Origin: Mycobacterium sp.
Lineage (GTDB): Bacteria; Actinomycetota; Actinomycetes; Mycobacteriales; Mycobacteriaceae
Assembly (NCBI GenBank): GCA_003987775.1
Contig: RXJD01000013.1
Coordinates: 1-59,636 of the forward strand
Direction: 5' to 3'
DNA: 59,636 nucleotides
Shown here: positions 1-59,636 of the stretch, piece by piece
Numbering within the stretch: the first letter of the stretch is position 1
Layout: each line of letters starts with the position of its first letter
Notes under the pieces: generated by a model
Told to the model about the DNA's origin: nothing
The model's database searches: none
The model's input: only the letters and a program-made list of their open reading frames with translations
Made by a program: the position numbers and the translations under genes

Positions 1-62
1 GCGGGAAACAGCTCATGGGCGCGGGTCAGTAAACGATCCACATCCGCGACCAACTGCGCCAC
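1..62 (-). CDS. possible 5' end of a gene running off the left edge
   Basis: Read on the minus strand, a GTG at 62-60 opens a frame that stays open to the window edge (about 20 codons, beginning V-A-Q-L-V-A-D-V-D-R-L-L). The leucine-rich amphipathic pattern looks like the start of a helical protein, and a G-rich stretch just upstream could serve as ribosome binding site. Too little is present to assign a family. It could equally be chance in GC-rich DNA. Confidence 0.25.
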   Translation of the reverse strand, partial: MAQLVADVDRLLTRAHELFP

Positions 63-182
63 ACCGCCACCCACCCACCAAAATTAACCCGCCAAAAACC
101 CCCACACCACAACCGAACACATCGAAAGAGGGTGGCCAACACACCACCACCCGCGCCGCGGGTCGGAAATGCCCGATTTAAC

Positions 183-527
183 TTAAAGGTCGAGTACGCG
201 ACGAAGTCCGCGGTCGACTTCGTGCATCAAGCTCGCCGGTATCTCCCCGATGCGATCGATGAGGTCGGTCTTGTTCAGCGTCACAAGTGCCGTGACGTTG
301 ACGACCGAATCACGTGACAGTCCCGTTGTGGACGCAGGTAGGAACACGTTGCCTGGCATGGCTGCTAGCCCCGTGTTGGAGGTGATCACGGCGGCGAGCA
401 CCGTGGCGAGGCGACTGGCGTTGTAGGGATCGGATTGGATCACTGCTACGGGACGACGCTTTCCGGGTCGGCTGCCGGAGGGGGCGCCGAGGTCGGCCCA
501 GTAGATCTCTGCGCGGCCGATCACCAC
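183..527 (-). CDS. MazF/PemK-type endoribonuclease toxin
   Basis: This 114-residue protein has the PemK/MazF layout: an early strand with W-A-D-L-G, the basic G-K-R-R-P-V-A-V-I-Q motif near residue 23, and a central S-V-V-N-V-T segment. Family members cleave mRNA and are neutralised by a cognate antitoxin. The start is GTG at 527, seven bases inside the 3' end of the antitoxin gene, so the pair is translationally coupled. Length matches the family (about 110-120 residues). The likely role is plasmid stabilisation, which is inferred from context. The toxin family call is strong; cleavage specificity cannot be told from sequence. Confidence 0.9.
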   Translation of the reverse strand: MVIGRAEIYWADLGAPSGSRPGKRRPVAVIQSDPYNASRLATVLAAVITSNTGLAAMPGNVFLPASTTGLSRDSVVNVTALVTLNKTDLIDRIGEIPASLMHEVDRGLRRVLDL

Positions 528-781
528 TCGTCGTCCACGGCGTCAAGCACCCGGTGCCCGACGGCCACCGCTGCGGCTTGCCCCTCATCGCTGTCACCAA
601 GCCGCTCACCAAGATGCTCAAGAGCGTCGTCGATCTGCCCGGTCAGCGATTGGCTGTCCAACTCGTCGAGGTAGCGCTGCGCGGCCCGGGTGAAGAACTC
701 CGACCGGCTCATGCCGAGGTCACGGGCCCGGCGCGAAGCGCGATCGAACGTCTCATCGGGTAGGGAGATGGCGGTCTTCAT
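521..781 (-). CDS. MazE-type ribbon-helix-helix antitoxin
   Basis: An 86-residue protein starting M-K-T-A-I-S-L-P-D-E, a typical ribbon-helix-helix N-terminal strand, followed by helices with R-D-L-G-M-S-R-S-E-F-F, the usual RHH turn. The acidic C-terminal half (about residues 45-86) would wrap the toxin. The gene precedes and overlaps the mazF-like gene, as in MazEF operons. ATG at 781 was chosen over longer in-frame extensions because the RHH strand begins exactly there and a -10-like TATACT lies 8 bases upstream, which suggests a leaderless message. The antitoxin is expected to repress its own promoter. Confidence 0.88.
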   Translation of the reverse strand: MKTAISLPDETFDRASRRARDLGMSRSEFFTRAAQRYLDELDSQSLTGQIDDALEHLGERLGDSDEGQAAAVAVGHRVLDAVDDEW

Positions 782-790
782 AGGCCAATA

Positions 791-807
791 GTATAACCCG
801 GTATAAC
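791..807 (-). promoter_or_regulatory. mazEF promoter/operator with a direct repeat
   Basis: On the minus strand GTTATAC occurs twice, separated by CGG (10-bp period). The downstream copy contains TATACT, placed 8 bases before the mazE ATG. Short direct repeats with helical-turn spacing are common RHH operators, so this is probably both the -10 element and the autoregulatory site. This is inferred from position and pattern. Confidence 0.55.
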
Positions 808-1035
808 TCGTTCCTGAAATCCTCACCGGGCGAGATTGCTGCGTCAGACGTTGCGCGGCCTGTGTGCTTAGGCTTCCAGGGCGACAGCAGCCAAAACGGG
901 AAGGCTTCACGAGGGCGGAGAGGATAAAATCTTTGTGGAGGTTTCCGGACAGCATCGTTCGGCCGCCGACGCGGTGCTTGCTGCCACAGCTGGTGAGGGT
1001 AACGGTTCCGGGCTGCTCGCCCTGACTGGCGCGGG

Positions 1036-3249
1036 TCAACACACGTAATCGAGAATGGGCACTCGCACCCCTGCAACCGATGCCGCGTACACCACATCAG
1101 CTGCCATCAACGGATCAGATCTCTTCCAGCACAACAACATTTCGAGCCTACGACAGTTGATGAAGCAGTTGTGGTAACTGACGACCTGCGCAGGATCCTC
1201 CAAGCCGTTGAGGCCAGGGCGCTGTGCGGCCATCATTAGCCGCTCGGCATCGTATTCGGCGCTCAACGCCGACCACTCCTCAGCCTTGGGCCACCCGCCC
1301 GCCACCAGCGCGTGTGCTACCGCCTGCGCAACCGGTGACAACTCAGGCCCGCCGCCGAACACCACTCGCCGAACCAACTCCCGGCAGTATCCGCGAACCG
1401 CCGCCTCATCCAACGCTTTCAAATCCCCATACAAACCGGGGCTCACCGTCTGTAGCCGGTGCATCCGTGTGCGCCGCAACTCCGAGGCTGGACCATCCGG
1501 ACCGGCATGGGGCACACCGATCGCCACCTGACGAACCCCCTCATCCGGATCTTCGAGGAACTCCGAGGGCCAAGCCCACGTCGTCGCGACGGCGCCTACT
1601 TTGTCCCCGTATGCGCGGGCCGCACGTACCGCCTTCTCCGCCGGGTTTGACCACCCGAGCCACCGCGCATCGAAATCCTCATCGAAACCCGCCGCAACCG
1701 CCATCCCGTTCCGCAAAAAGACTCCCGGCGGGATGTAGCAGGCCCCGTCATTGGTTGCCACCCACAAGGTCGTACCGCCAGATCCGTTGTGGCCCAAGGC
1801 CACCGCCCAATCAAGCCCGGCATCCACCACACACGACGCGCCGGCCAGTTCAGCCACCGCCATCTTGGCCAGCTCCACATCCGACGCCGAATCGTCACGT
1901 GACACCGAGGCCGCGGCTCGTCCTCCCATCGCCGGCACCAACCCTGCACCAGGTCCAGGCGAGGCCGAACTCACGCTTTCGCCTGGAAGCCCCGGCATAG
2001 ATGGAATCGAACTCGGCGCGGGCGCGGCAGGTCCGGCCGGTGGCAGCACCGACCCATAAGGAGTCAAACCACCCGCCGGCATCCCCGCCGCTGGCGCTGG
2101 TGCCGCAACAGCTGACGGCGCAGCCATAGAAACTGCCGCGGCCGGCGCGGCAACGGTGGGCGCGCTCGCAGCCGGGGCAGCCAGCGGCCCGCTTGGTGGC
2201 TGCGGCACAGGCCCAAGCGCCGGGGCCGCGGCCCCACCTGCGGCCGTCATACCTGCGGCCAAGCCGCGACCGAAGTCCAGACCCGCCGTCGAAGGCGTGG
2301 TTGGAGCCTGCACTGATGGCGACCCCAGCCCAGTCGGCGACATCGGTGCCGCCGATGGAAAACCTAAGCCGCTGAACAACCCCTGTAGCCCAGAAAGCGG
2401 AGAACCCGACCCGCCGCCACTCGGCGCGCTGGGCAGTCCAGACATCGGCAAACCGCCAGCCGAGCCCAACTGCGTCGGTAAGCCACGTCCAGGTGGCGTG
2501 CCCGACGAAACTGAGGAATCCGTAGGGTGAGGCTGTCCTGCAGATCCAGTCACAGTGCCGGGATCGCCTGCCGATGCGCCGTAGGGACCAGGTCTGCCGC
2601 CTGGACCCCGTCCTTCTGGCGGTGTCCCCGGAGGCGGGTCAGCTGACGCATCCGTCCCTCGACCTGCGGGTTTAACACTTCCGCCGCCTTCCGGCGTAAG
2701 CGGGAAATTCCCAAGCATTTGGGTGGTGTATTGGGCGGAGTAGGTGTGCAGGTCTGCCATGTGCGCCTGCACGACTGCCCGATATTTGCTGGTGATCACC
2801 GCGATCTGCGCCACGGACTGCCCGCTACCGCTGCGCAGGTACGCTTCGATTTCGGTGTGCATAGCGTTGTTCGCCTGTGCCATAAGACGTTTCGTGCGTT
2901 CTACATCCGCTGCGGCTTGTGCGAGGAGCTTTTTGGCGAGCTTAGATGCGCCGACGGAGTCGTTGAGCAGTCGCTCCAATCTGGCGTAGGCCGCGTCGGC
3001 GGCGTCCGCGCCTTTGCCTTGCCAGACGCCGGGGTTGAACACTGCGCTTCGCGCGGCGTGAACGCCATCAGACTGACCTTCACGAAATTTCTGGCGCTGT
3101 CCCTCGGCCTCCGAGGCGTTCTTGAGCTCCGTTTCGGAATCCTCGGGCCACACAAACGGCGCGAATAGTGCGGAGGCGAACAAGCCTTGCGGCTTTGGGT
3201 GATCGCCACCCGACAGCAGAGGAATCCCGATGTTCGGCACGCCTGACAA
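1036..3249 (-). CDS. Rv3899c-like ESX-associated protein (DUF5631/DUF5632 type)
   Basis: A 737-residue protein in three parts. The N-terminal 175 residues are helical and PPE/WXG-like, with V-W-P-E-D-S-E and long Ala/Gln-rich helices. A long Pro/Gly/Ala/Ser-rich linker spans about 180-470. A globular C-terminal domain from about 480 contains C-V-V-D-A-G-L-D-W-A-V-A and G-A-C-Y-I-P-P-G-V-F. This layout resembles M. tuberculosis Rv3899c, whose C-terminal domains are DUF5631/DUF5632 of unknown function. It is probably an ESX substrate or secretion-associated protein, given the neighbouring EspC- and PPE-like genes. No signal peptide or transmembrane helix is evident. The family assignment is from memory of domain sequence, so it is moderate. 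Confidence 0.65.
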   Translation of the reverse strand: MSGVPNIGIPLLSGGDHPKPQGLFASALFAPFVWPEDSETELKNASEAEGQRQKFREGQSDGVHAARSAVFNPGVWQGKGADAADAAYARLERLLNDSVGASKLAKKLLAQAAADVERTKRLMAQANNAMHTEIEAYLRSGSGQSVAQIAVITSKYRAVVQAHMADLHTYSAQYTTQMLGNFPLTPEGGGSVKPAGRGTDASADPPPGTPPEGRGPGGRPGPYGASAGDPGTVTGSAGQPHPTDSSVSSGTPPGRGLPTQLGSAGGLPMSGLPSAPSGGGSGSPLSGLQGLFSGLGFPSAAPMSPTGLGSPSVQAPTTPSTAGLDFGRGLAAGMTAAGGAAAPALGPVPQPPSGPLAAPAASAPTVAAPAAAVSMAAPSAVAAPAPAAGMPAGGLTPYGSVLPPAGPAAPAPSSIPSMPGLPGESVSSASPGPGAGLVPAMGGRAAASVSRDDSASDVELAKMAVAELAGASCVVDAGLDWAVALGHNGSGGTTLWVATNDGACYIPPGVFLRNGMAVAAGFDEDFDARWLGWSNPAEKAVRAARAYGDKVGAVATTWAWPSEFLEDPDEGVRQVAIGVPHAGPDGPASELRRTRMHRLQTVSPGLYGDLKALDEAAVRGYCRELVRRVVFGGGPELSPVAQAVAHALVAGGWPKAEEWSALSAEYDAERLMMAAQRPGLNGLEDPAQVVSYHNCFINCRRLEMLLCWKRSDPLMAADVVYAASVAGVRVPILDYVC

Positions 3250-3346
3250 CGGTTTGGCCTTTGATCCTCAGTAGCTGCCCAGCCTGGTCCTTATTGCGTT
3301 CCGCCCAGGCGTCAACGGAACCCGTCACTACCGCCATATGCAGCTA

Positions 3347-3949
3347 CTACTTCGGCAGTCCGCAGGCATCAGCCAGCGCATCGATCGCCTCGTTTGATGC
3401 ATCGGTCAATCGGTTGACTTCACTGGTCGGTCTTCCGCCCATCGTTGCTGTCGTCACGGCCAGTGTCGCGTCGATATATCGGCGAGCCGCAGCGTTCACA
3501 TCTGGTGGAACGGCCGGACCAAGCGCGTGTTCCACAGCGATGGCACTCGTGACCGCCTGGAGCGTCACGGGCACATTTACTTTGCCTTCAACTCGAAATC
3601 CGCCTTGACCCTCATGCCCTACAGATCCGTCAAAAACGGTACAAAGGTTCTGCTTGGCTGCGGCTGTCTCTGTTGCGCTGAACTGTGGCGTCGGCGCTGT
3701 TGGTGGCGCGGAGGGTGGCATTGATGCGCCACGGTCGCTTCGCGCGGCCAAGTAAGTGACCGCCGAACCTAGCCCTGCGGACAAACTCACCACGACGAAC
3801 AATGCAGCTACGGCCCAGGGCCAATAACGGCGTGAGCGTGGGGGGATGCTGCTGGCCGCTGGCGGCAGGGGTGGTGGTGTGAAGGTCGCGGGTGGTGGTG
3901 GAAATGTCACCGGCGACGATGATGCGTTCTTGGACCACGGCGACGCCAT
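3347..3949 (-). CDS. single-pass membrane protein, ESX-neighbourhood hypothetical
   Basis: A 200-residue protein with a Pro-rich cytoplasmic N-terminus (about residues 10-35), basic R-S-R-R-Y, one transmembrane helix at about 45-67 (W-A-V-A-A-L-F-V-V-V-S-L-S) and an external helical domain containing two cysteines. ATG at 3949 is preferred over an upstream TTG because a GGGGGA motif lies 8 bases ahead of it. This architecture (Pro-rich tail, TM, small extracytoplasmic domain) is common among proteins encoded beside ESX loci. The gene is co-oriented with its neighbours and probably in one transcription unit. No specific function is recognised. Confidence 0.7.
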   Translation of the reverse strand: MASPWSKNASSSPVTFPPPPATFTPPPLPPAASSIPPRSRRYWPWAVAALFVVVSLSAGLGSAVTYLAARSDRGASMPPSAPPTAPTPQFSATETAAAKQNLCTVFDGSVGHEGQGGFRVEGKVNVPVTLQAVTSAIAVEHALGPAVPPDVNAAARRYIDATLAVTTATMGGRPTSEVNRLTDASNEAIDALADACGLPK

Positions 3950-3966
3950 CTCCAAAGTCCCCCTTT

Positions 3967-4236
3967 TTAGCAGCTCAACGCCCCGGAATTACCCGCCTCA
4001 GTCGTCTCGACTGCGGCGACGCTGATTTCGCGGCTAACCGAATTGGCGGTGGCGTGGGCCTGCACCTGTGCATCCCGGACGGCGTGCACCGCATCGACTG
4101 CATGTAGCAGCGGCGTCATGTAGCCGCCGATTCTTAGACTCCGAATCTGCCCGCTCGGTTGGGCCGCCGCAGAGGCATCCGCATCGGCCAAACCGGTACG
4201 TGTGGCGGCGGGATCCATTTCGAACATGGTTGGCAT
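3967..4236 (-). CDS. small helical hypothetical protein, possibly ESX-secreted type
   Basis: An 89-residue Ala-rich protein, predicted mainly helical, with no transmembrane segment. The central helix (L-L-H-A-V-D-A-V-H-A-V-R-D-A-Q) and small size recall WXG100/EspC-like proteins, but the diagnostic WXG or YxxxD/E motifs are not obvious. It lies between the membrane protein gene (17 bases away) and a 232-residue hypothetical, all on the minus strand. Alternative ATG starts lie at codons 4 and 7. Confidence 0.5.
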   Translation of the reverse strand: MPTMFEMDPAATRTGLADADASAAAQPSGQIRSLRIGGYMTPLLHAVDAVHAVRDAQVQAHATANSVSREISVAAVETTEAGNSGALSC

Positions 4237-4290
4237 GCTACCGTCGCCGACCCTGCTATACGTGGGTCGACCAGCACCAACTTCCGACGC

Positions 4291-4989
4291 TTAGAGCAGT
4301 AGCGCGGCCAGCCGCGGATCATCGGCCCAGGCGTCGCCGAACATTCCGTAGGCGCTCAACAGGCTCAGCGCTGGTGTAGCCACGCCGCTGAACCTGACCG
4401 GAACAGTCGAGCCGAAGCCAAGTGTCAACGTCCACTGCTGCAGGTCTGGGTGGAACTCCGTGCAGTCCCCGAACCACAAGCTGACCAGGCCGTGCGGCTC
4501 GGTGGCGCACAGCAGTCGCTCGGTCGTCACGATCGCCGCGGTGGTTTGGTGCCATCGCCACTGCGGTGCGGCTTGACGTTGTGCTGCTGATTTCCGACGC
4601 TGGTTGACCAGACTTTGAACGGCCAACGCGCCAACCATGACCCCCGGCCTGCCCGCCACGATCAGCGGCAGCGACGAATAGCTCGCCTTCGACCCGCAAT
4701 AGCGGCTGTAACCGACCTCGACGTTGAGCAGCGCCAGCTCGCCTGCTCTGAGCACTGGCCCGAACACGCTCACCGGTGTCGGCGGTAGGCCAGCCTGCAG
4801 CGCCGCAGCACAGTTGCGGCTGTACTGCCACCACTGCTCGGCGTCGCTGAGTGGCCGCGCAGCAGTTCGGGGATTTTGGCCGGCGCGCACTCTCGGGCTC
4901 GCCGGGGCGCAGACGCGCGCCGGGGCGGCGACTGTGCGGATGGCGGGGAGTCGTTGTGGGCCCGTCGGCATCCCAGGAATGTCAAACAT
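4291..4989 (-). CDS. conserved hypothetical protein, ESX neighbourhood
   Basis: This 232-residue protein begins M-F-D-I-P-G-M-P-T-G-P-Q. It has a Pro/Ala/Arg-rich first 60 residues, then a domain alternating strands and turns (G-E-L-A-L-L-N-V-E-V-G-Y, T-T-E-R-L-L-C-A-T, G-L-V-S-L-W-F-G-D). That pattern resembles a PH/GRAM-like beta fold (inference only). The ATG at 4989 was chosen because the frame upstream of it is Arg-rich and overlaps the XRE gene in a non-coding-looking way. It is co-oriented with the genes on both sides. No known function. Confidence 0.6.
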   Translation of the reverse strand: MFDIPGMPTGPQRLPAIRTVAAPARVCAPASPRVRAGQNPRTAARPLSDAEQWWQYSRNCAAALQAGLPPTPVSVFGPVLRAGELALLNVEVGYSRYCGSKASYSSLPLIVAGRPGVMVGALAVQSLVNQRRKSAAQRQAAPQWRWHQTTAAIVTTERLLCATEPHGLVSLWFGDCTEFHPDLQQWTLTLGFGSTVPVRFSGVATPALSLLSAYGMFGDAWADDPRLAALLL

Positions 4990-5024
4990 GTGCAGACCGT
5001 AAGCGGAGGGGCCGACACCGCCGT

Positions 5025-5528
5025 TTAGCCGTCGCGCAGCTCCGCCAGAATCCGGATCGCCTCGGCGCGTTCGCCATCGTCTAACCACGGCAGCATCCAA
5101 ATCAGCGCTTCTTCCATCTCGCGGGCCGCGGTGGCGAACTCTTCGTCGAGCGCGGCCCGCGCTGAGGCAGCCATACCGTCTCGGTGCTGGGAAAACGAGC
5201 GCCGCATCTTGAGCATCCAGCGGGCCCTGGCGAAACGCTCCGCAGTCGCCGCCGGATTCTGGCCACCTGCTCGCGACGCGGGGGCGGTGGTGGTAGCCAC
5301 TGGGCGTGGGCCACCGCCCTCGAGCACGGTGTCGATGGTGCCCGGCTCCCACTCAATCGCGCGCTCCAGTGCGCGGCGCAGCCGCGGACTAAGACGGCCT
5401 GCGCGGTTGGTCTCGATGGCGCGGATCGTGGCCACCGAAAGCCCACCGCGCTCGGCCACCTCAGGCTGCGTCAGTTTGAGGTGCTTGCGCCGAAGCCGCA
5501 CCTCATCGCCGAGCCGCTCCCACGACAT
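5025..5528 (-). CDS. XRE-family helix-turn-helix regulator
   Basis: A 167-residue protein with an N-terminal HTH-XRE domain at residues 5-65: R-L-R-R-K-H-L-K-L-T-Q-P-E-V-A, then G-L-S-V-A-T-I-R-A-I-E-T-N recognition-helix residues. A Pro/Ala linker leads to a helical, acidic C-terminal part (M-E-E-A-L-I-W-M-L-P-W-L-D-D). The ATG at 5528 gives a compact domain; upstream in-frame codons look non-coding. It is divergent from the whiB gene at 5848, and the interval holds three copies of ACCGCTAA, one inverted. It may repress itself and the WhiB promoter; this is inference. Confidence 0.85.
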   Translation of the reverse strand: MSWERLGDEVRLRRKHLKLTQPEVAERGGLSVATIRAIETNRAGRLSPRLRRALERAIEWEPGTIDTVLEGGGPRPVATTTAPASRAGGQNPAATAERFARARWMLKMRRSFSQHRDGMAASARAALDEEFATAAREMEEALIWMLPWLDDGERAEAIRILAELRDG

Positions 5529-5549
5529 AACCAGTATTTTGCCCGACAG

Positions 5550-5743
5550 ACCGCTAAACATCGCTATCCGCCCCGTCGGTTCGGCTAAATCAGCGCTGCG
5601 GCCCATTGCTCGGCGGCCCACTACTCGGCGGGCCCAGAAATGATCGCTGACATGCGGATATTACACCTCAAGCCACCGGCCTGACCAAGCATCCCAACCA
5701 TCTCACGCCACCAGGTTAGCGGTATAGGCGCTAGAACCGCTAA
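5550..5743. promoter_or_regulatory. ACCGCTAA repeats in a divergent promoter
   Basis: TTAGCGGT at 5716-5723 and its reverse complement ACCGCTAA at 5736-5743 form an 8-bp inverted repeat with a 12-bp spacer. A third ACCGCTAA lies at 5550-5557. They sit between the divergent XRE and WhiB genes, as expected for an operator of one of these regulators. Assignment to a particular protein is a guess. Confidence 0.5.
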
Positions 5744-5847
5744 AATATCTGTTAGATTGGCGGTGATTCGCCGGCTTACGCACCGGTGATGAACCGGGCC
5801 GACCGGTCCGGGAGTACCTGCCCTTGAGCACAAAACGGAGGATGCCC

Positions 5848-6267
5848 ATGACCAGCCCGATCACGGCCCCGCTCACGAAATCGCCTTCGGGCCGGCCGTT
5901 TGCATCCATTCAAATGCCGACCTCTGTACGGCTGTTTCACACCGCTGACACCGAGTTGGCCTGCCGCCAACACCCCGACATGTTCTTCAACCCCCACCGG
6001 ATGCGCCGGGCTGTCAGCCTGTGCGCCGGTTGCCCTTTCCGCGGACGCTGCGGTTACAACGCCGTGGCCACCGGCGCCACGCACGGTGTGTGGGGTGGCA
6101 TGGTGTTGCCCGGCGACTACCCCTCCAAACTTGCGCCGATCTACGCTCGCCTCGCCGAACAGTTCGAGCAGTGCCGGCGCAGCGAAGTCGGCGACGTGCC
6201 AGTGGCCGCGCTGCACAATGTTGAGGATCGCGACAGCCCTCCAGCGACGTACGCCGGCGCCGCGTAG
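5848..6267 (+). CDS. WhiB-family iron-sulfur regulator
   Basis: This 139-residue protein carries the four cluster cysteines C39, C59, C62 and C68 (C-x19-C-x2-C-x5-C), the D-M-F-F-N-P motif typical of the first loop, and the G-V-W-G-G turn at about 80-84. These are all hallmarks of Wbl proteins, which bind a [4Fe-4S] cluster and act with sigma factor SigA. ATG 5848 was chosen because GGAGG at 5837-5841 is 6 bases upstream; a nearer ATG (5842) and a TTG (5824) are in frame. The N-terminal 30 residues are disordered. Plasmid- and phage-borne WhiBs are known in mycobacteria. Its targets are unknown. Confidence 0.92.
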   Translation: MTSPITAPLTKSPSGRPFASIQMPTSVRLFHTADTELACRQHPDMFFNPHRMRRAVSLCAGCPFRGRCGYNAVATGATHGVWGGMVLPGDYPSKLAPIYARLAEQFEQCRRSEVGDVPVAALHNVEDRDSPPATYAGAA

Positions 6268-6475
6268 GCGCCCCCGGCAATGCCGCGCGCACGACTGAAT
6301 CTGGTCGACACCCAAGCCTTTTCGCGCTACTTCCCCCTGGCCGGGATCAAGCGTTCCCTGCGGTCAGGGCATCGCGCACAACGAGTGAGACCTCCGGCGT
6401 GTCTTGATGCTGCGTCATCCCGGTGAGTGGGCACGTCGAGGCCGTGCCGGCTCATTACCAGGCCGACGCGAGGCG
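6268..6475. other. intergenic, nothing recognised
   Basis: About 200 bases after the WhiB gene. I see no convincing reading frame, RNA or long repeat. Confidence 0.5.
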
Positions 6476-6652
6476 TTGACCGTTCGGCCGCCGAACGAAG
6501 TCGTCCCTCTGCTTGAGGCGAAGTCAGTGGACTCCGGGGTCTCCTCGATGTCGCAGCATCTAGCGGATCTTGTCGCGATCCACACAGGCCGCCCAGATTC
6601 GGCCCGCGGGCTCGGGACGAAGCGGCGGCAGGAGTTGCCCCTGGCGATGTGA
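6476..6652 (+). CDS. small protein resembling an RHH/antitoxin-type DNA-binding protein
   Basis: From a possible TTG start, 58 residues begin M-T-V-R-P-P-N-E-V-V-P-L-L-E-A-K and end with Q-E-L-P-L-A-M. The order (short strand, helix, S-S-M-S-Q-H-L-A-D-L-V-A helix, then G-T-K-R-R-Q) matches small mycobacterial proteins of the ribbon-helix-helix kind. The frame extends upstream to 6404, but that part is Arg-rich and unlikely. No toxin partner follows. It may be a remnant with a damaged 5' end. Confidence 0.4.
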   Translation: MTVRPPNEVVPLLEAKSVDSGVSSMSQHLADLVAIHTGRPDSARGLGTKRRQELPLAM

Positions 6653-6734
6653 AACCCGGGCTCCGTGGCCCGGCGGGCGGCTTCGCGGAGCAGACGTGAA
6701 CATCTCAATAGCGGGTAGGGACCAACCCCCCTCT

Positions 6735-6770
6735 GACATGACAAAAGCCCCGCCGAAGCGGGGCCATGTC
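6735..6770 (+). terminator. nested hairpin with a CCCCGCCGAAGCGGGG core
   Basis: A stem GCCCC/GGGGC around GCCGAAGC (6747-6764) is enclosed by GACATG (6735-6740) and CATGTC (6765-6770). There is no U-tract. The same core recurs at 12747-12764. It could be a rho-independent-like terminator or a leader structure. Confidence 0.45.
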
Positions 6771-7012
6771 TGAAGGTTCGATCCGAGTTGGCGCTCGTCT
6801 GGGTCTTCCTACCCATTTCCCCGAAGGGACGTGTCGTGCCTGACTCGTCTCACGGTAGCGCATACCTATGTCAGGTTCCACTGGCGCACCGTGGCTTTTC
6901 AGTAACAAGTCCAGCACCAAACCACTCTCTCTCGCCACCGTTTTACCGCGGCTGTAGCTCCCGCTCTCCGCGGCGCGGCGTCGCGCGTACGCGCCCGCGA
7001 GCGCATGTCGTT

Positions 7013-8074
7013 GTGGCGGCCGGCTGCCGCGACCTGGGCGGCCGTTTACCGCCGCCGGCCATCCAGCTCGACCCCGGCGACGATGCCTATCATGGGCTGC
7101 CGTGCTGGGCGGGCCGGGCTGCCCGGTGGGCGCACTGGACGGTGCCGATCGCCTACGACCTGCACTACGACCGGATCCGTCCGTTGATGCGCAACGGAGG
7201 TGTCAGCCGCCAGGCCCTTGTCGCCGTCGCCGCGGCGCGGGCGCGCTACGCCGACCACGCCACCGGCCGCAACTCACGGCCCACCAACGAGCGCCTCGCG
7301 CAAGACACCGGCTACACGGTGCGCACCGTTCAGCGGGTGGATGAAGCCCTACGACTGCTGGGCGTTGCCACCGAAGTCCTGCGGGGCAGGCAGCGCACCC
7401 GGGCCGAGCGGCTGGCGTCCTGGCGCGTCGGCGACCGCGGCCGCGGCTGGGCCTCGGTGTGGGCGCTCCACGACAACCAGCAGCTGAGCCGTCTTATCCA
7501 CAGCGTGTCATCCCACCCACGTAGTGGTGTTCTTACCTCGAAGAGGTCCTTCTTGACATCTCTTACTACCCACCGCCGGCACTGCGGCCGCCGGCAACGC
7601 GGCGCCACGCGCCGCCGCAGCCCAGACGAAGTGGGGCTGGCCCTGGCCAAAGCGTGGCGGGCGCATACCGGAGCACCGCCGTGGTGCCGGCGGCACAGCT
7701 CAGCGGCCTGGTCTGGCATCCTGGCTCGTCCCGCACGTCATGGCTGGACCCCTCGCGATCTCAACCAGATGGTCACCGACTGGCTGAGCACCGGGCACCG
7801 GATACCCGACAGCCCCCACAAGCCCATCGGATTGCTCGGTGCGATCCTGGCCTGGCACGGTCGCTACAACCTCGACGAACGACCCGCAGCCCTCGACGAC
7901 GCCCGCGACGCGCAAGCGCTGGCCCTCCGGCAGGCCCGCGAGGAAGCATCAACAGCGGAGCTCGACGAGTCACGTCAGGCCAAATTCGTTGGCCGCCAAG
8001 CACTGTCCGGCCCGGGTCGGGCTGCTGTCCGGCAGGCTCTCGATGACGCCGCGCGCCGACGAAATCACGTGTGA
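7013..8074 (+). CDS. winged-helix plasmid protein, candidate replication initiator
   Basis: About 353 residues from a GTG at 7013; the frame is open further upstream (to 6788) but that part reads as non-coding. The core is an HTH/winged-helix region, N-E-R-L-A-Q-D-T-G-Y-T-V-R-T-V-Q-R-V-D-E-A-L-R-L-L-G, about 90 residues in, as in replication initiators and plasmid control proteins. A basic middle section (C-G-R-R-Q-R) and a C-terminal domain (R-H-G-W-T-P-R-D-L-N-Q-M) follow. It probably binds DNA in replication or copy control. The primase-like gene at 13564 is a competing candidate for the main Rep. The start is uncertain. Confidence 0.6.
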   Translation: MAAGCRDLGGRLPPPAIQLDPGDDAYHGLPCWAGRAARWAHWTVPIAYDLHYDRIRPLMRNGGVSRQALVAVAAARARYADHATGRNSRPTNERLAQDTGYTVRTVQRVDEALRLLGVATEVLRGRQRTRAERLASWRVGDRGRGWASVWALHDNQQLSRLIHSVSSHPRSGVLTSKRSFLTSLTTHRRHCGRRQRGATRRRSPDEVGLALAKAWRAHTGAPPWCRRHSSAAWSGILARPARHGWTPRDLNQMVTDWLSTGHRIPDSPHKPIGLLGAILAWHGRYNLDERPAALDDARDAQALALRQAREEASTAELDESRQAKFVGRQALSGPGRAAVRQALDDAARRRNHV

Positions 8075-8104
8075 GAGGGACGCCCGATAGCTAATCGATC
8101 ACGG

Positions 8105-8443
8105 TCACCACTCCTCGGCCAGCGCGTCCATCTCCCGCCATGCCGAGTCGGTCCCGAAGTACCGCTCCACCGCTTTGCGCATCGCCTCACGCAGCTTGGC
8201 GCTGCCGTCGCGCAGCACCAGCGTGATCAGCTCCTCCAGCTCGGTGTGCGTGTACTGCGCAGGCGCGGTCGGATCGATAACCAAGTCCTGCAAATACCCA
8301 TCCCCGTCGAACGTCGCGGCCACCACGTCGCTGACGGGGTCGAACTGCATCGCCCGCTGCACGACATCATTGAACTGCGCCATCCAGGACCGCGACTCCC
8401 TGAGGCCCTGCGTCACAGTGTCCACGTATTCGTCGTCGGTCAC
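8105..8443 (-). CDS. YbaB/EspL-like small protein
   Basis: A 112-residue acidic protein. The middle (V-V-A-A-T-F-D-G-D-G-Y-L-Q-D-L-V-I-D-P) is the beta-hairpin typical of the YbaB/EbfC fold, followed by a long helix (H-T-E-L-E-E-L-I-T-L-V-L-R-D-G). EspL in the ESX-1 locus shares this fold and helps stabilise ESX substrates. Its stop codon lies next to the PPE-like gene, whose 3' end it overlaps by 4 bases, so the two are probably co-transcribed. A chaperone-like role for the PPE-like/EspC-like products is inferred. Confidence 0.65.
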   Translation of the reverse strand: MTDDEYVDTVTQGLRESRSWMAQFNDVVQRAMQFDPVSDVVAATFDGDGYLQDLVIDPTAPAQYTHTELEELITLVLRDGSAKLREAMRKAVERYFGTDSAWREMDALAEEW

Positions 8444-10143
8444 TTCGCAGCTCCGTCCCTGTTCCCGCGCCCTTCGCGACGACCCTTCACCGGCTCGCTA
8501 TTGGGCGGGGCCACCACCTTAAGCTCCCGATCCTTATACAGCTGGTTCTTGTCATCCCCCGACCCACCCCCCCGCGACCCGCCCATCATCGGCGGCACCA
8601 TCGCACCCATCGGCGCCCCGGCAGCCGGCGCCGCCTCCGGCAACGCGCTACCTGCCGCCGGCGCCGACATCGGCGCAGCGGCCGCCGGGGCGGCCGACAG
8701 ACCGGGCGGCGCACTCAACGAACCCTGACCCCAGGCCGGCTCCGTGTCCCCCGGCTCCCCTCCCCCGCCGCCACCCGGCGCTGCCTCATCCCCACCACCG
8801 GGCGGCGGCGGCGCCTCCTGCGGCGGCGCTTCCCCGCCCTGCTGCGGCCCGCCGCCGCCCGGCTGCTCGCCAACACCGCTCATCATCGACGCCGGCTGCA
8901 ACCCCTGCAGGGCCCTGCTCCCGGCCCCCGTCAGACCGCCCAGCGCGCCACCGGCTCCGCCCACCACGGCCCCGACAACCGCCGGGATCACTTGCGGCGC
9001 GACGGCCGCCGCATCCGACAGCGCATCCGCTGGCCGCCCATCGACCGCGGCCGGGTCCACTCCGGTCGGCGGCCACGTCGGACCCGCGGAAACCACGTCC
9101 TCCCCCACCCCGTTGGCGGCATCCACCGGTTGCAGCGGTGCGTTCGCCGGCGCCGCATCGGTTTTGTGTGAGATCACCGCGTCGCCCGGGCCGGCGGCCG
9201 GAACCGGCTGCGGGTGGGGCCCCGGTGTCCACGCCGGCGGTGCCGGCGGGGGATGCGGCGAGGTCGCCCCCGCAGCGGACGTGTAGTTCTTGAAGCCGTC
9301 GGCCGACTGCGTGTACAGCCTGCTCAACTGGACCTGAGCCCGTACCACCGCCGGCTGCAACGTGCCTCGGCTGCGAACATTGGCGTCGTTGGCGGCGCGC
9401 AACTCACGCTCGGCCGCGACGACGGCAGAAAACTCCGGAATCTGCGCCGCGGCCGTCCGGAAATCCTCCACATGCGCCGTCGCAGCGGCGGCCAGGCCGC
9501 GCACGTACGTGGCGTGACCTTCAAACCAGGACTGCAACGACCCCATCCGCGCCAACGCCGCATCAGCCGCTGTCGAATTCCACCCGTGGTGCGCGGCGGC
9601 GATCACAGCTGCCAGCTGCTCGGAGGCCCGCTCCAGACGGCCCGCCTCCTTCCGCAGACTGTCGGCCACCCCCTGCCACGCCGGTGGTCCAGGACCCGTG
9701 CGGCCGCTGTCGATCAAACGGGCGATATCGCGGGGTGACGCCGGAACCTGCCCGCCCGGCGCGCTCGGCAGCGAGGGGGGTTGCCCACCCTCGAACCAGG
9801 CCGCGGCCTCGAGTGCCGCGGTCGGTGAAGACGCCCCGGCCGGCGCGCCTGGCGGCGCCGCCCCGCCCAACATCGCTGACGAGGCCGCTTCCTGCCCGTC
9901 ATAGGCATCAGCACCGGCATCCAGCAATACACCGAACTGGCGGGCCATCCGGTTCGCCACGGTCGTGTACCAGCGAGCCAGGACGACCTGGGCGTCGAAG
10001 CGGGTGCTGGCGCCCACAGATACCACGTCCGGCGCGCAGGGTTGCACGTGGCCGACCCCCGGCGATGCGCTGGCCGCCGCGGCTGCTGCCCATGATCCGG
10101 CCGACCTCAGTGCCGCGGTGTCGGCCCGCACCGAATCGGCCAA
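8440..10143 (-). CDS. PPE-like / EspB-like ESX secretion-associated protein
   Basis: About 567 residues from a TTG at 10143 (a GTG at 10131 is also possible). Residues 1-290 are helical and contain a W-N-S-T-A-A-D-A-A turn followed by a helix with Y-V-R-G-L-A-A-A-A, as in PPE proteins (W-x-G then a paired helix). The second half is an extreme Pro/Gly/Ala low-complexity tail ending in a charged K-G-R-R-E-G-R. PPE and EspB-like proteins are exported by ESX systems with PE or EspC-like partners. The EspC-like gene lies 2 bases upstream, which supports a co-secreted pair. The exact subfamily is uncertain. Confidence 0.65.
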   Translation of the reverse strand: MADSVRADTAALRSAGSWAAAAAASASPGVGHVQPCAPDVVSVGASTRFDAQVVLARWYTTVANRMARQFGVLLDAGADAYDGQEAASSAMLGGAAPPGAPAGASSPTAALEAAAWFEGGQPPSLPSAPGGQVPASPRDIARLIDSGRTGPGPPAWQGVADSLRKEAGRLERASEQLAAVIAAAHHGWNSTAADAALARMGSLQSWFEGHATYVRGLAAAATAHVEDFRTAAAQIPEFSAVVAAERELRAANDANVRSRGTLQPAVVRAQVQLSRLYTQSADGFKNYTSAAGATSPHPPPAPPAWTPGPHPQPVPAAGPGDAVISHKTDAAPANAPLQPVDAANGVGEDVVSAGPTWPPTGVDPAAVDGRPADALSDAAAVAPQVIPAVVGAVVGGAGGALGGLTGAGSRALQGLQPASMMSGVGEQPGGGGPQQGGEAPPQEAPPPPGGGDEAAPGGGGGGEPGDTEPAWGQGSLSAPPGLSAAPAAAAPMSAPAAGSALPEAAPAAGAPMGAMVPPMMGGSRGGGSGDDKNQLYKDRELKVVAPPNSEPVKGRREGRGNRDGAAK

Positions 10144-10145
10144 CG

Positions 10146-10451
10146 TTACGTGCGCAGCGTTCGCTGGTTGGTGTCCTCGGACTGCGTGTAGGCGGCAAGG
10201 CTGGTACGGATCTGACCGGCCACGCCCTCGCAATAGCGGCCCAAGGAATGCCCGGCGTCCGCCCGGGCCTGCAAAAGCTCCTGCAATGCGGCCCCCACCG
10301 TGGAGGACCCGATTTTGCCGAACATCGAGCGGGACTCGTTCAAGACCTCAGGGCTCACGCTGAGCTGCTCGCGAACCCGAGGCCCTTCCGCATCCCACCA
10401 CCGTGCATGTTCGTGCCATTCGTCGACGTCGAGCACAACCTCTGCGGCCAC
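10146..10451 (-). CDS. EspC-family ESX secretion-associated protein
   Basis: A 101-residue helical-hairpin protein (V-V-L-D-V-D-E-W-H-E-H, then helices rich in Ala/Gln). The C-terminal Y-T-Q-S-E-D segment fits the YxxxD/E-type ESX export signal. Small size, no signal peptide and position directly before a PPE-like gene match EspC/DUF2580 proteins, which travel through ESX machines as partners. ATG at 10451. Confidence 0.7.
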   Translation of the reverse strand: MAAEVVLDVDEWHEHARWWDAEGPRVREQLSVSPEVLNESRSMFGKIGSSTVGAALQELLQARADAGHSLGRYCEGVAGQIRTSLAAYTQSEDTNQRTLRT

Positions 10452-10531
10452 CGACTTTTACCTCCTACACTCCGAACTTGCTGTTTGCGAGCCTAACCAG
10501 TCGATGCGCCCTAATGCATGGTCGGGGACGC

Positions 10532-10831
10532 TCAGAAATCGATGGCTGAGCGGCGGTATTCGTCGACTTCAGCGTGACTTGGCCATCCCCTGGTCGGGCT
10601 GACCCCGAAGTTCTCGACCAGTCGCCTATCGGCCCGGGCACGCATCAAGGCCAAACGATGCAAGCGAATGATCCGGTCGGCCAGAACCTCCATCGGCCAG
10701 GTGGCCGCTTCGGGCTCCAACTGCACCCGCACCTGCTCACCGGAGTAATCGACCTCGATCAGCAGCGTGCCATCAGCAGAGCACTCGACGATAGTGGGCT
10801 CGGACGCGGCTTGCTCATCGCTGTCGGCCAT
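10532..10831 (-). CDS. EspH-like (DUF2694-type) small protein
   Basis: Ninety-nine residues from ATG 10831; a GTG at 10855 is possible. A beta-hairpin (C-S-A-D-G-T-L-L-I-E-V-D-Y) precedes L-A-D-R-I-I-R-L-H-R-L-A-L-M-R-A-R-A-D, closely resembling the L-A-D-E-I...A-R-Q-K-A-R-A-S helix of EspH, including V-E-N-F-G after it. EspH-like proteins act as cytosolic partners of ESX-1 substrates. It sits in the same minus-strand set as the EspC- and PPE-like genes. Family assignment by eye, moderate. Confidence 0.6.
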   Translation of the reverse strand: MADSDEQAASEPTIVECSADGTLLIEVDYSGEQVRVQLEPEAATWPMEVLADRIIRLHRLALMRARADRRLVENFGVSPTRGWPSHAEVDEYRRSAIDF

Positions 10832-10896
10832 CCGCCCGCATATCCCTTCAACCACAACCGATTACGTACCTGCCGGCGCTTTGGGTGGCGGTAACG

Positions 10897-12318
10897 TCAC
10901 CGGCGCGGCGCCAGCTGCTGAGTCGGGTCAACCCAACCCAAAAAATCCGCAGTTGGCAATGTGCTCTGGGGCTGTAGCTGGCCGTCCAGCCAAATCTTCC
11001 CATGACCCATGTACATGACAGCTTCGCGAGTCTTGAACTGAGCGATCGCACCCGGCGCCAAATGGCTGGGATCGGCGGGCTCAGCGACCGGGGTACCGGG
11101 CGGCGGCAAATCGACATGCGCCGACTTCCACGCCTCGGTCACCGACATCCCGTTGAGCACCGAACGCAGCGCCGTCGCATGCTGCCCCGACGGCGCGGTC
11201 ACCGGCGAACCATCGGGCATCTGCACCACCAGCGCCGGGTCCGCGCCGGCGCTGGCCGGCACCGCGCCAGCCGGCGGCGTCTGCGCCGGCACCGGCGACG
11301 GGGAGGTTTCCGGCTTCTTGTCCCCGCTGCCATGGTCATCTGCGGCAGCGTCGGCCTTGGCGCCCCCGCCGTCCTTGCCGTGCCCATCGTCGACGACATC
11401 GGCCGGCTTCGCCGCATCCCGAGCGGCCTGGTCTTTGAACCCATCCCCGGACCCAGCGCCGCCCATTTGGCCGGCCAAAGGCGCCAACCCCATCGCACCG
11501 GCCGGAAGCGAGCTGGCCAACCCGCCCAGCGCGCCGGGAATCGAGCCCATCCCCGCCAGGGCGGGCCCCAGCATCGACATCGGATCGGCCATCGCGCCCA
11601 ACCCGCCGGGCAAGCCCACACCGGCCAACGGATCGCTCAACCCTGCCCCGGCCGCACCGGGATCTCCCCCACCGGCGGCTCCGCCGCCCCCGCCGTCAGC
11701 AGCAGCATCGCCCGCGCCGCTACCGCCACCGGTGTGGGAATCGTCTTTCCCGGAGCTCTGCTGATGCGCAGTTGCCGCCGCGGCGCGATAGTCAGCTGTG
11801 AGCGCATCGAGCAGATCCGCCTGCTTAGCGCTTTCGACCTTGGCGGACTCCATCAGCTGCTGGATCTCGCCCAGCTTGTGGTCTACGAACTCCCCGAAAC
11901 GCTTCATCGCGCGCGGATCGTTGGCCAACGTTGGATCGGCCGCGATCTTCTGGCGAGCCGAGTCAATCTCGCCGATGATGGCGGTGACCTTGTTCCGAAG
12001 CGCCTCGTTGGACGCGAAAAACTGCTTCAGCAGGTGCGCCAGCTTCGCGTCGGCCGCCGCTGCCGCACCACCGGCCTGCTGGTATTCCTCCCCAGCGCGG
12101 TCAAGCCCATCGCGCAAACCACCACTACCCCCGGGCGGCGTCACCGGCCCGGGCGGCGGTGTCTCGTTGAGGATCTGCTCGACACGCTGGCTTGGCGTCA
12201 ATCCACCCCCGCCCGCTGGCGGCTTGTGGCCGCCAAACAATGCCTCAGCGCCCTTCAACAAAACCCGCAACCCAGGTGGGAGAAGGCTATCGATCGCATC
12301 TAGCACCAGGTCAGTCAT
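10897..12318 (-). CDS. ESX-associated Gly/Ala-rich protein (DUF4226-like N-terminus)
   Basis: This 473-residue protein has three parts. The first is an N-terminal helical domain (residues 1-190) with long Gln/Glu/Lys helices such as F-G-E-F-V-D-H-K-L-G-E-I-Q-Q. The second is a Gly/Ala/Asp-rich linker (200-350). The third is a C-terminal domain from 365 with V-V-Q-M-P-D-G-S-P-V-T-A-P-S and W-L-D-G-Q-L-Q-P-Q. The helical part resembles DUF4226 proteins of mycobacteria. ATG 12318 has AGGGG 5 bases upstream. No TM or signal peptide is seen. It is probably an ESX substrate, given the neighbours. Confidence 0.6.
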   Translation of the reverse strand: MTDLVLDAIDSLLPPGLRVLLKGAEALFGGHKPPAGGGGLTPSQRVEQILNETPPPGPVTPPGGSGGLRDGLDRAGEEYQQAGGAAAAADAKLAHLLKQFFASNEALRNKVTAIIGEIDSARQKIAADPTLANDPRAMKRFGEFVDHKLGEIQQLMESAKVESAKQADLLDALTADYRAAAATAHQQSSGKDDSHTGGGSGAGDAAADGGGGGAAGGGDPGAAGAGLSDPLAGVGLPGGLGAMADPMSMLGPALAGMGSIPGALGGLASSLPAGAMGLAPLAGQMGGAGSGDGFKDQAARDAAKPADVVDDGHGKDGGGAKADAAADDHGSGDKKPETSPSPVPAQTPPAGAVPASAGADPALVVQMPDGSPVTAPSGQHATALRSVLNGMSVTEAWKSAHVDLPPPGTPVAEPADPSHLAPGAIAQFKTREAVMYMGHGKIWLDGQLQPQSTLPTADFLGWVDPTQQLAPRR

Positions 12319-12569
12319 GAGCGCCCCTATACAACCGCTGACTTGCACTTATCTGCCCCGAGAACGCTACCGGCGCCGACGTCGCTATGCGACGGTCGCA
12401 GGCCGACAGAACCGGTGACGACGACTGCACGCCCGGCGCACCACCATCTCCGAGACCCTGACGGCCACATTCGCAACGGCGGCCGGGCCTCACTACGTGG
12501 TCCACAGGCGGGCGGCCAGACTGTCTGCCGCTACGGGCAGCCGGGGTGGGGCGACGCCACTACGTGCGT

Positions 12570-12608
12570 GCGGTTAAACCGCGCGGCGTGTCTGCGCGGT
12601 TAAACCGC
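12570..12608. repeat. two copies of the palindrome GCGGTTAAACCGC
   Basis: The 13-bp sequence GCGGTTAAACCGC (perfect 6+1+6 palindrome) occurs at 12570-12582 and 12596-12608, a 26-bp period (two and a half helical turns). It is upstream of the WhiB-rep operon and may be a regulator or initiator binding site. Confidence 0.6.
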
Positions 12609-12746
12609 GCCGTTATGTCACTCTTGTCCCACCAAAGACACAGACAACACGAGTCACTAGGAGTCGCCGGAATCCAACGCACGGCCCCCACCGCCCCGCC
12701 GCCGGCGAGCCCACCACGACAACTTCACACGGCCCAAACGCAGAAA

Positions 12747-12764
12747 TCCCCGCCGAAGCGGGGA
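12747..12764 (+). terminator. CCCCGCCGAAGCGGGG hairpin, second copy
   Basis: TCCCCGCCGAAGCGGGGA forms the same stem-loop as at 6747-6764. It lies about 90 bases before the WhiB start and is not followed by a T-tract. Terminator, attenuator or leader element are all possible. Confidence 0.4.
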
Positions 12765-12854
12765 CACCTGCACCGGAGCTCGCGACTCCGGATATGGCCT
12801 CTGACAACAGAAACCACGCCTAGCCAGGCCGGTTTCACGATAGAGGACACCTCC

Positions 12855-13559
12855 GTGAACCACAAGACTGACACTTCGTCACCGTCCCTACCCTGCCAGC
12901 AAGACCCCGACGACTGGTTCGATCCAAGCCGACGAGCCTTCACCCGCCGGCAGTGCCTCAACTGCGCCGATCGCAGCTGCTGCGCGGCCGCCGCGATACG
13001 CAACCGACCCAACTACGGCATGTGGGCCGGGGTCTGGATCGATGGCGACTTCGCCACAATGCAGCACCTGCTGGGCCTGCCCCACCCGGACATCGGCCCC
13101 AGCGTGACACCGGAATCCCCTGACCCACAGGCACATCCGCCGACACCACCGCCGGCGCCCGCGGGGCGCCCACCCGCCCGCCGCGCCCGGGTCGGCAGAC
13201 TCCTCACCGCGCCCCCTGCCCCGGCGGTGGCCGCGCTCATCACCGCCCGCGCCAGCGGGCACTGCGAAATCATGGCGCCGGCCTGCACCCACCAGCAGTC
13301 GGCGATCTTCACCCGACGCCGCCGCACGGCACCCACCGCGCTCACCAGCCCCGCCGACGCCATCGCCGCCTGCCGCAACTGCATCGACCTGATCGAACAC
13401 ACCGATACCCCCACCGCCTTGGACCTCGGATACATCGTGGACCCGCGCTCCACCACCAGCACCGCGCCGATGCTGTGGCGCCAACACCGCTGGGTTTACC
13501 TCGACACCCAGGGTCGCCTGCACCCCACCGGCGGTCCCGACCTGGTCGAAATCGCCTAA
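12855..13559 (+). CDS. WhiB-like protein with a long C-terminal extension
   Basis: Start GTG 12855 is preceded by GAGGA at a good distance; 234 residues. The N-terminal Wbl domain has C14, C34, C37 and C42/C43 with D-D-W-F-D-P-S and the Y-G-M-W-A-G turn (about 54-59). The last cysteine pair (S-C-C) is unusual. Typical WhiBs are 80-140 residues; here about 130 more follow, with a Pro-rich linker and a second Cys/His-bearing region (H-C-E-I-M-A-P-A-C-T-H-Q-Q and C-R-N-C-I-D), which could hold another metal. Only 4 bases separate it from the primase-like rep gene, so the two are an operon. It may regulate replication, which is inference. Confidence 0.82.
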   Translation: MNHKTDTSSPSLPCQQDPDDWFDPSRRAFTRRQCLNCADRSCCAAAAIRNRPNYGMWAGVWIDGDFATMQHLLGLPHPDIGPSVTPESPDPQAHPPTPPPAPAGRPPARRARVGRLLTAPPAPAVAALITARASGHCEIMAPACTHQQSAIFTRRRRTAPTALTSPADAIAACRNCIDLIEHTDTPTALDLGYIVDPRSTTSTAPMLWRQHRWVYLDTQGRLHPTGGPDLVEIA

Positions 13560-13563
13560 TCCA

Positions 13564-15465
13564 ATGCCCACCACTGCCCCGGCCGGTGCTCGCACCGACC
13601 CGGCCGCCACCTGGAAAGCGCTGGCCCACCTGATCGCGGCCCGACCCGCCCTCCGCACCTGGAACCCGGCCACCAACAAGTTCGACCGCAGCACACCGCT
13701 CACTAGCCGACTGCCCCGCGTCCCAGCTGCCGTGCTGCTCTACCTGCGCGGGCGCACCCAAGTCCTGGCGCTGGACTTCGACACCAAACACCACCACCAG
13801 CACACCGTCGACACCGACTTCACCCGCGCGCTGACCTGGATCACCGAATGCGGCGGGGTGGCGGTCACCGATCAGTCCAGCAGCGGGGGCCGCCACATCC
13901 TAGTGCCCCTGGCCGCCGGCACCTCGGCCACCGCCGCGGAGATCACCCCACTGCTGCGGCTCCTGGAAGCCCGGCTGCCCAGCCTGGACAAGACCCCGAT
14001 GACCAATCCCAAGACCGGGTGCATCACCGTGCCCGGATCACCGTGCCGCGAAGGGGGATACCGCAGCCTCGACGGTGAGCTGAGCACCGCCATCGACGCC
14101 TTCGCCAGCCGGTCAGACCCGGCACTGCTCCCCCGGCTCAACGTCTTATTGGGCGCCCTGCAGCCTGCCGGCGGCGGCACCCGCAGTTCCGGCCACCCGA
14201 CGCCGGATGCCCACCACGCACTCACCGGCACCGGATCCCACACCCGGCTGCGCCCCGAATACACCCGCACCGCAGAGCTCCCCGAGCGGATCACCGCCTA
14301 CGCCACCACCGGCCAGCTCCCCCCCGACACCACCTGGCGAAGCCACTCCGAGGCCCGCCAGTCCGTCCTGGCTCACGCCGTCCTGCACGGCCACAGCCTG
14401 GCCACCGTCGAGGCCCTGATCGCCCCAAGCCGGCCCTGGCAGCCCGGACTGGGCGGCGCCTATGCCCGCTACCACCACAACGCCGCCGCCGCGCTACACC
14501 GTGACTTCCACAAGGCGCTGACCTGGGCCGCCACCAACAGCCCGCTTTTCCGGCCTGTCTGTGCACAAGTACAAGTACACACACGGGGGGGTGGCAGGGG
14601 CCCAGAGCTTCACCGGCAGTGGCTGGCGAACGCGATCGCGTGGGTGGAAAGGGAATACCCCGGTCACCCGTACCGCTGGATCGGGGCGGCGATCTTCCAG
14701 GCGCTGGCGGTGCACGCGGTACGGGCCGGAGAGATCATCAACGGCGTGGCCGTGGTCGGGGTGGGCGGGCGTTCACTGTCGATCGCCACCGGCCTGCTGA
14801 GCGAGACCACCGTGTGGCAATTCCTGCGCGACATCCGCGATCGGCCCGGCTCTCCGTTGGTGCGGACGCGCGTGGCGCAAGGACGCCGGCCTGACTACTA
14901 CGCCCTGACGCGACAGAATCTGGTGGAAACCACACCAGCAGTGATCGCGGCGACCCGGGTCGAAGACGTCCACACGGCCTGGAAAGTGATCGGGCACCGG
15001 CACCGGCGCGTCTACGAGCTGATCGTGCACCGCGGGCTCACCGACCCCCAAGACGTGTTCGCGGCCGCACACGTGGGGACCAGCACCGGATACGCCACGC
15101 TGGCCGCCCTGGCCACCGCTGGACTGATCACCCGCCGACGAGGCCACGTCAGCCCGGGAACAGTCACCCTCGATGAGATCGCCACGGCCCATCACCTGCA
15201 CGAGGTCCGGGCCCAACGCATCCAACGACACCAGCGCGAACGCGCCACCTGGCACGACTGGCTCAGTATTCGCGAAGATGCCCGCGAGCAGCCCCGCGAC
15301 AACCAGACCGCGGTGAGCACGGCTGTCGCCGAGCCAATCGACCCCGACCGCCAGGACTATCTGAGCGCGGTCCTGGCGACTGGACCGCCCACCGTCGACG
15401 AAGAACGCCACGCCATCGACCTGCTCGCCGAACTTGTCGGAGCCAGAGTCCTGAGCGGCCCGTGA
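13564..15465 (+). CDS. primase-polymerase type plasmid replication protein
   Basis: A 633-residue protein. The N-terminal domain has the archaeo-eukaryotic primase signature: L-A-L-D-F-D (D71, D73) and S-S-G-G-R-H-I-L-V-P (H111), the metal- and nucleotide-binding motifs of AEP/Prim-Pol enzymes. A middle helical region follows, then DNA-binding winged-helix segments in the C-terminal third (T-S-T-G-Y-A-T-L-A-A-L-A-T-A-G-L-I-T-R-R-R-G-H). This combination is typical of Rep proteins of actinobacterial plasmids. Start ATG 13564, 4 bases after the WhiB-like gene. It is the most likely replication initiator in the window. A palindrome shared with the partition region lies 73 bases after its stop. 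Confidence 0.75.
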   Translation: MPTTAPAGARTDPAATWKALAHLIAARPALRTWNPATNKFDRSTPLTSRLPRVPAAVLLYLRGRTQVLALDFDTKHHHQHTVDTDFTRALTWITECGGVAVTDQSSSGGRHILVPLAAGTSATAAEITPLLRLLEARLPSLDKTPMTNPKTGCITVPGSPCREGGYRSLDGELSTAIDAFASRSDPALLPRLNVLLGALQPAGGGTRSSGHPTPDAHHALTGTGSHTRLRPEYTRTAELPERITAYATTGQLPPDTTWRSHSEARQSVLAHAVLHGHSLATVEALIAPSRPWQPGLGGAYARYHHNAAAALHRDFHKALTWAATNSPLFRPVCAQVQVHTRGGGRGPELHRQWLANAIAWVEREYPGHPYRWIGAAIFQALAVHAVRAGEIINGVAVVGVGGRSLSIATGLLSETTVWQFLRDIRDRPGSPLVRTRVAQGRRPDYYALTRQNLVETTPAVIAATRVEDVHTAWKVIGHRHRRVYELIVHRGLTDPQDVFAAAHVGTSTGYATLAALATAGLITRRRGHVSPGTVTLDEIATAHHLHEVRAQRIQRHQRERATWHDWLSIREDAREQPRDNQTAVSTAVAEPIDPDRQDYLSAVLATGPPTVDEERHAIDLLAELVGARVLSGP

Positions 15466-15537
15466 CGGTGGCCGACGCCGGCCGGTGGGCGCGGTCGAAC
15501 GCTACTGCGGTGCACCGAGAGACCGGGGGCCGGGAAG

Positions 15538-15562
15538 TTTGCCACTTTACCGCGGTAAAGTG
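15538..15562. repeat. long palindrome, copy 1 (candidate partition or operator site)
   Basis: TTTGC followed by CACTTTACCG and its exact reverse complement CGGTAAAGTG (15543-15562). The same 25 bases occur at 17476-17500. The palindrome lies between the rep gene and the minus-strand parA operon. It could be a parS-like site bound by one of the small partition proteins, or a shared operator. Confidence 0.6.
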
Positions 15563-15653
15563 CTATTCGCGGTCTTGTGGGAAAGAATGCCAGTTCACCG
15601 GTGTCTGACGCGGTAACGGGCGGGCATGACGGCGTTTGCTCGACGCGTTCAGG

Positions 15654-16046
15654 TCAGGCCGTGCTAGACGCGCGGCGCCGGCGCTGGCGCGACACCAGCG
15701 CCTCCTCGACGAGGTTCGACGCGAAATCCTGCGCGGTCAACAGCACGTCGTCGCGCTTGGCTTCCAGCCATGCCGCGCGCAGCTGGGTAGCGGTCTCGGG
15801 CCGCAAACGCAGCGTCCGCGGGGCCCCGGGCACCTCAGACTCGGCCGGTGGCGGCGGGCTCGCCGGTTCGGCAGGCGGCACCGGCGCAGCAGCACGTGGC
15901 ACCGGCGCCGGGCGGCGAGACACCAGCGCCGCGCGGGACTGGTGTGGTTCGGCGGCGGGTTGGCGTTCGGCCTCCCCCGCGGCGCGGGTGGCCGAACCGA
16001 CGTCGGACAACATCCCCATCACGACGTCCGACACGTTCTTAGCCAT
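15654..16046 (-). CDS. small partition partner of ParA (RHH-like C-terminus)
   Basis: A 130-residue protein starting M-A-K-N-V-S-D-V-V, with a Pro/Ala-rich middle and a basic C-terminal domain: R-T-L-R-L-R-P-E-T-A-T-Q-L-R then helices ending R-Q-R-R-R-R. A strand-helix-helix tail of this kind is typical of RHH centromere-binding proteins (ParR/ParG class). It overlaps the parA stop by 8 bases, the standard arrangement of type Ib partition operons. It is therefore the likely centromere-binding protein for the neighbouring GATC-rich repeats or the palindrome. The role is inferred from context. Confidence 0.65.
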   Translation of the reverse strand: MAKNVSDVVMGMLSDVGSATRAAGEAERQPAAEPHQSRAALVSRRPAPVPRAAAPVPPAEPASPPPPAESEVPGAPRTLRLRPETATQLRAAWLEAKRDDVLLTAQDFASNLVEEALVSRQRRRRASSTA

Positions 16047-16839
16047 GGTGTCTCCCTCGGTTGCGGCGGCCCTGGTCAACGCGGTGCATCACGTCGACGG
16101 TGAAGGCGGCATAGGCCTGGGCCAGATCGGGGTCGGCCTCGGGGTCGCCCAGAACGAACCCCCCGCTGACCATCCGCTCGGCGGCGGTGCGCTTGGGGAT
16201 CAGCGCCTCGAACAGCGGCAGCCCGTCGGCGCGCAGGGCCGCCAGGGTTTCGCGGCTGATGACCGTGTTGGGCTCGTACTTGGTCAGCAGCACCCCCAGC
16301 AGCTCGGCCGAGAGCACCTCGTGCTCACGCAGCGAGGCCGCCCACTGCAAGAACATGTGGACCCCGCGGCGGCCCCACTTGCTGGCATCGGTGGGCACGA
16401 TCATCCAGTCGGCGGCGTTGAGTGCCGAGATCACCAGCTGCCCCAAGTTCGGCGACAGATCCAGCACCACGGCGTCATAGTCGCCGTAGACCGGCGCCAG
16501 GCGCATCGCCACCTGATACTCACGGCGATGCATCATGACCAGCTGCTGATCGAGCTTGGCCACCGCCAATGTCGAGGGCACCAACTCCAGATTCGGGATC
16601 CGGGTCTTGCGGATCACCCGGGCGATCGGGGCCTGCTCGGCGATCAAGTCGTACAGGTCGAGGTCCACATCATCGTCGGGGTCGAACATCGACGTCGAGT
16701 TGGCCTGCGCGTCGCAGTCCACCAGTAGGGTGCGCCAACCCCCATGGGCCAGCCCGGCCGCCAAGCTGACCGCGGTGAAGGACTTGCCCACACCGCCCTT
16801 ATGGTTCGCGATCGCAATAATCTCTGCTTTCACATCCAC
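16039..16839 (-). CDS. parA: ParA-family partition ATPase
   Basis: A 266-residue ParA with the deviant Walker A motif K-G-G-V-G-K-S at residues 14-20, the A-prime region L-L-V-D-C-D-A-Q-A-N and the Walker B-like V-V-L-D-L-S-P. ParA ATPases bind DNA non-specifically and move plasmid copies apart together with a centromere-binding protein. There is no N-terminal HTH, so it is the small (type Ib) form, which does not repress its own promoter. The operon runs leftwards from the repeat region at 16920-17339, which lies immediately upstream. Confidence 0.92.
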   Translation of the reverse strand: MDVKAEIIAIANHKGGVGKSFTAVSLAAGLAHGGWRTLLVDCDAQANSTSMFDPDDDVDLDLYDLIAEQAPIARVIRKTRIPNLELVPSTLAVAKLDQQLVMMHRREYQVAMRLAPVYGDYDAVVLDLSPNLGQLVISALNAADWMIVPTDASKWGRRGVHMFLQWAASLREHEVLSAELLGVLLTKYEPNTVISRETLAALRADGLPLFEALIPKRTAAERMVSGGFVLGDPEADPDLAQAYAAFTVDVMHRVDQGRRNRGRHHG

Positions 16840-16919
16840 CCCTTACATAACAGCCGTCACAGTGGTGATTAGAACACGGCGTGACCCGGTGTTCGCGCGA
16901 CGCGGCAACGGCGTGTTGC

Positions 16920-17339
16920 GATCACCGGGTGATCCCGCCACCCGGACACCGCGCGACTCAGTGATCGCGACACCCGATCGCGGGGTGGCGCGGTGACGAC
17001 GTGTTTGTGCGATGCGGCGACGCGATCGCCGGGTGATCCCGCCACCCAGACACCGTGCGACCCGGTGATCGCAACACGCGGTGGCGCGGTGATGAAATCG
17101 CGCGGCCACCTAGTGATGCGATAACGCGCACACCGTGTAATCGGATCGCCGGATCGCCGGATCACCCTATGACCCCGTGATCGGCTCACTGTGCGACGGG
17201 GTGGCGCCGTGAGCCGATCACGCAATCAGGCCAGCACCACGTGTCGGGGTGATCAATACACCCCGTGATCGGCTAACCGGATCAGCGCATCACCGGGTGA
17301 GGCGATCACGGCTACACCGGGCCGCGCTGTTCTCCGATC
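16920..17339. repeat. GATC-dense degenerate repeats, candidate centromere/origin
   Basis: Seventeen GATC tetramers occur in 420 bases, mostly within G/TGATCG or GATCACC words. A unit of about 94-95 bp starting GCGATC-CCGGGTGATCCCGCC occurs twice (from about 16919 and about 17023). The first copy begins with a 7+1+7 palindrome GATCACCGGGTGATC; shorter forms continue to 17339. No gene fits. Position between two divergent parA operons suggests a centromere, an origin, or both; this is inference. Confidence 0.6.
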
Positions 17340-17475
17340 ACAGAATCACAGGGAGCCGCGGGAAACCTGAATTCGCGGCCGAGGCTGGCGAGATCGGTAC
17401 TGGCAAATCGGGCATCGGCGTCCTGATAAGCGGCCTTCGCCAGAAACGCCCAGCTAGTGCGGGTTTTGAGCAGGC

Positions 17476-17505
17476 TTTGCCACTTTACCGCGGTAAAGTG
17501 GCAAA
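17476..17505. repeat. 30-bp perfect palindrome, copy 2
   Basis: TTTGCCACTTTACCG is followed directly by its exact reverse complement, giving a 30-bp perfect palindrome. It lies 156 bases upstream of the parA of the parAB pair, and 25 of its bases are shared with 15538-15562. It is a strong candidate ParB/partner binding site. Confidence 0.7.
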
Positions 17506-17660
17506 TACCAAGCCAGCCACCGCCGTCGTTGACGGGGGAGTGGTGCGGGCTCAACAGGCCGTGTGTCACTAGCGGCACAACCTGGCGGGGGCCGTTAGCA
17601 TCAGGTCCTACCTCATCCGAAGTACTCCGCCGTGCGGGGGAAGCATACGGAAGGCCTTCC

Positions 17661-18374
17661 ATGGCTGTGCACGTCGTTCTCAACCAGAAGGGCGGCGTCG
17701 GCAAGAGCACCATCGCGGTCAACTTGGCCGCCGTAACCGCCGACGTCCTCAACCACCACGACGATCCGGACGCCAGTTCGCCGGTGGCCGCCGTCTCTGT
17801 TGACCCGCAAGGCTCCGCGGTGTGGTGGGCCTCCCGGATCAACGATCTGCCATTCCACATCGTGCAGGCCCACGACGATCTGGCTGGCCTGGCGCGTCTC
17901 AAGCAGCTCCCCGACATCAAACACGTCTACGTCGACACCCCAGGCTGGATCGACCTCGACGCAGGCGCCAACGCCAGCGACCCATTGGGCCGCGGACCGG
18001 CCGCCGACGCGCTGCGCGCGGTCCTCAACGTCGCCGACCAAGTCATCATCCCCATCGAGACCGAACCGCTGTCCTTCGACCCGACCGCGCGCACCATCAA
18101 CAAGGTCGTCAAACCACGGGGCCTGCCCTACACCGTGGTGATCAACAACTGGGACCCCCGCGACGGCACCCACGACCTCAACGAGACCAAGGAATTCATC
18201 CGGCTCAACGGGTGGCCCCTGGCCAACACCGTCATCCGCCACTACAAGCTGCACACCCGAGCCAGCGCCGACGGGCAGGTCGTCACCGAATACCCGGCCA
18301 ACCGCGTCGCACTGCAAGCCCGCGAAGATTTCTACCGCTTTGCGCTCGAGCTCAACATCGGGGGAGGGAACTGA
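17661..18374 (+). CDS. parA: ParA-family ATPase, second partition system
   Basis: A 237-residue protein with K-G-G-V-G-K-S-T at residues 10-17 and a D-T-P-G Walker B region. It ends with an A-N-R-V-A-L-Q-A-R-E-D-F segment typical of the family. ATG 17661 was chosen because the Walker A then lies at the usual distance; the frame is open upstream. Its TGA stop overlaps the following ParB-like start by one base. It is not closely similar to the minus-strand ParA, so this is a separate system rather than a duplication. Probable role: segregation of the same replicon. Confidence 0.9.
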   Translation: MAVHVVLNQKGGVGKSTIAVNLAAVTADVLNHHDDPDASSPVAAVSVDPQGSAVWWASRINDLPFHIVQAHDDLAGLARLKQLPDIKHVYVDTPGWIDLDAGANASDPLGRGPAADALRAVLNVADQVIIPIETEPLSFDPTARTINKVVKPRGLPYTVVINNWDPRDGTHDLNETKEFIRLNGWPLANTVIRHYKLHTRASADGQVVTEYPANRVALQAREDFYRFALELNIGGGN

Positions 18375-19243
18375 TGGCGCCCCGCGGAAAACGCACCAGC
18401 CTGGCCGCACTGGCCGGCGACGTCGGCGACAACTCGCCCGTCGACCAACCACCCGCCGACGTCGGGCCGCCCCGCAGCGCACCGCTGAGCGAACTGACCC
18501 CCAACCCACACAACCCCCGCGAGGACCTCGGCGACCTCACCGACCTGGCCTCCGTCGCCGACATGCAGCTGCAGCCCGCCGTCGTCGTCACCGCCACGGC
18601 GTACCGGGCCCTGTATCCCGACGACCGCATCACCACCCGCTATGTCGTGGTCAACGGGTGCCGGCGGCTGGCCGCGGCGCACAAATACGGTCGCACCGAC
18701 CTCGACATCGTCGTCAACGACGCCATCGCCCGCGACCGGATCACTCTGATCTCGGCGGCGATCACCGAAAACGTCGACCGCCAAGACTTCGACGTCATTG
18801 AAGAAGCCCGCGCCGTGGAGGCCTTGGTCGCCGAGTGCGGCCGCGCCGATGAGGCCGGAAAGCGTCTGCACCGCACCGAAAGCTGGGTGTCGCAGCGCCG
18901 CGCCCTGCTCAAACTGGCCCCGGAACTGCAAACCGCCCTGCGCCGTGGGGAACTGGCCATCCGCGAAGCCCGCTCCCTGGCCCGGGTGCCCCTTGAACAG
19001 CAAGTCGCCCGCTGGCGCGCAGCACTGGATAAACAGCAGTCCCGGGACGACAAGACCACACCCGAGAATCCCAGGCCGACCCCGCGGTCGCGTGTCCTGG
19101 CGACCGCCCTGGCTAAGTTCGACGCCGAACCCAACCTGCTCGCCGATGCGCTGCGCAACTACCTCGGCAACGACGGCCTCAGCCGCCTGCTAGCGCTGCT
19201 GCAGCCCGAGCATGCCGGCGGTGCCACACGTGGACGCTCCTAG
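18374..19243 (+). CDS. parB: ParB/Spo0J-like partition protein
   Basis: This 289-residue protein follows ParB order. An N-terminal P-N-P-H-N-P-R motif comes first. The nuclease-like box V-V-N-G-C-R-R-L-A-A-A-H is the G-x-R-R CTP-binding site in ParBs. Then come I-T-E-N-V-D-R-Q-D and a central HTH (G-K-R-L-H-R-T-E-S-W-V-S-Q-R-R). The C-terminal part carries many charged residues. It should bind parS, and the palindrome at 17476 is the nearest candidate site. It is translationally coupled to parA. Confidence 0.88.
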   Translation: MAPRGKRTSLAALAGDVGDNSPVDQPPADVGPPRSAPLSELTPNPHNPREDLGDLTDLASVADMQLQPAVVVTATAYRALYPDDRITTRYVVVNGCRRLAAAHKYGRTDLDIVVNDAIARDRITLISAAITENVDRQDFDVIEEARAVEALVAECGRADEAGKRLHRTESWVSQRRALLKLAPELQTALRRGELAIREARSLARVPLEQQVARWRAALDKQQSRDDKTTPENPRPTPRSRVLATALAKFDAEPNLLADALRNYLGNDGLSRLLALLQPEHAGGATRGRS

Positions 19244-19269
19244 GTGGGGTTGACCTGCTCACCGGCGCG

Positions 19270-19698
19270 TCAGAGTTGGTCAGCCAGTTCACCCAGGTGC
19301 CCCGGCGTGACGAACTGCGCCAGCGCATCCAGATAGTTCTGGGCCGCCGCCCGATACTTCTCGGCCGCACTCTCCCCGGCCAGCATGTTCTGCTGCGCCG
19401 CGATCAGCAGCCGGTTGACCTCCAGCTGGGTGACCAGCTGCGCGCGTAGGTCAGCGAGTTCGGAGCTTGATGGCGCGGTAGGGGAGGGGGCCGCCGGCGC
19501 CGGCAGGGCATCGGCGTAGACGTACCACCGCAAGCGTTCGGGGCGGGGGATGGCTCCGCCGCGCAATTCTCCCGTCGTGATGGCGCGCACCACCGTTCGC
19601 GGGTCCTTGCCCAGCCGTGCAGCGGCCTCCTGCAGCGACACGTGGGGACCCGTCGGTGTCGTCTCCACACCTGGCGGTGCCTGTTTGAGCTCGCTCAT
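19270..19698 (-). CDS. HTH-containing small DNA-binding protein
   Basis: A 142-residue protein. The N-terminal section (residues 18-60) reads S-L-Q-E-A-A-A-R-L-G-K-D-P-R-T-V-V-R-A-I-T-T-G-E-L, the MerR/excisionase-type winged helix. After a Pro/Ala linker, a long coiled-coil helix (L-A-D-L-R-A-Q-L-V-T-Q-L-E-V-N-R-L-L) would dimerise it. It converges on parB and is divergent from the RHH gene at 19893. It may regulate the nearby operons through the TTAATTAG elements between them. Confidence 0.7.
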   Translation of the reverse strand: MSELKQAPPGVETTPTGPHVSLQEAAARLGKDPRTVVRAITTGELRGGAIPRPERLRWYVYADALPAPAAPSPTAPSSSELADLRAQLVTQLEVNRLLIAAQQNMLAGESAAEKYRAAAQNYLDALAQFVTPGHLGELADQL

Positions 19699-19743
19699 CG
19701 TCTCGATCCGCGTGCGGGGGAGCGCTCCTTCCTAACGACATGA

Positions 19744-19814
19744 TGCGGTTAATTAGTGGCATTGTAGCGACATCGGCCGCGCGGCGTGAGCACGAATGTC
19801 GTTAATTAGCGACA
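19744..19814. promoter_or_regulatory. paired TTAATTAG operator-like sites
   Basis: TGCGGTTAATTAGTGGCA at 19744-19761 and TGTCGTTAATTAGCGACA at 19797-19814 share GTTAATTAG, 53 bp apart. The second is a near-palindrome (TGTCG...CGACA). They lie between two divergent small DNA-binding proteins. Confidence 0.5.
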
Positions 19815-19892
19815 TCCATGCCCTAAACTAGGGGCAGCGAGGACCGCGGTAGCGCGGCAAGTTGTTGAGCGATGTTGTCGAGGGGAACAGTT

Positions 19893-20105
19893 GTGGCGAC
19901 ACAGACCGAACACCAGGCCCGGACCAGGAAGGGTACCGAGACCAGGCAACGCACCAAGATGGTGGGTTTGCGTCTTCGGCCCGAAGACCACCAGCGGCTG
20001 ACCCGGCTCGCCGAGCTGCGCGGCGTCAACGTCGCCGCCCTGTTCGAATCGACCGTGTCCGACCTGCTGGCCACGCCCCTGCCCGACGAGGCCCTGACCG
20101 CCTAA
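19893..20105 (+). CDS. small CopG/RHH-like protein
   Basis: A 70-residue protein beginning V-A-T-Q-T-E-H-Q from a GTG at 19893 with AGGGGAA upstream. The core (K-M-V-G-L-R-L-R-P-E-D-H-Q-R-L-T-R-L-A-E) followed by G-V-N-V-A-A-L-F-E is a clean ribbon-helix-helix: strand, helix, turn, helix. RHH proteins repress plasmid genes or act in mobilisation. No partner toxin or relaxase is adjacent. It probably controls its own divergent promoter region. Confidence 0.65.
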   Translation: MATQTEHQARTRKGTETRQRTKMVGLRLRPEDHQRLTRLAELRGVNVAALFESTVSDLLATPLPDEALTA

Positions 20106-20179
20106 CTGCCAGACCTCAATGTCCGTGGCTCAAGACTGCGTGCAGAACCGGCCCGGACAGCGCCGCCCGGTCCAGTAGG

Positions 20180-20600
20180 GAACTGACGACAAAGGAATCC
20201 AATTCGCACACCGCCAAGCGGGAGATCAAACGCATCCGCTCGACGACCACGGTGAATCTGGCGCGTTCCAAGGTGGGGCTGCTGGTGCTGGTGACCTCTC
20301 GGCACACCTTCCTGCTCGCCCTGCCCAGGCACCGGGAAGACTTCGGTGGCAAGGGCTTTCACCAAGCAGCTGTGGGGGTTGAAGGTGCTGCGCAAACCGC
20401 TGGTGGTGGAGACCAGCCGCGCCAAGCTGTGGGCCGTTACATGGCCGACGCGGAAAAGGACACCGAGGAGATGTTCGAAGGTGTGCTGGGCGGGGCGGTG
20501 TTCTTCGACGAGATGCACAGTTTGCATGAGCGGAGCTATTCCACCGACGACCCGTACGGCGCCGCCATCATCAAAACCCTGCCGCTGTCGATCGCGACGG
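20180..20600 (+). pseudogene. frameshifted fragment of an eccA-like AAA+ ATPase gene
   Basis: Pieces of an EccA-type ESX ATPase can be read only by changing frame: T-T-T-V-N-L-A-R-S-K-V-G-L before 20290, P-G-T-G-K-T-S-V-A-R-A-F (Walker A) at about 20323-20365, V-V-E-T-S-R-A-K to about 20425, then G-R-Y-M-A-D-A-E-K-D-T and F-F-D-E-M-H (Walker B) from about 20433. At least two single-base shifts break it, one between S-R-A-K and G-R-Y. Both gene ends are missing. It is a dead relic of an ESX locus at the edge of the copper region. Confidence 0.7.
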
Positions 20601-20689
20601 CCCGGACCGCGTCGACACAAAACCCGGTGGCGTGCACCCGCATCCGCCCCGCCGCGTCGGATAGAACTCTTAGCGTGACGTCGGCAGAA

Positions 20690-21000
20690 GAACATCAGTG
20701 GTGATTCGTCGTCGCCCGAGCCGACGACCGTCATCACTGGAACGTCCTCTCCGGCCCGCTCTCTGGCCTCGGCCACCACGTCGGCGACCGTCAGTCGAGC
20801 AGTCGAGCTTGCTCAGCACTCGCCCCGGCCTTGCGCTCGGCCTCGCGGACAACGCCTATGCCCCATGCGGTCACTGTGACGGTCGCCTTCCGCAGCGGAA
20901 CCTTCGCCGCTACCTTGCGCACTGCCTCGTACGCCGCAACCCCCACCGCGCCCGTCACCACCGCGGGAACCGCCTTCGCCAGCAATCCATGCAACACCAT
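20690..21000 (-). pseudogene. DUF1490 gene broken by an 8-bp tandem duplication
   Basis: ATG 21000 (AGGA upstream) begins [17 protein letters not shown], closely similar to the intact DUF1490 proteins at 25195-25500 and 27095-27370. At 20793-20808 the plus-strand 8-mer AGTCGAGC is present twice in tandem, which shifts the frame and gives an early TGA at 20791. The rest of the family sequence (A-D-V-V-A-E-A-R-E-R) continues in another frame. The gene follows a csoR gene, as Rv0968 follows csoR in M. tuberculosis. No ctpV follows; the eccA fragment lies there instead. Confidence 0.8.
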
Positions 21001-21170
21001 CGTTCCTAACGCTCCCTTCACATTTGTCGCCCCTAGCAGGGCTTGCGCCCGGTCCCAATCCTGGCCGTCACGTCTATATTTGGACCGCAGCCGTCCCGGC
21101 GGCGGTTATGACATCTCCATCGCCTCTCGCTGAGTTTCACAAGGTCGCTGACGCCAAGAATTGGAGGTCG

Positions 21171-21542
21171 TCATTTCGTGCCCCCTGCCGGCACTGGCGT
21201 CTCATCGCTCGGTTCGCCGACCGCGGCGCCGTTAAACTGCGCCTGCGGACCCGTCAGTGCCGGCGTGAACTTGAGCGCATCAATCAGCTCCTCAATGGCC
21301 ACTTGCCCGCGGCCATCCAGCACCTCGGCGGAGAAGCACGTCTCCAAGTGGTTGTGCAACATCACCCGATTTGCTCGCTCCAGCGAGGACTGCACCGCCG
21401 AAATCTGCTTCATCACATCCACGCAGTACGCATCGGACTCCAGCATCCGAATGATCCCCTCGAGGTGACCCCGCACCGTCTTCAACCGGTTAAGGGCGGC
21501 TGACTTCTTCGCCGTCAATTCCCGCTCATCGCAACACCGCAT
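21171..21542 (-). CDS. csoR: CsoR copper-sensing repressor (copy 1)
   Basis: A 123-residue protein nearly colinear with M. tuberculosis CsoR (E-L-T-A-K-K-x-A-A-L-N-R-L). Cu(I) ligands C40, H65 and C69 keep the family spacing. CsoR releases DNA when it binds Cu(I), de-repressing the cassette. ATG 21542 gives a short Cys-containing N-terminal addition (M-R-C-C-D-E-R). The conserved operator lies directly upstream at 21552-21575. Downstream is the broken DUF1490 gene, so this cassette is incomplete and the protein may act on the other copies in trans. Confidence 0.93.
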   Translation of the reverse strand: MRCCDERELTAKKSAALNRLKTVRGHLEGIIRMLESDAYCVDVMKQISAVQSSLERANRVMLHNHLETCFSAEVLDGRGQVAIEELIDALKFTPALTGPQAQFNGAAVGEPSDETPVPAGGTK

Positions 21543-21551
21543 CTGCCCAAC

Positions 21552-21575
21552 ATACCCCACCCCACCCGGGGTGGG
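21552..21575 (-). promoter_or_regulatory. CsoR operator, copy 1
   Basis: CCCACCCGGGGTGGG (21561-21575), a 7+1+7 palindrome, with TACCCCACC continuing to its left. The reverse complement of the same core occurs before the csoR at 26568. Conserved sequence plus conserved position relative to csoR supports a CsoR box. Confidence 0.75.
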
Positions 21576-22153
21576 ACACCACTGCCTGCTCTACCGCCAG
21601 TTGGCCACGTTCCTACAGTCGCGCGCCGAACATCAGGGCTGTGCTAGCGGCGCTGAACGCCCCGCCTGCGAGTATGGCCGGCGCACGCGGGTCCCAGCAG
21701 ACCGACTACCCGTCGGTCGGAGCCGACAGGCCGGAGTACGAGCCGCACGGCTGCCCTCGCGGAGCGCAGCGTCGGCCCGGGTGAGGTGTCGTTGTACCCC
21801 AAGGCATGCGTGTCCCGTCCGGCCACCTGCACCCCCGGTGCACAGATCTAACACATGCCGCCCGGCAAGAGGCAGCGGCCTTGGTCACGGCGTCGATAAG
21901 AAGCCACGAATCATGATGCGGCGCAAACGCCCGTGCCTCAGGCGCGGCACGGCGGAAGCGGTGTCAGACCGCCGCACTCAGCTCGGTGAAATGCCCAATC
22001 GTGTGGTGGTCGATGCTCCGGGACCAGCTTGCTGACAGCGGATCCCGACGCTGCCCTGCATGCTGAACCGTACCGTTGGCGCACACAAAAGGGGAGCGGG
22101 GCACAGAGATACGGATCGGACCGGAGGGCGGCGCGCTGGGGAGCTGCATTGCT
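21576..22153. other. intergenic between csoR copy 1 and the DUF5134 gene
   Basis: About 580 bases. Open frames exist on both strands but have Arg/Pro-rich compositions without recognisable family features. It probably marks a junction between two cassette copies. Confidence 0.4.
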
Positions 22154-22771
22154 TCAGATCGCGAAAAGCGTTGCCCCGAACAAGATTGCCATGGCGGCTG
22201 CTGTCATCGCCTGCGCGACATCGCCGAGCGGCCCGAAACGCGTTGTGGTGTGCCGCCGCTCGACGAAGTATGTGGACACCCAGAAAGCTGCGGCGATCGT
22301 GAAAACGACCGCCCCGATCCAGTTCAGTGCGGTGAATAAGGCGGGCGCTTCGCTGCTCGCCTGTTCGTTCATCGCAGCCATGTCCATGCCGGGCATCGGA
22401 GTGCTCGGCGAGTGGGGGGAATGAACGTGCACGGGGTTGTTCATGCTGACGTACATCCACGCCGTGGCCAGCATCATCAATGCGTGGTACCCGTTGGCCA
22501 TTCGTGGATAGCGCGATCGGACCGTGATGATGGCTACCGCGAGGAACCACAAAGCTGCCAGCAGAAAGAACACGGCGGGTCCGAGAGTGGGTACCTTCGC
22601 GCCCCATGGCCACGCCATCACGGACATGGAGATGGCCATCAGCAGGTGCAGACCGTGGCTGACCGCCGCCGTCGCAGGGAGGCGTCTAATGAGGAGCGGC
22701 AAACCGCATTCAGTGGCTCCCAGCGCGAAGAGTCCCGTGACGACCCAGCGCAGCAGTGAGTCGTGGATCAT
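22154..22771 (-). CDS. DUF5134 membrane protein, Rv0970-like (copy 1)
   Basis: A 205-residue integral membrane protein with five or six predicted helices (for example W-V-V-T-G-L-F-A-L-G, H-L-L-M-A-I-S-M-S-V-M-A-W-P-W-G, V-F-F-L-L-A-A-L-W-F-L). Met/His-rich loops include H-V-H-S-P-H-S-P and M-P-G-M-D-M-A-A-M. In M. tuberculosis the homologous Rv0970 follows ctpV. The Met/His cluster between helices could bind copper; the biochemical function is unknown. It is the last gene of the minus-strand DUF1490-ctpV-DUF5134 set. Confidence 0.85.
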   Translation of the reverse strand: MIHDSLLRWVVTGLFALGATECGLPLLIRRLPATAAVSHGLHLLMAISMSVMAWPWGAKVPTLGPAVFFLLAALWFLAVAIITVRSRYPRMANGYHALMMLATAWMYVSMNNPVHVHSPHSPSTPMPGMDMAAMNEQASSEAPALFTALNWIGAVVFTIAAAFWVSTYFVERRHTTTRFGPLGDVAQAMTAAAMAILFGATLFAI

Positions 22772-22838
22772 CCGATCGCAAGCCGCTCGGATCGCGGTGG
22801 TTGATGAAATTGTAGATCGCCGGGACAGGAGCCTGCTG

Positions 22839-25208
22839 TCATCGGTCGCGGCCGAAGCGTCGGAGGCGCAGGGAGTTGGTGACCACGCTCACCGAGGACA
22901 GCCCCATCGCAGCGCCCGCGACGACGGGATTCAGCAGCCCCAATGCCGCCAGCGGTATTGCGGCGGTGTTGTAACCGAAGGCCCAGCCCAGGTTCTGGTG
23001 GATCGTGCGCAGCGTCTGTCGGGAAAGCTGGATCGACCGCACCACACCGTCCAGGCGGTCGGACATCAGGGTGATGTCGGAGGCCTCGATGGCCACGTCG
23101 GTGCCGGTGCCGATGGCGATCCCCAGATCGGCTTGCACGAGTGCAGGGGCATCGTTGACGCCGTCGCCGACCATGGCGACCAGCCGGCCCTCGTCTTGGA
23201 GTCGGCGGACCTCGTTGACTTTGTCTTCGGGCAGGACCTCGGCCAGCACCCGGTCGATGCCGACCTCGTTGGCGATGGCGTTAGCGGTGCGGGCGTTGTC
23301 GCCGGTGATCATGGCGACCTGCAGCCCCATCGCATGTAGCTGACGCACTACGTCACGGGCGTCGTCTTTGATCGTGTCAGCGACCGCCAGCACGCCGACT
23401 ACTCGGTCGTCGCGGCCGACGAATACCGCTGTGCGGCCCTGCTCTTCGAGTTTGGTGGCGGCCGCAGCGAGATATTCGGGGAGGCGCATCTCGTTTTCGT
23501 CGACCAGTTTGCGCCGCCCGACCAGCACGGCTTGGCCATTGACCTGGGCGCGGACGCCGTGGCCGGCCAGGTTGGTAAACGCTGTGGCCGTTACGATATC
23601 GAGGCTGCGTTCTCGTGCGCCGGCGACGATAGCCGCGCCGATAGGGTGTTCGGAGCCCGACTCGACCGCGGCAGCAATCTGCAGCACCGTATCTGACTTC
23701 TGTCGCTTGTCGGGGATGACATCGGTGAGCTGCATCTGGCCGCGGGTGAGGGTGCCGGTCTTGTCGAACACCACGGTGTCGATTTTTTTCGACGCTTCGA
23801 GGACCTCTCCGCCTTTGACCAGGATCCCCATCTCCGCGCCGCGGCCGGTGCCGACGATGATCGCGGTGGGAGTGGCCAGGCCCAGCGCGCACGGGCAGGC
23901 GATGATCAGCACCGAGACCGCCGCGGTCATCCCCGCGACCGGGTTGGCTGCAAGAATCGCCCAGCCGGCAAACGTCAGGGCGGCCACACCCAGGACGGCG
24001 GGCACGAACACCGCCGAGATCTGGTCGGCCAACCGCTGTACCGGCGCTTTGCCGCCCTGCGCCTGCTCGACCAGGCGCACGATCTGGGCCAGTGCGGTGT
24101 CGGCGCCGACAGCAGTGGCGCGCACGGTCAGAAGTCCGTCGATGTTGACGGTGGCCCCGGCGACTCCGTCCCCCACCGATTTTTCCACCGGGACCGATTC
24201 GCCGGTCAGCATGGACTCATCGACGGCCGCGCGTCCCTCGACGATCTCGCCGTCGACCGGGATCTTCTCCCCGGGCCGTACCAGCAGCAGGTCGCCCACT
24301 TGCACCTGCTCCACCGGCACCAGAAGCTCTTGGCCGTCGACGAGTAGGCAGGCTTCCTTGGCGCCCATCTCCAGCAGTTTGCTGATCGCCTCGCGCGTCT
24401 TGCCGGTCGCTCGGGCCTCGAAATAGCGGCCCAACACCACGAACCCGACGATCAGAGCCGCGGTGTCGAAGAACAGGGGTCCCCCGACGAAGAGTTGGTA
24501 GGTGGAGTAGGCGAACGCGGTCAGCGTGCCCAGTGTGATCAGGGTGTCCATGTTGGCCGTGCGGGCACGCGCCTGCCGGACAGCCCCCGTCAAGAACGCC
24601 CAGCCGGCCACGAATTGCACCGGCACCGTCGCCGCGAAGGCCAACCACCCCGCCCAGGATGCGCCGAGCAACATCGGCGCCGCCATTGACACCAACCCCA
24701 GCGGCAGGGCCAGCCACACTCGTCGCAGCCACTTGCGCTGCTCACCCTTGGGATCTGCTGGCGGCGCCCCGTGGCACGACGGCGCTGGCTCATGGCAGCT
24801 GCCCCCGCCGGTGGACGGTTCGGCGGTAGGGCCGGGCGCGAGTCCCAGCAACCGGTAGATCCCGCTGGCAATCCTTTGCACCACTCCGGGCTCGTCGGAT
24901 CGCACTGAGTGTGGGGCACGTGCGGGAACCGATCCGGCGGGGATGTGCTGGGCGTCGTCGATCGCGGACAGGACCGCAGCGGTGTCGCAGTCATCTGGCG
25001 AATACCAGATCACCACCGAAGCCGATCGCGGGTAGGCACGGACTGCGAGCACACCGTCCACCGTGCCCGCCGCTTCTTCGATCGCAACGGCCCGCGTTTC
25101 GTCGACGTCAAAACCATTGACGCGCACACGTATTCGTCCGCCACCCTGGGATATGACGGTCAGCGTGGGGCAGATGTCGAGACCGACCCGGGTGTCAGTG
25201 GCAAGCAT
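22839..25208 (-). CDS. ctpV: CtpV-like copper P1B-type ATPase (copy 1)
   Basis: A 789-residue P-type ATPase: membrane C-P-C motif (about residue 435), phosphorylation D-K-T-G-T-L (about 481), T-G-D-N and G-D-G-V-N-D-A-P (about 679). This is the P1B-1 Cu+ signature. The first 90 residues resemble a heavy-metal-associated fold ([12 protein letters not shown]) but lack C-x-x-C. Instead, S-C-H...S-C-H pairs occur at about 135-150. It exports Cu(I) across the inner membrane. The start overlaps the DUF1490 gene by 14 bases. About 80% similar by eye to the plus-strand copy at 27384. Confidence 0.93.
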
Positions 25209-25500
25209 CGCCGGCCTTGGGAGTCAAGGTCGACGTCGTCGGTACCGCCGTGGGGGGTTCGACCCGTTCACCGATGCGGTCTGCTGCCTCAGCGAGCACG
25301 TCGGCCACCGCCAACCGAGCACGCTCGGCGCCCGCTTTGGTCTTGCGCTCGGTCGTGCGCGCCGCGCGAAGGCCCAATGCGGTCGCGCTGACCGTCACTT
25401 TCCGCCAGGGCGCCTTCGCCAAGGCTTCAAACGCTGCGGCGCCGACGAGCCCGGTCACCACAGTGGGCACCGCCTTTGCCAGGAGTCCCTGCCAGGCCAT
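25195..25500 (-). CDS. DUF1490 protein, Rv0968-like (copy 1, intact)
   Basis: A 101-residue protein starting [20 protein letters not shown], a hydrophobic Gly/Val-rich N-terminal segment like a membrane anchor, then a basic helical part ([15 protein letters not shown]). Rv0968 sits between csoR and ctpV in M. tuberculosis; no function is established. AGGAAG lies 7 bases before ATG 25500. It overlaps ctpV, so it is coupled. No CsoR gene of the Rv0967 type directly precedes it; the ricR-like gene is divergent upstream. Confidence 0.85.
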
Positions 25501-25687
25501 GTTGAACACTTCCTTCCTATCGTTGAACCATCACAGGTCGCGGACAGCTACTGTCCTCGCCACGTCGTCTGAAGCTGATGTTGCGGGTCTAACCAGCGTT
25601 GTGACATTTTCGGCGACTCGAGCTGTCGGGAGCCGGGAGCCGCGCCCGGTGCCTGTGCAACTGCGGGCCTCGTCCATGCCGAAGAAG

Positions 25688-25704
25688 GTACCCCCACGGG
25701 GTAC
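25688..25704. promoter_or_regulatory. copper-box palindrome upstream of the DUF1490-ctpV operon
   Basis: GTACCCCCACGGGGTAC: GTACCCC, three bases, GGGGTAC. It fits the TACCC-N5-GGGTA type of RicR/CsoR box. It is 188 bases upstream of the DUF1490 gene and divergent from the ricR-like gene. Confidence 0.65.
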
Positions 25705-25866
25705 TGCACCGCAAGCGGTGTGAGAAGTACCGGCGGGGAGGGTGATCTCTGATGCCAACGGCATTGCCAGTCAATGGGACTCGACCGCGAACGGGCGTGC
25801 CGCCTGACGACTGGCCTGAGTCAGCGTCAAATCCCACCAGAGGTAGTCGTGAGTTGCGAACCGGCG

Positions 25867-25885
25867 GCACCCCCACCGGGTATGC
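25867..25885. promoter_or_regulatory. copper-box-like site upstream of the ricR-like gene
   Basis: GCACCCCCACCGGGTATGC shares CCCCCAC-x-GGGTA with the 25688 site. It lies 87 bases before ricR. Likely autoregulation by inference. Confidence 0.5.
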
Positions 25886-25971
25886 TGGTCCAAAGACGGC
25901 TTGGCGGCTGATTGCGATCAGGGCGCGGTAGCGATCAGAAAACTAGCCGATCACGAGGCAGGAGCTAGGTA

Positions 25972-26259
25972 ATGTCAACATACGGCTATGCGGCCAATAA
26001 GGACGCCTACGCTAAGCGCCTGCGCAGAGTCGAGGGCCAGATCCGCGGCATCGCGAAGATGATCGACGAGGACAAGTACTGCATCGACATCCTGACGCAA
26101 ATCAGTGCGGCCAGCAGTGCTTTGCGATCCGTGGCATTGAACCTCCTCGATGACCACCTTGACAGCTGCATAACGCAGGCAATCGCAACTGGAGGGACCG
26201 AAGCCGACGCCAAGCTCACTGAAGCGTCGGCAGCAATCGCACGACTTGTGCGCTCATGA
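25972..26259 (+). CDS. ricR: RicR-like copper-responsive repressor
   Basis: A 95-residue CsoR-superfamily protein with C37, H62 and C66, and a sequence (Y-A-K-R-L-R-R-V-E-G-Q-I-R-G-I-A-K-M-I-D) that matches M. tuberculosis RicR rather than CsoR. RicR represses a set of copper-resistance genes via TACCC palindromes. It is distinct in sequence from the two CsoR copies here, so the region holds both sensor types. It lies divergent from the DUF1490-ctpV set, with copper boxes in the shared gap. Confidence 0.88.
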   Translation: MSTYGYAANKDAYAKRLRRVEGQIRGIAKMIDEDKYCIDILTQISAASSALRSVALNLLDDHLDSCITQAIATGGTEADAKLTEASAAIARLVRS

Positions 26260-26499
26260 CGCGGTTGCGCCGCTGGTACTAGGTCCGCTCGATGCAAGTC
26301 ATGATCACCCGGAGTATCTCGGCCAGGGTGGACTAGGGGTCGGCGCTGAAGCGCCCCGTCGATGCGTGTGATGCGTTGTGCAACAGCGCCTGGACGACTT
26401 TCGCGACCTGAACACGTGGAGCTGTGCGCCTGTGCCTCCGCGCAGCTCTGAGTCTTAGCTGCGTCCTGAGAGCGCCTGCGCCGCCAACGGTGTCGACGT
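26260..26499. other. intergenic before csoR copy 2
   Basis: Nothing recognised apart from the operator listed next. Confidence 0.4.
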
Positions 26500-26523
26500 A
26501 TACCCTTTCCCACCCCGGGTGGG
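26500..26523 (+). promoter_or_regulatory. CsoR operator, copy 2
   Basis: CCCACCCCGGGTGGG at 26509-26523 (7+1+7), preceded by ATACCC. It is the exact reverse complement of the 21561-21575 core and sits 45 bases before csoR copy 2. Confidence 0.75.
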
Positions 26524-26567
26524 GTGGAGTACCGTGTCGGTTGTGACACTCGGCGGAACGTATTGAC

Positions 26568-26924
26568 ATGGAGTTGACGGCCAAGAAGCGCGCGGCGCTC
26601 AATCGCCTGAAGACGGCGCGGGGTCACCTGGACGGCATAATTCGGATGCTGGAATCCGATGCCTACTGCGTGGACGTCATGAAGCAGATTTCCGCCGTGC
26701 AATCCTCGCTAGAGCGGGCAAATCGGGTAATGCTCCACAATCATTTGGAGACATGTTTTTCCGCGGCGGTGCTCGATGGGCACGGGAGAGCCGCCATCGA
26801 CGAACTCATCGACGCGGTGAAATTCACGTCAGCTCTGACCGGTCCGCAAGCGCAGTTGAGTGGCGCAGCCGTCGGCGAACCGAACGGCGGCCAACCCTTC
26901 ATGACCGCGGCGGGCGTGGAATGA
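26568..26924 (+). CDS. csoR: CsoR copper-sensing repressor (copy 2)
   Basis: A 118-residue protein starting M-E-L-T-A-K-K-R-A-A-L-N-R-L, with C34, H59 and C63. Very close to csoR copy 1 and to M. tuberculosis Rv0967. First gene of the complete plus-strand cassette csoR-DUF1490-ctpV-DUF5134. Binding of Cu(I) should release the 26509 operator and switch on the whole cassette. Confidence 0.95.
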   Translation: MELTAKKRAALNRLKTARGHLDGIIRMLESDAYCVDVMKQISAVQSSLERANRVMLHNHLETCFSAAVLDGHGRAAIDELIDAVKFTSALTGPQAQLSGAAVGEPNGGQPFMTAAGVE

Positions 26925-27094
26925 CGAACACCGGAATTCTTCGTGGCCGCCTTCGGCCGCCCGTGTGGCAGGTGGTCAACACCCCCTCGCCGACCGGTGC
27001 GCCGGCTGCCGTCCGCACGTAAATGTGCCAGCCGCGATCTGGACTGAACGCAGACCTATGGCATGACAATAGAAAGGTAGTGAGGGAGATGTTG

Positions 27095-27370
27095 ATGGCG
27101 TTGCACGGAGTCGCCGCCAAGGCGGTTCCGACGGTGGTAACCGGCCTGGTGGGGGCTGTGGCGTATGAAGGGGTGCGCAAGGCGGCCGGCAAGGCTCCGT
27201 TGCGCCGGGCGACAGTGACGGTGACTGCATGGGGCTTAAGCGCTGCCCGAAAGGCCGGACGCACCGCCGCGAAAAGTGCCGAGCAGGCTCGATTGACGGC
27301 CGCCGACGTGCTGGCCGAGGCGCGGGAGCGCTCTGCTGAGGATGGTGCGCCGCTCAAAGTGGTGGACTAG
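27095..27370 (+). CDS. DUF1490 protein, Rv0968-like (copy 2)
   Basis: A 91-residue protein from ATG 27095 with GAGGGA at good spacing. It opens [17 protein letters not shown] and ends A-P-L-K-V-V-D. Intact member of the family that the copy at 20690 lost. The pattern is a hydrophobic N-terminal half and a basic Ala-rich C-terminal half. Situated between csoR and ctpV. Confidence 0.87.
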
Positions 27371-27383
27371 GGCGCGCGCGACC

Positions 27384-29747
<2,364 letters not shown>

Positions 29748-29810
29748 CAGTGCCGCATCGCTCTATCCGTATCAGACTGCGTCAACCAGTGCCTGCCGGG
29801 AGCGCCGTGC

Positions 29811-30434
29811 GTGATTGATGACCTCATTCTGCGGTGGGTAGTGACCGCACTGTTCGTGATCTCGGCCGCTGAATGCGCTCGGGCGATCGCAAAAAAACCC
29901 CGGCCGTGGACGTTGTCCGTGAGCCATGGGTGGCATTTGCTGATGGCTGTTGGCATGGCGGTGATGGCTTGGCCGTGGGGGGTGCGCTTGCCGGCGACGG
30001 GCCCTGCGGTGTTCTTTCTGCTCGGAGCCGTGTGGTTCGTGGCGGTCGCTGTCGCGGCTGGTCCGATTCGTGACCGCCTTGCACTTGACGGCTATCACGC
30101 GCTGATGATGTTGGCGACGGCTTGGATGTACGCCATCATGGACCCCCATCTGCTAGGCACCCAGCCGGCGACGCCGATGCCGGGCATGGAGATGATGCCG
30201 GGGATGGACATGGATGCGGCGCACATGTCGGGAAGCAACGGGCACCCCGTGTGGTTCAGCGCGACGAATTGGGTCGGGGTCGTCGGGTTTGCAGCTGCCG
30301 CCCTATGGTGGACCTATCGCTACTTCCACCGGCGGCAGCACGAGCCGGTTGGGTGTTCGCTGAGCCAGCTTGTTCAGGCGATGTTGGCTGCTGGCATGTC
30401 GATCTTGTTCCTGGCCGCGCTGTTTCCGATCTGA
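29811..30434 (+). CDS. DUF5134 membrane protein, Rv0970-like (copy 2)
   Basis: A 207-residue multi-pass protein with H-L-L-M-A-V-G-M-A-V-M-A-W-P-W-G and a Met/His-rich loop (M-P-G-M-E-M-M-P-G-M-D-M-D-A-A-H-M-S-G) between helices three and four, a plausible copper-binding loop. Ends the complete cassette. Its copy-1 partner has a shorter Met loop. Function unknown. Confidence 0.85.
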   Translation: MIDDLILRWVVTALFVISAAECARAIAKKPRPWTLSVSHGWHLLMAVGMAVMAWPWGVRLPATGPAVFFLLGAVWFVAVAVAAGPIRDRLALDGYHALMMLATAWMYAIMDPHLLGTQPATPMPGMEMMPGMDMDAAHMSGSNGHPVWFSATNWVGVVGFAAAALWWTYRYFHRRQHEPVGCSLSQLVQAMLAAGMSILFLAALFPI

Positions 30435-30582
30435 TCTTCACCGTCCGGGTACCCAACGTGTGGGTGCTGTCGGCAACCTCTGGGGTACACGCGTGTGCTC
30501 GTGAGCGTGTGAAACAAGTAGCGCGGCCGGTCGTCGGTCAGCGCTACCAACACAAGGCGCAGTGGATAGCGCGTCGCCTACC

Positions 30583-30698
30583 TCAGCCCAGCGCGGCCGC
30601 GCGCACCGTCGAAGATCTCGTCCAGGGCCGCCGCAGTCAGCGGCCCACCGCGCCGCGGTCCCTTCAACACCACGAATCCCGGGTCCGTAGACGGCAAG
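30583..30698 (-). pseudogene. fragment of a tyrosine recombinase gene
   Basis: The minus strand encodes F-V-V-L-K-G-P-R-R-G-G-P-L-T-A-A-A-L-D-E-I-F-D-G-A-R then stops. This resembles the segment before the H-x-L-R-H catalytic box in plasmid/phage integrases. The catalytic part is gone. It is likely a relic of mobile-element activity at the boundary of the copper cassette. The remaining 30435-30857 shows nothing else. Confidence 0.5.
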
Positions 30699-30857
30699 TT
30701 CTTCTCGGCGGGGGAGCGGACTCGCGACACACGCCTCCGCTGCCCTGCCGGATGGACCCCACGACGGACCCTCCGACCTCCCGAACGTCGTTTTCCTCGC
30801 CGAGAACGGTGATTTCAACCCTGGTCAGACCCCACGTTCATCAGCCACAGTCCCCAC

Positions 30858-31643
30858 GTGAGCACCGCCGCCCTGCTAATCCTCAGCCTAGTCGCCGGCG
30901 TGGTCGTCGCGGTCGTCACCGCGCCCGTCGGCGTCTCCGGGGCAGTGTTCCTGCTGCCCATCCAACTCAGCGTCTTACACTTCCCCAACCCAACAGTCAC
31001 CCCCACCAACCTGCTGTTCAACGTCGTTGCCATTCCCGGTGCCCTGGCCCGCTACCGCCGCCGCTCACCACTGCGCAACCCGCTCACGACCACCCTGCTG
31101 CTGGGCACCGTGCCAGGCGTCATACTCGGCGCCGTCGTCCGAGTCACCCTCATCCCCGGACCCACCATATTCCGGCTGCTGGTCGCCGCATTCCTGCTGC
31201 CCCTGGGCATTTGGCTCCTGCCTACCCACCCGAAGACCCCATCCAGGCGGCCACCGGACCCTCCACCAGATTTCACCATCACGGCCGCGGTCGTCGTGGG
31301 AACCCTTGGCGGTATCTACGGGATCGGCGGCGGATCACTGCTCAGCCCAATCCTGATCGGACGCGGCATGCCGATGGCCACCGTCGCACCCGCAGCCCTG
31401 CTCACCACATTCATCACCTCCATCGCAGGCGCCGCGACCTACCTCCTGCTGGCCATCACTACCGCCGGCGGCAATATCGCCCCATACTGGACAGTCGGAA
31501 TATGTGCCGGCACAGGCGGACTCATCGGCGCCTACCTCGGGGCACTGCTGCAACCCCACCTGCCCGTACGAGTCCTACGCATCACCCTGGGCGCATCAGC
31601 AATCGCGACCGCCAGCCTCTACCTCGCACAAGCGGGGCACTAA
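30858..31643 (+). CDS. TauE/SafE-family membrane transporter
   Basis: A 261-residue protein with eight or so predicted helices and the two repeated halves of the TauE/SafE (DUF81) family: T-A-P-V-G-V-S-G-A-V-F-L-L-P near residue 20 and G-I-Y-G-I-G-G-G-S-L-L-S-P-I-L near 155. Family members export sulfite, sulfoacetate or related anions. Start GTG 30858. It lies between the copper cassette and the CmtR/CtpG-like pair; a substrate cannot be named. Confidence 0.85.
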   Translation: MSTAALLILSLVAGVVVAVVTAPVGVSGAVFLLPIQLSVLHFPNPTVTPTNLLFNVVAIPGALARYRRRSPLRNPLTTTLLLGTVPGVILGAVVRVTLIPGPTIFRLLVAAFLLPLGIWLLPTHPKTPSRRPPDPPPDFTITAAVVVGTLGGIYGIGGGSLLSPILIGRGMPMATVAPAALLTTFITSIAGAATYLLLAITTAGGNIAPYWTVGICAGTGGLIGAYLGALLQPHLPVRVLRITLGASAIATASLYLAQAGH

Positions 31644-31735
31644 AGCTGACGCGCAACCGCCGCGCGCCCACCCGGAGCCAGCCCATCCCACCCAGCACAA
31701 CGGCTGCCCGCAGCACCCCTGAGCAACCTCTGTAA

Positions 31736-31752
31736 GCGGAATGGCATTCCGC
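31736..31752. terminator. GCGGAATGGCATTCCGC hairpin between convergent genes
   Basis: An 8+1+8 perfect palindrome in the 167-bp gap between the convergent TauE-like and metal-ATPase genes. A second hairpin AACAAA-GCA-TTTGTT lies at 31795-31809 with a T-rich end for the plus strand. Both may act as terminators for the two converging operons. Confidence 0.5.
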
Positions 31753-31810
31753 CTGCTGTGCAGATGTGTCTCGGGCCTGACCGGGACCCTGCACAACAAA
31801 GCATTTGTTG

Positions 31811-33736
31811 TCATGGGCCATCAGCAGAAGTCAGGCGAACCGGAGCGCGGCCGGCTCGCACGCCGTTGGCGATGACGATGACCTCGGCTAGTTCGTGCAC
31901 CAGCACCACCGCGGCCAGGCCGAGCACCCCGAAAAGCGCCAGCGGGATCAGCGCGCTGATCAGGGCGAGCGACAGGCCGATGTTTTGCCACATGATGCGC
32001 CGGGCCCGGCGGGCATGGCTGAACGCGTGGGTGAGATGGCGCAGGTCTTCGCCCATGAGCGCCACGTCGGCGGTTTCGATTGCCACATCGGTGCCCATGG
32101 CGCCCATCGCGATGCCCAGATCGGCGGTGGCCAGCGCGGGTGCGTCGTTGACGCCGTCGCCGACCATCGCTGTGGGGTGCTGAGTGCGCAACTGGGTGAT
32201 CAGCGCGGCCTTGTCTTCGGGGCGCAGCTCGGCGTAGACGACGTCGATGCCGGCTTGGGTCGCGAGCGCAGCGGCGGTGGCGTGGTTGTCGCCGGTGAGC
32301 ATCGCCACCTGATAACCATCGCGGCGCAACGCCTCGATGACGTCGCGGGCTTCGGGGCGCAATTCGTCGCGAACCGCGATCGCGCCGATGAGCGTCTCGT
32401 TGTCTTCGACCAGCATCGCGGTCGCGCCGGCCTGCTGCATCCGATCGACCTGCGCTGCTAGGGATCCGGCGTTGATCCAGCCGGGCCGGCCGAGCCGGAT
32501 GGTGTGCCCGTCGCGGTGGCCGATCAGCCCGGCGCCGGGGACGGCCTGCACGTCATCGGCGGGGGTGACCTGGTCGGCGGCGGCCAAGACGGCCTGCGCG
32601 AGTGGATGCTCGCTGCGGGCTTCCAGGGCCGCCGCCGCGTCGAGGATTTGGTCGCGGGTGGCGCCGTTTGTGGTGGCAATCTCGATGACGGTGGGCTGGT
32701 TTGCGGTCAGCGTGCCGGTCTTGTCCAACGCCACACCACGGATTGCGCCGAGCGCCTCCAGTGCGGCGCCACCCTTGACCAGTACACCGAGCCTGCTGGC
32801 CGCGCCGATCGCAGCGACCACGGTCACCGGCACCGAAATCGCCAACGCGCACGGGGAGGCCGCCACGAGCACGACCAGGGCCCGCTCGCTCCAGAGGGCC
32901 GGGTCGCCAAACACGCTGCCCACCGCGGCGATCATCGCGGCGGCGATCATGATCGCGGGCACCAGGGGTTGGGCGATGCGATCCGCCAGCCGCTGCGAGG
33001 CGCCCCTGCGGGCTTGCTCGGCCTCCACGATCCGCACAATGCGGGCCAGCGAGTTGTCTTCGGCGGTAGTGGTCACCTCGATGCTCAGCACGCCGGCGCC
33101 GTTGATCGATCCGGCGAACACCTCATCGCCGGGGCCGGCCTCGATTGGCACCGATTCGCCGGTGATCGCCGACACGTCGATCGCGCTGCGACCCTCGCCG
33201 ATGATCCCGTCGGTGGCAATTCGTTCACCGGGCTTAACCAGCATCTGGTCTCCGACCCGCAATTCGGTTGGGGTGACGACGATTTCAGCGCCGTCGCGGA
33301 TGATGGTGGCCTGGGCGGGCACCAGCGACAGCAGCGCGCGCAGTCCTCGGCGGGTGCGCGCCAGCGCGTATTCCTCCAGGCCCTCGCTGATGGAGAACAG
33401 GAACGCAAGTGTGGCGGCCTCACCGACCTCGCCGAGGATCACCGCGCCGACCGCGGCGATTGTCATCAGCGTGCCCACCCCGATCCGGCCGCGTACCAGC
33501 CGGCGCAGCGTCGAGGGGACGAAAGTCCACGCCCCCACCGCCAGCGCCGTCGAGACCATCACGAGCTCCACCGGTCTTGACCCGTGGGTCCAGCCGACCA
33601 CGTAGCCGGCCAGTAGCAGGACCCCGGCCAGCGCGGCGGCGCGTAGCTCGGCGACCTGCCACAGCCGTTCGGGTTCGTGCTCGACTTCGTCGCCGTCGGC
33701 GGGTTGATCGTGGCCGCAGCCGCAGGCATCGCTCAT
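31811..33736 (-). CDS. P1B-4-type metal ATPase, CtpG-like
   Basis: A 641-residue ATPase with membrane motif S-P-C-A-L-A-I-S-V-P (SPC, not CPC), D-K-T-G-T-L and [11 protein letters not shown]-motif P1B-4 pumps export Co, Zn, Cd or Fe-type divalent ions; M. tuberculosis CtpG, partner of CmtR, is of this kind. The N-terminus is short, with A-C-G-C-G-H and acidic residues instead of a full HMA domain. Start ATG 33736, overlapping the ArsR-type gene by 4 bases (ATGA), so the pair is coupled. Confidence 0.9.
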   Translation of the reverse strand: MSDACGCGHDQPADGDEVEHEPERLWQVAELRAAALAGVLLLAGYVVGWTHGSRPVELVMVSTALAVGAWTFVPSTLRRLVRGRIGVGTLMTIAAVGAVILGEVGEAATLAFLFSISEGLEEYALARTRRGLRALLSLVPAQATIIRDGAEIVVTPTELRVGDQMLVKPGERIATDGIIGEGRSAIDVSAITGESVPIEAGPGDEVFAGSINGAGVLSIEVTTTAEDNSLARIVRIVEAEQARRGASQRLADRIAQPLVPAIMIAAAMIAAVGSVFGDPALWSERALVVLVAASPCALAISVPVTVVAAIGAASRLGVLVKGGAALEALGAIRGVALDKTGTLTANQPTVIEIATTNGATRDQILDAAAALEARSEHPLAQAVLAAADQVTPADDVQAVPGAGLIGHRDGHTIRLGRPGWINAGSLAAQVDRMQQAGATAMLVEDNETLIGAIAVRDELRPEARDVIEALRRDGYQVAMLTGDNHATAAALATQAGIDVVYAELRPEDKAALITQLRTQHPTAMVGDGVNDAPALATADLGIAMGAMGTDVAIETADVALMGEDLRHLTHAFSHARRARRIMWQNIGLSLALISALIPLALFGVLGLAAVVLVHELAEVIVIANGVRAGRAPVRLTSADGP

Positions 33737-34107
33737 TGCGCCACCGCCCCCGCGGTGGGTTGGCCGTAGTGCGGGCACAACGCGACCGCGCTGCCGGTGG
33801 CCTCCAGTACCGCCTCCGCGGCCTTGAACAAGTCCAGCAGCTCAACGCGGGTGAGTCGATACACCGACGCGCGGCCCTGCGGTCGGTAGTCGACCAGCCC
33901 ACAGTCTCGAAGACAGGCCAGATGCGCCGAGACAGTGGACTGGGCCAACCCCAGCTCGGTGGTCAGATCCACCACTCGCGCCTCCCCGAGCGCCAGCCGG
34001 CGCAGGATCGCCAACCGGTTCGTGTCCGAGAGGCTGTGGAATAACGCTGTTGCCGCATCCAATGACGCCGGCTCAACTGCCGCCGTCTTGCAGCCCTGCA
34101 TCGCCAT
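33733..34107 (-). CDS. CmtR-like ArsR/SmtB metal sensor
   Basis: A 124-residue winged-helix repressor. In the recognition helix region it has A-H-L-A-C-L-R-D-C-G-L-V (C65, C69) and a third cysteine C111 in the tail. CmtR uses the equivalent C57, C61 and C102 to bind Cd/Pb, and the C-L-R-x-C pattern is shared. Metal binding should release the promoter of the downstream pump. A dyad-like CATATGGCGATGATAT at the start codon could be its operator. Confidence 0.87.
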   Translation of the reverse strand: MAMQGCKTAAVEPASLDAATALFHSLSDTNRLAILRRLALGEARVVDLTTELGLAQSTVSAHLACLRDCGLVDYRPQGRASVYRLTRVELLDLFKAAEAVLEATGSAVALCPHYGQPTAGAVAQ

Positions 34108-34141
34108 ATGGCGATGATATCGCTCAATACGCCGACATCGG

Positions 34142-35554
34142 CTACCGCAGCGGTGCCGTCGGGAGCACGTCCCACAGTGGTCCCGCCGCAATGCCGAGCC
34201 CCAAGCTCCAGGCTGCCGCGACAATCGCGGTGCGTGCAGACCACCCGCCGAGGGTGAAATCGTCTGACTGATCCGGCTTCTGAAAGACCGGAGCGATCCA
34301 ACGCAGGTAGTAGAAGAGGCTCAGCAGGCTGTTGACGAACACCACCACGGCCAACCATGGGAACCCACCGTCCCAGACCGCCATGGCGGTGGTGAGTTTC
34401 GCGACGAACACACTGGTGGGCGGGGTGCCGACCAGTCCGAGCAGCGCCACCACCAGCGCCCCCGCCAGCCAGGGCCGGGCTCGCGCCAGCCCGCGGTAGG
34501 CGACAAGTGCGCGGCGATCGGGCAGTGCGGTGCTCACCGCGAAGGCGGCGCCGTTGGTCAGCGTGTAGCCGACCAGATAGAACAGCAGCGACGGCAGGGC
34601 CAGTTCGCTACGGCCGGCGACCGTGATCGGCACAAGTAGGTAGCCGACTTGACTCACTGTCGACCACCCCAGGAGCCGCCGGGGATCCTCTTGGCCGTAC
34701 GCGGCCAAATTGCCCAATGTCATACTCGCCACCGCGAATATCGCGATCAGCACCGGCCACGGCACTAGGGACGGTGGCAGCACGGCGGCCACGCGGTACA
34801 GCGCGATCAGCGCGCCGATTTTGGGCACTGTCGTCAAGAAGACGGCCGCCACACTGTTGGCAGCTTGGGCGGCGTCGGGAACCCAGAAGTGAGCGGGCAC
34901 CGCCCCCGCTTCGAACATCAGCCCGGCCGCGACGGCTACGACGCCCGTCGCCACCACCGCGGCCGGCGCCCCGCGCATTTGTGCGGCCAGTTCGTTATAG
35001 CGGGTGGCGCCGCTGATCCCATAGAGGACGGTCACCCCCAGGAGCAGGATAATCCCGAACAGGGCGCCGATCAGGTAAGTCTTCAATGCTGCCTCGGCCG
35101 CCACACCCGAGCGCAACAGCCCGATCAGTCCGTAGAGCGGGATGCTTGCCAGCAGGTATCCGGTTGCCAGGACGAGCAGGTCGTCGGTTCCGGCGAGCAC
35201 CATGACGCCGGCGGTCGAAAAGAGAAGCAGCGCATAGGTTTCGCTCTCGCGGGCAGTCGCTCTTATGTCATCGCCGGCTATGGCCAGGACCACCAGCACC
35301 CCGATCGCGGCCGTGATCCGTGCAACGCCAGTGGTGGTGTCGACGGCGAAGGCCCCGTCGAACGCCGTCTGATCCGGGGCCGCGATTCTGACCGCCGCGA
35401 CCACGACGACGCCGATAAGCGCTGCGGCTGCAACGATTCGGGCCCACCATTGACGCTGGCGGGGCAGAAATGATCCGCCGATCAGCACCAGTAGGCCACT
35501 GCCGAAAGTCAGTATTTCCGGCAGCATCAGCAGCGGCCGCATCCCGGTGTTCAC
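34142..35554 (-). CDS. NuoN-like membrane antiporter subunit of a complex I-like module
   Basis: A 470-residue, about 14-helix protein of the MrpD/NuoN fold. GTG 35554 is preferred (GGGGAG about 8 bases upstream); TTG 35557 and ATG 35542 are alternatives. It keeps a helix with V-P-K-I-G-A-L but has Leu near residue 134 where NuoN has a conserved Glu, and F-E-A-G-A-V-P-A-H (E215) where F-K-x-A-A-V-P-F-H would be expected. So the TM7-type Lys is replaced by Glu. It is the last gene of an eight-gene operon and may be altered in proton transfer. Confidence 0.85.
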   Translation of the reverse strand: MNTGMRPLLMLPEILTFGSGLLVLIGGSFLPRQRQWWARIVAAAALIGVVVVAAVRIAAPDQTAFDGAFAVDTTTGVARITAAIGVLVVLAIAGDDIRATARESETYALLLFSTAGVMVLAGTDDLLVLATGYLLASIPLYGLIGLLRSGVAAEAALKTYLIGALFGIILLLGVTVLYGISGATRYNELAAQMRGAPAAVVATGVVAVAAGLMFEAGAVPAHFWVPDAAQAANSVAAVFLTTVPKIGALIALYRVAAVLPPSLVPWPVLIAIFAVASMTLGNLAAYGQEDPRRLLGWSTVSQVGYLLVPITVAGRSELALPSLLFYLVGYTLTNGAAFAVSTALPDRRALVAYRGLARARPWLAGALVVALLGLVGTPPTSVFVAKLTTAMAVWDGGFPWLAVVVFVNSLLSLFYYLRWIAPVFQKPDQSDDFTLGGWSARTAIVAAAWSLGLGIAAGPLWDVLPTAPLR

Positions 35555-35557
35555 CAA

Positions 35558-37048
35558 CTATCTCCCCACTAGCCCGATCAGCGAGCGTGACGCCGGTTCG
35601 ATCACATCAAGCAGCGGGCGTGGCAGGACGCCGATGATGATGGAGAGCATGAGAAGCATTCCTGCCGAAGCGGATTCGCAAGGATGCAGATCGAGAAAGT
35701 TCTGTGAGTGACCGCGGGTATCGCCAGTGAACATGTTCTGAAGGGCGCGCAGAAACAAGGCGGCGGTGATCAGGATGCCCGGTAGCGCGAGCGCGGTGAG
35801 GGGTGCGGCGGCGATGCTGCCGGTGAAGATTTGGAACTCGGCGATGAAACCGGAGAATCCCGGCAGCCCCAACGACGCGAACGCGCCGAGGGTGAACAGC
35901 ACAGCCAGCTTCGGGGCCGGTGCAGCCAGACCGCCGTAGGAACTCATGTCGTAGCTGCCGGTGCGGTCGTAGAACACTCCGGCAAGCAAAAACAGCGCCC
36001 CGGTGATCAGCCCATGGCTGACCATTTGTGTGACCGCTCCACTGACCGCCACGGCCCGCGCCTGGTCGGTGCTACCCGAGAGCAGGCCGGCAGCGCCGAG
36101 CGCCAGCACGATGTAGCCCATGTGGTTTACGGAGGTGTACGCCACCATGCGCTTGAAGTCCTGCTGCGCCAACGCAACCAGGGCTCCGTAAAGCACCGAT
36201 ACGACACCGACGGCAATGATCGCCCAGGCCCAGGCGCGCCAGGCGTGCGGCAGCATCGGCATCGCGATTCGCGCGAATCCGTAAGTGCCCATCTTCAGCA
36301 ACACCCCCGCCAGCACGGCCGAGCCGATGGCCGGAGCGTCGGTATGAGCCGGGGGAAGCCAGGTGTGGAAGGGAACCGTGGGTGTCTTGACCGCCAGGCC
36401 GAGCAGGATCGCAGCGAGGACCAGCCCGCCGGCCAGCGGGCTACCTGCCAACGGGTTGGCGGTGATCAGCTCGAGCATGTCGAACGTGTGAGGGTTGGCG
36501 GCGATGTATAAGCCGATGAAGCCCACGAGCAGCGCCAGTGACCCCAGAAAGGTGTAGAGGAAGAACTTCAGCGCCGAGCGGGCGGCGTTACCGTGGCCCC
36601 ATCCGGCGATGACGAAGTACATCGCCACGATTGACAGGTCGAAGAACACGAAGAACAAGATCAGATCCGCGGCGACGAACAGACCTAGGCTCACGGTCTG
36701 CAGGAACAGGAACAACGCCGCCTGAGACCTGGGCCGGTCGCGAACCCGCAGGCTATAGGTCGCGCAGGCAAAGAAGATCACCGCCGACATGACGACCAGC
36801 GGCAGCGACAAACCGTCGACGCCGATGTGGTAGCTGCTGTTGACCCCAGGGATCCACCGGGCCCGCTCCTCGAAAGCCAGGCCGTTAAGACCCGGATTCC
36901 TGTAGCGGGTCCATGCCAGCACCGTCAACGTCAGATCCGCTGCGGCGGTGCCGACCCATACCCATCGGGCTGCGGCTTCGCCGGACTTCGGTATCGCAAG
37001 CACACCGGCCGCGGCTGCCAACGGCAGAAAAACGATCAAACTGAGCAT
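35558..37048 (-). CDS. NuoM-like antiporter subunit
   Basis: A 496-residue, 14-helix protein with the NuoM core: V-K-T-P-T-V-P-F-H-T-W-L-P-P-A-H-T-D-A-P and a lysine-bearing helix A-V-L-A-G-V-L-L-K-M-G-T-Y-G. The expected F-F-E in TM5 reads F-F-D-L-S-I, i.e. Glu to Asp. The other key Lys residues are present, so ion movement is plausible. Its stop abuts the NuoN-like start and its own start is 5 bases after NuoL. Length is normal for the subunit. Confidence 0.9.
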   Translation of the reverse strand: MLSLIVFLPLAAAAGVLAIPKSGEAAARWVWVGTAAADLTLTVLAWTRYRNPGLNGLAFEERARWIPGVNSSYHIGVDGLSLPLVVMSAVIFFACATYSLRVRDRPRSQAALFLFLQTVSLGLFVAADLILFFVFFDLSIVAMYFVIAGWGHGNAARSALKFFLYTFLGSLALLVGFIGLYIAANPHTFDMLELITANPLAGSPLAGGLVLAAILLGLAVKTPTVPFHTWLPPAHTDAPAIGSAVLAGVLLKMGTYGFARIAMPMLPHAWRAWAWAIIAVGVVSVLYGALVALAQQDFKRMVAYTSVNHMGYIVLALGAAGLLSGSTDQARAVAVSGAVTQMVSHGLITGALFLLAGVFYDRTGSYDMSSYGGLAAPAPKLAVLFTLGAFASLGLPGFSGFIAEFQIFTGSIAAAPLTALALPGILITAALFLRALQNMFTGDTRGHSQNFLDLHPCESASAGMLLMLSIIIGVLPRPLLDVIEPASRSLIGLVGR

Positions 37049-37053
37049 CTGGT

Positions 37054-38886
37054 TTACCCCACCGCTATCAGAAGCAGGACGCCTGTCACGACTATCACCA
37101 CGCTGGCGAGATAGTAGTTGTGCAGCTGGCCAGTCTGCGGTCTGCGCGCCAGCGCCCCGAGCTGACGTATTCGTGTCGCCAACGATTCCACCGCGGCATC
37201 GACACGACGGTCATCGATGCGCGCAGCCCACCTGCCGGCCTCTAGCGATCCGGACGCGACCCGGTCCACGGTGCGGTCGAGAACGTCGTCGTCGAACCGG
37301 GCGAGTGCTCGAGCCAGGTGCATGGTGGGACGGGCGACGATCACATTGGCGGCCCGTTGCAGGCCAAGCCAGTCGGCAGCCCATCGCGGCTCGGGAATCC
37401 CGAAACGCACTACCGCAGCCACGACCAGAAGCGACAACAGCGCCGAGACGGCCAACTCCGCCGCGGCCGGCTGCACCACCGAACGGTGGTCGAGGGCACG
37501 GCTGAGCGTGGATGCGATCGGCGGCAATGCCAGCACACCTGCCGTGGCGGCTCCGGCGGCTGATATCAGAATCGGAAACTGCGCAAAAGCGTTGAGCACC
37601 TTGAGATTCAGCGATTCCTGTAGTGACGCCGGCGCGCGCCAAACTGTAACGAGGATCTTCGCCGCGTAGGCCGCCGAGAGCCCGGCGGCCACCAATCCCA
37701 TGACATAGAGGGCGATCGAGTGGTCTAACGCGACCGCCAGCACTGCATCCTTCGTCGCCCACAGTGACAGCGGGGCGATTCCGGCCAGCGCGGCCGCACC
37801 GACGGTGGCGGACCAGCCGATCAGCGGCCATCGCCGGGCCACACCGTGCAGCTGGTCAAGCTGTTTGGTATTCAGCAATAGAAGCCATGCGCCGGCCGCA
37901 AGAAACAGCCCCGCCTTGGTGAACGCGTGCGCGACGAGTTGCGCGGCGCCGCCGCTGACGGTGCCTACACCGGCTGCCATCACCACGAACCCGAGCTGGG
38001 CTGCGGTGGAGGCGGCAAGCAGTTGTTTGAGGTCCCGCTGGGCTACCGCGACAGCACCGAGTAGTACCGCGGTCACGGCGCCGGACCAGGCCGCGCATTC
38101 GGCGACCCATCCCGTCGCTGCCAGCAGCGGCTGAATACGCAGCAGCAGGTACGCGCCCATGGCCACCATCGCCGCCGAGTGCAGTAGCGCGCTGACGGCG
38201 CTGGGGCCTTCCATGGCCCGGGAAAGCCAGAATGAAAACGGCAGCTGCGCCGCCTTGCCCAAGGCTGCAATGAACAGCCCGACCGCGACGATGTCGCGCC
38301 AAGGCGCGGTTGCCTGGGTCAGGTTCGCCAGCTTCAACCCCGCGCCGCCGGCAAGTGCCGCCCCGGCGCCCAGATACAGCCCGAGATCGGCGCTGCGGGT
38401 CGTCAGGAACGCGGTGAGGCCGGCCGACATCCGGAAGTCGTCGCGCCACCAGAACCCGATCAGCGCATAGGACGCCGCACCCATCAGCTCCCACGCCAGA
38501 AGCAGTGCGGGCAAGGTGGCGGCCGTTGCGGTCAGCAGGGCAGCGGAGGCGAATAACAGCATCAACCCGTGGAATCGACCCGCCGCTTCGCGAATGTCCG
38601 CTACGGCGAACATCAGGACCAAGACGGTGATCATCGCGACCGCAGGGACCACCACTGCGGACAGGCTATCGACGGACAGCCCGAATTGCCCACCGGCCAC
38701 AAAAGCGACACTGACAGCGGGGTGAGTCAGCGCCACCACGATCGACAACGCCGCCACAACCGCAGACACAGTTACCGACATCGCAGCCGCGAAACGATCT
38801 CGGGGGCGCGTGAGAAGCAGTGCCGCGCCGCAGCCTGCCGGAAGGCAGATCAACAGCCACAAGGCCAGCTGCGTCGTCGAGGTCAC
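37054..38886 (-). CDS. NuoL-like antiporter subunit
   Basis: A 610-residue protein of normal NuoL length. It has the W-E-L-M-G-A-A-S-Y-A-L-I-G-F-W helix (conserved Glu retained), G-K-A-A-Q-L-P-F-S-F-W-L-S (conserved Lys retained) and a C-terminal amphipathic region before the last helix. It is probably the distal proton- or cation-translocating subunit. It starts 4 bases downstream of the NuoK-like gene. Of the three antiporter subunits this one looks most intact. Confidence 0.92.
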   Translation of the reverse strand: MTSTTQLALWLLICLPAGCGAALLLTRPRDRFAAAMSVTVSAVVAALSIVVALTHPAVSVAFVAGGQFGLSVDSLSAVVVPAVAMITVLVLMFAVADIREAAGRFHGLMLLFASAALLTATAATLPALLLAWELMGAASYALIGFWWRDDFRMSAGLTAFLTTRSADLGLYLGAGAALAGGAGLKLANLTQATAPWRDIVAVGLFIAALGKAAQLPFSFWLSRAMEGPSAVSALLHSAAMVAMGAYLLLRIQPLLAATGWVAECAAWSGAVTAVLLGAVAVAQRDLKQLLAASTAAQLGFVVMAAGVGTVSGGAAQLVAHAFTKAGLFLAAGAWLLLLNTKQLDQLHGVARRWPLIGWSATVGAAALAGIAPLSLWATKDAVLAVALDHSIALYVMGLVAAGLSAAYAAKILVTVWRAPASLQESLNLKVLNAFAQFPILISAAGAATAGVLALPPIASTLSRALDHRSVVQPAAAELAVSALLSLLVVAAVVRFGIPEPRWAADWLGLQRAANVIVARPTMHLARALARFDDDVLDRTVDRVASGSLEAGRWAARIDDRRVDAAVESLATRIRQLGALARRPQTGQLHNYYLASVVIVVTGVLLLIAVG

Positions 38887-38890
38887 CTGC

Positions 38891-39193
38891 TCACCCGGCC
38901 AAATCGGCGGCCGCGTCGGTCATGTCGGTTCGGCGCTCGCGGTGCAGGAGCGTGGCCACCGCGAAGCCCATCGCCATCTCCACCGTCATCGCGGCGATGA
39001 TCACCAGCAGCACGACCTGTCCGGCCGGTGTGGGTGCCGAAAACCACCAGAACCCGCCGGCCGCCAGGATGACGGCGTTCATCATCAGCTCGAGGCCCAT
39101 CATGACCATGACCACGACCTGCTGCGAGAGTGCTCCGTACAGGCCGACGCTGAACAGCGCCGCCGCCGCCAGTAGAACGGTTTGTAGCGTCAT
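38891..39193 (-). CDS. NuoK-like subunit
   Basis: A 100-residue, three-helix protein, the usual length of NuoK. It contains L-Y-G-A-L-S-Q-Q-V-V-V-M-V-M-M-G-L-E-L-M-M-N-A-V-I, with the buried Glu of the NuoK second helix (G-L-E-L-M-x-N). It overlaps the NuoJ-like gene by 4 bases. Retention of this Glu suggests the central membrane proton pathway is kept. Confidence 0.9.
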   Translation of the reverse strand: MTLQTVLLAAAALFSVGLYGALSQQVVVMVMMGLELMMNAVILAAGGFWWFSAPTPAGQVVLLVIIAAMTVEMAMGFAVATLLHRERRTDMTDAAADLAG

Positions 39194-39753
39194 CGCCCCA
39201 ACCCGCCGGGTTGGGGGTCGCTCGCGGGCCTGCGTTTGAGATCGTCGCCGAAGCGGTCATAGCGGCCTCGGCGGGCGGCCAGGACGACGCCTGCGACGAT
39301 GGTCGCGACCATCACCGGGCTGATCACCGTCATAGCCAGCATGCTGGGGCCCATCAACTCCTCGCCGAGCGCGAAGGTCAGATCCTTCGGCGGTGCACCC
39401 CGCCGAATCGGCCAGTCGGACAACAGGATCCCTGACGCAAGAATCAGGAACGTTCCGATCGCAGCAGCTAACGCGCGTCGGTTGTCATGCACCATGCTCA
39501 TGGGCATCAGCGCCGGGTTCATGCCCATGAACATGACCATGTAGACCGCCATGACGGCCATCTCCATCACCATCATCAAGATGATGACGATGCCAATGTA
39601 GTTCTGCTGCAACAGCACAACGACGACGCCGACCGCAATGAACGAAATGGCCAGAGCATAGGTGGCGCGGGCCATGGAATCGAAGACGAAGACCGCGGCC
39701 CCGGCCAGCACGGCAATCACGGCGAGGACTCCGAAGACGATGTGCACGATCAT
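39190..39753 (-). CDS. NuoJ-like subunit
   Basis: A 187-residue membrane protein with five helices, including A-T-Y-A-L-A-I-S-F-I-A-V-G-V-V-V-V-L and a Met-rich helix pair (M-M-V-M-E-M-A-V-M-A-V-Y-M-V-M-F-M-G-M-N) at 65-85. The second half contains a longer loop (residues about 105-140). NuoJ lies next to NuoK in every complex I-like operon. Met density in this helix is higher than usual and may be connected to the metal context. Confidence 0.85.
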   Translation of the reverse strand: MIVHIVFGVLAVIAVLAGAAVFVFDSMARATYALAISFIAVGVVVVLLQQNYIGIVIILMMVMEMAVMAVYMVMFMGMNPALMPMSMVHDNRRALAAAIGTFLILASGILLSDWPIRRGAPPKDLTFALGEELMGPSMLAMTVISPVMVATIVAGVVLAARRGRYDRFGDDLKRRPASDPQPGGLGR

Positions 39754-39757
39754 GACG

Positions 39758-40678
39758 TCACTTCCTCACTGCGACGATGGCCACGACCAGGTCTTGGACG
39801 AGCGTGAGCGGCAACAAAATCATCCACCCGATCTCTAAGAATTTTTCGGGGCGCAGCAACGGAAGTCGCCTGCGCAGCCACACGAACACCGACAGCACGC
39901 CAATTGTCTTAATCAACACCCAGGACCAGGCCGGTAAGAGCGGACCCGCGCCGCCGCCGAGGAACATCGGCACCGCGAAAGCTGCACCGGCAGCCAAGAT
40001 GGTGTAGCGGCCGGCCTGGAATACCAGTCGATCCACCCCGGACAGCTCCGCGCTGACACCGCCGGCGATATCAGCTCCCAGCGCCGCAGAGAAGGGCCCC
40101 CACACCGAAAAAGCCATTGCCCCTAGGCAATACACGACGAAAGCGACTGGCATCCACACCGCGAACCACAGCTCGTGTTGGGCGGCGACAACATCGGCGA
40201 CCCGTAGGCTTTGCGCGGCGATGGGCGGCGCGACCAGCGTGAACATCAGGGGCAACTCGTAGCCGAGCCCATGAGCCAGAAATCGATAGCCGCCGACGAG
40301 GGGATGGGCGGAGTTCGGACCCCACCCCGCAAGCCACACCAGCGCCCACACCATCACGTCCATGGCGTTGAACCACATAACCCCTACGTCGAGATCGGCC
40401 AGCGTCCAGCGCCCTAACGGCACAACAGTCACTATTAGCGATGCGGCGACGATCAGCCCCGCTCCGCCGGCGCGCCACAGCAACGTATCGGCGGCCACGG
40501 TGGTGCGACGGCGCTGTCGCATCAGCCGGGCGACTTCGTAAACCGCATTAGCCGGCCCGGCGCCTCGGGCGGCAAGCAAGCCGTCGAGGGTCGCCGCGTA
40601 GAAGCCGAGGCACAGCAGCAATGCCACACCGCCCAGCGCCCACACGCCTGGGACCGTGGTGATCGAGACGTCAGCCAT
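39758..40678 (-). CDS. NuoH-like subunit with an altered quinone-site loop
   Basis: A 306-residue membrane protein with the NuoH pattern L-A-G-W-G-P-N-S-A-H-P-L-V-G-G and C-terminal W-L-R-R-R-L-P-L-L-R. The usual acidic loop (N-R-x-P-F-D-L-P-E-A-E-S-E) is replaced by W-G-P-F-S-A-A-L-G-A-D-I, and the E-Y-S-G/E-Y region is also simplified (A-E-L-S-G). These residues form the quinone tunnel of true complex I, so quinone reduction here is doubtful. It overlaps the NuoB-like gene by 8 bases. Confidence 0.85.
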   Translation of the reverse strand: MADVSITTVPGVWALGGVALLLCLGFYAATLDGLLAARGAGPANAVYEVARLMRQRRRTTVAADTLLWRAGGAGLIVAASLIVTVVPLGRWTLADLDVGVMWFNAMDVMVWALVWLAGWGPNSAHPLVGGYRFLAHGLGYELPLMFTLVAPPIAAQSLRVADVVAAQHELWFAVWMPVAFVVYCLGAMAFSVWGPFSAALGADIAGGVSAELSGVDRLVFQAGRYTILAAGAAFAVPMFLGGGAGPLLPAWSWVLIKTIGVLSVFVWLRRRLPLLRPEKFLEIGWMILLPLTLVQDLVVAIVAVRK

Positions 40679-41936
40679 CGCGACGACCCGGGTGCGATGC
40701 TGTGTCGATGCCTAGGCTGGCGATCCCCAGCCGGGCAGCCGCGACGTCCAGTCCGCTGACTAGATCGGGCAATGCGTCAACGACGGTGGTTGCAGCTGTG
40801 GAGACGCCAATTCGTTCGTTCGTGAGCGCGTGCTGCGCCGCATTGACCTGCGCGAGGAGGCGGTCGTAACAATCGCCGACCAGGGCCGGCGGCAGCGCGA
40901 GGGTGTCGCAGTCCTCGGGCGTCAACGTTGCGATGTCGCGCAACGACCAGCGCAGCGTTCGTGAGCGCCGGAGCTTGCTGTGCAGGGTGTCCAGCAGACG
41001 AGCGGCGTGCCCGCTGTCCGCCTCGCTGAGCAGCGCGTCGCGCGCGCTGCGGGCGCTTGCTGCCGCACCCGGCCAGCCGGCCAGTGCCAGCAGATCAACG
41101 ACATGGTCACAATGTCGCGCCGCAACGTGAGTACTCGGTCCGGTCGGCGGAACCTGCTCGCCGACTTCTCGGTCGACGATCCACGCCTCGGCTCGGGTGA
41201 GGACGTCCCCCTGTAACGAGCACCGCACCACCAGCCCCGCGGGCCAGTAGCGCAGCACCGGCCCAAGGCGAAGGTGCAGCACATCCATTTCCAATCCGTC
41301 ACGGTCGTCGCCGCCTTCGGCCAGCGCAATCCCAGCCGGCGCCATGTCCATCCCACCGTGGTGCATGTGCTGGTGTGCGCTGTGGTCCATGTGCTCGTGC
41401 CCGCCCGGACTGGGGGCGGTGTGCTCGTGATGCTCCTGCTCGCCGTGGTCCATGGCGTGGTGGTGGTGCTCGCCGTGGTTGGTGGCGTGGTGCTGGTGCT
41501 CGCCGTGGTTGGTGACGTGGTGCTCCTGCTCGCCGTGGTTGGTGACGTGGTGCTCGTGTACGCCGTGGTCGTTGCCGTTCAGCTTCGGAGATTGAGCGCG
41601 CTTTCGCGCGTCCCGGCGGTGCACCTCGACCTCCGCCAACTGCGTGCCCGCGCTATGCAGCGCCGACTCGACCGCGTCGGGACCAGCCAAGTCGATGCGA
41701 ACCCGAGGCCCCGGCATCTGGTCCCAGACCCGCTCGATCGCCTCGTTCAGTTCTGGTCCCGGGGTACCGCAGACCGCTAACACGTCAGCGTCCGCGGGGG
41801 ATGTAGCCACACACCAACCGCGGACTCGAAGTCGGTGTTCGGTCTGTGCGCGCAACATCCACGACCCAGGGGCCTCCACGATGAGCACGTGTGCCCGTCG
41901 TGCTGCGCATCGGGCCAGCTGCCGCGTCAGACCCAC
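40671..41936 (-). CDS. NuoB-like protein with His-rich repeat and NuoD-like tail
   Basis: About 421 residues from GTG 41936 (overlaps nuoA by 10 bases; an ATG at 41963 is possible). Residues 1-95 resemble NuoB (A-D-V-L-A-V-C-G-T-P-G-P-E-L, then W-D-Q-M-P-G-P-R) but lack the C-C and G-S-C cluster ligands. A His-rich linker (about 125-200) has ten-residue units around H-H-V-T-N-H-G-E, then D-H-S-A-H-Q-H-M-H-H-G-G-M-D-M. The following part (L-G-P-V-L-R-Y-W-P-A-G-L-V-V-R) resembles the first strands of NuoD. It has no Fe-S cluster, so it may bind Ni, Zn or Cu through the histidines. Role unknown. Confidence 0.75.
   Translation of the reverse strand: MGLTRQLARCAARRAHVLIVEAPGSWMLRAQTEHRLRVRGWCVATSPADADVLAVCGTPGPELNEAIERVWDQMPGPRVRIDLAGPDAVESALHSAGTQLAEVEVHRRDARKRAQSPKLNGNDHGVHEHHVTNHGEQEHHVTNHGEHQHHATNHGEHHHHAMDHGEQEHHEHTAPSPGGHEHMDHSAHQHMHHGGMDMAPAGIALAEGGDDRDGLEMDVLHLRLGPVLRYWPAGLVVRCSLQGDVLTRAEAWIVDREVGEQVPPTGPSTHVAARHCDHVVDLLALAGWPGAAASARSARDALLSEADSGHAARLLDTLHSKLRRSRTLRWSLRDIATLTPEDCDTLALPPALVGDCYDRLLAQVNAAQHALTNERIGVSTAATTVVDALPDLVSGLDVAAARLGIASLGIDTASHPGRRDG
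41431..41580. repeat. 30-bp tandem repeat encoding the His-rich linker
   Basis: Units begin at 41431, 41461, 41491, 41521 and 41551 (last one degenerate). All contain TCGCCGTGGT in register, translating on the minus strand into ten-residue His-Gly-Glu units. Such repeats can change copy number by slippage. Confidence 0.85.
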
Positions 41937-42271
41937 CGCAGGACGCCCTCGCGCCAAGCCCATGCGACCGCCACAAGCAGCACCGCCAGAAACGCAAACA
42001 TTTCGGTGATGGCGGTCGCGCCCATTTTGATGACCACCAGCGCCCACGGATACATGAACAGCATCTCGACGTCGAAGGCGAGAAACACCAGCGTCGCCAG
42101 ATACCAGCGAACGTGATACCGCGACAACGCATGCTCTTCAGGTGGCCATCCTGACTGAAAAGGCAGCACCGTCAACGTGTTAGGGCTGATCGCACTGAAG
42201 CAATGCAATCCGTACACACTGGCAAGCCCCGCAACAACAACCGCCAGGGTCCACGCCACACCCGCATACAT
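41927..42271 (-). CDS. NuoA-like subunit, first gene of the complex I-like operon
   Basis: A 114-residue, three-helix protein with the NuoA signature F-D-V-E-M-L-F-M-Y-P-W. The loop normally holding E-C-G (the conserved Cys near the quinone site) reads F-Q-S-G, so that Cys is lost. ATG 42271; the upstream gap to the divergent LOG gene carries the promoter. Conserved membrane half, altered redox-side residues. Confidence 0.88.
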   Translation of the reverse strand: MYAGVAWTLAVVVAGLASVYGLHCFSAISPNTLTVLPFQSGWPPEEHALSRYHVRWYLATLVFLAFDVEMLFMYPWALVVIKMGATAITEMFAFLAVLLVAVAWAWREGVLRWV

Positions 42272-42549
42272 CGCGGCTCCTCGTCTGTCGTGGTGGCACG
42301 AACTCGGTACCGTCGCGGCCGCTTCTAAACCCAAGTCGTCGATGACTTCCATCGGCAGTGCTAGTCCGCAGGCGCTGTCGTCGCCAGGCAGTGGCCGTTC
42401 AAATAACGTATCAGCCCTTAGCCAGTGCGGAGATTCTCGACTGACGGAGATTCGGTCGCGATCACTCCTCAGCCCAACCGGTGACAAGACGAAGTGGTAT
42501 AGGGCGCATCAGTTTCTTTGGTGCCTTGGCCGTGGCACGATCGGCTCAA

Positions 42550-43278
42550 ATGCAAGAGTCATCAAATTGCGTCCCCGCGACATGCGACGAGGAGTTGCTG
42601 TCCTGCCTGGGGCCGGGCTTTCCGCCGCTGTCGGGCAGCGATCCCGGCCGGGTCGCCAGGATCCGCGACGAGGTGGCGCATGGTTTTGCGGCCCTAGCGG
42701 ATGTCACCCATGCCGTGTCGTTCTTTGGTTCCGCGCGGACGCCGCCGGATCATCAGCACTACAAGATGGCGCGCACGCTGGCCGCACACTTAGGCAGCTT
42801 GGGGTTTGACATCATTACCGGCGGGGGGCCGGGGATCATGGAGGCCGCGAATCGGGGCGCCCGCGACGCCGGCGTGCGGTCTATAGGCCTTGTCATCGAG
42901 CTGCCTTACGAGCAGCGGCCTAACCCGTTCATCGACCTCTCACTTCAGTTCAATTACTTCTTCGTGCGCAAGTTGATGTTCGTCCGCTATGCCTCGGCGT
43001 TCGTAGTTCTTCCGGGCGGCTTCGGCACACTTGACGAGCTTTTCGAGGCCCTGACGCTGATACAGACTCAGAAGATACGCAACTTCCCTGTCGTACTTGC
43101 GTGTTCGGACCACTGGACCGGGTTGGAACGTTGGATTCGTGACCGGCTGTTGGACACGGGACTGGTGTCGGGTGCCGACGTCGACTTGCTCGTGATCGCC
43201 GATGATCCGGGGGAGATCGGCGAGTTGGTGAAGCGATGGCGCCGACGACAGTTGGAGACTTACCGGCCATCTCGGTGA
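42550..43278 (+). CDS. LOG-family (lysine-decarboxylase-like) protein
   Basis: A 242-residue protein from ATG 42550 (the frame opens at 42481). It has the family motif P-G-G-F-G-T-L-D-E and G-G-G-P-G-I-M-E-A-A-N-R-G-A. These Rossmann-fold proteins are nucleotide-5'-monophosphate phosphoribohydrolases (LOG) or close relatives. Mycobacterial homologues are known. It is divergent from the complex I-like operon; no metabolic link to metal resistance is seen. Confidence 0.9.
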   Translation: MQESSNCVPATCDEELLSCLGPGFPPLSGSDPGRVARIRDEVAHGFAALADVTHAVSFFGSARTPPDHQHYKMARTLAAHLGSLGFDIITGGGPGIMEAANRGARDAGVRSIGLVIELPYEQRPNPFIDLSLQFNYFFVRKLMFVRYASAFVVLPGGFGTLDELFEALTLIQTQKIRNFPVVLACSDHWTGLERWIRDRLLDTGLVSGADVDLLVIADDPGEIGELVKRWRRRQLETYRPSR

Positions 43279-43291
43279 GGGGATGTCGGCG

Positions 43292-43702
43292 CTAACGACC
43301 GAAGGCCCAGGACGAGATGTCAGACATCCGCACGCGGAGCTGGTCGTGTGAATACACTTCGCCGCCGCTGCGGCGGTAGGTAACCCGCGATAGGTGCATG
43401 TACTCGTGAAGTTCGCCACCATTGGGGCAGTTCGGACAGTTGCCGTCGGTCAAGGTCTGTCGGCTGTGGTCCGCACCGACCGTCTGAAGGTAGCCAAGAA
43501 CCTTCTGGTCGAAATGCCAGCAGGGCTCGATGACACCCGTCACAGTTCCTCCTGGCAGGTGCAGAGTCACATCGACGTCTGCGCCGGGTGTGTGTGGGTT
43601 GGACTCGATTGCGTTGATGATCAGGTGAAGTGAGCGGTCGATGGTCCCTGTCGCGAATGGCGTTGCGGGCGCGGTCACGGTATCGGACTTGCCTACCGGC
43701 AT
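43292..43702 (-). CDS. hypothetical protein with a Cys-pair loop
   Basis: A 136-residue protein starting M-P-V-G-K-S-D-T-V, with D-V-T-L-H-L-P-G-G-T-V-T-G-V-I, a Cys-containing loop (G-N-C-P-N-C-P-N-G-G) and an acidic-basic C-terminal part ending in I-S-S-W-A-F-G-R. GAAGGGA lies 8 bases before the ATG. Not recognised as a known family. Its upstream region is the 31-bp tandem repeat, shared with the divergent copZ operon. Confidence 0.6.
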   Translation of the reverse strand: MPVGKSDTVTAPATPFATGTIDRSLHLIINAIESNPHTPGADVDVTLHLPGGTVTGVIEPCWHFDQKVLGYLQTVGADHSRQTLTDGNCPNCPNGGELHEYMHLSRVTYRRSGGEVYSHDQLRVRMSDISSWAFGR

Positions 43703-43742
43703 CTGCTGGTCCCTTCGTAGCCGGGTCGATGGTGCATGTATG

Positions 43743-43804
43743 CGGGCGGTAAAACCGGGTATTCGATAGTTCTCGGGCGGTAAAACCGGGTATTCGATAG
43801 TTCT
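43743..43804. repeat. two perfect 31-bp tandem repeats
   Basis: 43743-43773 and 43774-43804 are identical, starting CGGGCGGTAAAACCGGG and ending TTCGATAGTTCT. They are in the divergent gap upstream of the hypothetical gene and copZ. Possible regulatory iterons or a recent slippage duplication. Confidence 0.8.
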
Positions 43805-43873
43805 ACCGCATGCCACAGCCACGACACCGATTTGGGGAGCAAGCCGGGCCGCACGTCTTGATCAACTGTTGAT

Positions 43874-43888
43874 TACCCTAGGGGGGTA
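43874..43888 (+). promoter_or_regulatory. copper-box before copZ
   Basis: TACCCTAGGGGGGTA, a TACCC-N5-GGGTA type element 47 bases before the CopZ-like start. Same general class as the 25688 site and fits RicR/CsoR control. Confidence 0.6.
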
Positions 43889-43934
43889 TGGTAGACAGAG
43901 ATTACCAAGCGTTAGCTACAGATTGGAGAGCGGG

Positions 43935-44141
43935 ATGAGCACCTTGACCGTCACCGTTTCTGGGATGACCTGCGGGCACTGCGTTTCTTCTGTCCGTGAG
44001 GGAGTCGGCAATATCCCTGATGTCACGGCAGTGGACGTGGAGCTCGGCAGCGGCAAAGTGACCATCGACAGCGATGGCGTGATCGAGCTTGATGCGGTCA
44101 AGAACGCGGTGGAAGAGGCCGGCTATCAGCTGGTCCGCTGA
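43935..44141 (+). CDS. CopZ-like copper chaperone (HMA domain)
   Basis: A 68-residue HMA protein with G-M-T-C-G-H-C (C13, C16). Such chaperones shuttle Cu(I) to ATPases. ATG 43935 with GGAGAGCGGG upstream. Followed after 42 bases by a CopA-type ATPase, so the two form a copper-handling operon. The C-x-x-C has Gly-His between the cysteines. Confidence 0.9.
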   Translation: MSTLTVTVSGMTCGHCVSSVREGVGNIPDVTAVDVELGSGKVTIDSDGVIELDAVKNAVEEAGYQLVR

Positions 44142-44183
44142 AACAGCCCGTACCACTTCAACTGATTCAACTGAAGGAAAATC

Positions 44184-46433
44184 ATGGACTCCGCCACGGA
44201 AACCACCCGTCATCTTGAGCTGCGGATCGGTGGGATGACGTGTGCGTCGTGCGCGGCTCGGATTGAGAAGAAGCTCAACAAGATCGACGGTGTCAGCGCT
44301 TCGGTCAACTATGCCACCGAGCGGGCTCACGTCGACTACGTCGGCGACGTCGCACCCGATCAGTTGGTGGCGACGGTGGCGCAGGCGGGCTATACCGCGG
44401 AAGCGGCCAGTCAGGGTTCAGCGGCTATGAACCACGAGGCTTCCCCGCCGGTCGCAGAAACCGATCCGGCGGCGGCGATAAGGCAACGGCTGCTGGTTTC
44501 ACTGGTGTTGACCGTGCCGGTGCTTGCGATGGCCATGGTGCCCGCCCTGCAGTTCGCCAATTGGCAGTGGCTCTCGCTGACGCTGGCCGCGCCGGTGGTG
44601 GTGTGGGGAGGTCTGCCATTCCACAAGGCCGCCTGGGTGAATTTGCGGCATCGCACCGCCACCATGGACACCCTGATCTCGATGGGCACGATCGCCGCCT
44701 TGGGTTGGTCGGTCTACGCGTTGTTCTGGGGCACGGCCGGTATGGCGGGCATGAGGCACCAATTCGAGCTGACGATCTCCCGTAGCGATGGCACCAGCAA
44801 CATTTATCTGGAGGCCGCCGCAGGCGTCACCACCTTCATCCTTGCCGGCCGGTTTTTCGAGGTCCGCTCCAAGCGGCGGGCCGGTGCGGCGCTGCGGGCG
44901 CTGCTAGAGCTCGGCGCCAAGGTGGTCGCGGTGCGCAGAGACGGTGTCGAGCACCGCATCCCGATTGAGCAGCTCGCTGTTGGTGACGAATTCGTGGTGC
45001 GCCCTGGTGAGAAGGTGGCTACCGATGGCCTGGTGATCGAGGGCTCCTCGGCGGTGGATGCCTCCATGCTCACCGGGGAGTCGGTGCCGGTTGAAGTAAG
45101 CCCCGGAGATCAGGTAGTGGGCGCCACCGTCAACGTCGGCGGACGAATAGTGGTGCGCGCCAACCGGATCGGTGCAGATACTCAGTTAGCGCAGATGGCG
45201 AGGCTGGTCGAAGAGGCGCAATCGGGCAAAGCGCAGGCGCAGCGGTTGGCGGATCGCATATCGGGGATCTTCGTGCCGATCGTGATTGCGCTGTCGCTGG
45301 CGACACTTGGGTTCTGGATCGTGACAACCGGATCCATCGCCGCAGCTTTCACTGCGGCGGTGGCGGTGCTGATCATCGCATGCCCGTGTGCCCTGGGTCT
45401 GGCCACGCCGACCGCCTTGATGGTCGGCACCGGCCGTGGGGCCCAACTCGGGATTTTGATCAAGGGACCCGAGGTGCTGGAGTCGACACGGCGAATCGAC
45501 ACCATCGTGCTCGACAAGACCGGTACCGTCACCACCGGCAACATGGCCCTGCTGGATGTGATCGCTGCGCGCGATGAACAACCCGCTGAGGTGCTGCGGT
45601 TGGCGGGCGCGCTGGAGGACTCTTCTGAGCACCCGATCGGCAGGGCGATCGCCCGGGCAGCCCGTGAGAAAATCGGCCAGTTACCCAGCGTCGAGGGTTT
45701 CGCCAACCGGGAAGGGTTGGGCGTGCAGGGAATCGTCGAGGGTCACGCTATGACAGTGGGCCGGCGACTCCTGGCGGATCGCTCGCAGCAGCTACCGGAC
45801 AGCCTCACCGGGTCGTTGGGTCAGGCCGAGTCGGAAGGCAAGACCGCGGTCGTGGTCAGCTGGGATGACACGGCCAGGGGAATCCTGGTGGTGGCGGATT
45901 CGGTCAAGCCGACGTCGCACGAGGCCGTCGAGCGGCTGCGAGCGCTGGGTTTGACCCCGATCATGCTGACTGGCGACAACACGGACGCGGCCCGTGCGAT
46001 CGCCGGGCAGGTGGGCATCGACCAGGTCATCGCCGAAGTGCTGCCGCAGGACAAGATGGAAGTTGTACGGCGGCTGCAGGCCGAGGGCAAAGTGGTGGCC
46101 ATGGTCGGTGACGGTGTCAACGACGCCGCGGCCCTGGCGCAGGCCGATTTGGGGCTTGCGATGGGGACCGGCACCGACGTCGCGATCGAGGCCAGCGATC
46201 TGACACTGGTCAGCGGAGACCTGCGCTCGGTGCCCGCCGCCATCGAGCTCTCGCGTAAGACGTTGGCGACGATCAAAGGCAACCTGTTCTGGGCATTCGC
46301 CTACAACATCGCCGCTTTGCCGCTGGCAGCCGCCGGCCTGCTCAACCCCATGCTGGCGGGTGCGGCTATGGCGTTCTCCTCGGTATTCGTGCTGACCAAC
46401 AGCCTCCGGCTCCGCACCTTCAAACCGAACTGA
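44184..46433 (+). CDS. CopA-type copper P1B ATPase
   Basis: A 749-residue ATPase with an N-terminal HMA domain G-M-T-C-A-S-C (C20, C23), C-P-C (about 399), D-K-T-G-T (about 443) and G-D-G-V-N-D (about 637). P1B-1, Cu(I). Resembles CtpA/CtpB-type rather than CtpV, since it retains the C-x-x-C. In operon with the CopZ-like gene. Probably exports Cu(I) delivered by the chaperone. An extra loop between TM2 and TM3 (about residues 185-205) is somewhat long. Confidence 0.93.
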
Positions 46434-46468
46434 TACGACAGAGCTGACGCCGAACAGCCGACCCCGAC

Positions 46469-47719
46469 ATGAACGCCCGGTATCTCGGATTGCTCCGTTG
46501 CCCCCGCTGTGGCGAGGAAGCACCGGAAGATAGAGCCGCCTTCGGCTGTTCGAATTGCGCACGCGTTGGCATCGGAGTGAATCTGACCCCGGTCTATGCG
46601 ATCAAGGCCGGCCCTCTGCCGTGGAAGGCGTCGCAGGCAGGAATCTTCGGATACCGCGATCTGCTGCCACTGGCGCCAGGGGACTCTCCGGTGACCTTGG
46701 GCGAAGGTCAGACGCCCCTCGTTCCGTTGAAACGGCTAGGGCCCCGGCTTGGACTACACGGGCTTCTGCTCAAAGACGAAGCCCACAATCCGACGTGGTC
46801 ATTCAAAGACAGGCTGGCCGCCGCGGCCGTCACCAAGGCAGCGGCGTCGGGAGCATCGACCGTCATCGTCTCATCGACGGGAAACCACGGCGCGGCAGTG
46901 GCCGCCTACGCAGCCGCAGCAGGGCTTCGGTGCGTCGTCCTCACGGTGTCATCGATACCCCGCGAGATGAGCATTCTCATCCGAGCCTATGGCGCTCGCC
47001 TCGTCGCGTACGAGAAAGGCCCGGACCGGTGGTCGGTACTGCGCCAAGCGGTCGAGGCGTTCGGCTGGACCCCGATCTCCGGGGCAGTGACGCCGCCGAT
47101 CGGTTCCAACCCGTTCGGGGTGGAAGGATACAAGACGATCGCCTATGAGCTGTGGGGACAACTCGGAGAGCCGCCCGACGTGGTCGTCGTCCCGACCGCC
47201 TACGGGGACGGACTGTCTGGAATTCGCCGGGGTTTTGCCGACCTGATCGCTCTCGGCCTGGCCACCCGCATGCCCCGGTTGGTCGCGGTCGATCCGTTTG
47301 GAGCCTACGCGCACGGGCTCCACGCCCCACCGGGGCATCAGCCAACGGTGCCCACTCGTCCGTCCGTCGCGTTCTCGGTCGCCGCGCGGGTAGCCACCTA
47401 TCAAGGCTTGGAGGCGATCCGGGCCACCCAGGGGACCGCCGTAGCAGAACCGAGCGACGACGCGATTGTCCGTATGCAGCTCGAATTGGCCTCCGCTGAG
47501 GGCGTTTACGCAGAAGGCGCCTCCGTGTTGGCGGTACTTGCCGCTCAACAGCTCGCTTCCCGACGTTGGATCGATGCTGACGAGAGCGTCGTTTTGCTGT
47601 CTACGTCGTCAGGTCTGAAAGATCCCCGCTCCACGGCGGGCCACCTGCCCGAACTACCGGTTCTGGCACCGACCTTGACAGCCCTCGAGGCGGCGCTGCC
47701 GCCAGGCATGTGCACATGA
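46469..47719 (+). CDS. threonine-synthase-like PLP enzyme
   Basis: A 416-residue fold-type II PLP protein with an N-terminal C-P-R-C-G...C-S-N-C zinc ribbon (residues about 10-31), P-T-W-S-F-K-D-R (the PLP lysine; canonical ThrC has P-T-G-S-F-K-D-R) and S-T-G-N-H-G-A-A. Family members make threonine from O-phosphohomoserine or act on related substrates. It lies 35 bases after the copper ATPase. The Trp at the Gly position and a zinc ribbon make this a diverged paralogue; the substrate is unclear. Confidence 0.8.
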   Translation: MNARYLGLLRCPRCGEEAPEDRAAFGCSNCARVGIGVNLTPVYAIKAGPLPWKASQAGIFGYRDLLPLAPGDSPVTLGEGQTPLVPLKRLGPRLGLHGLLLKDEAHNPTWSFKDRLAAAAVTKAAASGASTVIVSSTGNHGAAVAAYAAAAGLRCVVLTVSSIPREMSILIRAYGARLVAYEKGPDRWSVLRQAVEAFGWTPISGAVTPPIGSNPFGVEGYKTIAYELWGQLGEPPDVVVVPTAYGDGLSGIRRGFADLIALGLATRMPRLVAVDPFGAYAHGLHAPPGHQPTVPTRPSVAFSVAARVATYQGLEAIRATQGTAVAEPSDDAIVRMQLELASAEGVYAEGASVLAVLAAQQLASRRWIDADESVVLLSTSSGLKDPRSTAGHLPELPVLAPTLTALEAALPPGMCT

Positions 47720-47857
47720 CCCGCAAATTCACGTGGGCGCGTCGGTGCCCTGACGGGGCATCCGGGGTCCGGACCTAATCCCGGTGTCACGGCCCGGCCG
47801 GGCATCTGGTTGGGGACCGCGCCGATGTTTCGCCGGCCACTATGTGGGTAACGCTTG

Positions 47858-48133
47858 ATGATGAAGCGAAGGATGGCGATTGCTGCTGCTGCCGTCGCAG
47901 TCACGACGAGCTTGGGCGCGGGTGGATTGGTCAGCACCGCCAGCGCCGAGGCACAACCGGGACCGATGCCGACTGATCAGTGGTGCCCCGGGGCCTATTG
48001 GAATCCCATGTGGGGATCGAACTGGGACTGGCGGCACTGCCACGACTCATTCAACGGCGGCGGCGGACATGGTGAAGGAGGACATGGTGGCGGCGGCAAT
48101 GGCGGCGGTGGAAACGGTGGCGGGCGACACTGA
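47858..48133 (+). CDS. secreted Gly/His-rich small protein
   Basis: A 91-residue protein with a Sec-type signal peptide (M-K-R-R-M-A-I-A-A-A-A-V-A-V, cleavage after A-S-A near 30), a W-N-P-M-W-G-S-N-W-D-W-R-H-C-H core and a C-terminal G-G-G-G-H-G-E-G-G-H tail. Similar Gly-rich secreted proteins are frequent in mycobacteria. The H-C-H and tail His could bind metal. Function unknown. Confidence 0.7.
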   Translation: MMKRRMAIAAAAVAVTTSLGAGGLVSTASAEAQPGPMPTDQWCPGAYWNPMWGSNWDWRHCHDSFNGGGGHGEGGHGGGGNGGGGNGGGRH

Positions 48134-48176
48134 TCCCCTGACCCTCGAGCATCGGCCCTCGAGCCGAGACCAGAGT

Positions 48177-48764
48177 TCAAGCGGAGGGGGCGGTCAGATC
48201 ACGGGGGCATTCGGCCGTGACGTAGCACAGTCGCGACACACGACCGGTTGCCACGGTGGAAAATCCCGTCTCGGCCATCATCGCGCGAAGGCTGTTGAAG
48301 AGGTCGTGCATCTCCGCTCGGCCATGCGCCGCGCTGACAACACGCTCGAGCAGTCGGGTCCGCGGTGGACAGACATCAGCGATGCACGCCCGTCCGCCCG
48401 GCCGCAAAACCCGGAGCGCCTCCTGTATCCCCGCGACACGATGCTCCGGCGCAATGTGGTGGAAGGTCAAACTTGAAACGACCACGTCGAACGACGCATC
48501 GGCGAAGGGCAGATTCTGAGCTCGCGCTGGGTAAAACGTGCAGTTGGGCGGCGCGTGTGCCGCCGCATAGTCTAGGAACGGAGGTGACGGATCGATTCCC
48601 ACCACCAGTCCCGAAGGACCCACAACCGGAGCGATTCGGCGAGCAAAATACCCCGTGCCGCAACCGATTTCGAGTACCTTTTGACGTGGCCGAGCGCCGG
48701 ATGCTGCGACGAGATGGTCCCATATACGGGACCGCTGGCCGAAATACCAAGCGTCCGACAACAT
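48177..48764 (-). CDS. class I SAM-dependent methyltransferase
   Basis: A 195-residue methyltransferase with motif I V-L-E-I-G-C-G-T-G-Y-F, motif II (V-V-G-I-D-P-S) and a post-motif L-R-V-L-R-P-G-G-R. UbiE-like layout. Substrate unknown. It converges on the secreted protein gene. The upstream neighbour is the DUF305 gene, which is divergent. Confidence 0.88.
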   Translation of the reverse strand: MLSDAWYFGQRSRIWDHLVAASGARPRQKVLEIGCGTGYFARRIAPVVGPSGLVVGIDPSPPFLDYAAAHAPPNCTFYPARAQNLPFADASFDVVVSSLTFHHIAPEHRVAGIQEALRVLRPGGRACIADVCPPRTRLLERVVSAAHGRAEMHDLFNSLRAMMAETGFSTVATGRVSRLCYVTAECPRDLTAPSA

Positions 48765-48941
48765 TTCGTACGCCCTTGGCGAAATGCCGTCGGAACGTCG
48801 ATCGCGGCGGGGCGCAGATTCGGTACTGGTTGCATTAAGACCTCCTTGGCCGCAGGGGCGCTTACCGTGCCTGCTACCGTCTACCCGTATTAGGTATATA
48901 GAAACGACTCGCTCTTAATTCTCGAAAGGAAGTCATCCCTG

Positions 48942-49649
48942 ATGGTGCAACGATCGCTGACGGCCTCCGCGGCTGCGGTCATAGCGTTACTGACCTTGAC
49001 CGCATGCGGCGGCTCCGGCAACCAGGCCGGTTCTGGTACGACGCCGGCCGGCTCATCGAGCGTATCGAGTTCGCCGGCGGGTGCCCAGGCGCACAATGAT
49101 CACGACGTCATGTTCGCCCAGCACATGATTCCCCATCATCAGCAAGCCATCCAGATGAGCGACATCATCCTTGGCAAGCAAGGCATTGATCCTCGCGTGA
49201 TCGACCTGGCCAACCAGATCAAGGCGGCGCAAGGACCGGAAATCCAACAGCTACAGACGTGGCTCAGCCAATGGGGACAGCCGACAACCCCGGGCGGCAT
49301 GGCTCCCTCGTCCACGATGCCTGGGATGCCCGGGATGCCCGGGATGCCGAGCCAGAGCGGGATGCCCGGGATGCCGAGCCAGAGCGGAATGCCCGGCATG
49401 CCCGGGATGGGCGGGATGGACGGGATGATGTCAGACCAAGACATGCAGGCCCTGCGAGACGCGCAAGGTGTCGACGCCGGCAAGTTGTTCCTCAACCAAA
49501 TGATTCAGCATCATCAGGGCGCGATCAGCATGGCTCAAAACGAAATCAAGTCAGGTCAGTACTCTGCTGCTACTGCGATGGCGCAGTCGATTGTCAACAC
49601 CCAGCAGAAGGAGATCACCACGATGCAGACAATTCTGGGCTCCCTATAG
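48942..49649 (+). CDS. DUF305 lipoprotein with Met-rich repeat
   Basis: A 235-residue protein with lipobox L-T-A-C (C22). Two DUF305 halves carry H-M-I-P-H-H-Q-Q-A and N-Q-M-I-Q-H-H-Q-G-A, the metal-binding His/Met motifs of this family. Between them is a Met-rich insert with M-P-G-M units (about residues 125-160), like copper-binding Met motifs. Several relatives are copper-induced. A TACCC-like element (TACCCGTATTAGGTA, 48882-48896) lies upstream. It probably binds Cu(I) outside the membrane; this is inferred. Confidence 0.85.
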   Translation: MVQRSLTASAAAVIALLTLTACGGSGNQAGSGTTPAGSSSVSSSPAGAQAHNDHDVMFAQHMIPHHQQAIQMSDIILGKQGIDPRVIDLANQIKAAQGPEIQQLQTWLSQWGQPTTPGGMAPSSTMPGMPGMPGMPSQSGMPGMPSQSGMPGMPGMGGMDGMMSDQDMQALRDAQGVDAGKLFLNQMIQHHQGAISMAQNEIKSGQYSAATAMAQSIVNTQQKEITTMQTILGSL

Positions 49650-49761
49650 CGAACTTCGTTGTGATCGCGGCGTTCGCCCGGAGCCGGCTCAGGGATTCGC
49701 CATCGGTGGATAGTTGCGAACTTCCAGCAGGCGATCCTGCAGTGGATAGCGGGAACCGCGG

Positions 49762-51741
49762 CTAATTCGCTGCCAGCTGCACCACTCTGCCGTTGCCGTT
49801 GTCGGCGACGAATACCTGCTTGCGGGAGGAGTCGACCGCCACGCCCACGGGATGGCCGCCAGCGAACGGCAGTACCTTCGGAGCGCTCGATCCGGAATCC
49901 AGCTTGACCACTTTGCCGGTCTCGTGGTCGGTGACATAGACGGCGCCGGCGGTGTCTACCGCGATACCCGAGGGCGCGGTAAGTCCGGTGAAGGGCAACT
50001 CCGTCGGAGTGCTTGAGCCGGCGTTGAGCTTCAGCACCCTGTCATTGTCCGAGTCGGTGACATAGACGGTCCCCGACGGGTCTATCGCGACACCATCTGG
50101 ATGGTTGAGGCCGGTGAACGGCAGATCAATCTGAGTGTCAGATCTGGGATCAAACTTCACCACCCGGTTGTTGCCGCGGTCTGCGACATATATGTTGCCG
50201 GTGGCATCGACCCCCACGCCCTGCGGGTACGTCAAGCCGGTGAACGGCAGCACGGTTTGCGTACTGGATCCGGCAGCCAGCTTGACCACCCTGTTGTTGA
50301 AGTCGGCGACGTAGACGGTGCCGTTGGCGTCTACCGCTAGCCCCTGCGGTTGGTAAAGGCCGGTAAACGGCAGCACGGTCGGAGTGGACGATCCGGCAGC
50401 CAATTTGACCACCCGCCCGTACATGCTCTGGCTGGTGATGTACACGCTGCCGGTATCGTCCAGCGCGACCCCGCCCGGGGAGAGGGCAAAGCCGAGTCCG
50501 GTCATCGGCAGCACTGTCTGCCCGGGCGCTGATGCCGCTGGTTGCGGCTTGGGCTTGAGCAGATGTCCAGCGACGATGACGGCGACGATCACCACTAGAG
50601 CGGCGGCGCCGATCAAGACCCACATGCGGCTGCGTCGAGGTTTCGCCCGTTCCCCGGGTGTTGGGGCAAGGCCGGGTGGGCCAGTATGGCTGGCGAAGGG
50701 TGGGACATGGGGTCGGCCGCGCCAGCTGGCAGTGTCGGCGGGTGGCGGTGCCCACCCGCTCTGGGTCGCGGGCGAACTTGACATCGCTGACCACGGCCTG
50801 GCCTGGGTGACAGAGTCGGCTGCGGCTGGGCCGGCACCGCTCGACAGGATCGTTTGTTCGCCGCGCTGCGCTATCGCGGCCGCCTGGTTCTGCTCGGCTG
50901 TCGTCAGGGCGTTGTGGGCTGCCGCAGCCAGTTCACCGGCGCTGCGAAAACGTTCCTCGGGGTTTTTTGCCATTCCTCTGGCGATCACCTGGTCGAGACC
51001 CGCCGGAACTATGCCCGGCCGCAGTTGGCTGGGCCGCGGAGCGGGCTCCATGAGATGCGCGCCGATCACCCTCTCGATGCTGCTGCCGGGGTAAGGAGGT
51101 GACCCGGTCAAGCACTCGGCCAACACACATGCGAGCGAATAGATATCGGCGCGAAAGTCAACTTTGTCGCCGGAAAATCGCTCCGGAGCCATGTAGTTGT
51201 AGGTTCCCAGCGCCATTCCGGTGTGGGTCAGCCCCGGATCGGTTGCGGCACGGGCGATGCCGAAGTCCACCAGGTAGGCGAAGTCGTCGACGCCGATGAT
51301 GATGTTCTCCGGTTTGACGTCGCGGTGCGTGACCCCGCCGGCGTGTGCGGCGTCCAGCGCGGCGGCGACCTGCCGCACGATGGCCACCGCTCGCGCCGGT
51401 ATCAGCGGACCGTAGGCCGCCAACATGCGGCGCAAAGAAATACCGTCTATCAGCCGCATGTCCAGGTACAGCTGCCCGTCGATCTCGCCGTAATCGTGGA
51501 TCGGGACCACATGCGGTTCGGTCAGCCGTCCCGCGGCGTCCGCCTCGCGCTGCATCCGCTCGCGAAACACCGGGTCGGCCGAGAATTGCTCTGAGATCAA
51601 CTTCAGCGCCACCACCCGGCGTTTACGAGTGTCCTCGGCCTCATAGACCTCGCCCATCCCGCCGCGGCCGAGCAGTCGCATCAGCCGATAAGGCCCGACA
51701 AGCGAGCCTGTCCTCGGCCCGGGCTCACCGACACCTGCCAT
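49762..51741 (-). CDS. pknD: PknD-like Ser/Thr protein kinase with NHL propeller
   Basis: A 659-residue receptor kinase. The kinase domain has K47, H-R-D at 139-141 and D-F-G at 159-161; a TM helix lies near 375-395. The extracytoplasmic region has about six NHL-type repeats with P-F-T-G-L and V-Y-V-T/A-D units, forming a beta-propeller. M. tuberculosis PknD has this layout and lies beside a PstS gene, as here. It likely senses an extracellular cue and phosphorylates cytosolic targets. ATG at 51741. Confidence 0.92.
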   Translation of the reverse strand: MAGVGEPGPRTGSLVGPYRLMRLLGRGGMGEVYEAEDTRKRRVVALKLISEQFSADPVFRERMQREADAAGRLTEPHVVPIHDYGEIDGQLYLDMRLIDGISLRRMLAAYGPLIPARAVAIVRQVAAALDAAHAGGVTHRDVKPENIIIGVDDFAYLVDFGIARAATDPGLTHTGMALGTYNYMAPERFSGDKVDFRADIYSLACVLAECLTGSPPYPGSSIERVIGAHLMEPAPRPSQLRPGIVPAGLDQVIARGMAKNPEERFRSAGELAAAAHNALTTAEQNQAAAIAQRGEQTILSSGAGPAAADSVTQARPWSAMSSSPATQSGWAPPPADTASWRGRPHVPPFASHTGPPGLAPTPGERAKPRRSRMWVLIGAAALVVIVAVIVAGHLLKPKPQPAASAPGQTVLPMTGLGFALSPGGVALDDTGSVYITSQSMYGRVVKLAAGSSTPTVLPFTGLYQPQGLAVDANGTVYVADFNNRVVKLAAGSSTQTVLPFTGLTYPQGVGVDATGNIYVADRGNNRVVKFDPRSDTQIDLPFTGLNHPDGVAIDPSGTVYVTDSDNDRVLKLNAGSSTPTELPFTGLTAPSGIAVDTAGAVYVTDHETGKVVKLDSGSSAPKVLPFAGGHPVGVAVDSSRKQVFVADNGNGRVVQLAAN

Positions 51742-51758
51742 CGAACTCCTTCATGTGA

Positions 51759-52865
51759 TTAAGAGATAGCGTTGACCGCGGTTGCCAGCCGCGCCTGGAG
51801 CCCGCTGGGCGGTGTGATGGATCCATACTGCGCCAGGCCCTCTTGTCCCGGACCGATAACCGCCTGCATAAATGCCCTGACAGCGGTGCCTGTCGCGGAC
51901 TCCGGATACTTCGAACAGACGATTTCATACGTTGGCTCTACGATCGGGTATGCGCCGGGCTGTGTCGGCTTGGCGAAAGATGACGTATCCAACACCAGAT
52001 CATTGCCCTGTCCCACAATTCTGGCTCCTGCGATCGTCTTGGCGACTGACTCGGGAGTGATCGATACGGGATCGGGACCTGCTGAGGTGATGAGCTGGGC
52101 GACGTTCAGTTGTTTACCCAGCGCGAATGACCACGCTGTGTAGGTGATCGACCCGTCGGTAGTCTGCAGGGCCGCCGTCACCCCATTGTCTCCGTCGGCG
52201 CCAGTACCGACGCCCCCTTCAAACGTCTCTCCGTCGTCTTTGCCCCAGGTGCCGTTGGATGCGGCAATAAGGTATTGCTGGAAGTTGGCCGAGCTACTGG
52301 ACTCGTCATTGCGGAAGATGACCCGAATGGGGGATGAGGGCAGGCTGGTGCCTGCATTGAGCGCCCTGACTGCAGGGTCGTCCCACTTGCTGATGGTGCC
52401 GTTGAAGATCTTGGCCAGTGTGGGCGCGTCCAGCTTCAGCGAACTCACGCCGTTGATGTGGTAAGTGACCGCTATCGGCTGAAACAGTGCCGGCAGTTCC
52501 CAGGCCGGGGACGCGCACCGTGCCGCCGCCTTGTTGGTTTCACCTCTGGCCGGGTCCAACGGCACACCAGACCCGGCGAAATCCGTTTCGCTCTTGATGA
52601 ACTGCTCGACGCCGGCGCCAGAGCCGTTCGCCTCGTAGTCCAGGGTGTAGCCAGGGCACGCGTGCGCGTAGGCGTTGACGAATTGTTGTATCGCGTTTGC
52701 CTGTGCGGTCGCGCCGCTGGCATTGAGTTCCGCCTTCCCGCCGCAGTCCACTTTCGCTGACGGTCCTGAGGACGGGGCGGAGGTATTCGTTTTGCTGCCA
52801 CAACCCGATAACACCAGCGTGCCAATGACCAGCAGGCTCAGGATGTCGGTTCGGGTGACTTTCAC
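51759..52865 (-). CDS. pstS: PstS-type phosphate-binding lipoprotein
   Basis: A 368-residue protein with lipobox L-V-L-S-G-C (C22) from GTG 52865, with GAGGAG 5 bases upstream. It has the phosphate-binding pattern around [10 protein letters not shown] and F-R-N-D-E-S-S-S. Normal length for PstS. The matching permease genes (pstC, pstA, pstB) are not here. Its adjacency to a PknD-like kinase mirrors the M. tuberculosis pknD/pstS2 pair; a plausible link between phosphate supply and the kinase. Confidence 0.93.
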
Positions 52866-53222
52866 AGAACTCCTCTGAAAGAAAGAAGGGATCAACACAT
52901 CTACTTTGCCACCGTTTGCGAGCAACGCGGTGGGAGTTCAGGCAAAGCCGCGGGAGTTTGCGCCTGTCACGCCGGATAGAACCGCTGCATCGCGCCGCGA
53001 CGATTTTGCCCGTCGCTACGCGATGGGCAGGAGTCCGGCTGTGGCCATTCGCTGCCGCCCACAACCTGTGGTCAATGCCGGGATCGGACGTTCCACCTCA
53101 CCGTACGTTGCAAGAGAAACAAGGATCCGTAACTGAGGGCACGGACGCGTGCGAGTTGTTAGCGGAGCCTCCGTAACCGGTAGCGGCCAGGCGATCCCAG
53201 CGACAGCGCGTTCGGCAACTCG
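52866..53222. other. intergenic, promoter region of pstS and spacer
   Basis: No gene recognised. The pstS promoter should lie near the right end of the pstS coding strand. Otherwise no notable repeat. Confidence 0.4.
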
Positions 53223-54125
53223 CTAAGCTGCCCTCGAGGTGCGCCGGGTTGCCGTCGGCCGGTCGTCGAAGTGACATGCGCCCCTCGCGCGAAACGGCTC
53301 GATCAGCTGGGCGAGGTACGCCGCGGGGTAATTGGGCTTCGCGGCCATGCCGAGGTCTTCGGTACGAAACCGGCGGCGGGGGTCGTACGAGTAGGTGCGC
53401 AGGGCGTGATCCCAGGTCAGGGTGAACAGCCCGAAGTTGACGTCACCCGCGCCAGCCCATTTCAGGTGGTGAAATCGGTGGCCTTCATTGAGCGCCAGCA
53501 CCGAACGCATCGGGCCGATACGGTAGTCGGCGTTGGAGTGTTGCAGCAGCAACTGCACCGCGATGCATACCGCCAGCGCTTCGGCCACCGACGACGGCAT
53601 CCCCATGGCAAATAACGGCGCTGTGCCTGCTGCTAATTCAAGCGCACCGTGCGCGGGATGCTTCATCAGGCCGTTGAAGCCGTAGAATCGCTTCACGCTG
53701 TGATGTACCGCATGCAGTCGCCACAGCCAGCCCACTCTGTGACTGATCATGTGCACCAGCGTGATGCCGAGATCGGCTACCGCCACCGCCAGAAGCACTT
53801 GCAGCGCGAACGGCGTTGATACCGGCCACCAGCGGTGAAACGGGCTTAGCAGCGCCGTCACCGGAATGATTAGCACAGTCACCAGCATTGCGGTCTCGTT
53901 GATGAAGGCGTGTGTCGCGTCGCGTCGCGCATCGCCAAAAGAGTGATTCCACTCCCGGGCGTAGGGCAGAACGCGCTCCATGGCAAACGATAAACCGATT
54001 GCCGCGGTGATCAGCGCAACCATCCACAGGCCGGCCCACGGTGTACGGGCTACCGCGATCGCGACACCGTTGATTCCGACGAGCATGAGCGGCACGTATC
54101 CGTACCGCGCCAACCATTCGACCAT
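53223..54125 (-). CDS. fatty-acid hydroxylase / sterol-desaturase-type membrane enzyme
   Basis: A 300-residue integral membrane protein with the His-box pattern of the family: H-M-I-S-H, H-A-V-H-H-S and H-R-F-H-H-L-K-W. These bind a di-iron centre. ATG 54125. Divergent to an AraC-type gene about 90 bases upstream. Substrate unknown; mycobacterial members modify lipids. Confidence 0.85.
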   Translation of the reverse strand: MVEWLARYGYVPLMLVGINGVAIAVARTPWAGLWMVALITAAIGLSFAMERVLPYAREWNHSFGDARRDATHAFINETAMLVTVLIIPVTALLSPFHRWWPVSTPFALQVLLAVAVADLGITLVHMISHRVGWLWRLHAVHHSVKRFYGFNGLMKHPAHGALELAAGTAPLFAMGMPSSVAEALAVCIAVQLLLQHSNADYRIGPMRSVLALNEGHRFHHLKWAGAGDVNFGLFTLTWDHALRTYSYDPRRRFRTEDLGMAAKPNYPAAYLAQLIEPFRARGACHFDDRPTATRRTSRAA

Positions 54126-54211
54126 GCAAATAGTCTCCAGGGTCGGCCGTCGCTGAGGCATGTACAGATCCGTCGACCTGCACGGCTGTGCACTAATAGA
54201 TACTCGAGTAC

Positions 54212-54961
54212 GTGACGTGGTCTGGCACGGCGGTCATCGAGCCGGGCCGCCTCATTTTCGGCGGACAGTTGGGCGCCGCGCACATGCATGCCCACGCCGC
54301 TGTTCAGATCGCCGCAACCACTTCGGGTGCTATCACCTTCGTCGACGCCGAAGGCCGAAGGGCACGGGGGATCGCCGGGGTCATCCCGGCTGGCGCTTCC
54401 CACGCTCTCGATGCCGGTCCCGCTACCGGGATGATGATCTACCTCGAGCCCACCAGCGCTACTGGTCGGCGGCTGGCCGCGCTGTTGGCTCCTGGTGCTC
54501 GTGAGGATGCGCGAGCATGGTTGGCAGCCGCCAGGCGGGTTGCCAATCCGACTGGGCAACAAAATCTTTGCCTAGCAGCCAGCACGGTACTCGAGCAACT
54601 TTGCGGTGCCGATTCGGTATCGTCGCGTGCCGGTGCACCGCACTCCTGCGTTCTTGAGGCGATTGATCTTCTGCCTGACCTGCTGTGCGGGCCAGTACGA
54701 CTCACCGACGTGGCGCGTGCGGTGAACTTATCGGCTGACCGGCTGGGCCGTCTGTTCGCCCGCGACGTCGGCCTGTCATTTCCCGCCTATGTGCGATGGG
54801 CGCGGCTCATCCGGACGATGGAAGTGGCCCGCCATGGGGGCACCCTGACCGCCGCGGCCCACGCCGCTGGATTCAGTGACAGCTCGCACGCCAACCGGGC
54901 ATTTCACGAGATGTTCGGCATCGCTCCGTCCGTCGCGTATAACAGCGTGCGCCTGCAGTGA
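54212..54961 (+). CDS. AraC-family transcriptional regulator
   Basis: A 249-residue protein with an N-terminal cupin-like sensing domain (H-M-H-A-H-A-A-V-Q-I-A-A) and a C-terminal double HTH (L-T-D-V-A-R-A-V-N-L-S-A-D-R-L-G-R-L-F, then A-A-H-A-A-G-F-S-D-S-S-H-A-N-R-A-F). Start GTG 54212. Probably controls the divergent hydroxylase gene and itself. Confidence 0.88.
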   Translation: MTWSGTAVIEPGRLIFGGQLGAAHMHAHAAVQIAATTSGAITFVDAEGRRARGIAGVIPAGASHALDAGPATGMMIYLEPTSATGRRLAALLAPGAREDARAWLAAARRVANPTGQQNLCLAASTVLEQLCGADSVSSRAGAPHSCVLEAIDLLPDLLCGPVRLTDVARAVNLSADRLGRLFARDVGLSFPAYVRWARLIRTMEVARHGGTLTAAAHAAGFSDSSHANRAFHEMFGIAPSVAYNSVRLQ

Positions 54962-55431
54962 TCGGATTCCGTCGTCTGTCCGCGGCCCATAACCCGCGCC
55001 AGCGCGCCGACGACCCTGATGCTTGACGGTGCCGACTCAGCAAGAAATGAAACGACAGGCGGCCGACCCACCTGCGCCGTGACGTTTCGCCAGATGGTAA
55101 CGATGGATGGTTGTTTGTCGGGTGAGCAACCGCTGCGGAGATTCCATCCGCTGTCGGGCGCAACTGACGGCGGCGGCTAGTCCATGTCACTGAATCACCC
55201 AGTGCCGAGGTCGGATCAGTTTGATCCGGACTCGGTGGTTTGGCGAGCCACCGACGCGCGTGTCGACATCGCATGCATTCGGCAAAGGCGCGGGGGCACC
55301 TGTGTGGTCGGTGAAAGTTGGCGCACGTCAAGGTCGGTGACGGTGCCGATGTGCTGGACCGACCGGATCATCGACACTAACTGCGTCGTATTAGACTGGG
55401 CGCCAAGCGGTCTCTCGCACAACGCGGGTGC
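54962..55431. other. intergenic, nothing recognised
   Basis: Spacer of about 470 bases before the hydrolase gene, with no convincing gene, RNA or repeat. Confidence 0.4.
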
Positions 55432-56361
55432 GTGAAAGTGACAACCGGCGACATGCCCTTGAACGAGAGTGGAAAAAAGTTGCCGACCCAAACCACCACG
55501 CCGGTATACCTCGGCGACCGAGTCATCCGTACTCGTGTGCTTGGTCAGGGACCCACGGTGGTCCTCGAAGCCGGCGGGGCAGGTGAAGCAACGACGGACG
55601 CTTTCGGCGGTTCTTTGGAACAGTGGGTTGCCTCCTTTGCCACCGTCTTGACCTACGACCGCGCTGGCAGTGGTGGTTCGGATGGTCCGCCCCGACGCAG
55701 CGTTGCCGAAATGGCCGACGATCTCGATGCAGTAATCCAGCAGCTACATTGCGTCACGCCGGCGGTCGTGGTGGGGTGGTCGTCGGGCGGTTTGGTTGCT
55801 CAGATGTTCGCCTTACGCCATCCAGAAAAAGTCGCCGGGTTGGTGTTGCTCGATCCGTCCGCGCCGGTCACAGAATCTCGACTGCTTGAGTTGCTGGGGA
55901 TGGCGATGGGGGCCGGAGGGCTTTTCGTCATGGGGACTGCCCAACTGCTAAGGCTTTTCAGTACAGGCATCGGCCGACGGTTGGTGCGACATCTGGCTCC
56001 CAACGATGTCACGAAGTCGAATCTGCGCTGGCTGTACCGCTATCTCGACAATCATCCTTGGGCGGGATTGCAGACCGCACGGCTTGTGCCGCGTCATGCT
56101 CGCTATCTGCGGGAAATGAAGGGAGCACTCGAACGTATGCCGTTGCCGGATGTGCCGGTGCGGATAATTGTGCCGCGGTCGCCGACCCGTCGGCGCGCCG
56201 CGTTTGTGAAAATGGACGCCGCCAATCGTGCTCTGGTCAAACGGTTTCCCAGAGGCGAACTGATATTCGCGGACGGCACAAGCCACTCGTGGCTGCCGGT
56301 CGAACGCCCCGATGTCATTGTTGGGGCGATCCGTGACGTGCTGAGAGCCGGTTCAGATTAG
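55432..56361 (+). CDS. alpha/beta-hydrolase fold protein
   Basis: A 309-residue hydrolase with nucleophile elbow G-W-S-S-G-G-L, a V-V-L-E-A-G-G-A-G oxyanion-type region, and a C-terminal histidine in the D-G-T-S-H-S-W segment. Ser-Asp-His triad positions fit esterase/lipase relatives. GTG 55432 or ATG 55453 start. Mildly hydrophobic lid segment. Not in operon with known partners; substrate not assignable. Confidence 0.85.
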   Translation: MKVTTGDMPLNESGKKLPTQTTTPVYLGDRVIRTRVLGQGPTVVLEAGGAGEATTDAFGGSLEQWVASFATVLTYDRAGSGGSDGPPRRSVAEMADDLDAVIQQLHCVTPAVVVGWSSGGLVAQMFALRHPEKVAGLVLLDPSAPVTESRLLELLGMAMGAGGLFVMGTAQLLRLFSTGIGRRLVRHLAPNDVTKSNLRWLYRYLDNHPWAGLQTARLVPRHARYLREMKGALERMPLPDVPVRIIVPRSPTRRRAAFVKMDAANRALVKRFPRGELIFADGTSHSWLPVERPDVIVGAIRDVLRAGSD

Positions 56362-56648
56362 GTTCCGCCGGCAGGAAGCAGCGCGTCCGTGTCCAGGGCA
56401 ACCAGACTGCATCGGTTGCAATTGCGTTGGCTGGCAACGTAACACGGTGTAAAGCTTCTTAGCGGTGCGGCTTGTTCCCGTTGAGTGGTTTTGTGCTGTG
56501 GGTCGATTGGCCCACCGCCGGGTGTGATGCGTGGCACTGAGTGCCACACTCGAAGACTGAGGGGGGTGCGCCTGTCACGTCGGTGAACCACCGCAGCGTG
56601 CCTTTTCGTCGTGCCGGTTTGGACACGAATAACATCCTCAGAGAGCGG
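56362..56648. other. intergenic between convergent genes
   Basis: Convergent spacer after the hydrolase and before the 3' end of the carbonic-anhydrase gene. Nothing recognised. Confidence 0.4.
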
Positions 56649-57491
56649 TCAAGCCTTCCCTGATAGTTCGGAAGCCCTGTAGCGGGCGGGATCGGCGTCG
56701 TAGCTGTCAAGGCAAATCTGAGAGCAGAAATACTGGCTGTTCCCGTCGACGTCGCGGTGCCCAGCGGCCCGATTGATCACCAGCTCCATTCCGCACACCG
56801 GGTCGGTCGTGGTGGTGACTGCGTGCTCATTATTGCCCAAGTGCCAGCGAACAGGTTGCGGTTGGGTGACACCGTAGTCGTGCGCCGTCGCATCTGTGCG
56901 AGCCCGGCGCGCCGGATCGCGAGTGGGCGGCCGCAAACGCCGCGTCTCGACCTCCCAAACCCAGCCGCTGATAGTCACGTCGGCGGAGATGAGCGGATGG
57001 CTTTCAAAGACTTCGATCGTCTTCAACAGCGTCTCGTCGACATCATCCATCATCCCGAGCCACTTAGCGAAACCGCCATTGTCCAGCTTCAATTCCGGCA
57101 GTGTCGGATCGACGATGGGCGCATCGGTGTCGATACCCTTGGCCCTGAAGTAGGCCTCGATGTCTCTGGCGTTTGCCGACAACATTCCACACTGGGTGTG
57201 TTGGACGATGACAATCTCGGTGGTACCGAAAAAGTTCGTCGAGAGCATCGCTGATCGGATCGCGTCTTCGGTGACTATTCCGCCCGCGTTGCGGAAGCAG
57301 TGCGCATCCCCGTGTGCGACAGGCGAATCGACTTCGATGCCCAGTGCTTCATTAATCGGAAGGCGCTCGTCCATGCACGTCAGCACCCACAGTCTGCGGT
57401 CCGTGGGGCCGAAACGGCCGAAGCGGCGGCGCTTGGCCCAGTGCTCGTATTCGATGACTTTGGCGGTCAGCTCATCCTTCAAGGTGGCCAT
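56649..57491 (-). CDS. beta-carbonic-anhydrase-like protein fused to a YHS domain
   Basis: A 280-residue protein. Residues 1-180 have the beta-CA pattern C-M-D-E-R (C39, D41, R43) and H-T-Q-C (H98, C101), the zinc ligands and Asp-Arg dyad of the family. From about 232 a YHS domain follows: D-P-V-C-G-M-E-L-V and Y-F-C-S-Q-I-C-L-D-S-Y. YHS domains often bind copper or other soft metals and are found in metal ATPases and mercury/copper proteins. The link is a Pro/Arg-rich linker. Such a fusion is unusual; it may couple CO2/bicarbonate chemistry or zinc enzyme control to metal sensing. Confidence 0.8.
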   Translation of the reverse strand: MATLKDELTAKVIEYEHWAKRRRFGRFGPTDRRLWVLTCMDERLPINEALGIEVDSPVAHGDAHCFRNAGGIVTEDAIRSAMLSTNFFGTTEIVIVQHTQCGMLSANARDIEAYFRAKGIDTDAPIVDPTLPELKLDNGGFAKWLGMMDDVDETLLKTIEVFESHPLISADVTISGWVWEVETRRLRPPTRDPARRARTDATAHDYGVTQPQPVRWHLGNNEHAVTTTTDPVCGMELVINRAAGHRDVDGNSQYFCSQICLDSYDADPARYRASELSGKA

Positions 57492-58226
57492 GGTGACCTC
57501 GTTCTTCGTTTGCTACGAATTCGTCGGCTTGCGATGCTGATCACCTACCCGAGGCGGAATCGCATCGACAGTAACGTCTCAACCTATGCGGTGGCGTGAC
57601 AGACGATCTAGGGCACAAAGACCTCACCTCCGGCAGCTCGGGTCTGCCCGACAGCGTCCTGGCTTTGGTTTCCGCAGCTCAAGAGCCAGGCCACACGGCG
57701 CCGCGTGGTGTCGAGGGATGTCCTTGTGCACTGCTTGTCGCTGAACGCCATGCCGGCGCCGCTCATACCCTGCTGGGGTAGGGACCTTAGCCACCCTGGG
57801 ACAGGGTAATAGGGCTCTAGCGCCGGCGCCGGACCGCCGATCACAGTGGGATTCAGACGTTGATGGCAGGCGGGAGGTTGTGCATCAATGTTTGTTCACC
57901 CGGTCGGTTCACTGCGTCTTCAACGCGTGAGTGCAGCGCCATTCAGTCGCGGAGCGGGTCCGCTGCTTTCGTTCGGCAATATCGGACGGGTATGGGTTCG
58001 GCGCGGCGGCCATCAGCGCAGCAAGTCGCTGTTTCGGCATCGGCAGCGGAGCGAACCAGTCCTGACGCCACCCGCCACGGTGCCGACTGGAACCAGCAAG
58101 AGGGGGCAGCAAGCCTTGGTGTCGGCGCCCATCGGACGATGTCGCATGTCCTGTGCCGCAGACCAACTCGGCGATTCGACTCGAGCGAGCGGTGGCCTGC
58201 CGGCCTAAAGGAAAGTTCGTCGCCTC
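57492..58226. other. 735-bp intergenic region, nothing firm
   Basis: Spacer before the NRPS-type gene. I find no gene, tRNA or large repeat I can support. It presumably contains promoters for the divergent carbonic-anhydrase-like and NRPS genes. Confidence 0.4.
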
Positions 58227-59636
58227 ATGCTCAACTACGGTACGCAACCCGACATACTGGGATCCTTAACCACCGGCCAGCGGTCAATGTGGGCCCTTCA
58301 GCAACTCCGGCCGGAAGTGCCGTACAACATCGCCGGCTTCCTTGCTATCGATCACCATGTCGACGTCGAGAGGCTTTCGACGGCGTGTGAAGCAGCGGCA
58401 GCTTGGTTTGGTACGCAATGCGCGCGGCTTGGCTTGGTCGAGGGTGAACCGGTCTTTGTCGTCGACCGATTGCTGCCGCGGATGCTGCACCCTCTGCGTT
58501 GCATCGACCTGCGGGCCGAGTCCGACCCGGTGGCCGCTGCTCAGGTATGGATGAGAAACAACTATCAGCAACCAATCGACCTGGTCTGTGACCACCTCAC
58601 CAACGTTGCACTGCTGCGGATCACCGACGACCTCTGCTACTTCTACTTGCGTGCGCACCACGTCCTGTTTGACGGGTACGGCGCGAACAATTTCATCCGG
58701 CATATCGCGGCCGCCTACTCGGGATCGGTCGAGAAAACGACTGATGTCGATTTCTCCGAATTTGCTGTTCTCCTCGACGCGGATCGCAAGTATCAGCAGT
58801 CCGCGCGCAGTGTTGCGGATGCCGATTATTGGCAGACCATCATGCGTGGCGCACCGGAGGTCACCGAACTGACCGGAGCGCGGAGGTCGGCGCCACCACG
58901 TCACCCGCAGATGCGCGAGCTCATGTGCCAACATCTGTCCGAGGACCGCCAGCTCGATGTGGCGAGGGTGATTGCGACGATGGCGGTGTTCATCGCGAAA
59001 ACTACTGGACGCCAAGATATCTCGATGTCGCTGCCGGTCTCTGCGCGCACGACTGCGGCGCTGAAAGATTGTGCGGGCATGGTCGCCAACATGGTGCCGC
59101 TGCCGATCTGCGTCGATGACGGCGAAACCATTGGCGCACTGACCGACCGGGTCGCCAAAGCCCTGGTCGGCGCACTGCGCCATCAGCAGTTCCGGCGCTG
59201 GCCGGACCTCCTTGGCCAGGGCACCCACCTCGGCACCCTGGATTTCGGTCCGATCATCAACATCCTCGATTTCGCGACCCCGTTTCGTTTCGGATCTTCC
59301 GAACCGATCTACAACGTCTTGACGAACGGCCCCATACAAGACATCGCGGTCAACCTGTATCCGAGGCTGGGCCACGGCGCACCGCGTATCCAGCTCGCGT
59401 GGAATCCCGACCGATACAGCGACGACGACATCGCCGGCCACATAAGTCATTTGGAATCGCTGTTTGACCGGCTCCTGGTGGCGGATGCGTCGGTGGTGGT
59501 GGGTGGGGTGTCGTTGTTGGGTGGTGGTGAGCGGGATGTGGTGTTGGGGGGGGTGGTCTGGTGCCGGGGTTCGGGCGCCGGTGGGGATGGTGGGGGAGGT
59601 GTTGGCTGCGGCGGTGGCGGCTGATCCGGAGGCGGT
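58227..59636 (+). CDS. NRPS condensation-domain gene, 5' part with a frame break
   Basis: The first 400 residues are a condensation domain with H-H-V-L-F-D-G (HHxxxDG) and a Q-R-x-M-W-A-L-Q start, and S-D-D-D-I-A-G-H-I-S-H-L-E toward its end. The following linker (V-G-G-V-S-L-L-G-G-G-E-R) usually leads into an adenylation domain. At 59546-59553 there are eight G. With seven, the frame would read L-G-G-W-S-G-A-G-V and continue V-G-E-V-L-A-A-A-V; with eight, the frame is wrong and stops at 59622-59624. So this is a real or sequencing frameshift in a homopolymer. The gene continues past the window. Confidence 0.75.

Follow-up and report, generated by a model that had tools for sequence, protein, structure and literature searches.

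The DNA analyzed here, a stretch of 59,636 nucleotides from a Mycobacterium sp. genome (contig RXJD01000013.1; hereafter, the window), carries an operon whose anatomy places it in the complex I superfamily. On the evidence presented below, it probably encodes a redox-free member of that superfamily that handles Cu(I), and possibly Ag(I), coupled to proton flow. This combination of metal linkage and missing redox chemistry, with the function that it implies, has no known counterpart.

An eight-gene module of the complex I superfamily

As described in the initial annotation, positions 34142-42271 hold a complex I-like module of eight tightly packed genes, all on the minus strand (Table 1). Pfam assigns NuoA, NuoH, NuoJ, NuoK, and three antiporter-like proteins, and gives no significant match for the second gene. 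The top NCBIfam models for the three antiporter genes are NuoL, NuoM, and NuoN, and NuoM alone passes the NCBIfam cut-off. The seven membrane subunits (A/H/J/K/L/M/N) follow the canonical relative order of complex I (NDH-1) and keep the Glu, Lys, and His residues of the proton path. Unlike complex I, the module has no NuoE/F/G/I/C, its NuoB and NuoD form a single protein that lacks the cluster and quinone ligands, and it adds a metal linker and a methionine ladder. Searches of the window by tblastn, with both E. coli and the host's own canonical proteins as queries, found no NuoB, C, D, E, F, G, or I, which agrees with the earlier claim that NuoE, F, G, I, and a normal C/D are missing; the NADH-oxidizing NuoE/F/G were likewise found in none of 80 module loci. 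Judged by its predicted proteins, the module lies outside respiratory complex I, having no NADH module, N2 ligand segments, or quinone site.

Table 1. Coordinates of the module, its parts, and neighboring metal-related features in the window
Feature	Position	Strand	Evidence or remark
Second copper P1B ATPase	27342..29747	+	TIGR01511 E 1.2e-176
P1B-type heavy-metal ATPase	31811..33736	-	TIGR01525 E 3.1e-172; start per pMpg-1 annotation
ArsR/SmtB metalloregulator, directly 3' of nuoN	33733..34101	-	NF033788 E 6.2e-24; start per pMpg-1 annotation
NuoN-like antiporter subunit	34142..35557	-	TIGR01770 E 3.8e-82, under cut-off
NuoM-like antiporter subunit	35558..37048	-	TIGR01972 E 1.3e-141
NuoL-like antiporter subunit	37054..38886	-	PF00361 E 5.1e-46
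NuoK-like	38891..39193	-	PF00420 E 3.4e-13
NuoJ-like	39190..39753	-	PF00499 E 8.6e-10
NuoJ methionine ladder, aa 60-89	39487..39576	-	M60, 61, 63, 65, 68, 72, 74, 76, 78, 83, 85, 87 and H89
NuoH-like	39758..40678	-	PF00146 E 1.1e-41
NuoB/NuoD fusion protein, 421 aa, whole gene	40671..41936	-	
NuoD remnant, ~aa 200-421, GPxHP His lost	40671..41339	-	Alignment; relatives with significant PF00346 matches as bridge
His/Met/Asp-rich linker, ~aa 101-199, candidate metal collector	41340..41636	-	
NuoB-like part, ~aa 1-100	41637..41936	-	TIGR01957 E 4.4e-5, far under cut-off; aligned with E. coli NuoB and the host's canonical NuoB
NuoA-like	41927..42271	-	Pfam Oxidored_q4 E 2.6e-24; residue census, 81 sequences
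CsoR-type operator-like site TACCC-N-GGGTA, 5' of copZ-copA	43874..43888	.	
CopZ-like copper chaperone	43908..44141	+	NF033795 E 4.9e-17, under cut-off
Copper P1B ATPase, CopA type	44184..46433	+	TIGR01511 E 3.6e-164

The window's operon is a member of a large, coherent family. Among the 80 genome loci used in our surveys (a subset of 188 relatives), the gene order A-[B-D]-H-J-K-L-M-N was found in 77, the remaining three being interrupted by contig ends, and the same order was seen in 15 of 20 plasmid stretches inspected. Carriers include plasmids from environmental and clinical mycobacteria, Arthrobacter sp. FB24 (L008, on a plasmid), and Halomonas sp. KO116 (L213). Among the hosts are many soil or clinical strains, and several plasmid hosts are marine. 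Degraded single copies of the module occur at four loci (L007, L012, L013, and L014). One scan of viral contigs, sensitive to close relatives only, gave no match to a window protein. Comparison with M. avium pMAH135 gave dN/dS values of 0.08-0.25 for the module; decay of the family is rejected in view of its fixed residues and these ratios.

Loss of redox and quinone sites, and retention of the proton path

The second gene, initially annotated as a NuoB-like protein without cluster ligands, in fact encodes a single fusion of NuoB, a His-rich linker, and a NuoD remnant. The ligand loss itself stands: the segments CC, CANSGG, and GCPPRPE, which we take to be the seat of the NuoB N2 cluster ligands, are absent from 16/16 aligned fusion proteins. 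In the same alignment the NuoD GPxHP motif is replaced, mostly by GPVL or GPFF. In four proteobacterial relatives the position of the linker is occupied by one to three copies of the HMBD heavy-metal domain (PF19335), a domain of CusB/CopA-type copper/silver proteins, and one of these (L203) combines HMBD (E to 2.5e-44) with NuoD PF00346 (E 3.3e-16) within one protein. To our knowledge, an HMBD within a complex I subunit is without precedent. Actinobacterial B-D proteins carry (M)DHG-type repeats rather than HMBD, and the number of His in the last 100 linker residues varies widely across members (2 to 26). It should be noted that His-rich segments also bind Ni and Zn. The linker is presumed to lie on the cytosolic side.

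The proposed loss of the acidic quinone loop of NuoH is borne out, most of its acids being gone: E157 and E228 are retained, and E36, D213, E216, E218, and E241 are substituted. D213, E216, and E218 are substituted in module sequences generally, with partial retention in P2, and E157 is lost in proteobacterial groups. NuoA has indeed lost the cysteine of its ECG motif, as first noted, but this is not diagnostic because E. coli NuoA itself reads ESG. More telling is the replacement of NuoA E51 by Q, the residue found in 74% of module sequences (census of 81 sequences); the acids matching E. coli D79/E81 are retained.

The key membrane residues of NuoL and NuoK were also read correctly as kept. 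NuoK retains E36 and E72, NuoL retains the listed proton-path residues, and across the family (78-81 module sequences) the NuoK Glu pair and the key Glu/Lys/His of NuoL, NuoM, and NuoN are almost invariant. NuoM E144 is Asp in module sequences, and NuoN K217 is Lys in 56/78 and Glu in 22/78. By these retained residues, the module is a membrane arm of the complex I superfamily that is predicted to translocate protons.

A methionine ladder in NuoJ, NuoK, and NuoA

A feature that went unnoticed in the initial annotation is a ladder of methionines in NuoJ (Table 1), the residues of which are 98-100% conserved in 79 sequences. Twelve core methionines, picked for conservation and counted in realigned sequences, are all present in 86/86 module sequences, versus 1/12 in 18 canonical NuoJ sequences. 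The full set of 12 is found in 10 of 11 named plasmid copies, and seven proteobacterial relatives retain ten ladder methionines. The family also conserves M29, M31, M32, M69, and M73 in NuoK, and M70, M73, H47, and H53 in NuoA; the fixed methionines of both proteins adjoin conserved acids. NuoA M91 is Met in the host's canonical NuoA too, and the methionine content of NuoK is in modest excess over that of the host's canonical NuoK (10.1% vs. 8.0%). On a helical wheel, the eight core TM3 methionines taken together gave no significant one-faced arrangement (p 0.14).

Copper genes and CsoR-type sites around the module

The metal pump operon (31811-34101), an ArsR/SmtB and P1B-ATPase pair that the initial annotation placed upstream of the module, actually follows nuoN downstream and shares its strand. 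What does lie upstream is a CopZ-CopA pair, encoded on the opposite strand. Copper families occur in the flanks of 53 of 80 module loci versus one of 39 controls, which were taken from chromosomes without matching for taxon or replicon. Named copper-resistance genes lie within 12 kb of the module in Roseovarius, Sulfitobacter, Rubrobacter, Halomonas, and Nitratireductor (5/7 such stretches inspected). Both the efflux/resistance genes CopA, CusA, and CopB and genes for multicopper oxidases, azurin/cupredoxin, cytochrome c, and CcdA-like proteins are co-located with it.

A CsoR-type site, of the type described in PMC3902906, lies within the operon's own promoter at 15 of 79 loci, among them those of Arthrobacter echini (L105) and Gordonia tangerina (L092). 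This is far above background (none in 642 kb of operon bodies, two in 780 kb of controls). The nuoA promoter of the window's operon has no CsoR-type site, and the BlaI/CopY-type operator TACA-N-TGTA was found in none of 80 promoters searched. The flanks of 27/80 loci have none of the five copper families, and six of these have a CsoR-type promoter site, leaving 21 of 80 with neither. In 24 of the 27 (89 ORFs, picked by length and nearness), we found no copper family and no function shared among the top 25 of 97 Pfam families. Among ten singly listed neighbors at copper-negative loci, the only metal-related one is a cation-efflux protein beside the Lysobacter locus L097.

Proposed function and alternative explanations

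Overall, the evidence supports the earlier view of the module as a metal-linked derivative of complex I in which redox chemistry is gone, the proton machinery remains, and a His-rich segment has been added. Its metal link can be sharpened: the CsoR-type operators, HMBD, copper neighbors, and methionine ladder together make Cu(I)/Ag(I) the most likely metal. Copper efflux or tolerance is the most likely outcome. Our preferred reading is a putative Cu(I)/Ag(I) translocase that is coupled to protons and devoid of redox chemistry, for which we infer both transport and its direction. The B-D linker would collect cytosolic Cu(I) and hand it to the cavity of the former quinone entry, from which it would cross the membrane along the NuoJ/NuoK/NuoA methionine ladder, with NuoL, NuoM, and NuoN admitting the protons that power the cycle. 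Outside, a multicopper oxidase and DUF305-type proteins would handle the metal. Such a machine would be complex I in reverse, with a metal gate instead of quinone chemistry. We regard as evenly balanced the reading of the module as a copper transporter of a new class: a Cu(I)/Ag(I) pump driven by the proton motive force, built from the complex I membrane arm, and carried among Actinobacteria and Proteobacteria by plasmids and islands. The module shares its copper context with the P1B ATPase CopA and the RND pump CusA, the latter with a methionine-lined path, but it has neither ATPase nor RND homology and would be proton-driven via complex I antiporter subunits.

The link between quinone chemistry and the movement of protons through NuoH/J/K/A and L/M/N has long been debated for complex I. 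The module is a natural, widespread variant in which redox chemistry is removed, the proton machinery kept, and the coupling region rebuilt with metal-type ligands. If the reading is true, the proton channels would have the methionine ladder as their partner in place of quinone chemistry. The module would offer a redox-free handle on the coupling mechanism, as well as a new bacterial way of dealing with copper, and the meaning of database entries that name module proteins "NADH-quinone oxidoreductase" would be corrected.

Mrp, a multisubunit Na+/H+ antiporter, is itself redox-free, with NuoL/M/N- and K-like subunits, and the module might instead be an Mrp-like antiporter of monovalent cations and H+, or an ion pump, serving salt or pH adaptation, with the copper genes as island hitchhikers. 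The antiporter subunits are intact, some plasmid hosts are marine, and the 21 loci without copper family or promoter site would fit. We nevertheless consider this unlikely, as it leaves the fixed methionine ladder, the HMBD insertion, and the CsoR-type operators unexplained, and many hosts come from soil or the clinic. Module L/M/N do match Mrp models, with scores under those of the NuoL/M/N models, but NuoA, NuoH, and a NuoB-D protein with a metal segment are retained, and its genes (A, BD, H, J, K, L, M, N) are not the MrpA-G set. Marine adaptation, of a respiratory or ion-motive kind, is how two published seven-gene sets of membrane subunits were interpreted: the "second partial NDH-1 operon" of Salinispora (Penn and Jensen 2012; PMC3314556) and the partial nuo operon of Kocuria flava S43 (PMC6002675). 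Both very probably belong to the same family as the module, and K. polaris CD08_4, a carrier in the latter paper, is our locus L108. The passages on these operons mention no B-D fusion, ligand loss, methionine ladder, or copper role of the nuo genes.

A little less probable is a copper importer or metallation machine feeding multicopper oxidases or cytochrome oxidase, or one moving Cu(I) outward solely for cuproenzyme loading. Neighboring multicopper oxidase, cupredoxin, cytochrome c, and CcdA-like genes suit such a role, whereas the co-located efflux and resistance genes argue against it, as do the CsoR-type sites, CsoR being a regulator of copper efflux systems (PMC3902906). Less probable again is that copper substitutes for the Fe-S clusters and redox persists, e.g., as proton pumping linked to the oxidation of Cu(I) or the reduction of Cu(II). 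The metal segment does sit between the NuoB and NuoD remnants, on the former electron route, but NuoD has lost the His pair of GPxHP and NuoH most of its quinone-loop acids, and it is the membrane part rather than the peripheral arm that holds the ladder. By far the least probable is that the module supplies a spare membrane arm for co-assembly with the host's canonical complex I, given that quinone and cluster sites are lost. A complete canonical nuo operon does occur elsewhere in the window's genome (contig C48), so the window's operon is an extra module beside it. The initial annotation had held that nuoE/F/G/I elsewhere would refute its reading; they were found, on that other contig, but are indecisive because NuoD and NuoF were both absent from 15 of 31 other host genomes searched (hand-picked loci, none mycobacterial, with completeness of assemblies unstated). 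Co-assembly with canonical complex I is rejected on account of these 15 of 31 hosts.

Composition of the module

The complex I-like module is made up of eight tandem minus-strand genes, adjacent ones overlapping or lying only a few bases apart.

Features of the window in and around the module
Feature	Position	Strand	Placement
NuoA	42271-41927	-	
B-D protein, 421 residues	41936-40671	-	
NuoH, J, K, L, M, N	to 34142	-	in that order after the B-D gene
NuoN	34142-35557	-	last of these
ArsR/SmtB regulator, then P1B ATPase		as module	directly downstream of module
Two copper-type P1B ATPases and CopZ chaperone		opposite to module	
LOG-family protein (TIGR00730)	42559-43278	+	diverges from nuo operon; between it and copZ-copA
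PPE-family protein	8440-10233	-	elsewhere on the contig

The window is one entire contig (59,636 bases) of a 7.29-Mb genome, and positions 30000-42566 match a terminal stretch of the circular pMpg-1 plasmid record (305,730 bp, Mycobacterium paragordonae) at 100.0% over 12,567 bases. A tblastn search of the window with canonical queries from E. coli and from the host itself gave no NuoB, C, D, E, F, G, or I. The host genome has a complete canonical nuo operon on another contig (C48). A further host cluster (contig C25, 110000-128000) has NuoB-, NuoD-, and NuoL/M/N-like genes and looks like hydrogenase-4/formate hydrogenlyase.

Judged from its sequence, the second protein of the module is a NuoB-NuoD fusion (hence B-D). 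The window copy matches NuoB only, and weakly. In four relatives (L201-L204) from P2, one of two proteobacterial groups, a single chain combines a NuoB-like start (PF01058, E 0.002-0.02, weak and below the cut-off), one to three heavy-metal-binding HMBD domains (PF19335, with E from 4e-14 down to 2.5e-44), and a NuoD region that PF00346 matches significantly (E between 3e-16 and 3e-13). NuoD is also matched in two of three fusion proteins of the other group, P1 (E 2e-7 and 6e-7), the third (L200) having no match. All 16 fusion proteins aligned to E. coli and host canonical subunits are missing the N2-cluster cysteine segments, and the NuoD GPxHP motif has mostly become GPVL or GPFF; the missing NuoB segments and the GPxHP position we take to be cluster and quinone ligands. 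Linkers in Actinobacteria have (M)DHG-type repeats, and in the 100 residues ahead of the NuoD block the median count is 15 for His (range 2-26) and seven for Met (range 0-22; n = 78). C56 and C239 are nearly invariant (at least 90% of 44 actinobacterial fusion proteins); Cys is absent from the C56 position in P1 and P2.

Proton-path and quinone-site residues

An alignment of 78-81 module sequences to the canonical subunits of E. coli and the host indicates that the proton machinery is retained and the quinone site lost. Invariant or nearly so are E144, K229, H254, H338, K342, K399, and D400 in NuoL; K234, K265, H322, H348, and E407 in NuoM (where E144 is Asp in 78/78); K158, K247, and K395 in NuoN; E36 and E72 in NuoK; D79 and E81 in NuoA; and E157 and E228 in NuoH. 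NuoN K217 is Lys in 56 of 78 sequences and Glu in 22, including the window, a natural charge swap at a proton-path position. NuoH E36, D213, E216, E218, and E241 are substituted in nearly all module sequences, and 74% have Gln in place of NuoA E51. The seven P1/P2 loci keep the L, M, N, and K residues save conservative swaps and have lost NuoH E157; NuoA D79 is Glu in P1, and the NuoH loop is partly retained in P2. For the seven membrane genes, dN/dS between the window and M. avium pMAH135 is 0.08-0.25 (Nei-Gojobori, own script); these genes are under selection for function, as opposed to decaying.

A methionine ladder

Methionine is a well-established ligand of Cu(I) and Ag(I). NuoJ has 16 columns with 98%-100% Met (79 module sequences); 12 lie in TM3, its third hydrophobic segment, or in the loop that follows. 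Twelve of the 16 (10 in TM3/loop) hold across P1 and P2, and these are complete (12/12) in all 86 module rows (79 + 7, after realignment), the same sequences from which the positions were picked. Among 11 named plasmid copies outside the picking set, 10 have 12/12 and one has 11/12. Each of 18 canonical NuoJ (E. coli, the host's, and 16 of the 17 retrieved from the class) has 1/12, in the same column every time. Also kept in all groups are NuoK M29, M32, M69, and M73, and NuoA M70, M73, and M91 (the host's canonical NuoA shares the last). Methionine makes up 9.7% of module NuoJ (vs. 3.3% in E. coli and 4.2% in the host's canonical subunit) and 10.1% of NuoK (vs. 5.0% and 8.0%), and is not enriched in NuoL, M, or N. 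In NuoK, E72 adjoins M73, and a conserved Glu adjoins M70 in NuoA. Plotted on a helical wheel, M61, 65, 68, 72, and 76 of NuoJ TM3 lie within an 80-degree arc; the eight core TM3 Met jointly cluster no better than random (p 0.14). Given the positively charged C-terminus, the Met-rich loop after TM3 probably faces the cytosol.

Distribution of the family

The module is patchily distributed, with the B-D protein in 12 of 100 genomes sampled from the host's surroundings in the taxonomy and strong NuoJ matches in five of 148 genomes of the class (host counted in both). A one-genome-per-species scan gave 188 relatives, of which the best 80 (L037-L116) were kept, so that counts on them are biased to closer relatives; all are Actinobacteria apart from two Lysobacter. 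Ordered by stop codon, the genes run A, BD, H, J, K, L, M, N in 77 of the 80 loci, and the other three stop at a contig end (two after L, one after BD). Canonical NuoB, C, D, E, F, G, and I were not found in these loci (blastp, E 1e-6). Across Pseudomonadota, seven of 349 genomes (Lysobacter center counted) have a NuoJ relative (E 1e-8), and an order-level draw of 151 genomes added one more. The seven proteobacterial loci other than Lysobacter (33%-45% identity) share the module's gene order.

The B-D protein as tblastn query returned 16 plasmid records, every one actinobacterial, and two proteobacterial fusion-protein queries returned 12 (P2) and eight (P1) more. Of these 36, 20 were examined: All eight genes keep their order in 15, four copies are degraded, all actinobacterial (L007, L012, L013, L014), and in one (Vreelandella, L214) the annotation leaves the order unjudged. 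Among degraded copies, reading frames are broken in Ornithinimicrobium, the B-D gene is shortened with an IS3 element behind it in Pseudarthrobacter, and remnants persist in Rhodococcus oxybenzonivorans and Streptomyces NBC_00080. The plasmid record labeled Dysgonomonadaceae bacterium zrk40 has a size (166,348) and match identical to those of a Martelella lutilitoris plasmid, and is possibly mislabeled.

In a NuoM tree of 34 rows (with long branches among the outgroups), 16 module rows, P1, and P2 form one clade (100/98) separate from canonical NuoM. Because one Lysobacter copy (L097) nests within the actinobacterial part, next to Janibacter, the module seems to have been transferred between phyla in the Lysobacter copies (L097, L098).

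Independence from canonical complex I

We searched 31 host genomes, from 32 chosen of the 80 loci (no mycobacteria; L054 left out). Both NuoD (PF00346) and NuoF (PF01512) were unmatched in 15, and NuoF alone was missing from a sixteenth. Assembly gaps are an unlikely explanation for 15 double absences. Without NuoD and NuoF, the module in these hosts cannot rely on canonical electron input, and thus can stand alone there.

Copper context

Five copper families (P1B ATPase, CsoR, HMA, multicopper oxidase [MCO], and DUF305) were sought with seed proteins from annotated plasmids. At least one occurs in 53 of the 80 loci, vs. one of 39 control 20-kb stretches, cut at fixed coordinates from same-order genomes; these controls are chromosomal and unmatched for taxon or replicon. 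The type-2 CsoR consensus given in PMC3902906 is ATATACCCCTNAGGGGTATAT. In 15 of 79 loci, the 300 bp preceding nuoA contain a CsoR-type site, TACCC-N(1-8)-GGGTA, and six of these 15 are without the five families. By region, the counts of such sites are zero for operon bodies (642 kb), 35 for upstream flanks (632 kb), 26 for downstream flanks (241 kb), and two for controls (780 kb). In the window, the nearest one precedes copZ-copA, and nuoA has none in front. A copper family or site is present in 59 of 80 loci and neither in 21. Around 24 of the 27 copper-negative loci (89 ORFs), the 25 most frequent of 97 Pfam families include no copper family.

The named plasmid copies from Rubrobacter and the P groups vary in their neighbors: DUF305, a P1B ATPase, a metal-sensitive regulator, and a copper ion binding protein immediately ahead of the operon (Rubrobacter); CopC, CopD, azurin, a two-component system, MCO, and CopB (Halomonas KO116); CopB and MCO ∼6 kb upstream (Roseovarius); CusA upstream and CopB downstream (Sulfitobacter); MCO and CopD (Nitratireductor); a heavy-metal P-type ATPase as sole metal gene (Paracoccus); and almost entirely hypothetical annotations (Vreelandella). 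Genes for an F510_1955-family glycosylhydrolase (18/80 module loci vs. 0/39 controls) and a CcdA-like protein (10/80 vs. 0/39) are candidate copper-island partners. A DUF6629 gene is immediately upstream of the Roseovarius, Paracoccus, and Lysobacter copies (L209, L211, L097).

Proposed mechanism

We consider it likely that the module is a redox-free complex handling Cu(I)/Ag(I). With less assurance, we lean toward a specific mechanism in which the B-D protein would gather cytosolic Cu(I), the former quinone cavity and E-channel would serve as its entry, the methionine ladder (NuoJ TM3 and loop, with Met of NuoK and NuoA) would be its route, and proton influx via NuoL/M/N would provide the drive. 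Neighboring genes and CsoR logic favor efflux, which is more likely than uptake.

Structures and prior literature

In sequence searches of solved structures, NuoM matched chains of complex I, NDH, and antiporters, and the sole NuoJ match was chain 6hum_G (cyanobacterial NDH-1); nothing beyond ordinary relatives was found with either. Among the literature matches listed (titles and abstract starts, with subscription literature mostly outside), we saw no copper-linked complex I derivative, and a term search found neither "nuo" nor "NADH" in main texts on pMAH135, NTM plasmids, M. kansasii, or pMpg-1. In the accessible text of Penn and Jensen 2012 (PMC3314556), seven Salinispora membrane genes make up a "second partial NDH-1 operon" that is assigned to a marine adaptation gene set and has proteobacterial relatives. 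The accessible text on Kocuria flava S43 (PMC6002675) describes nuoA, H, J, K, L, M, and N in an organization agreeing with Salinispora, and lists K. polaris CD08_4. Those portions of both papers do not mention the fusion, the ligand loss, the ladder, or a copper role of the nuo genes. K. polaris CD08_4 is one of our 80 loci (L108), and from this and the gene content we infer that the Salinispora and Kocuria operons belong to the module family.
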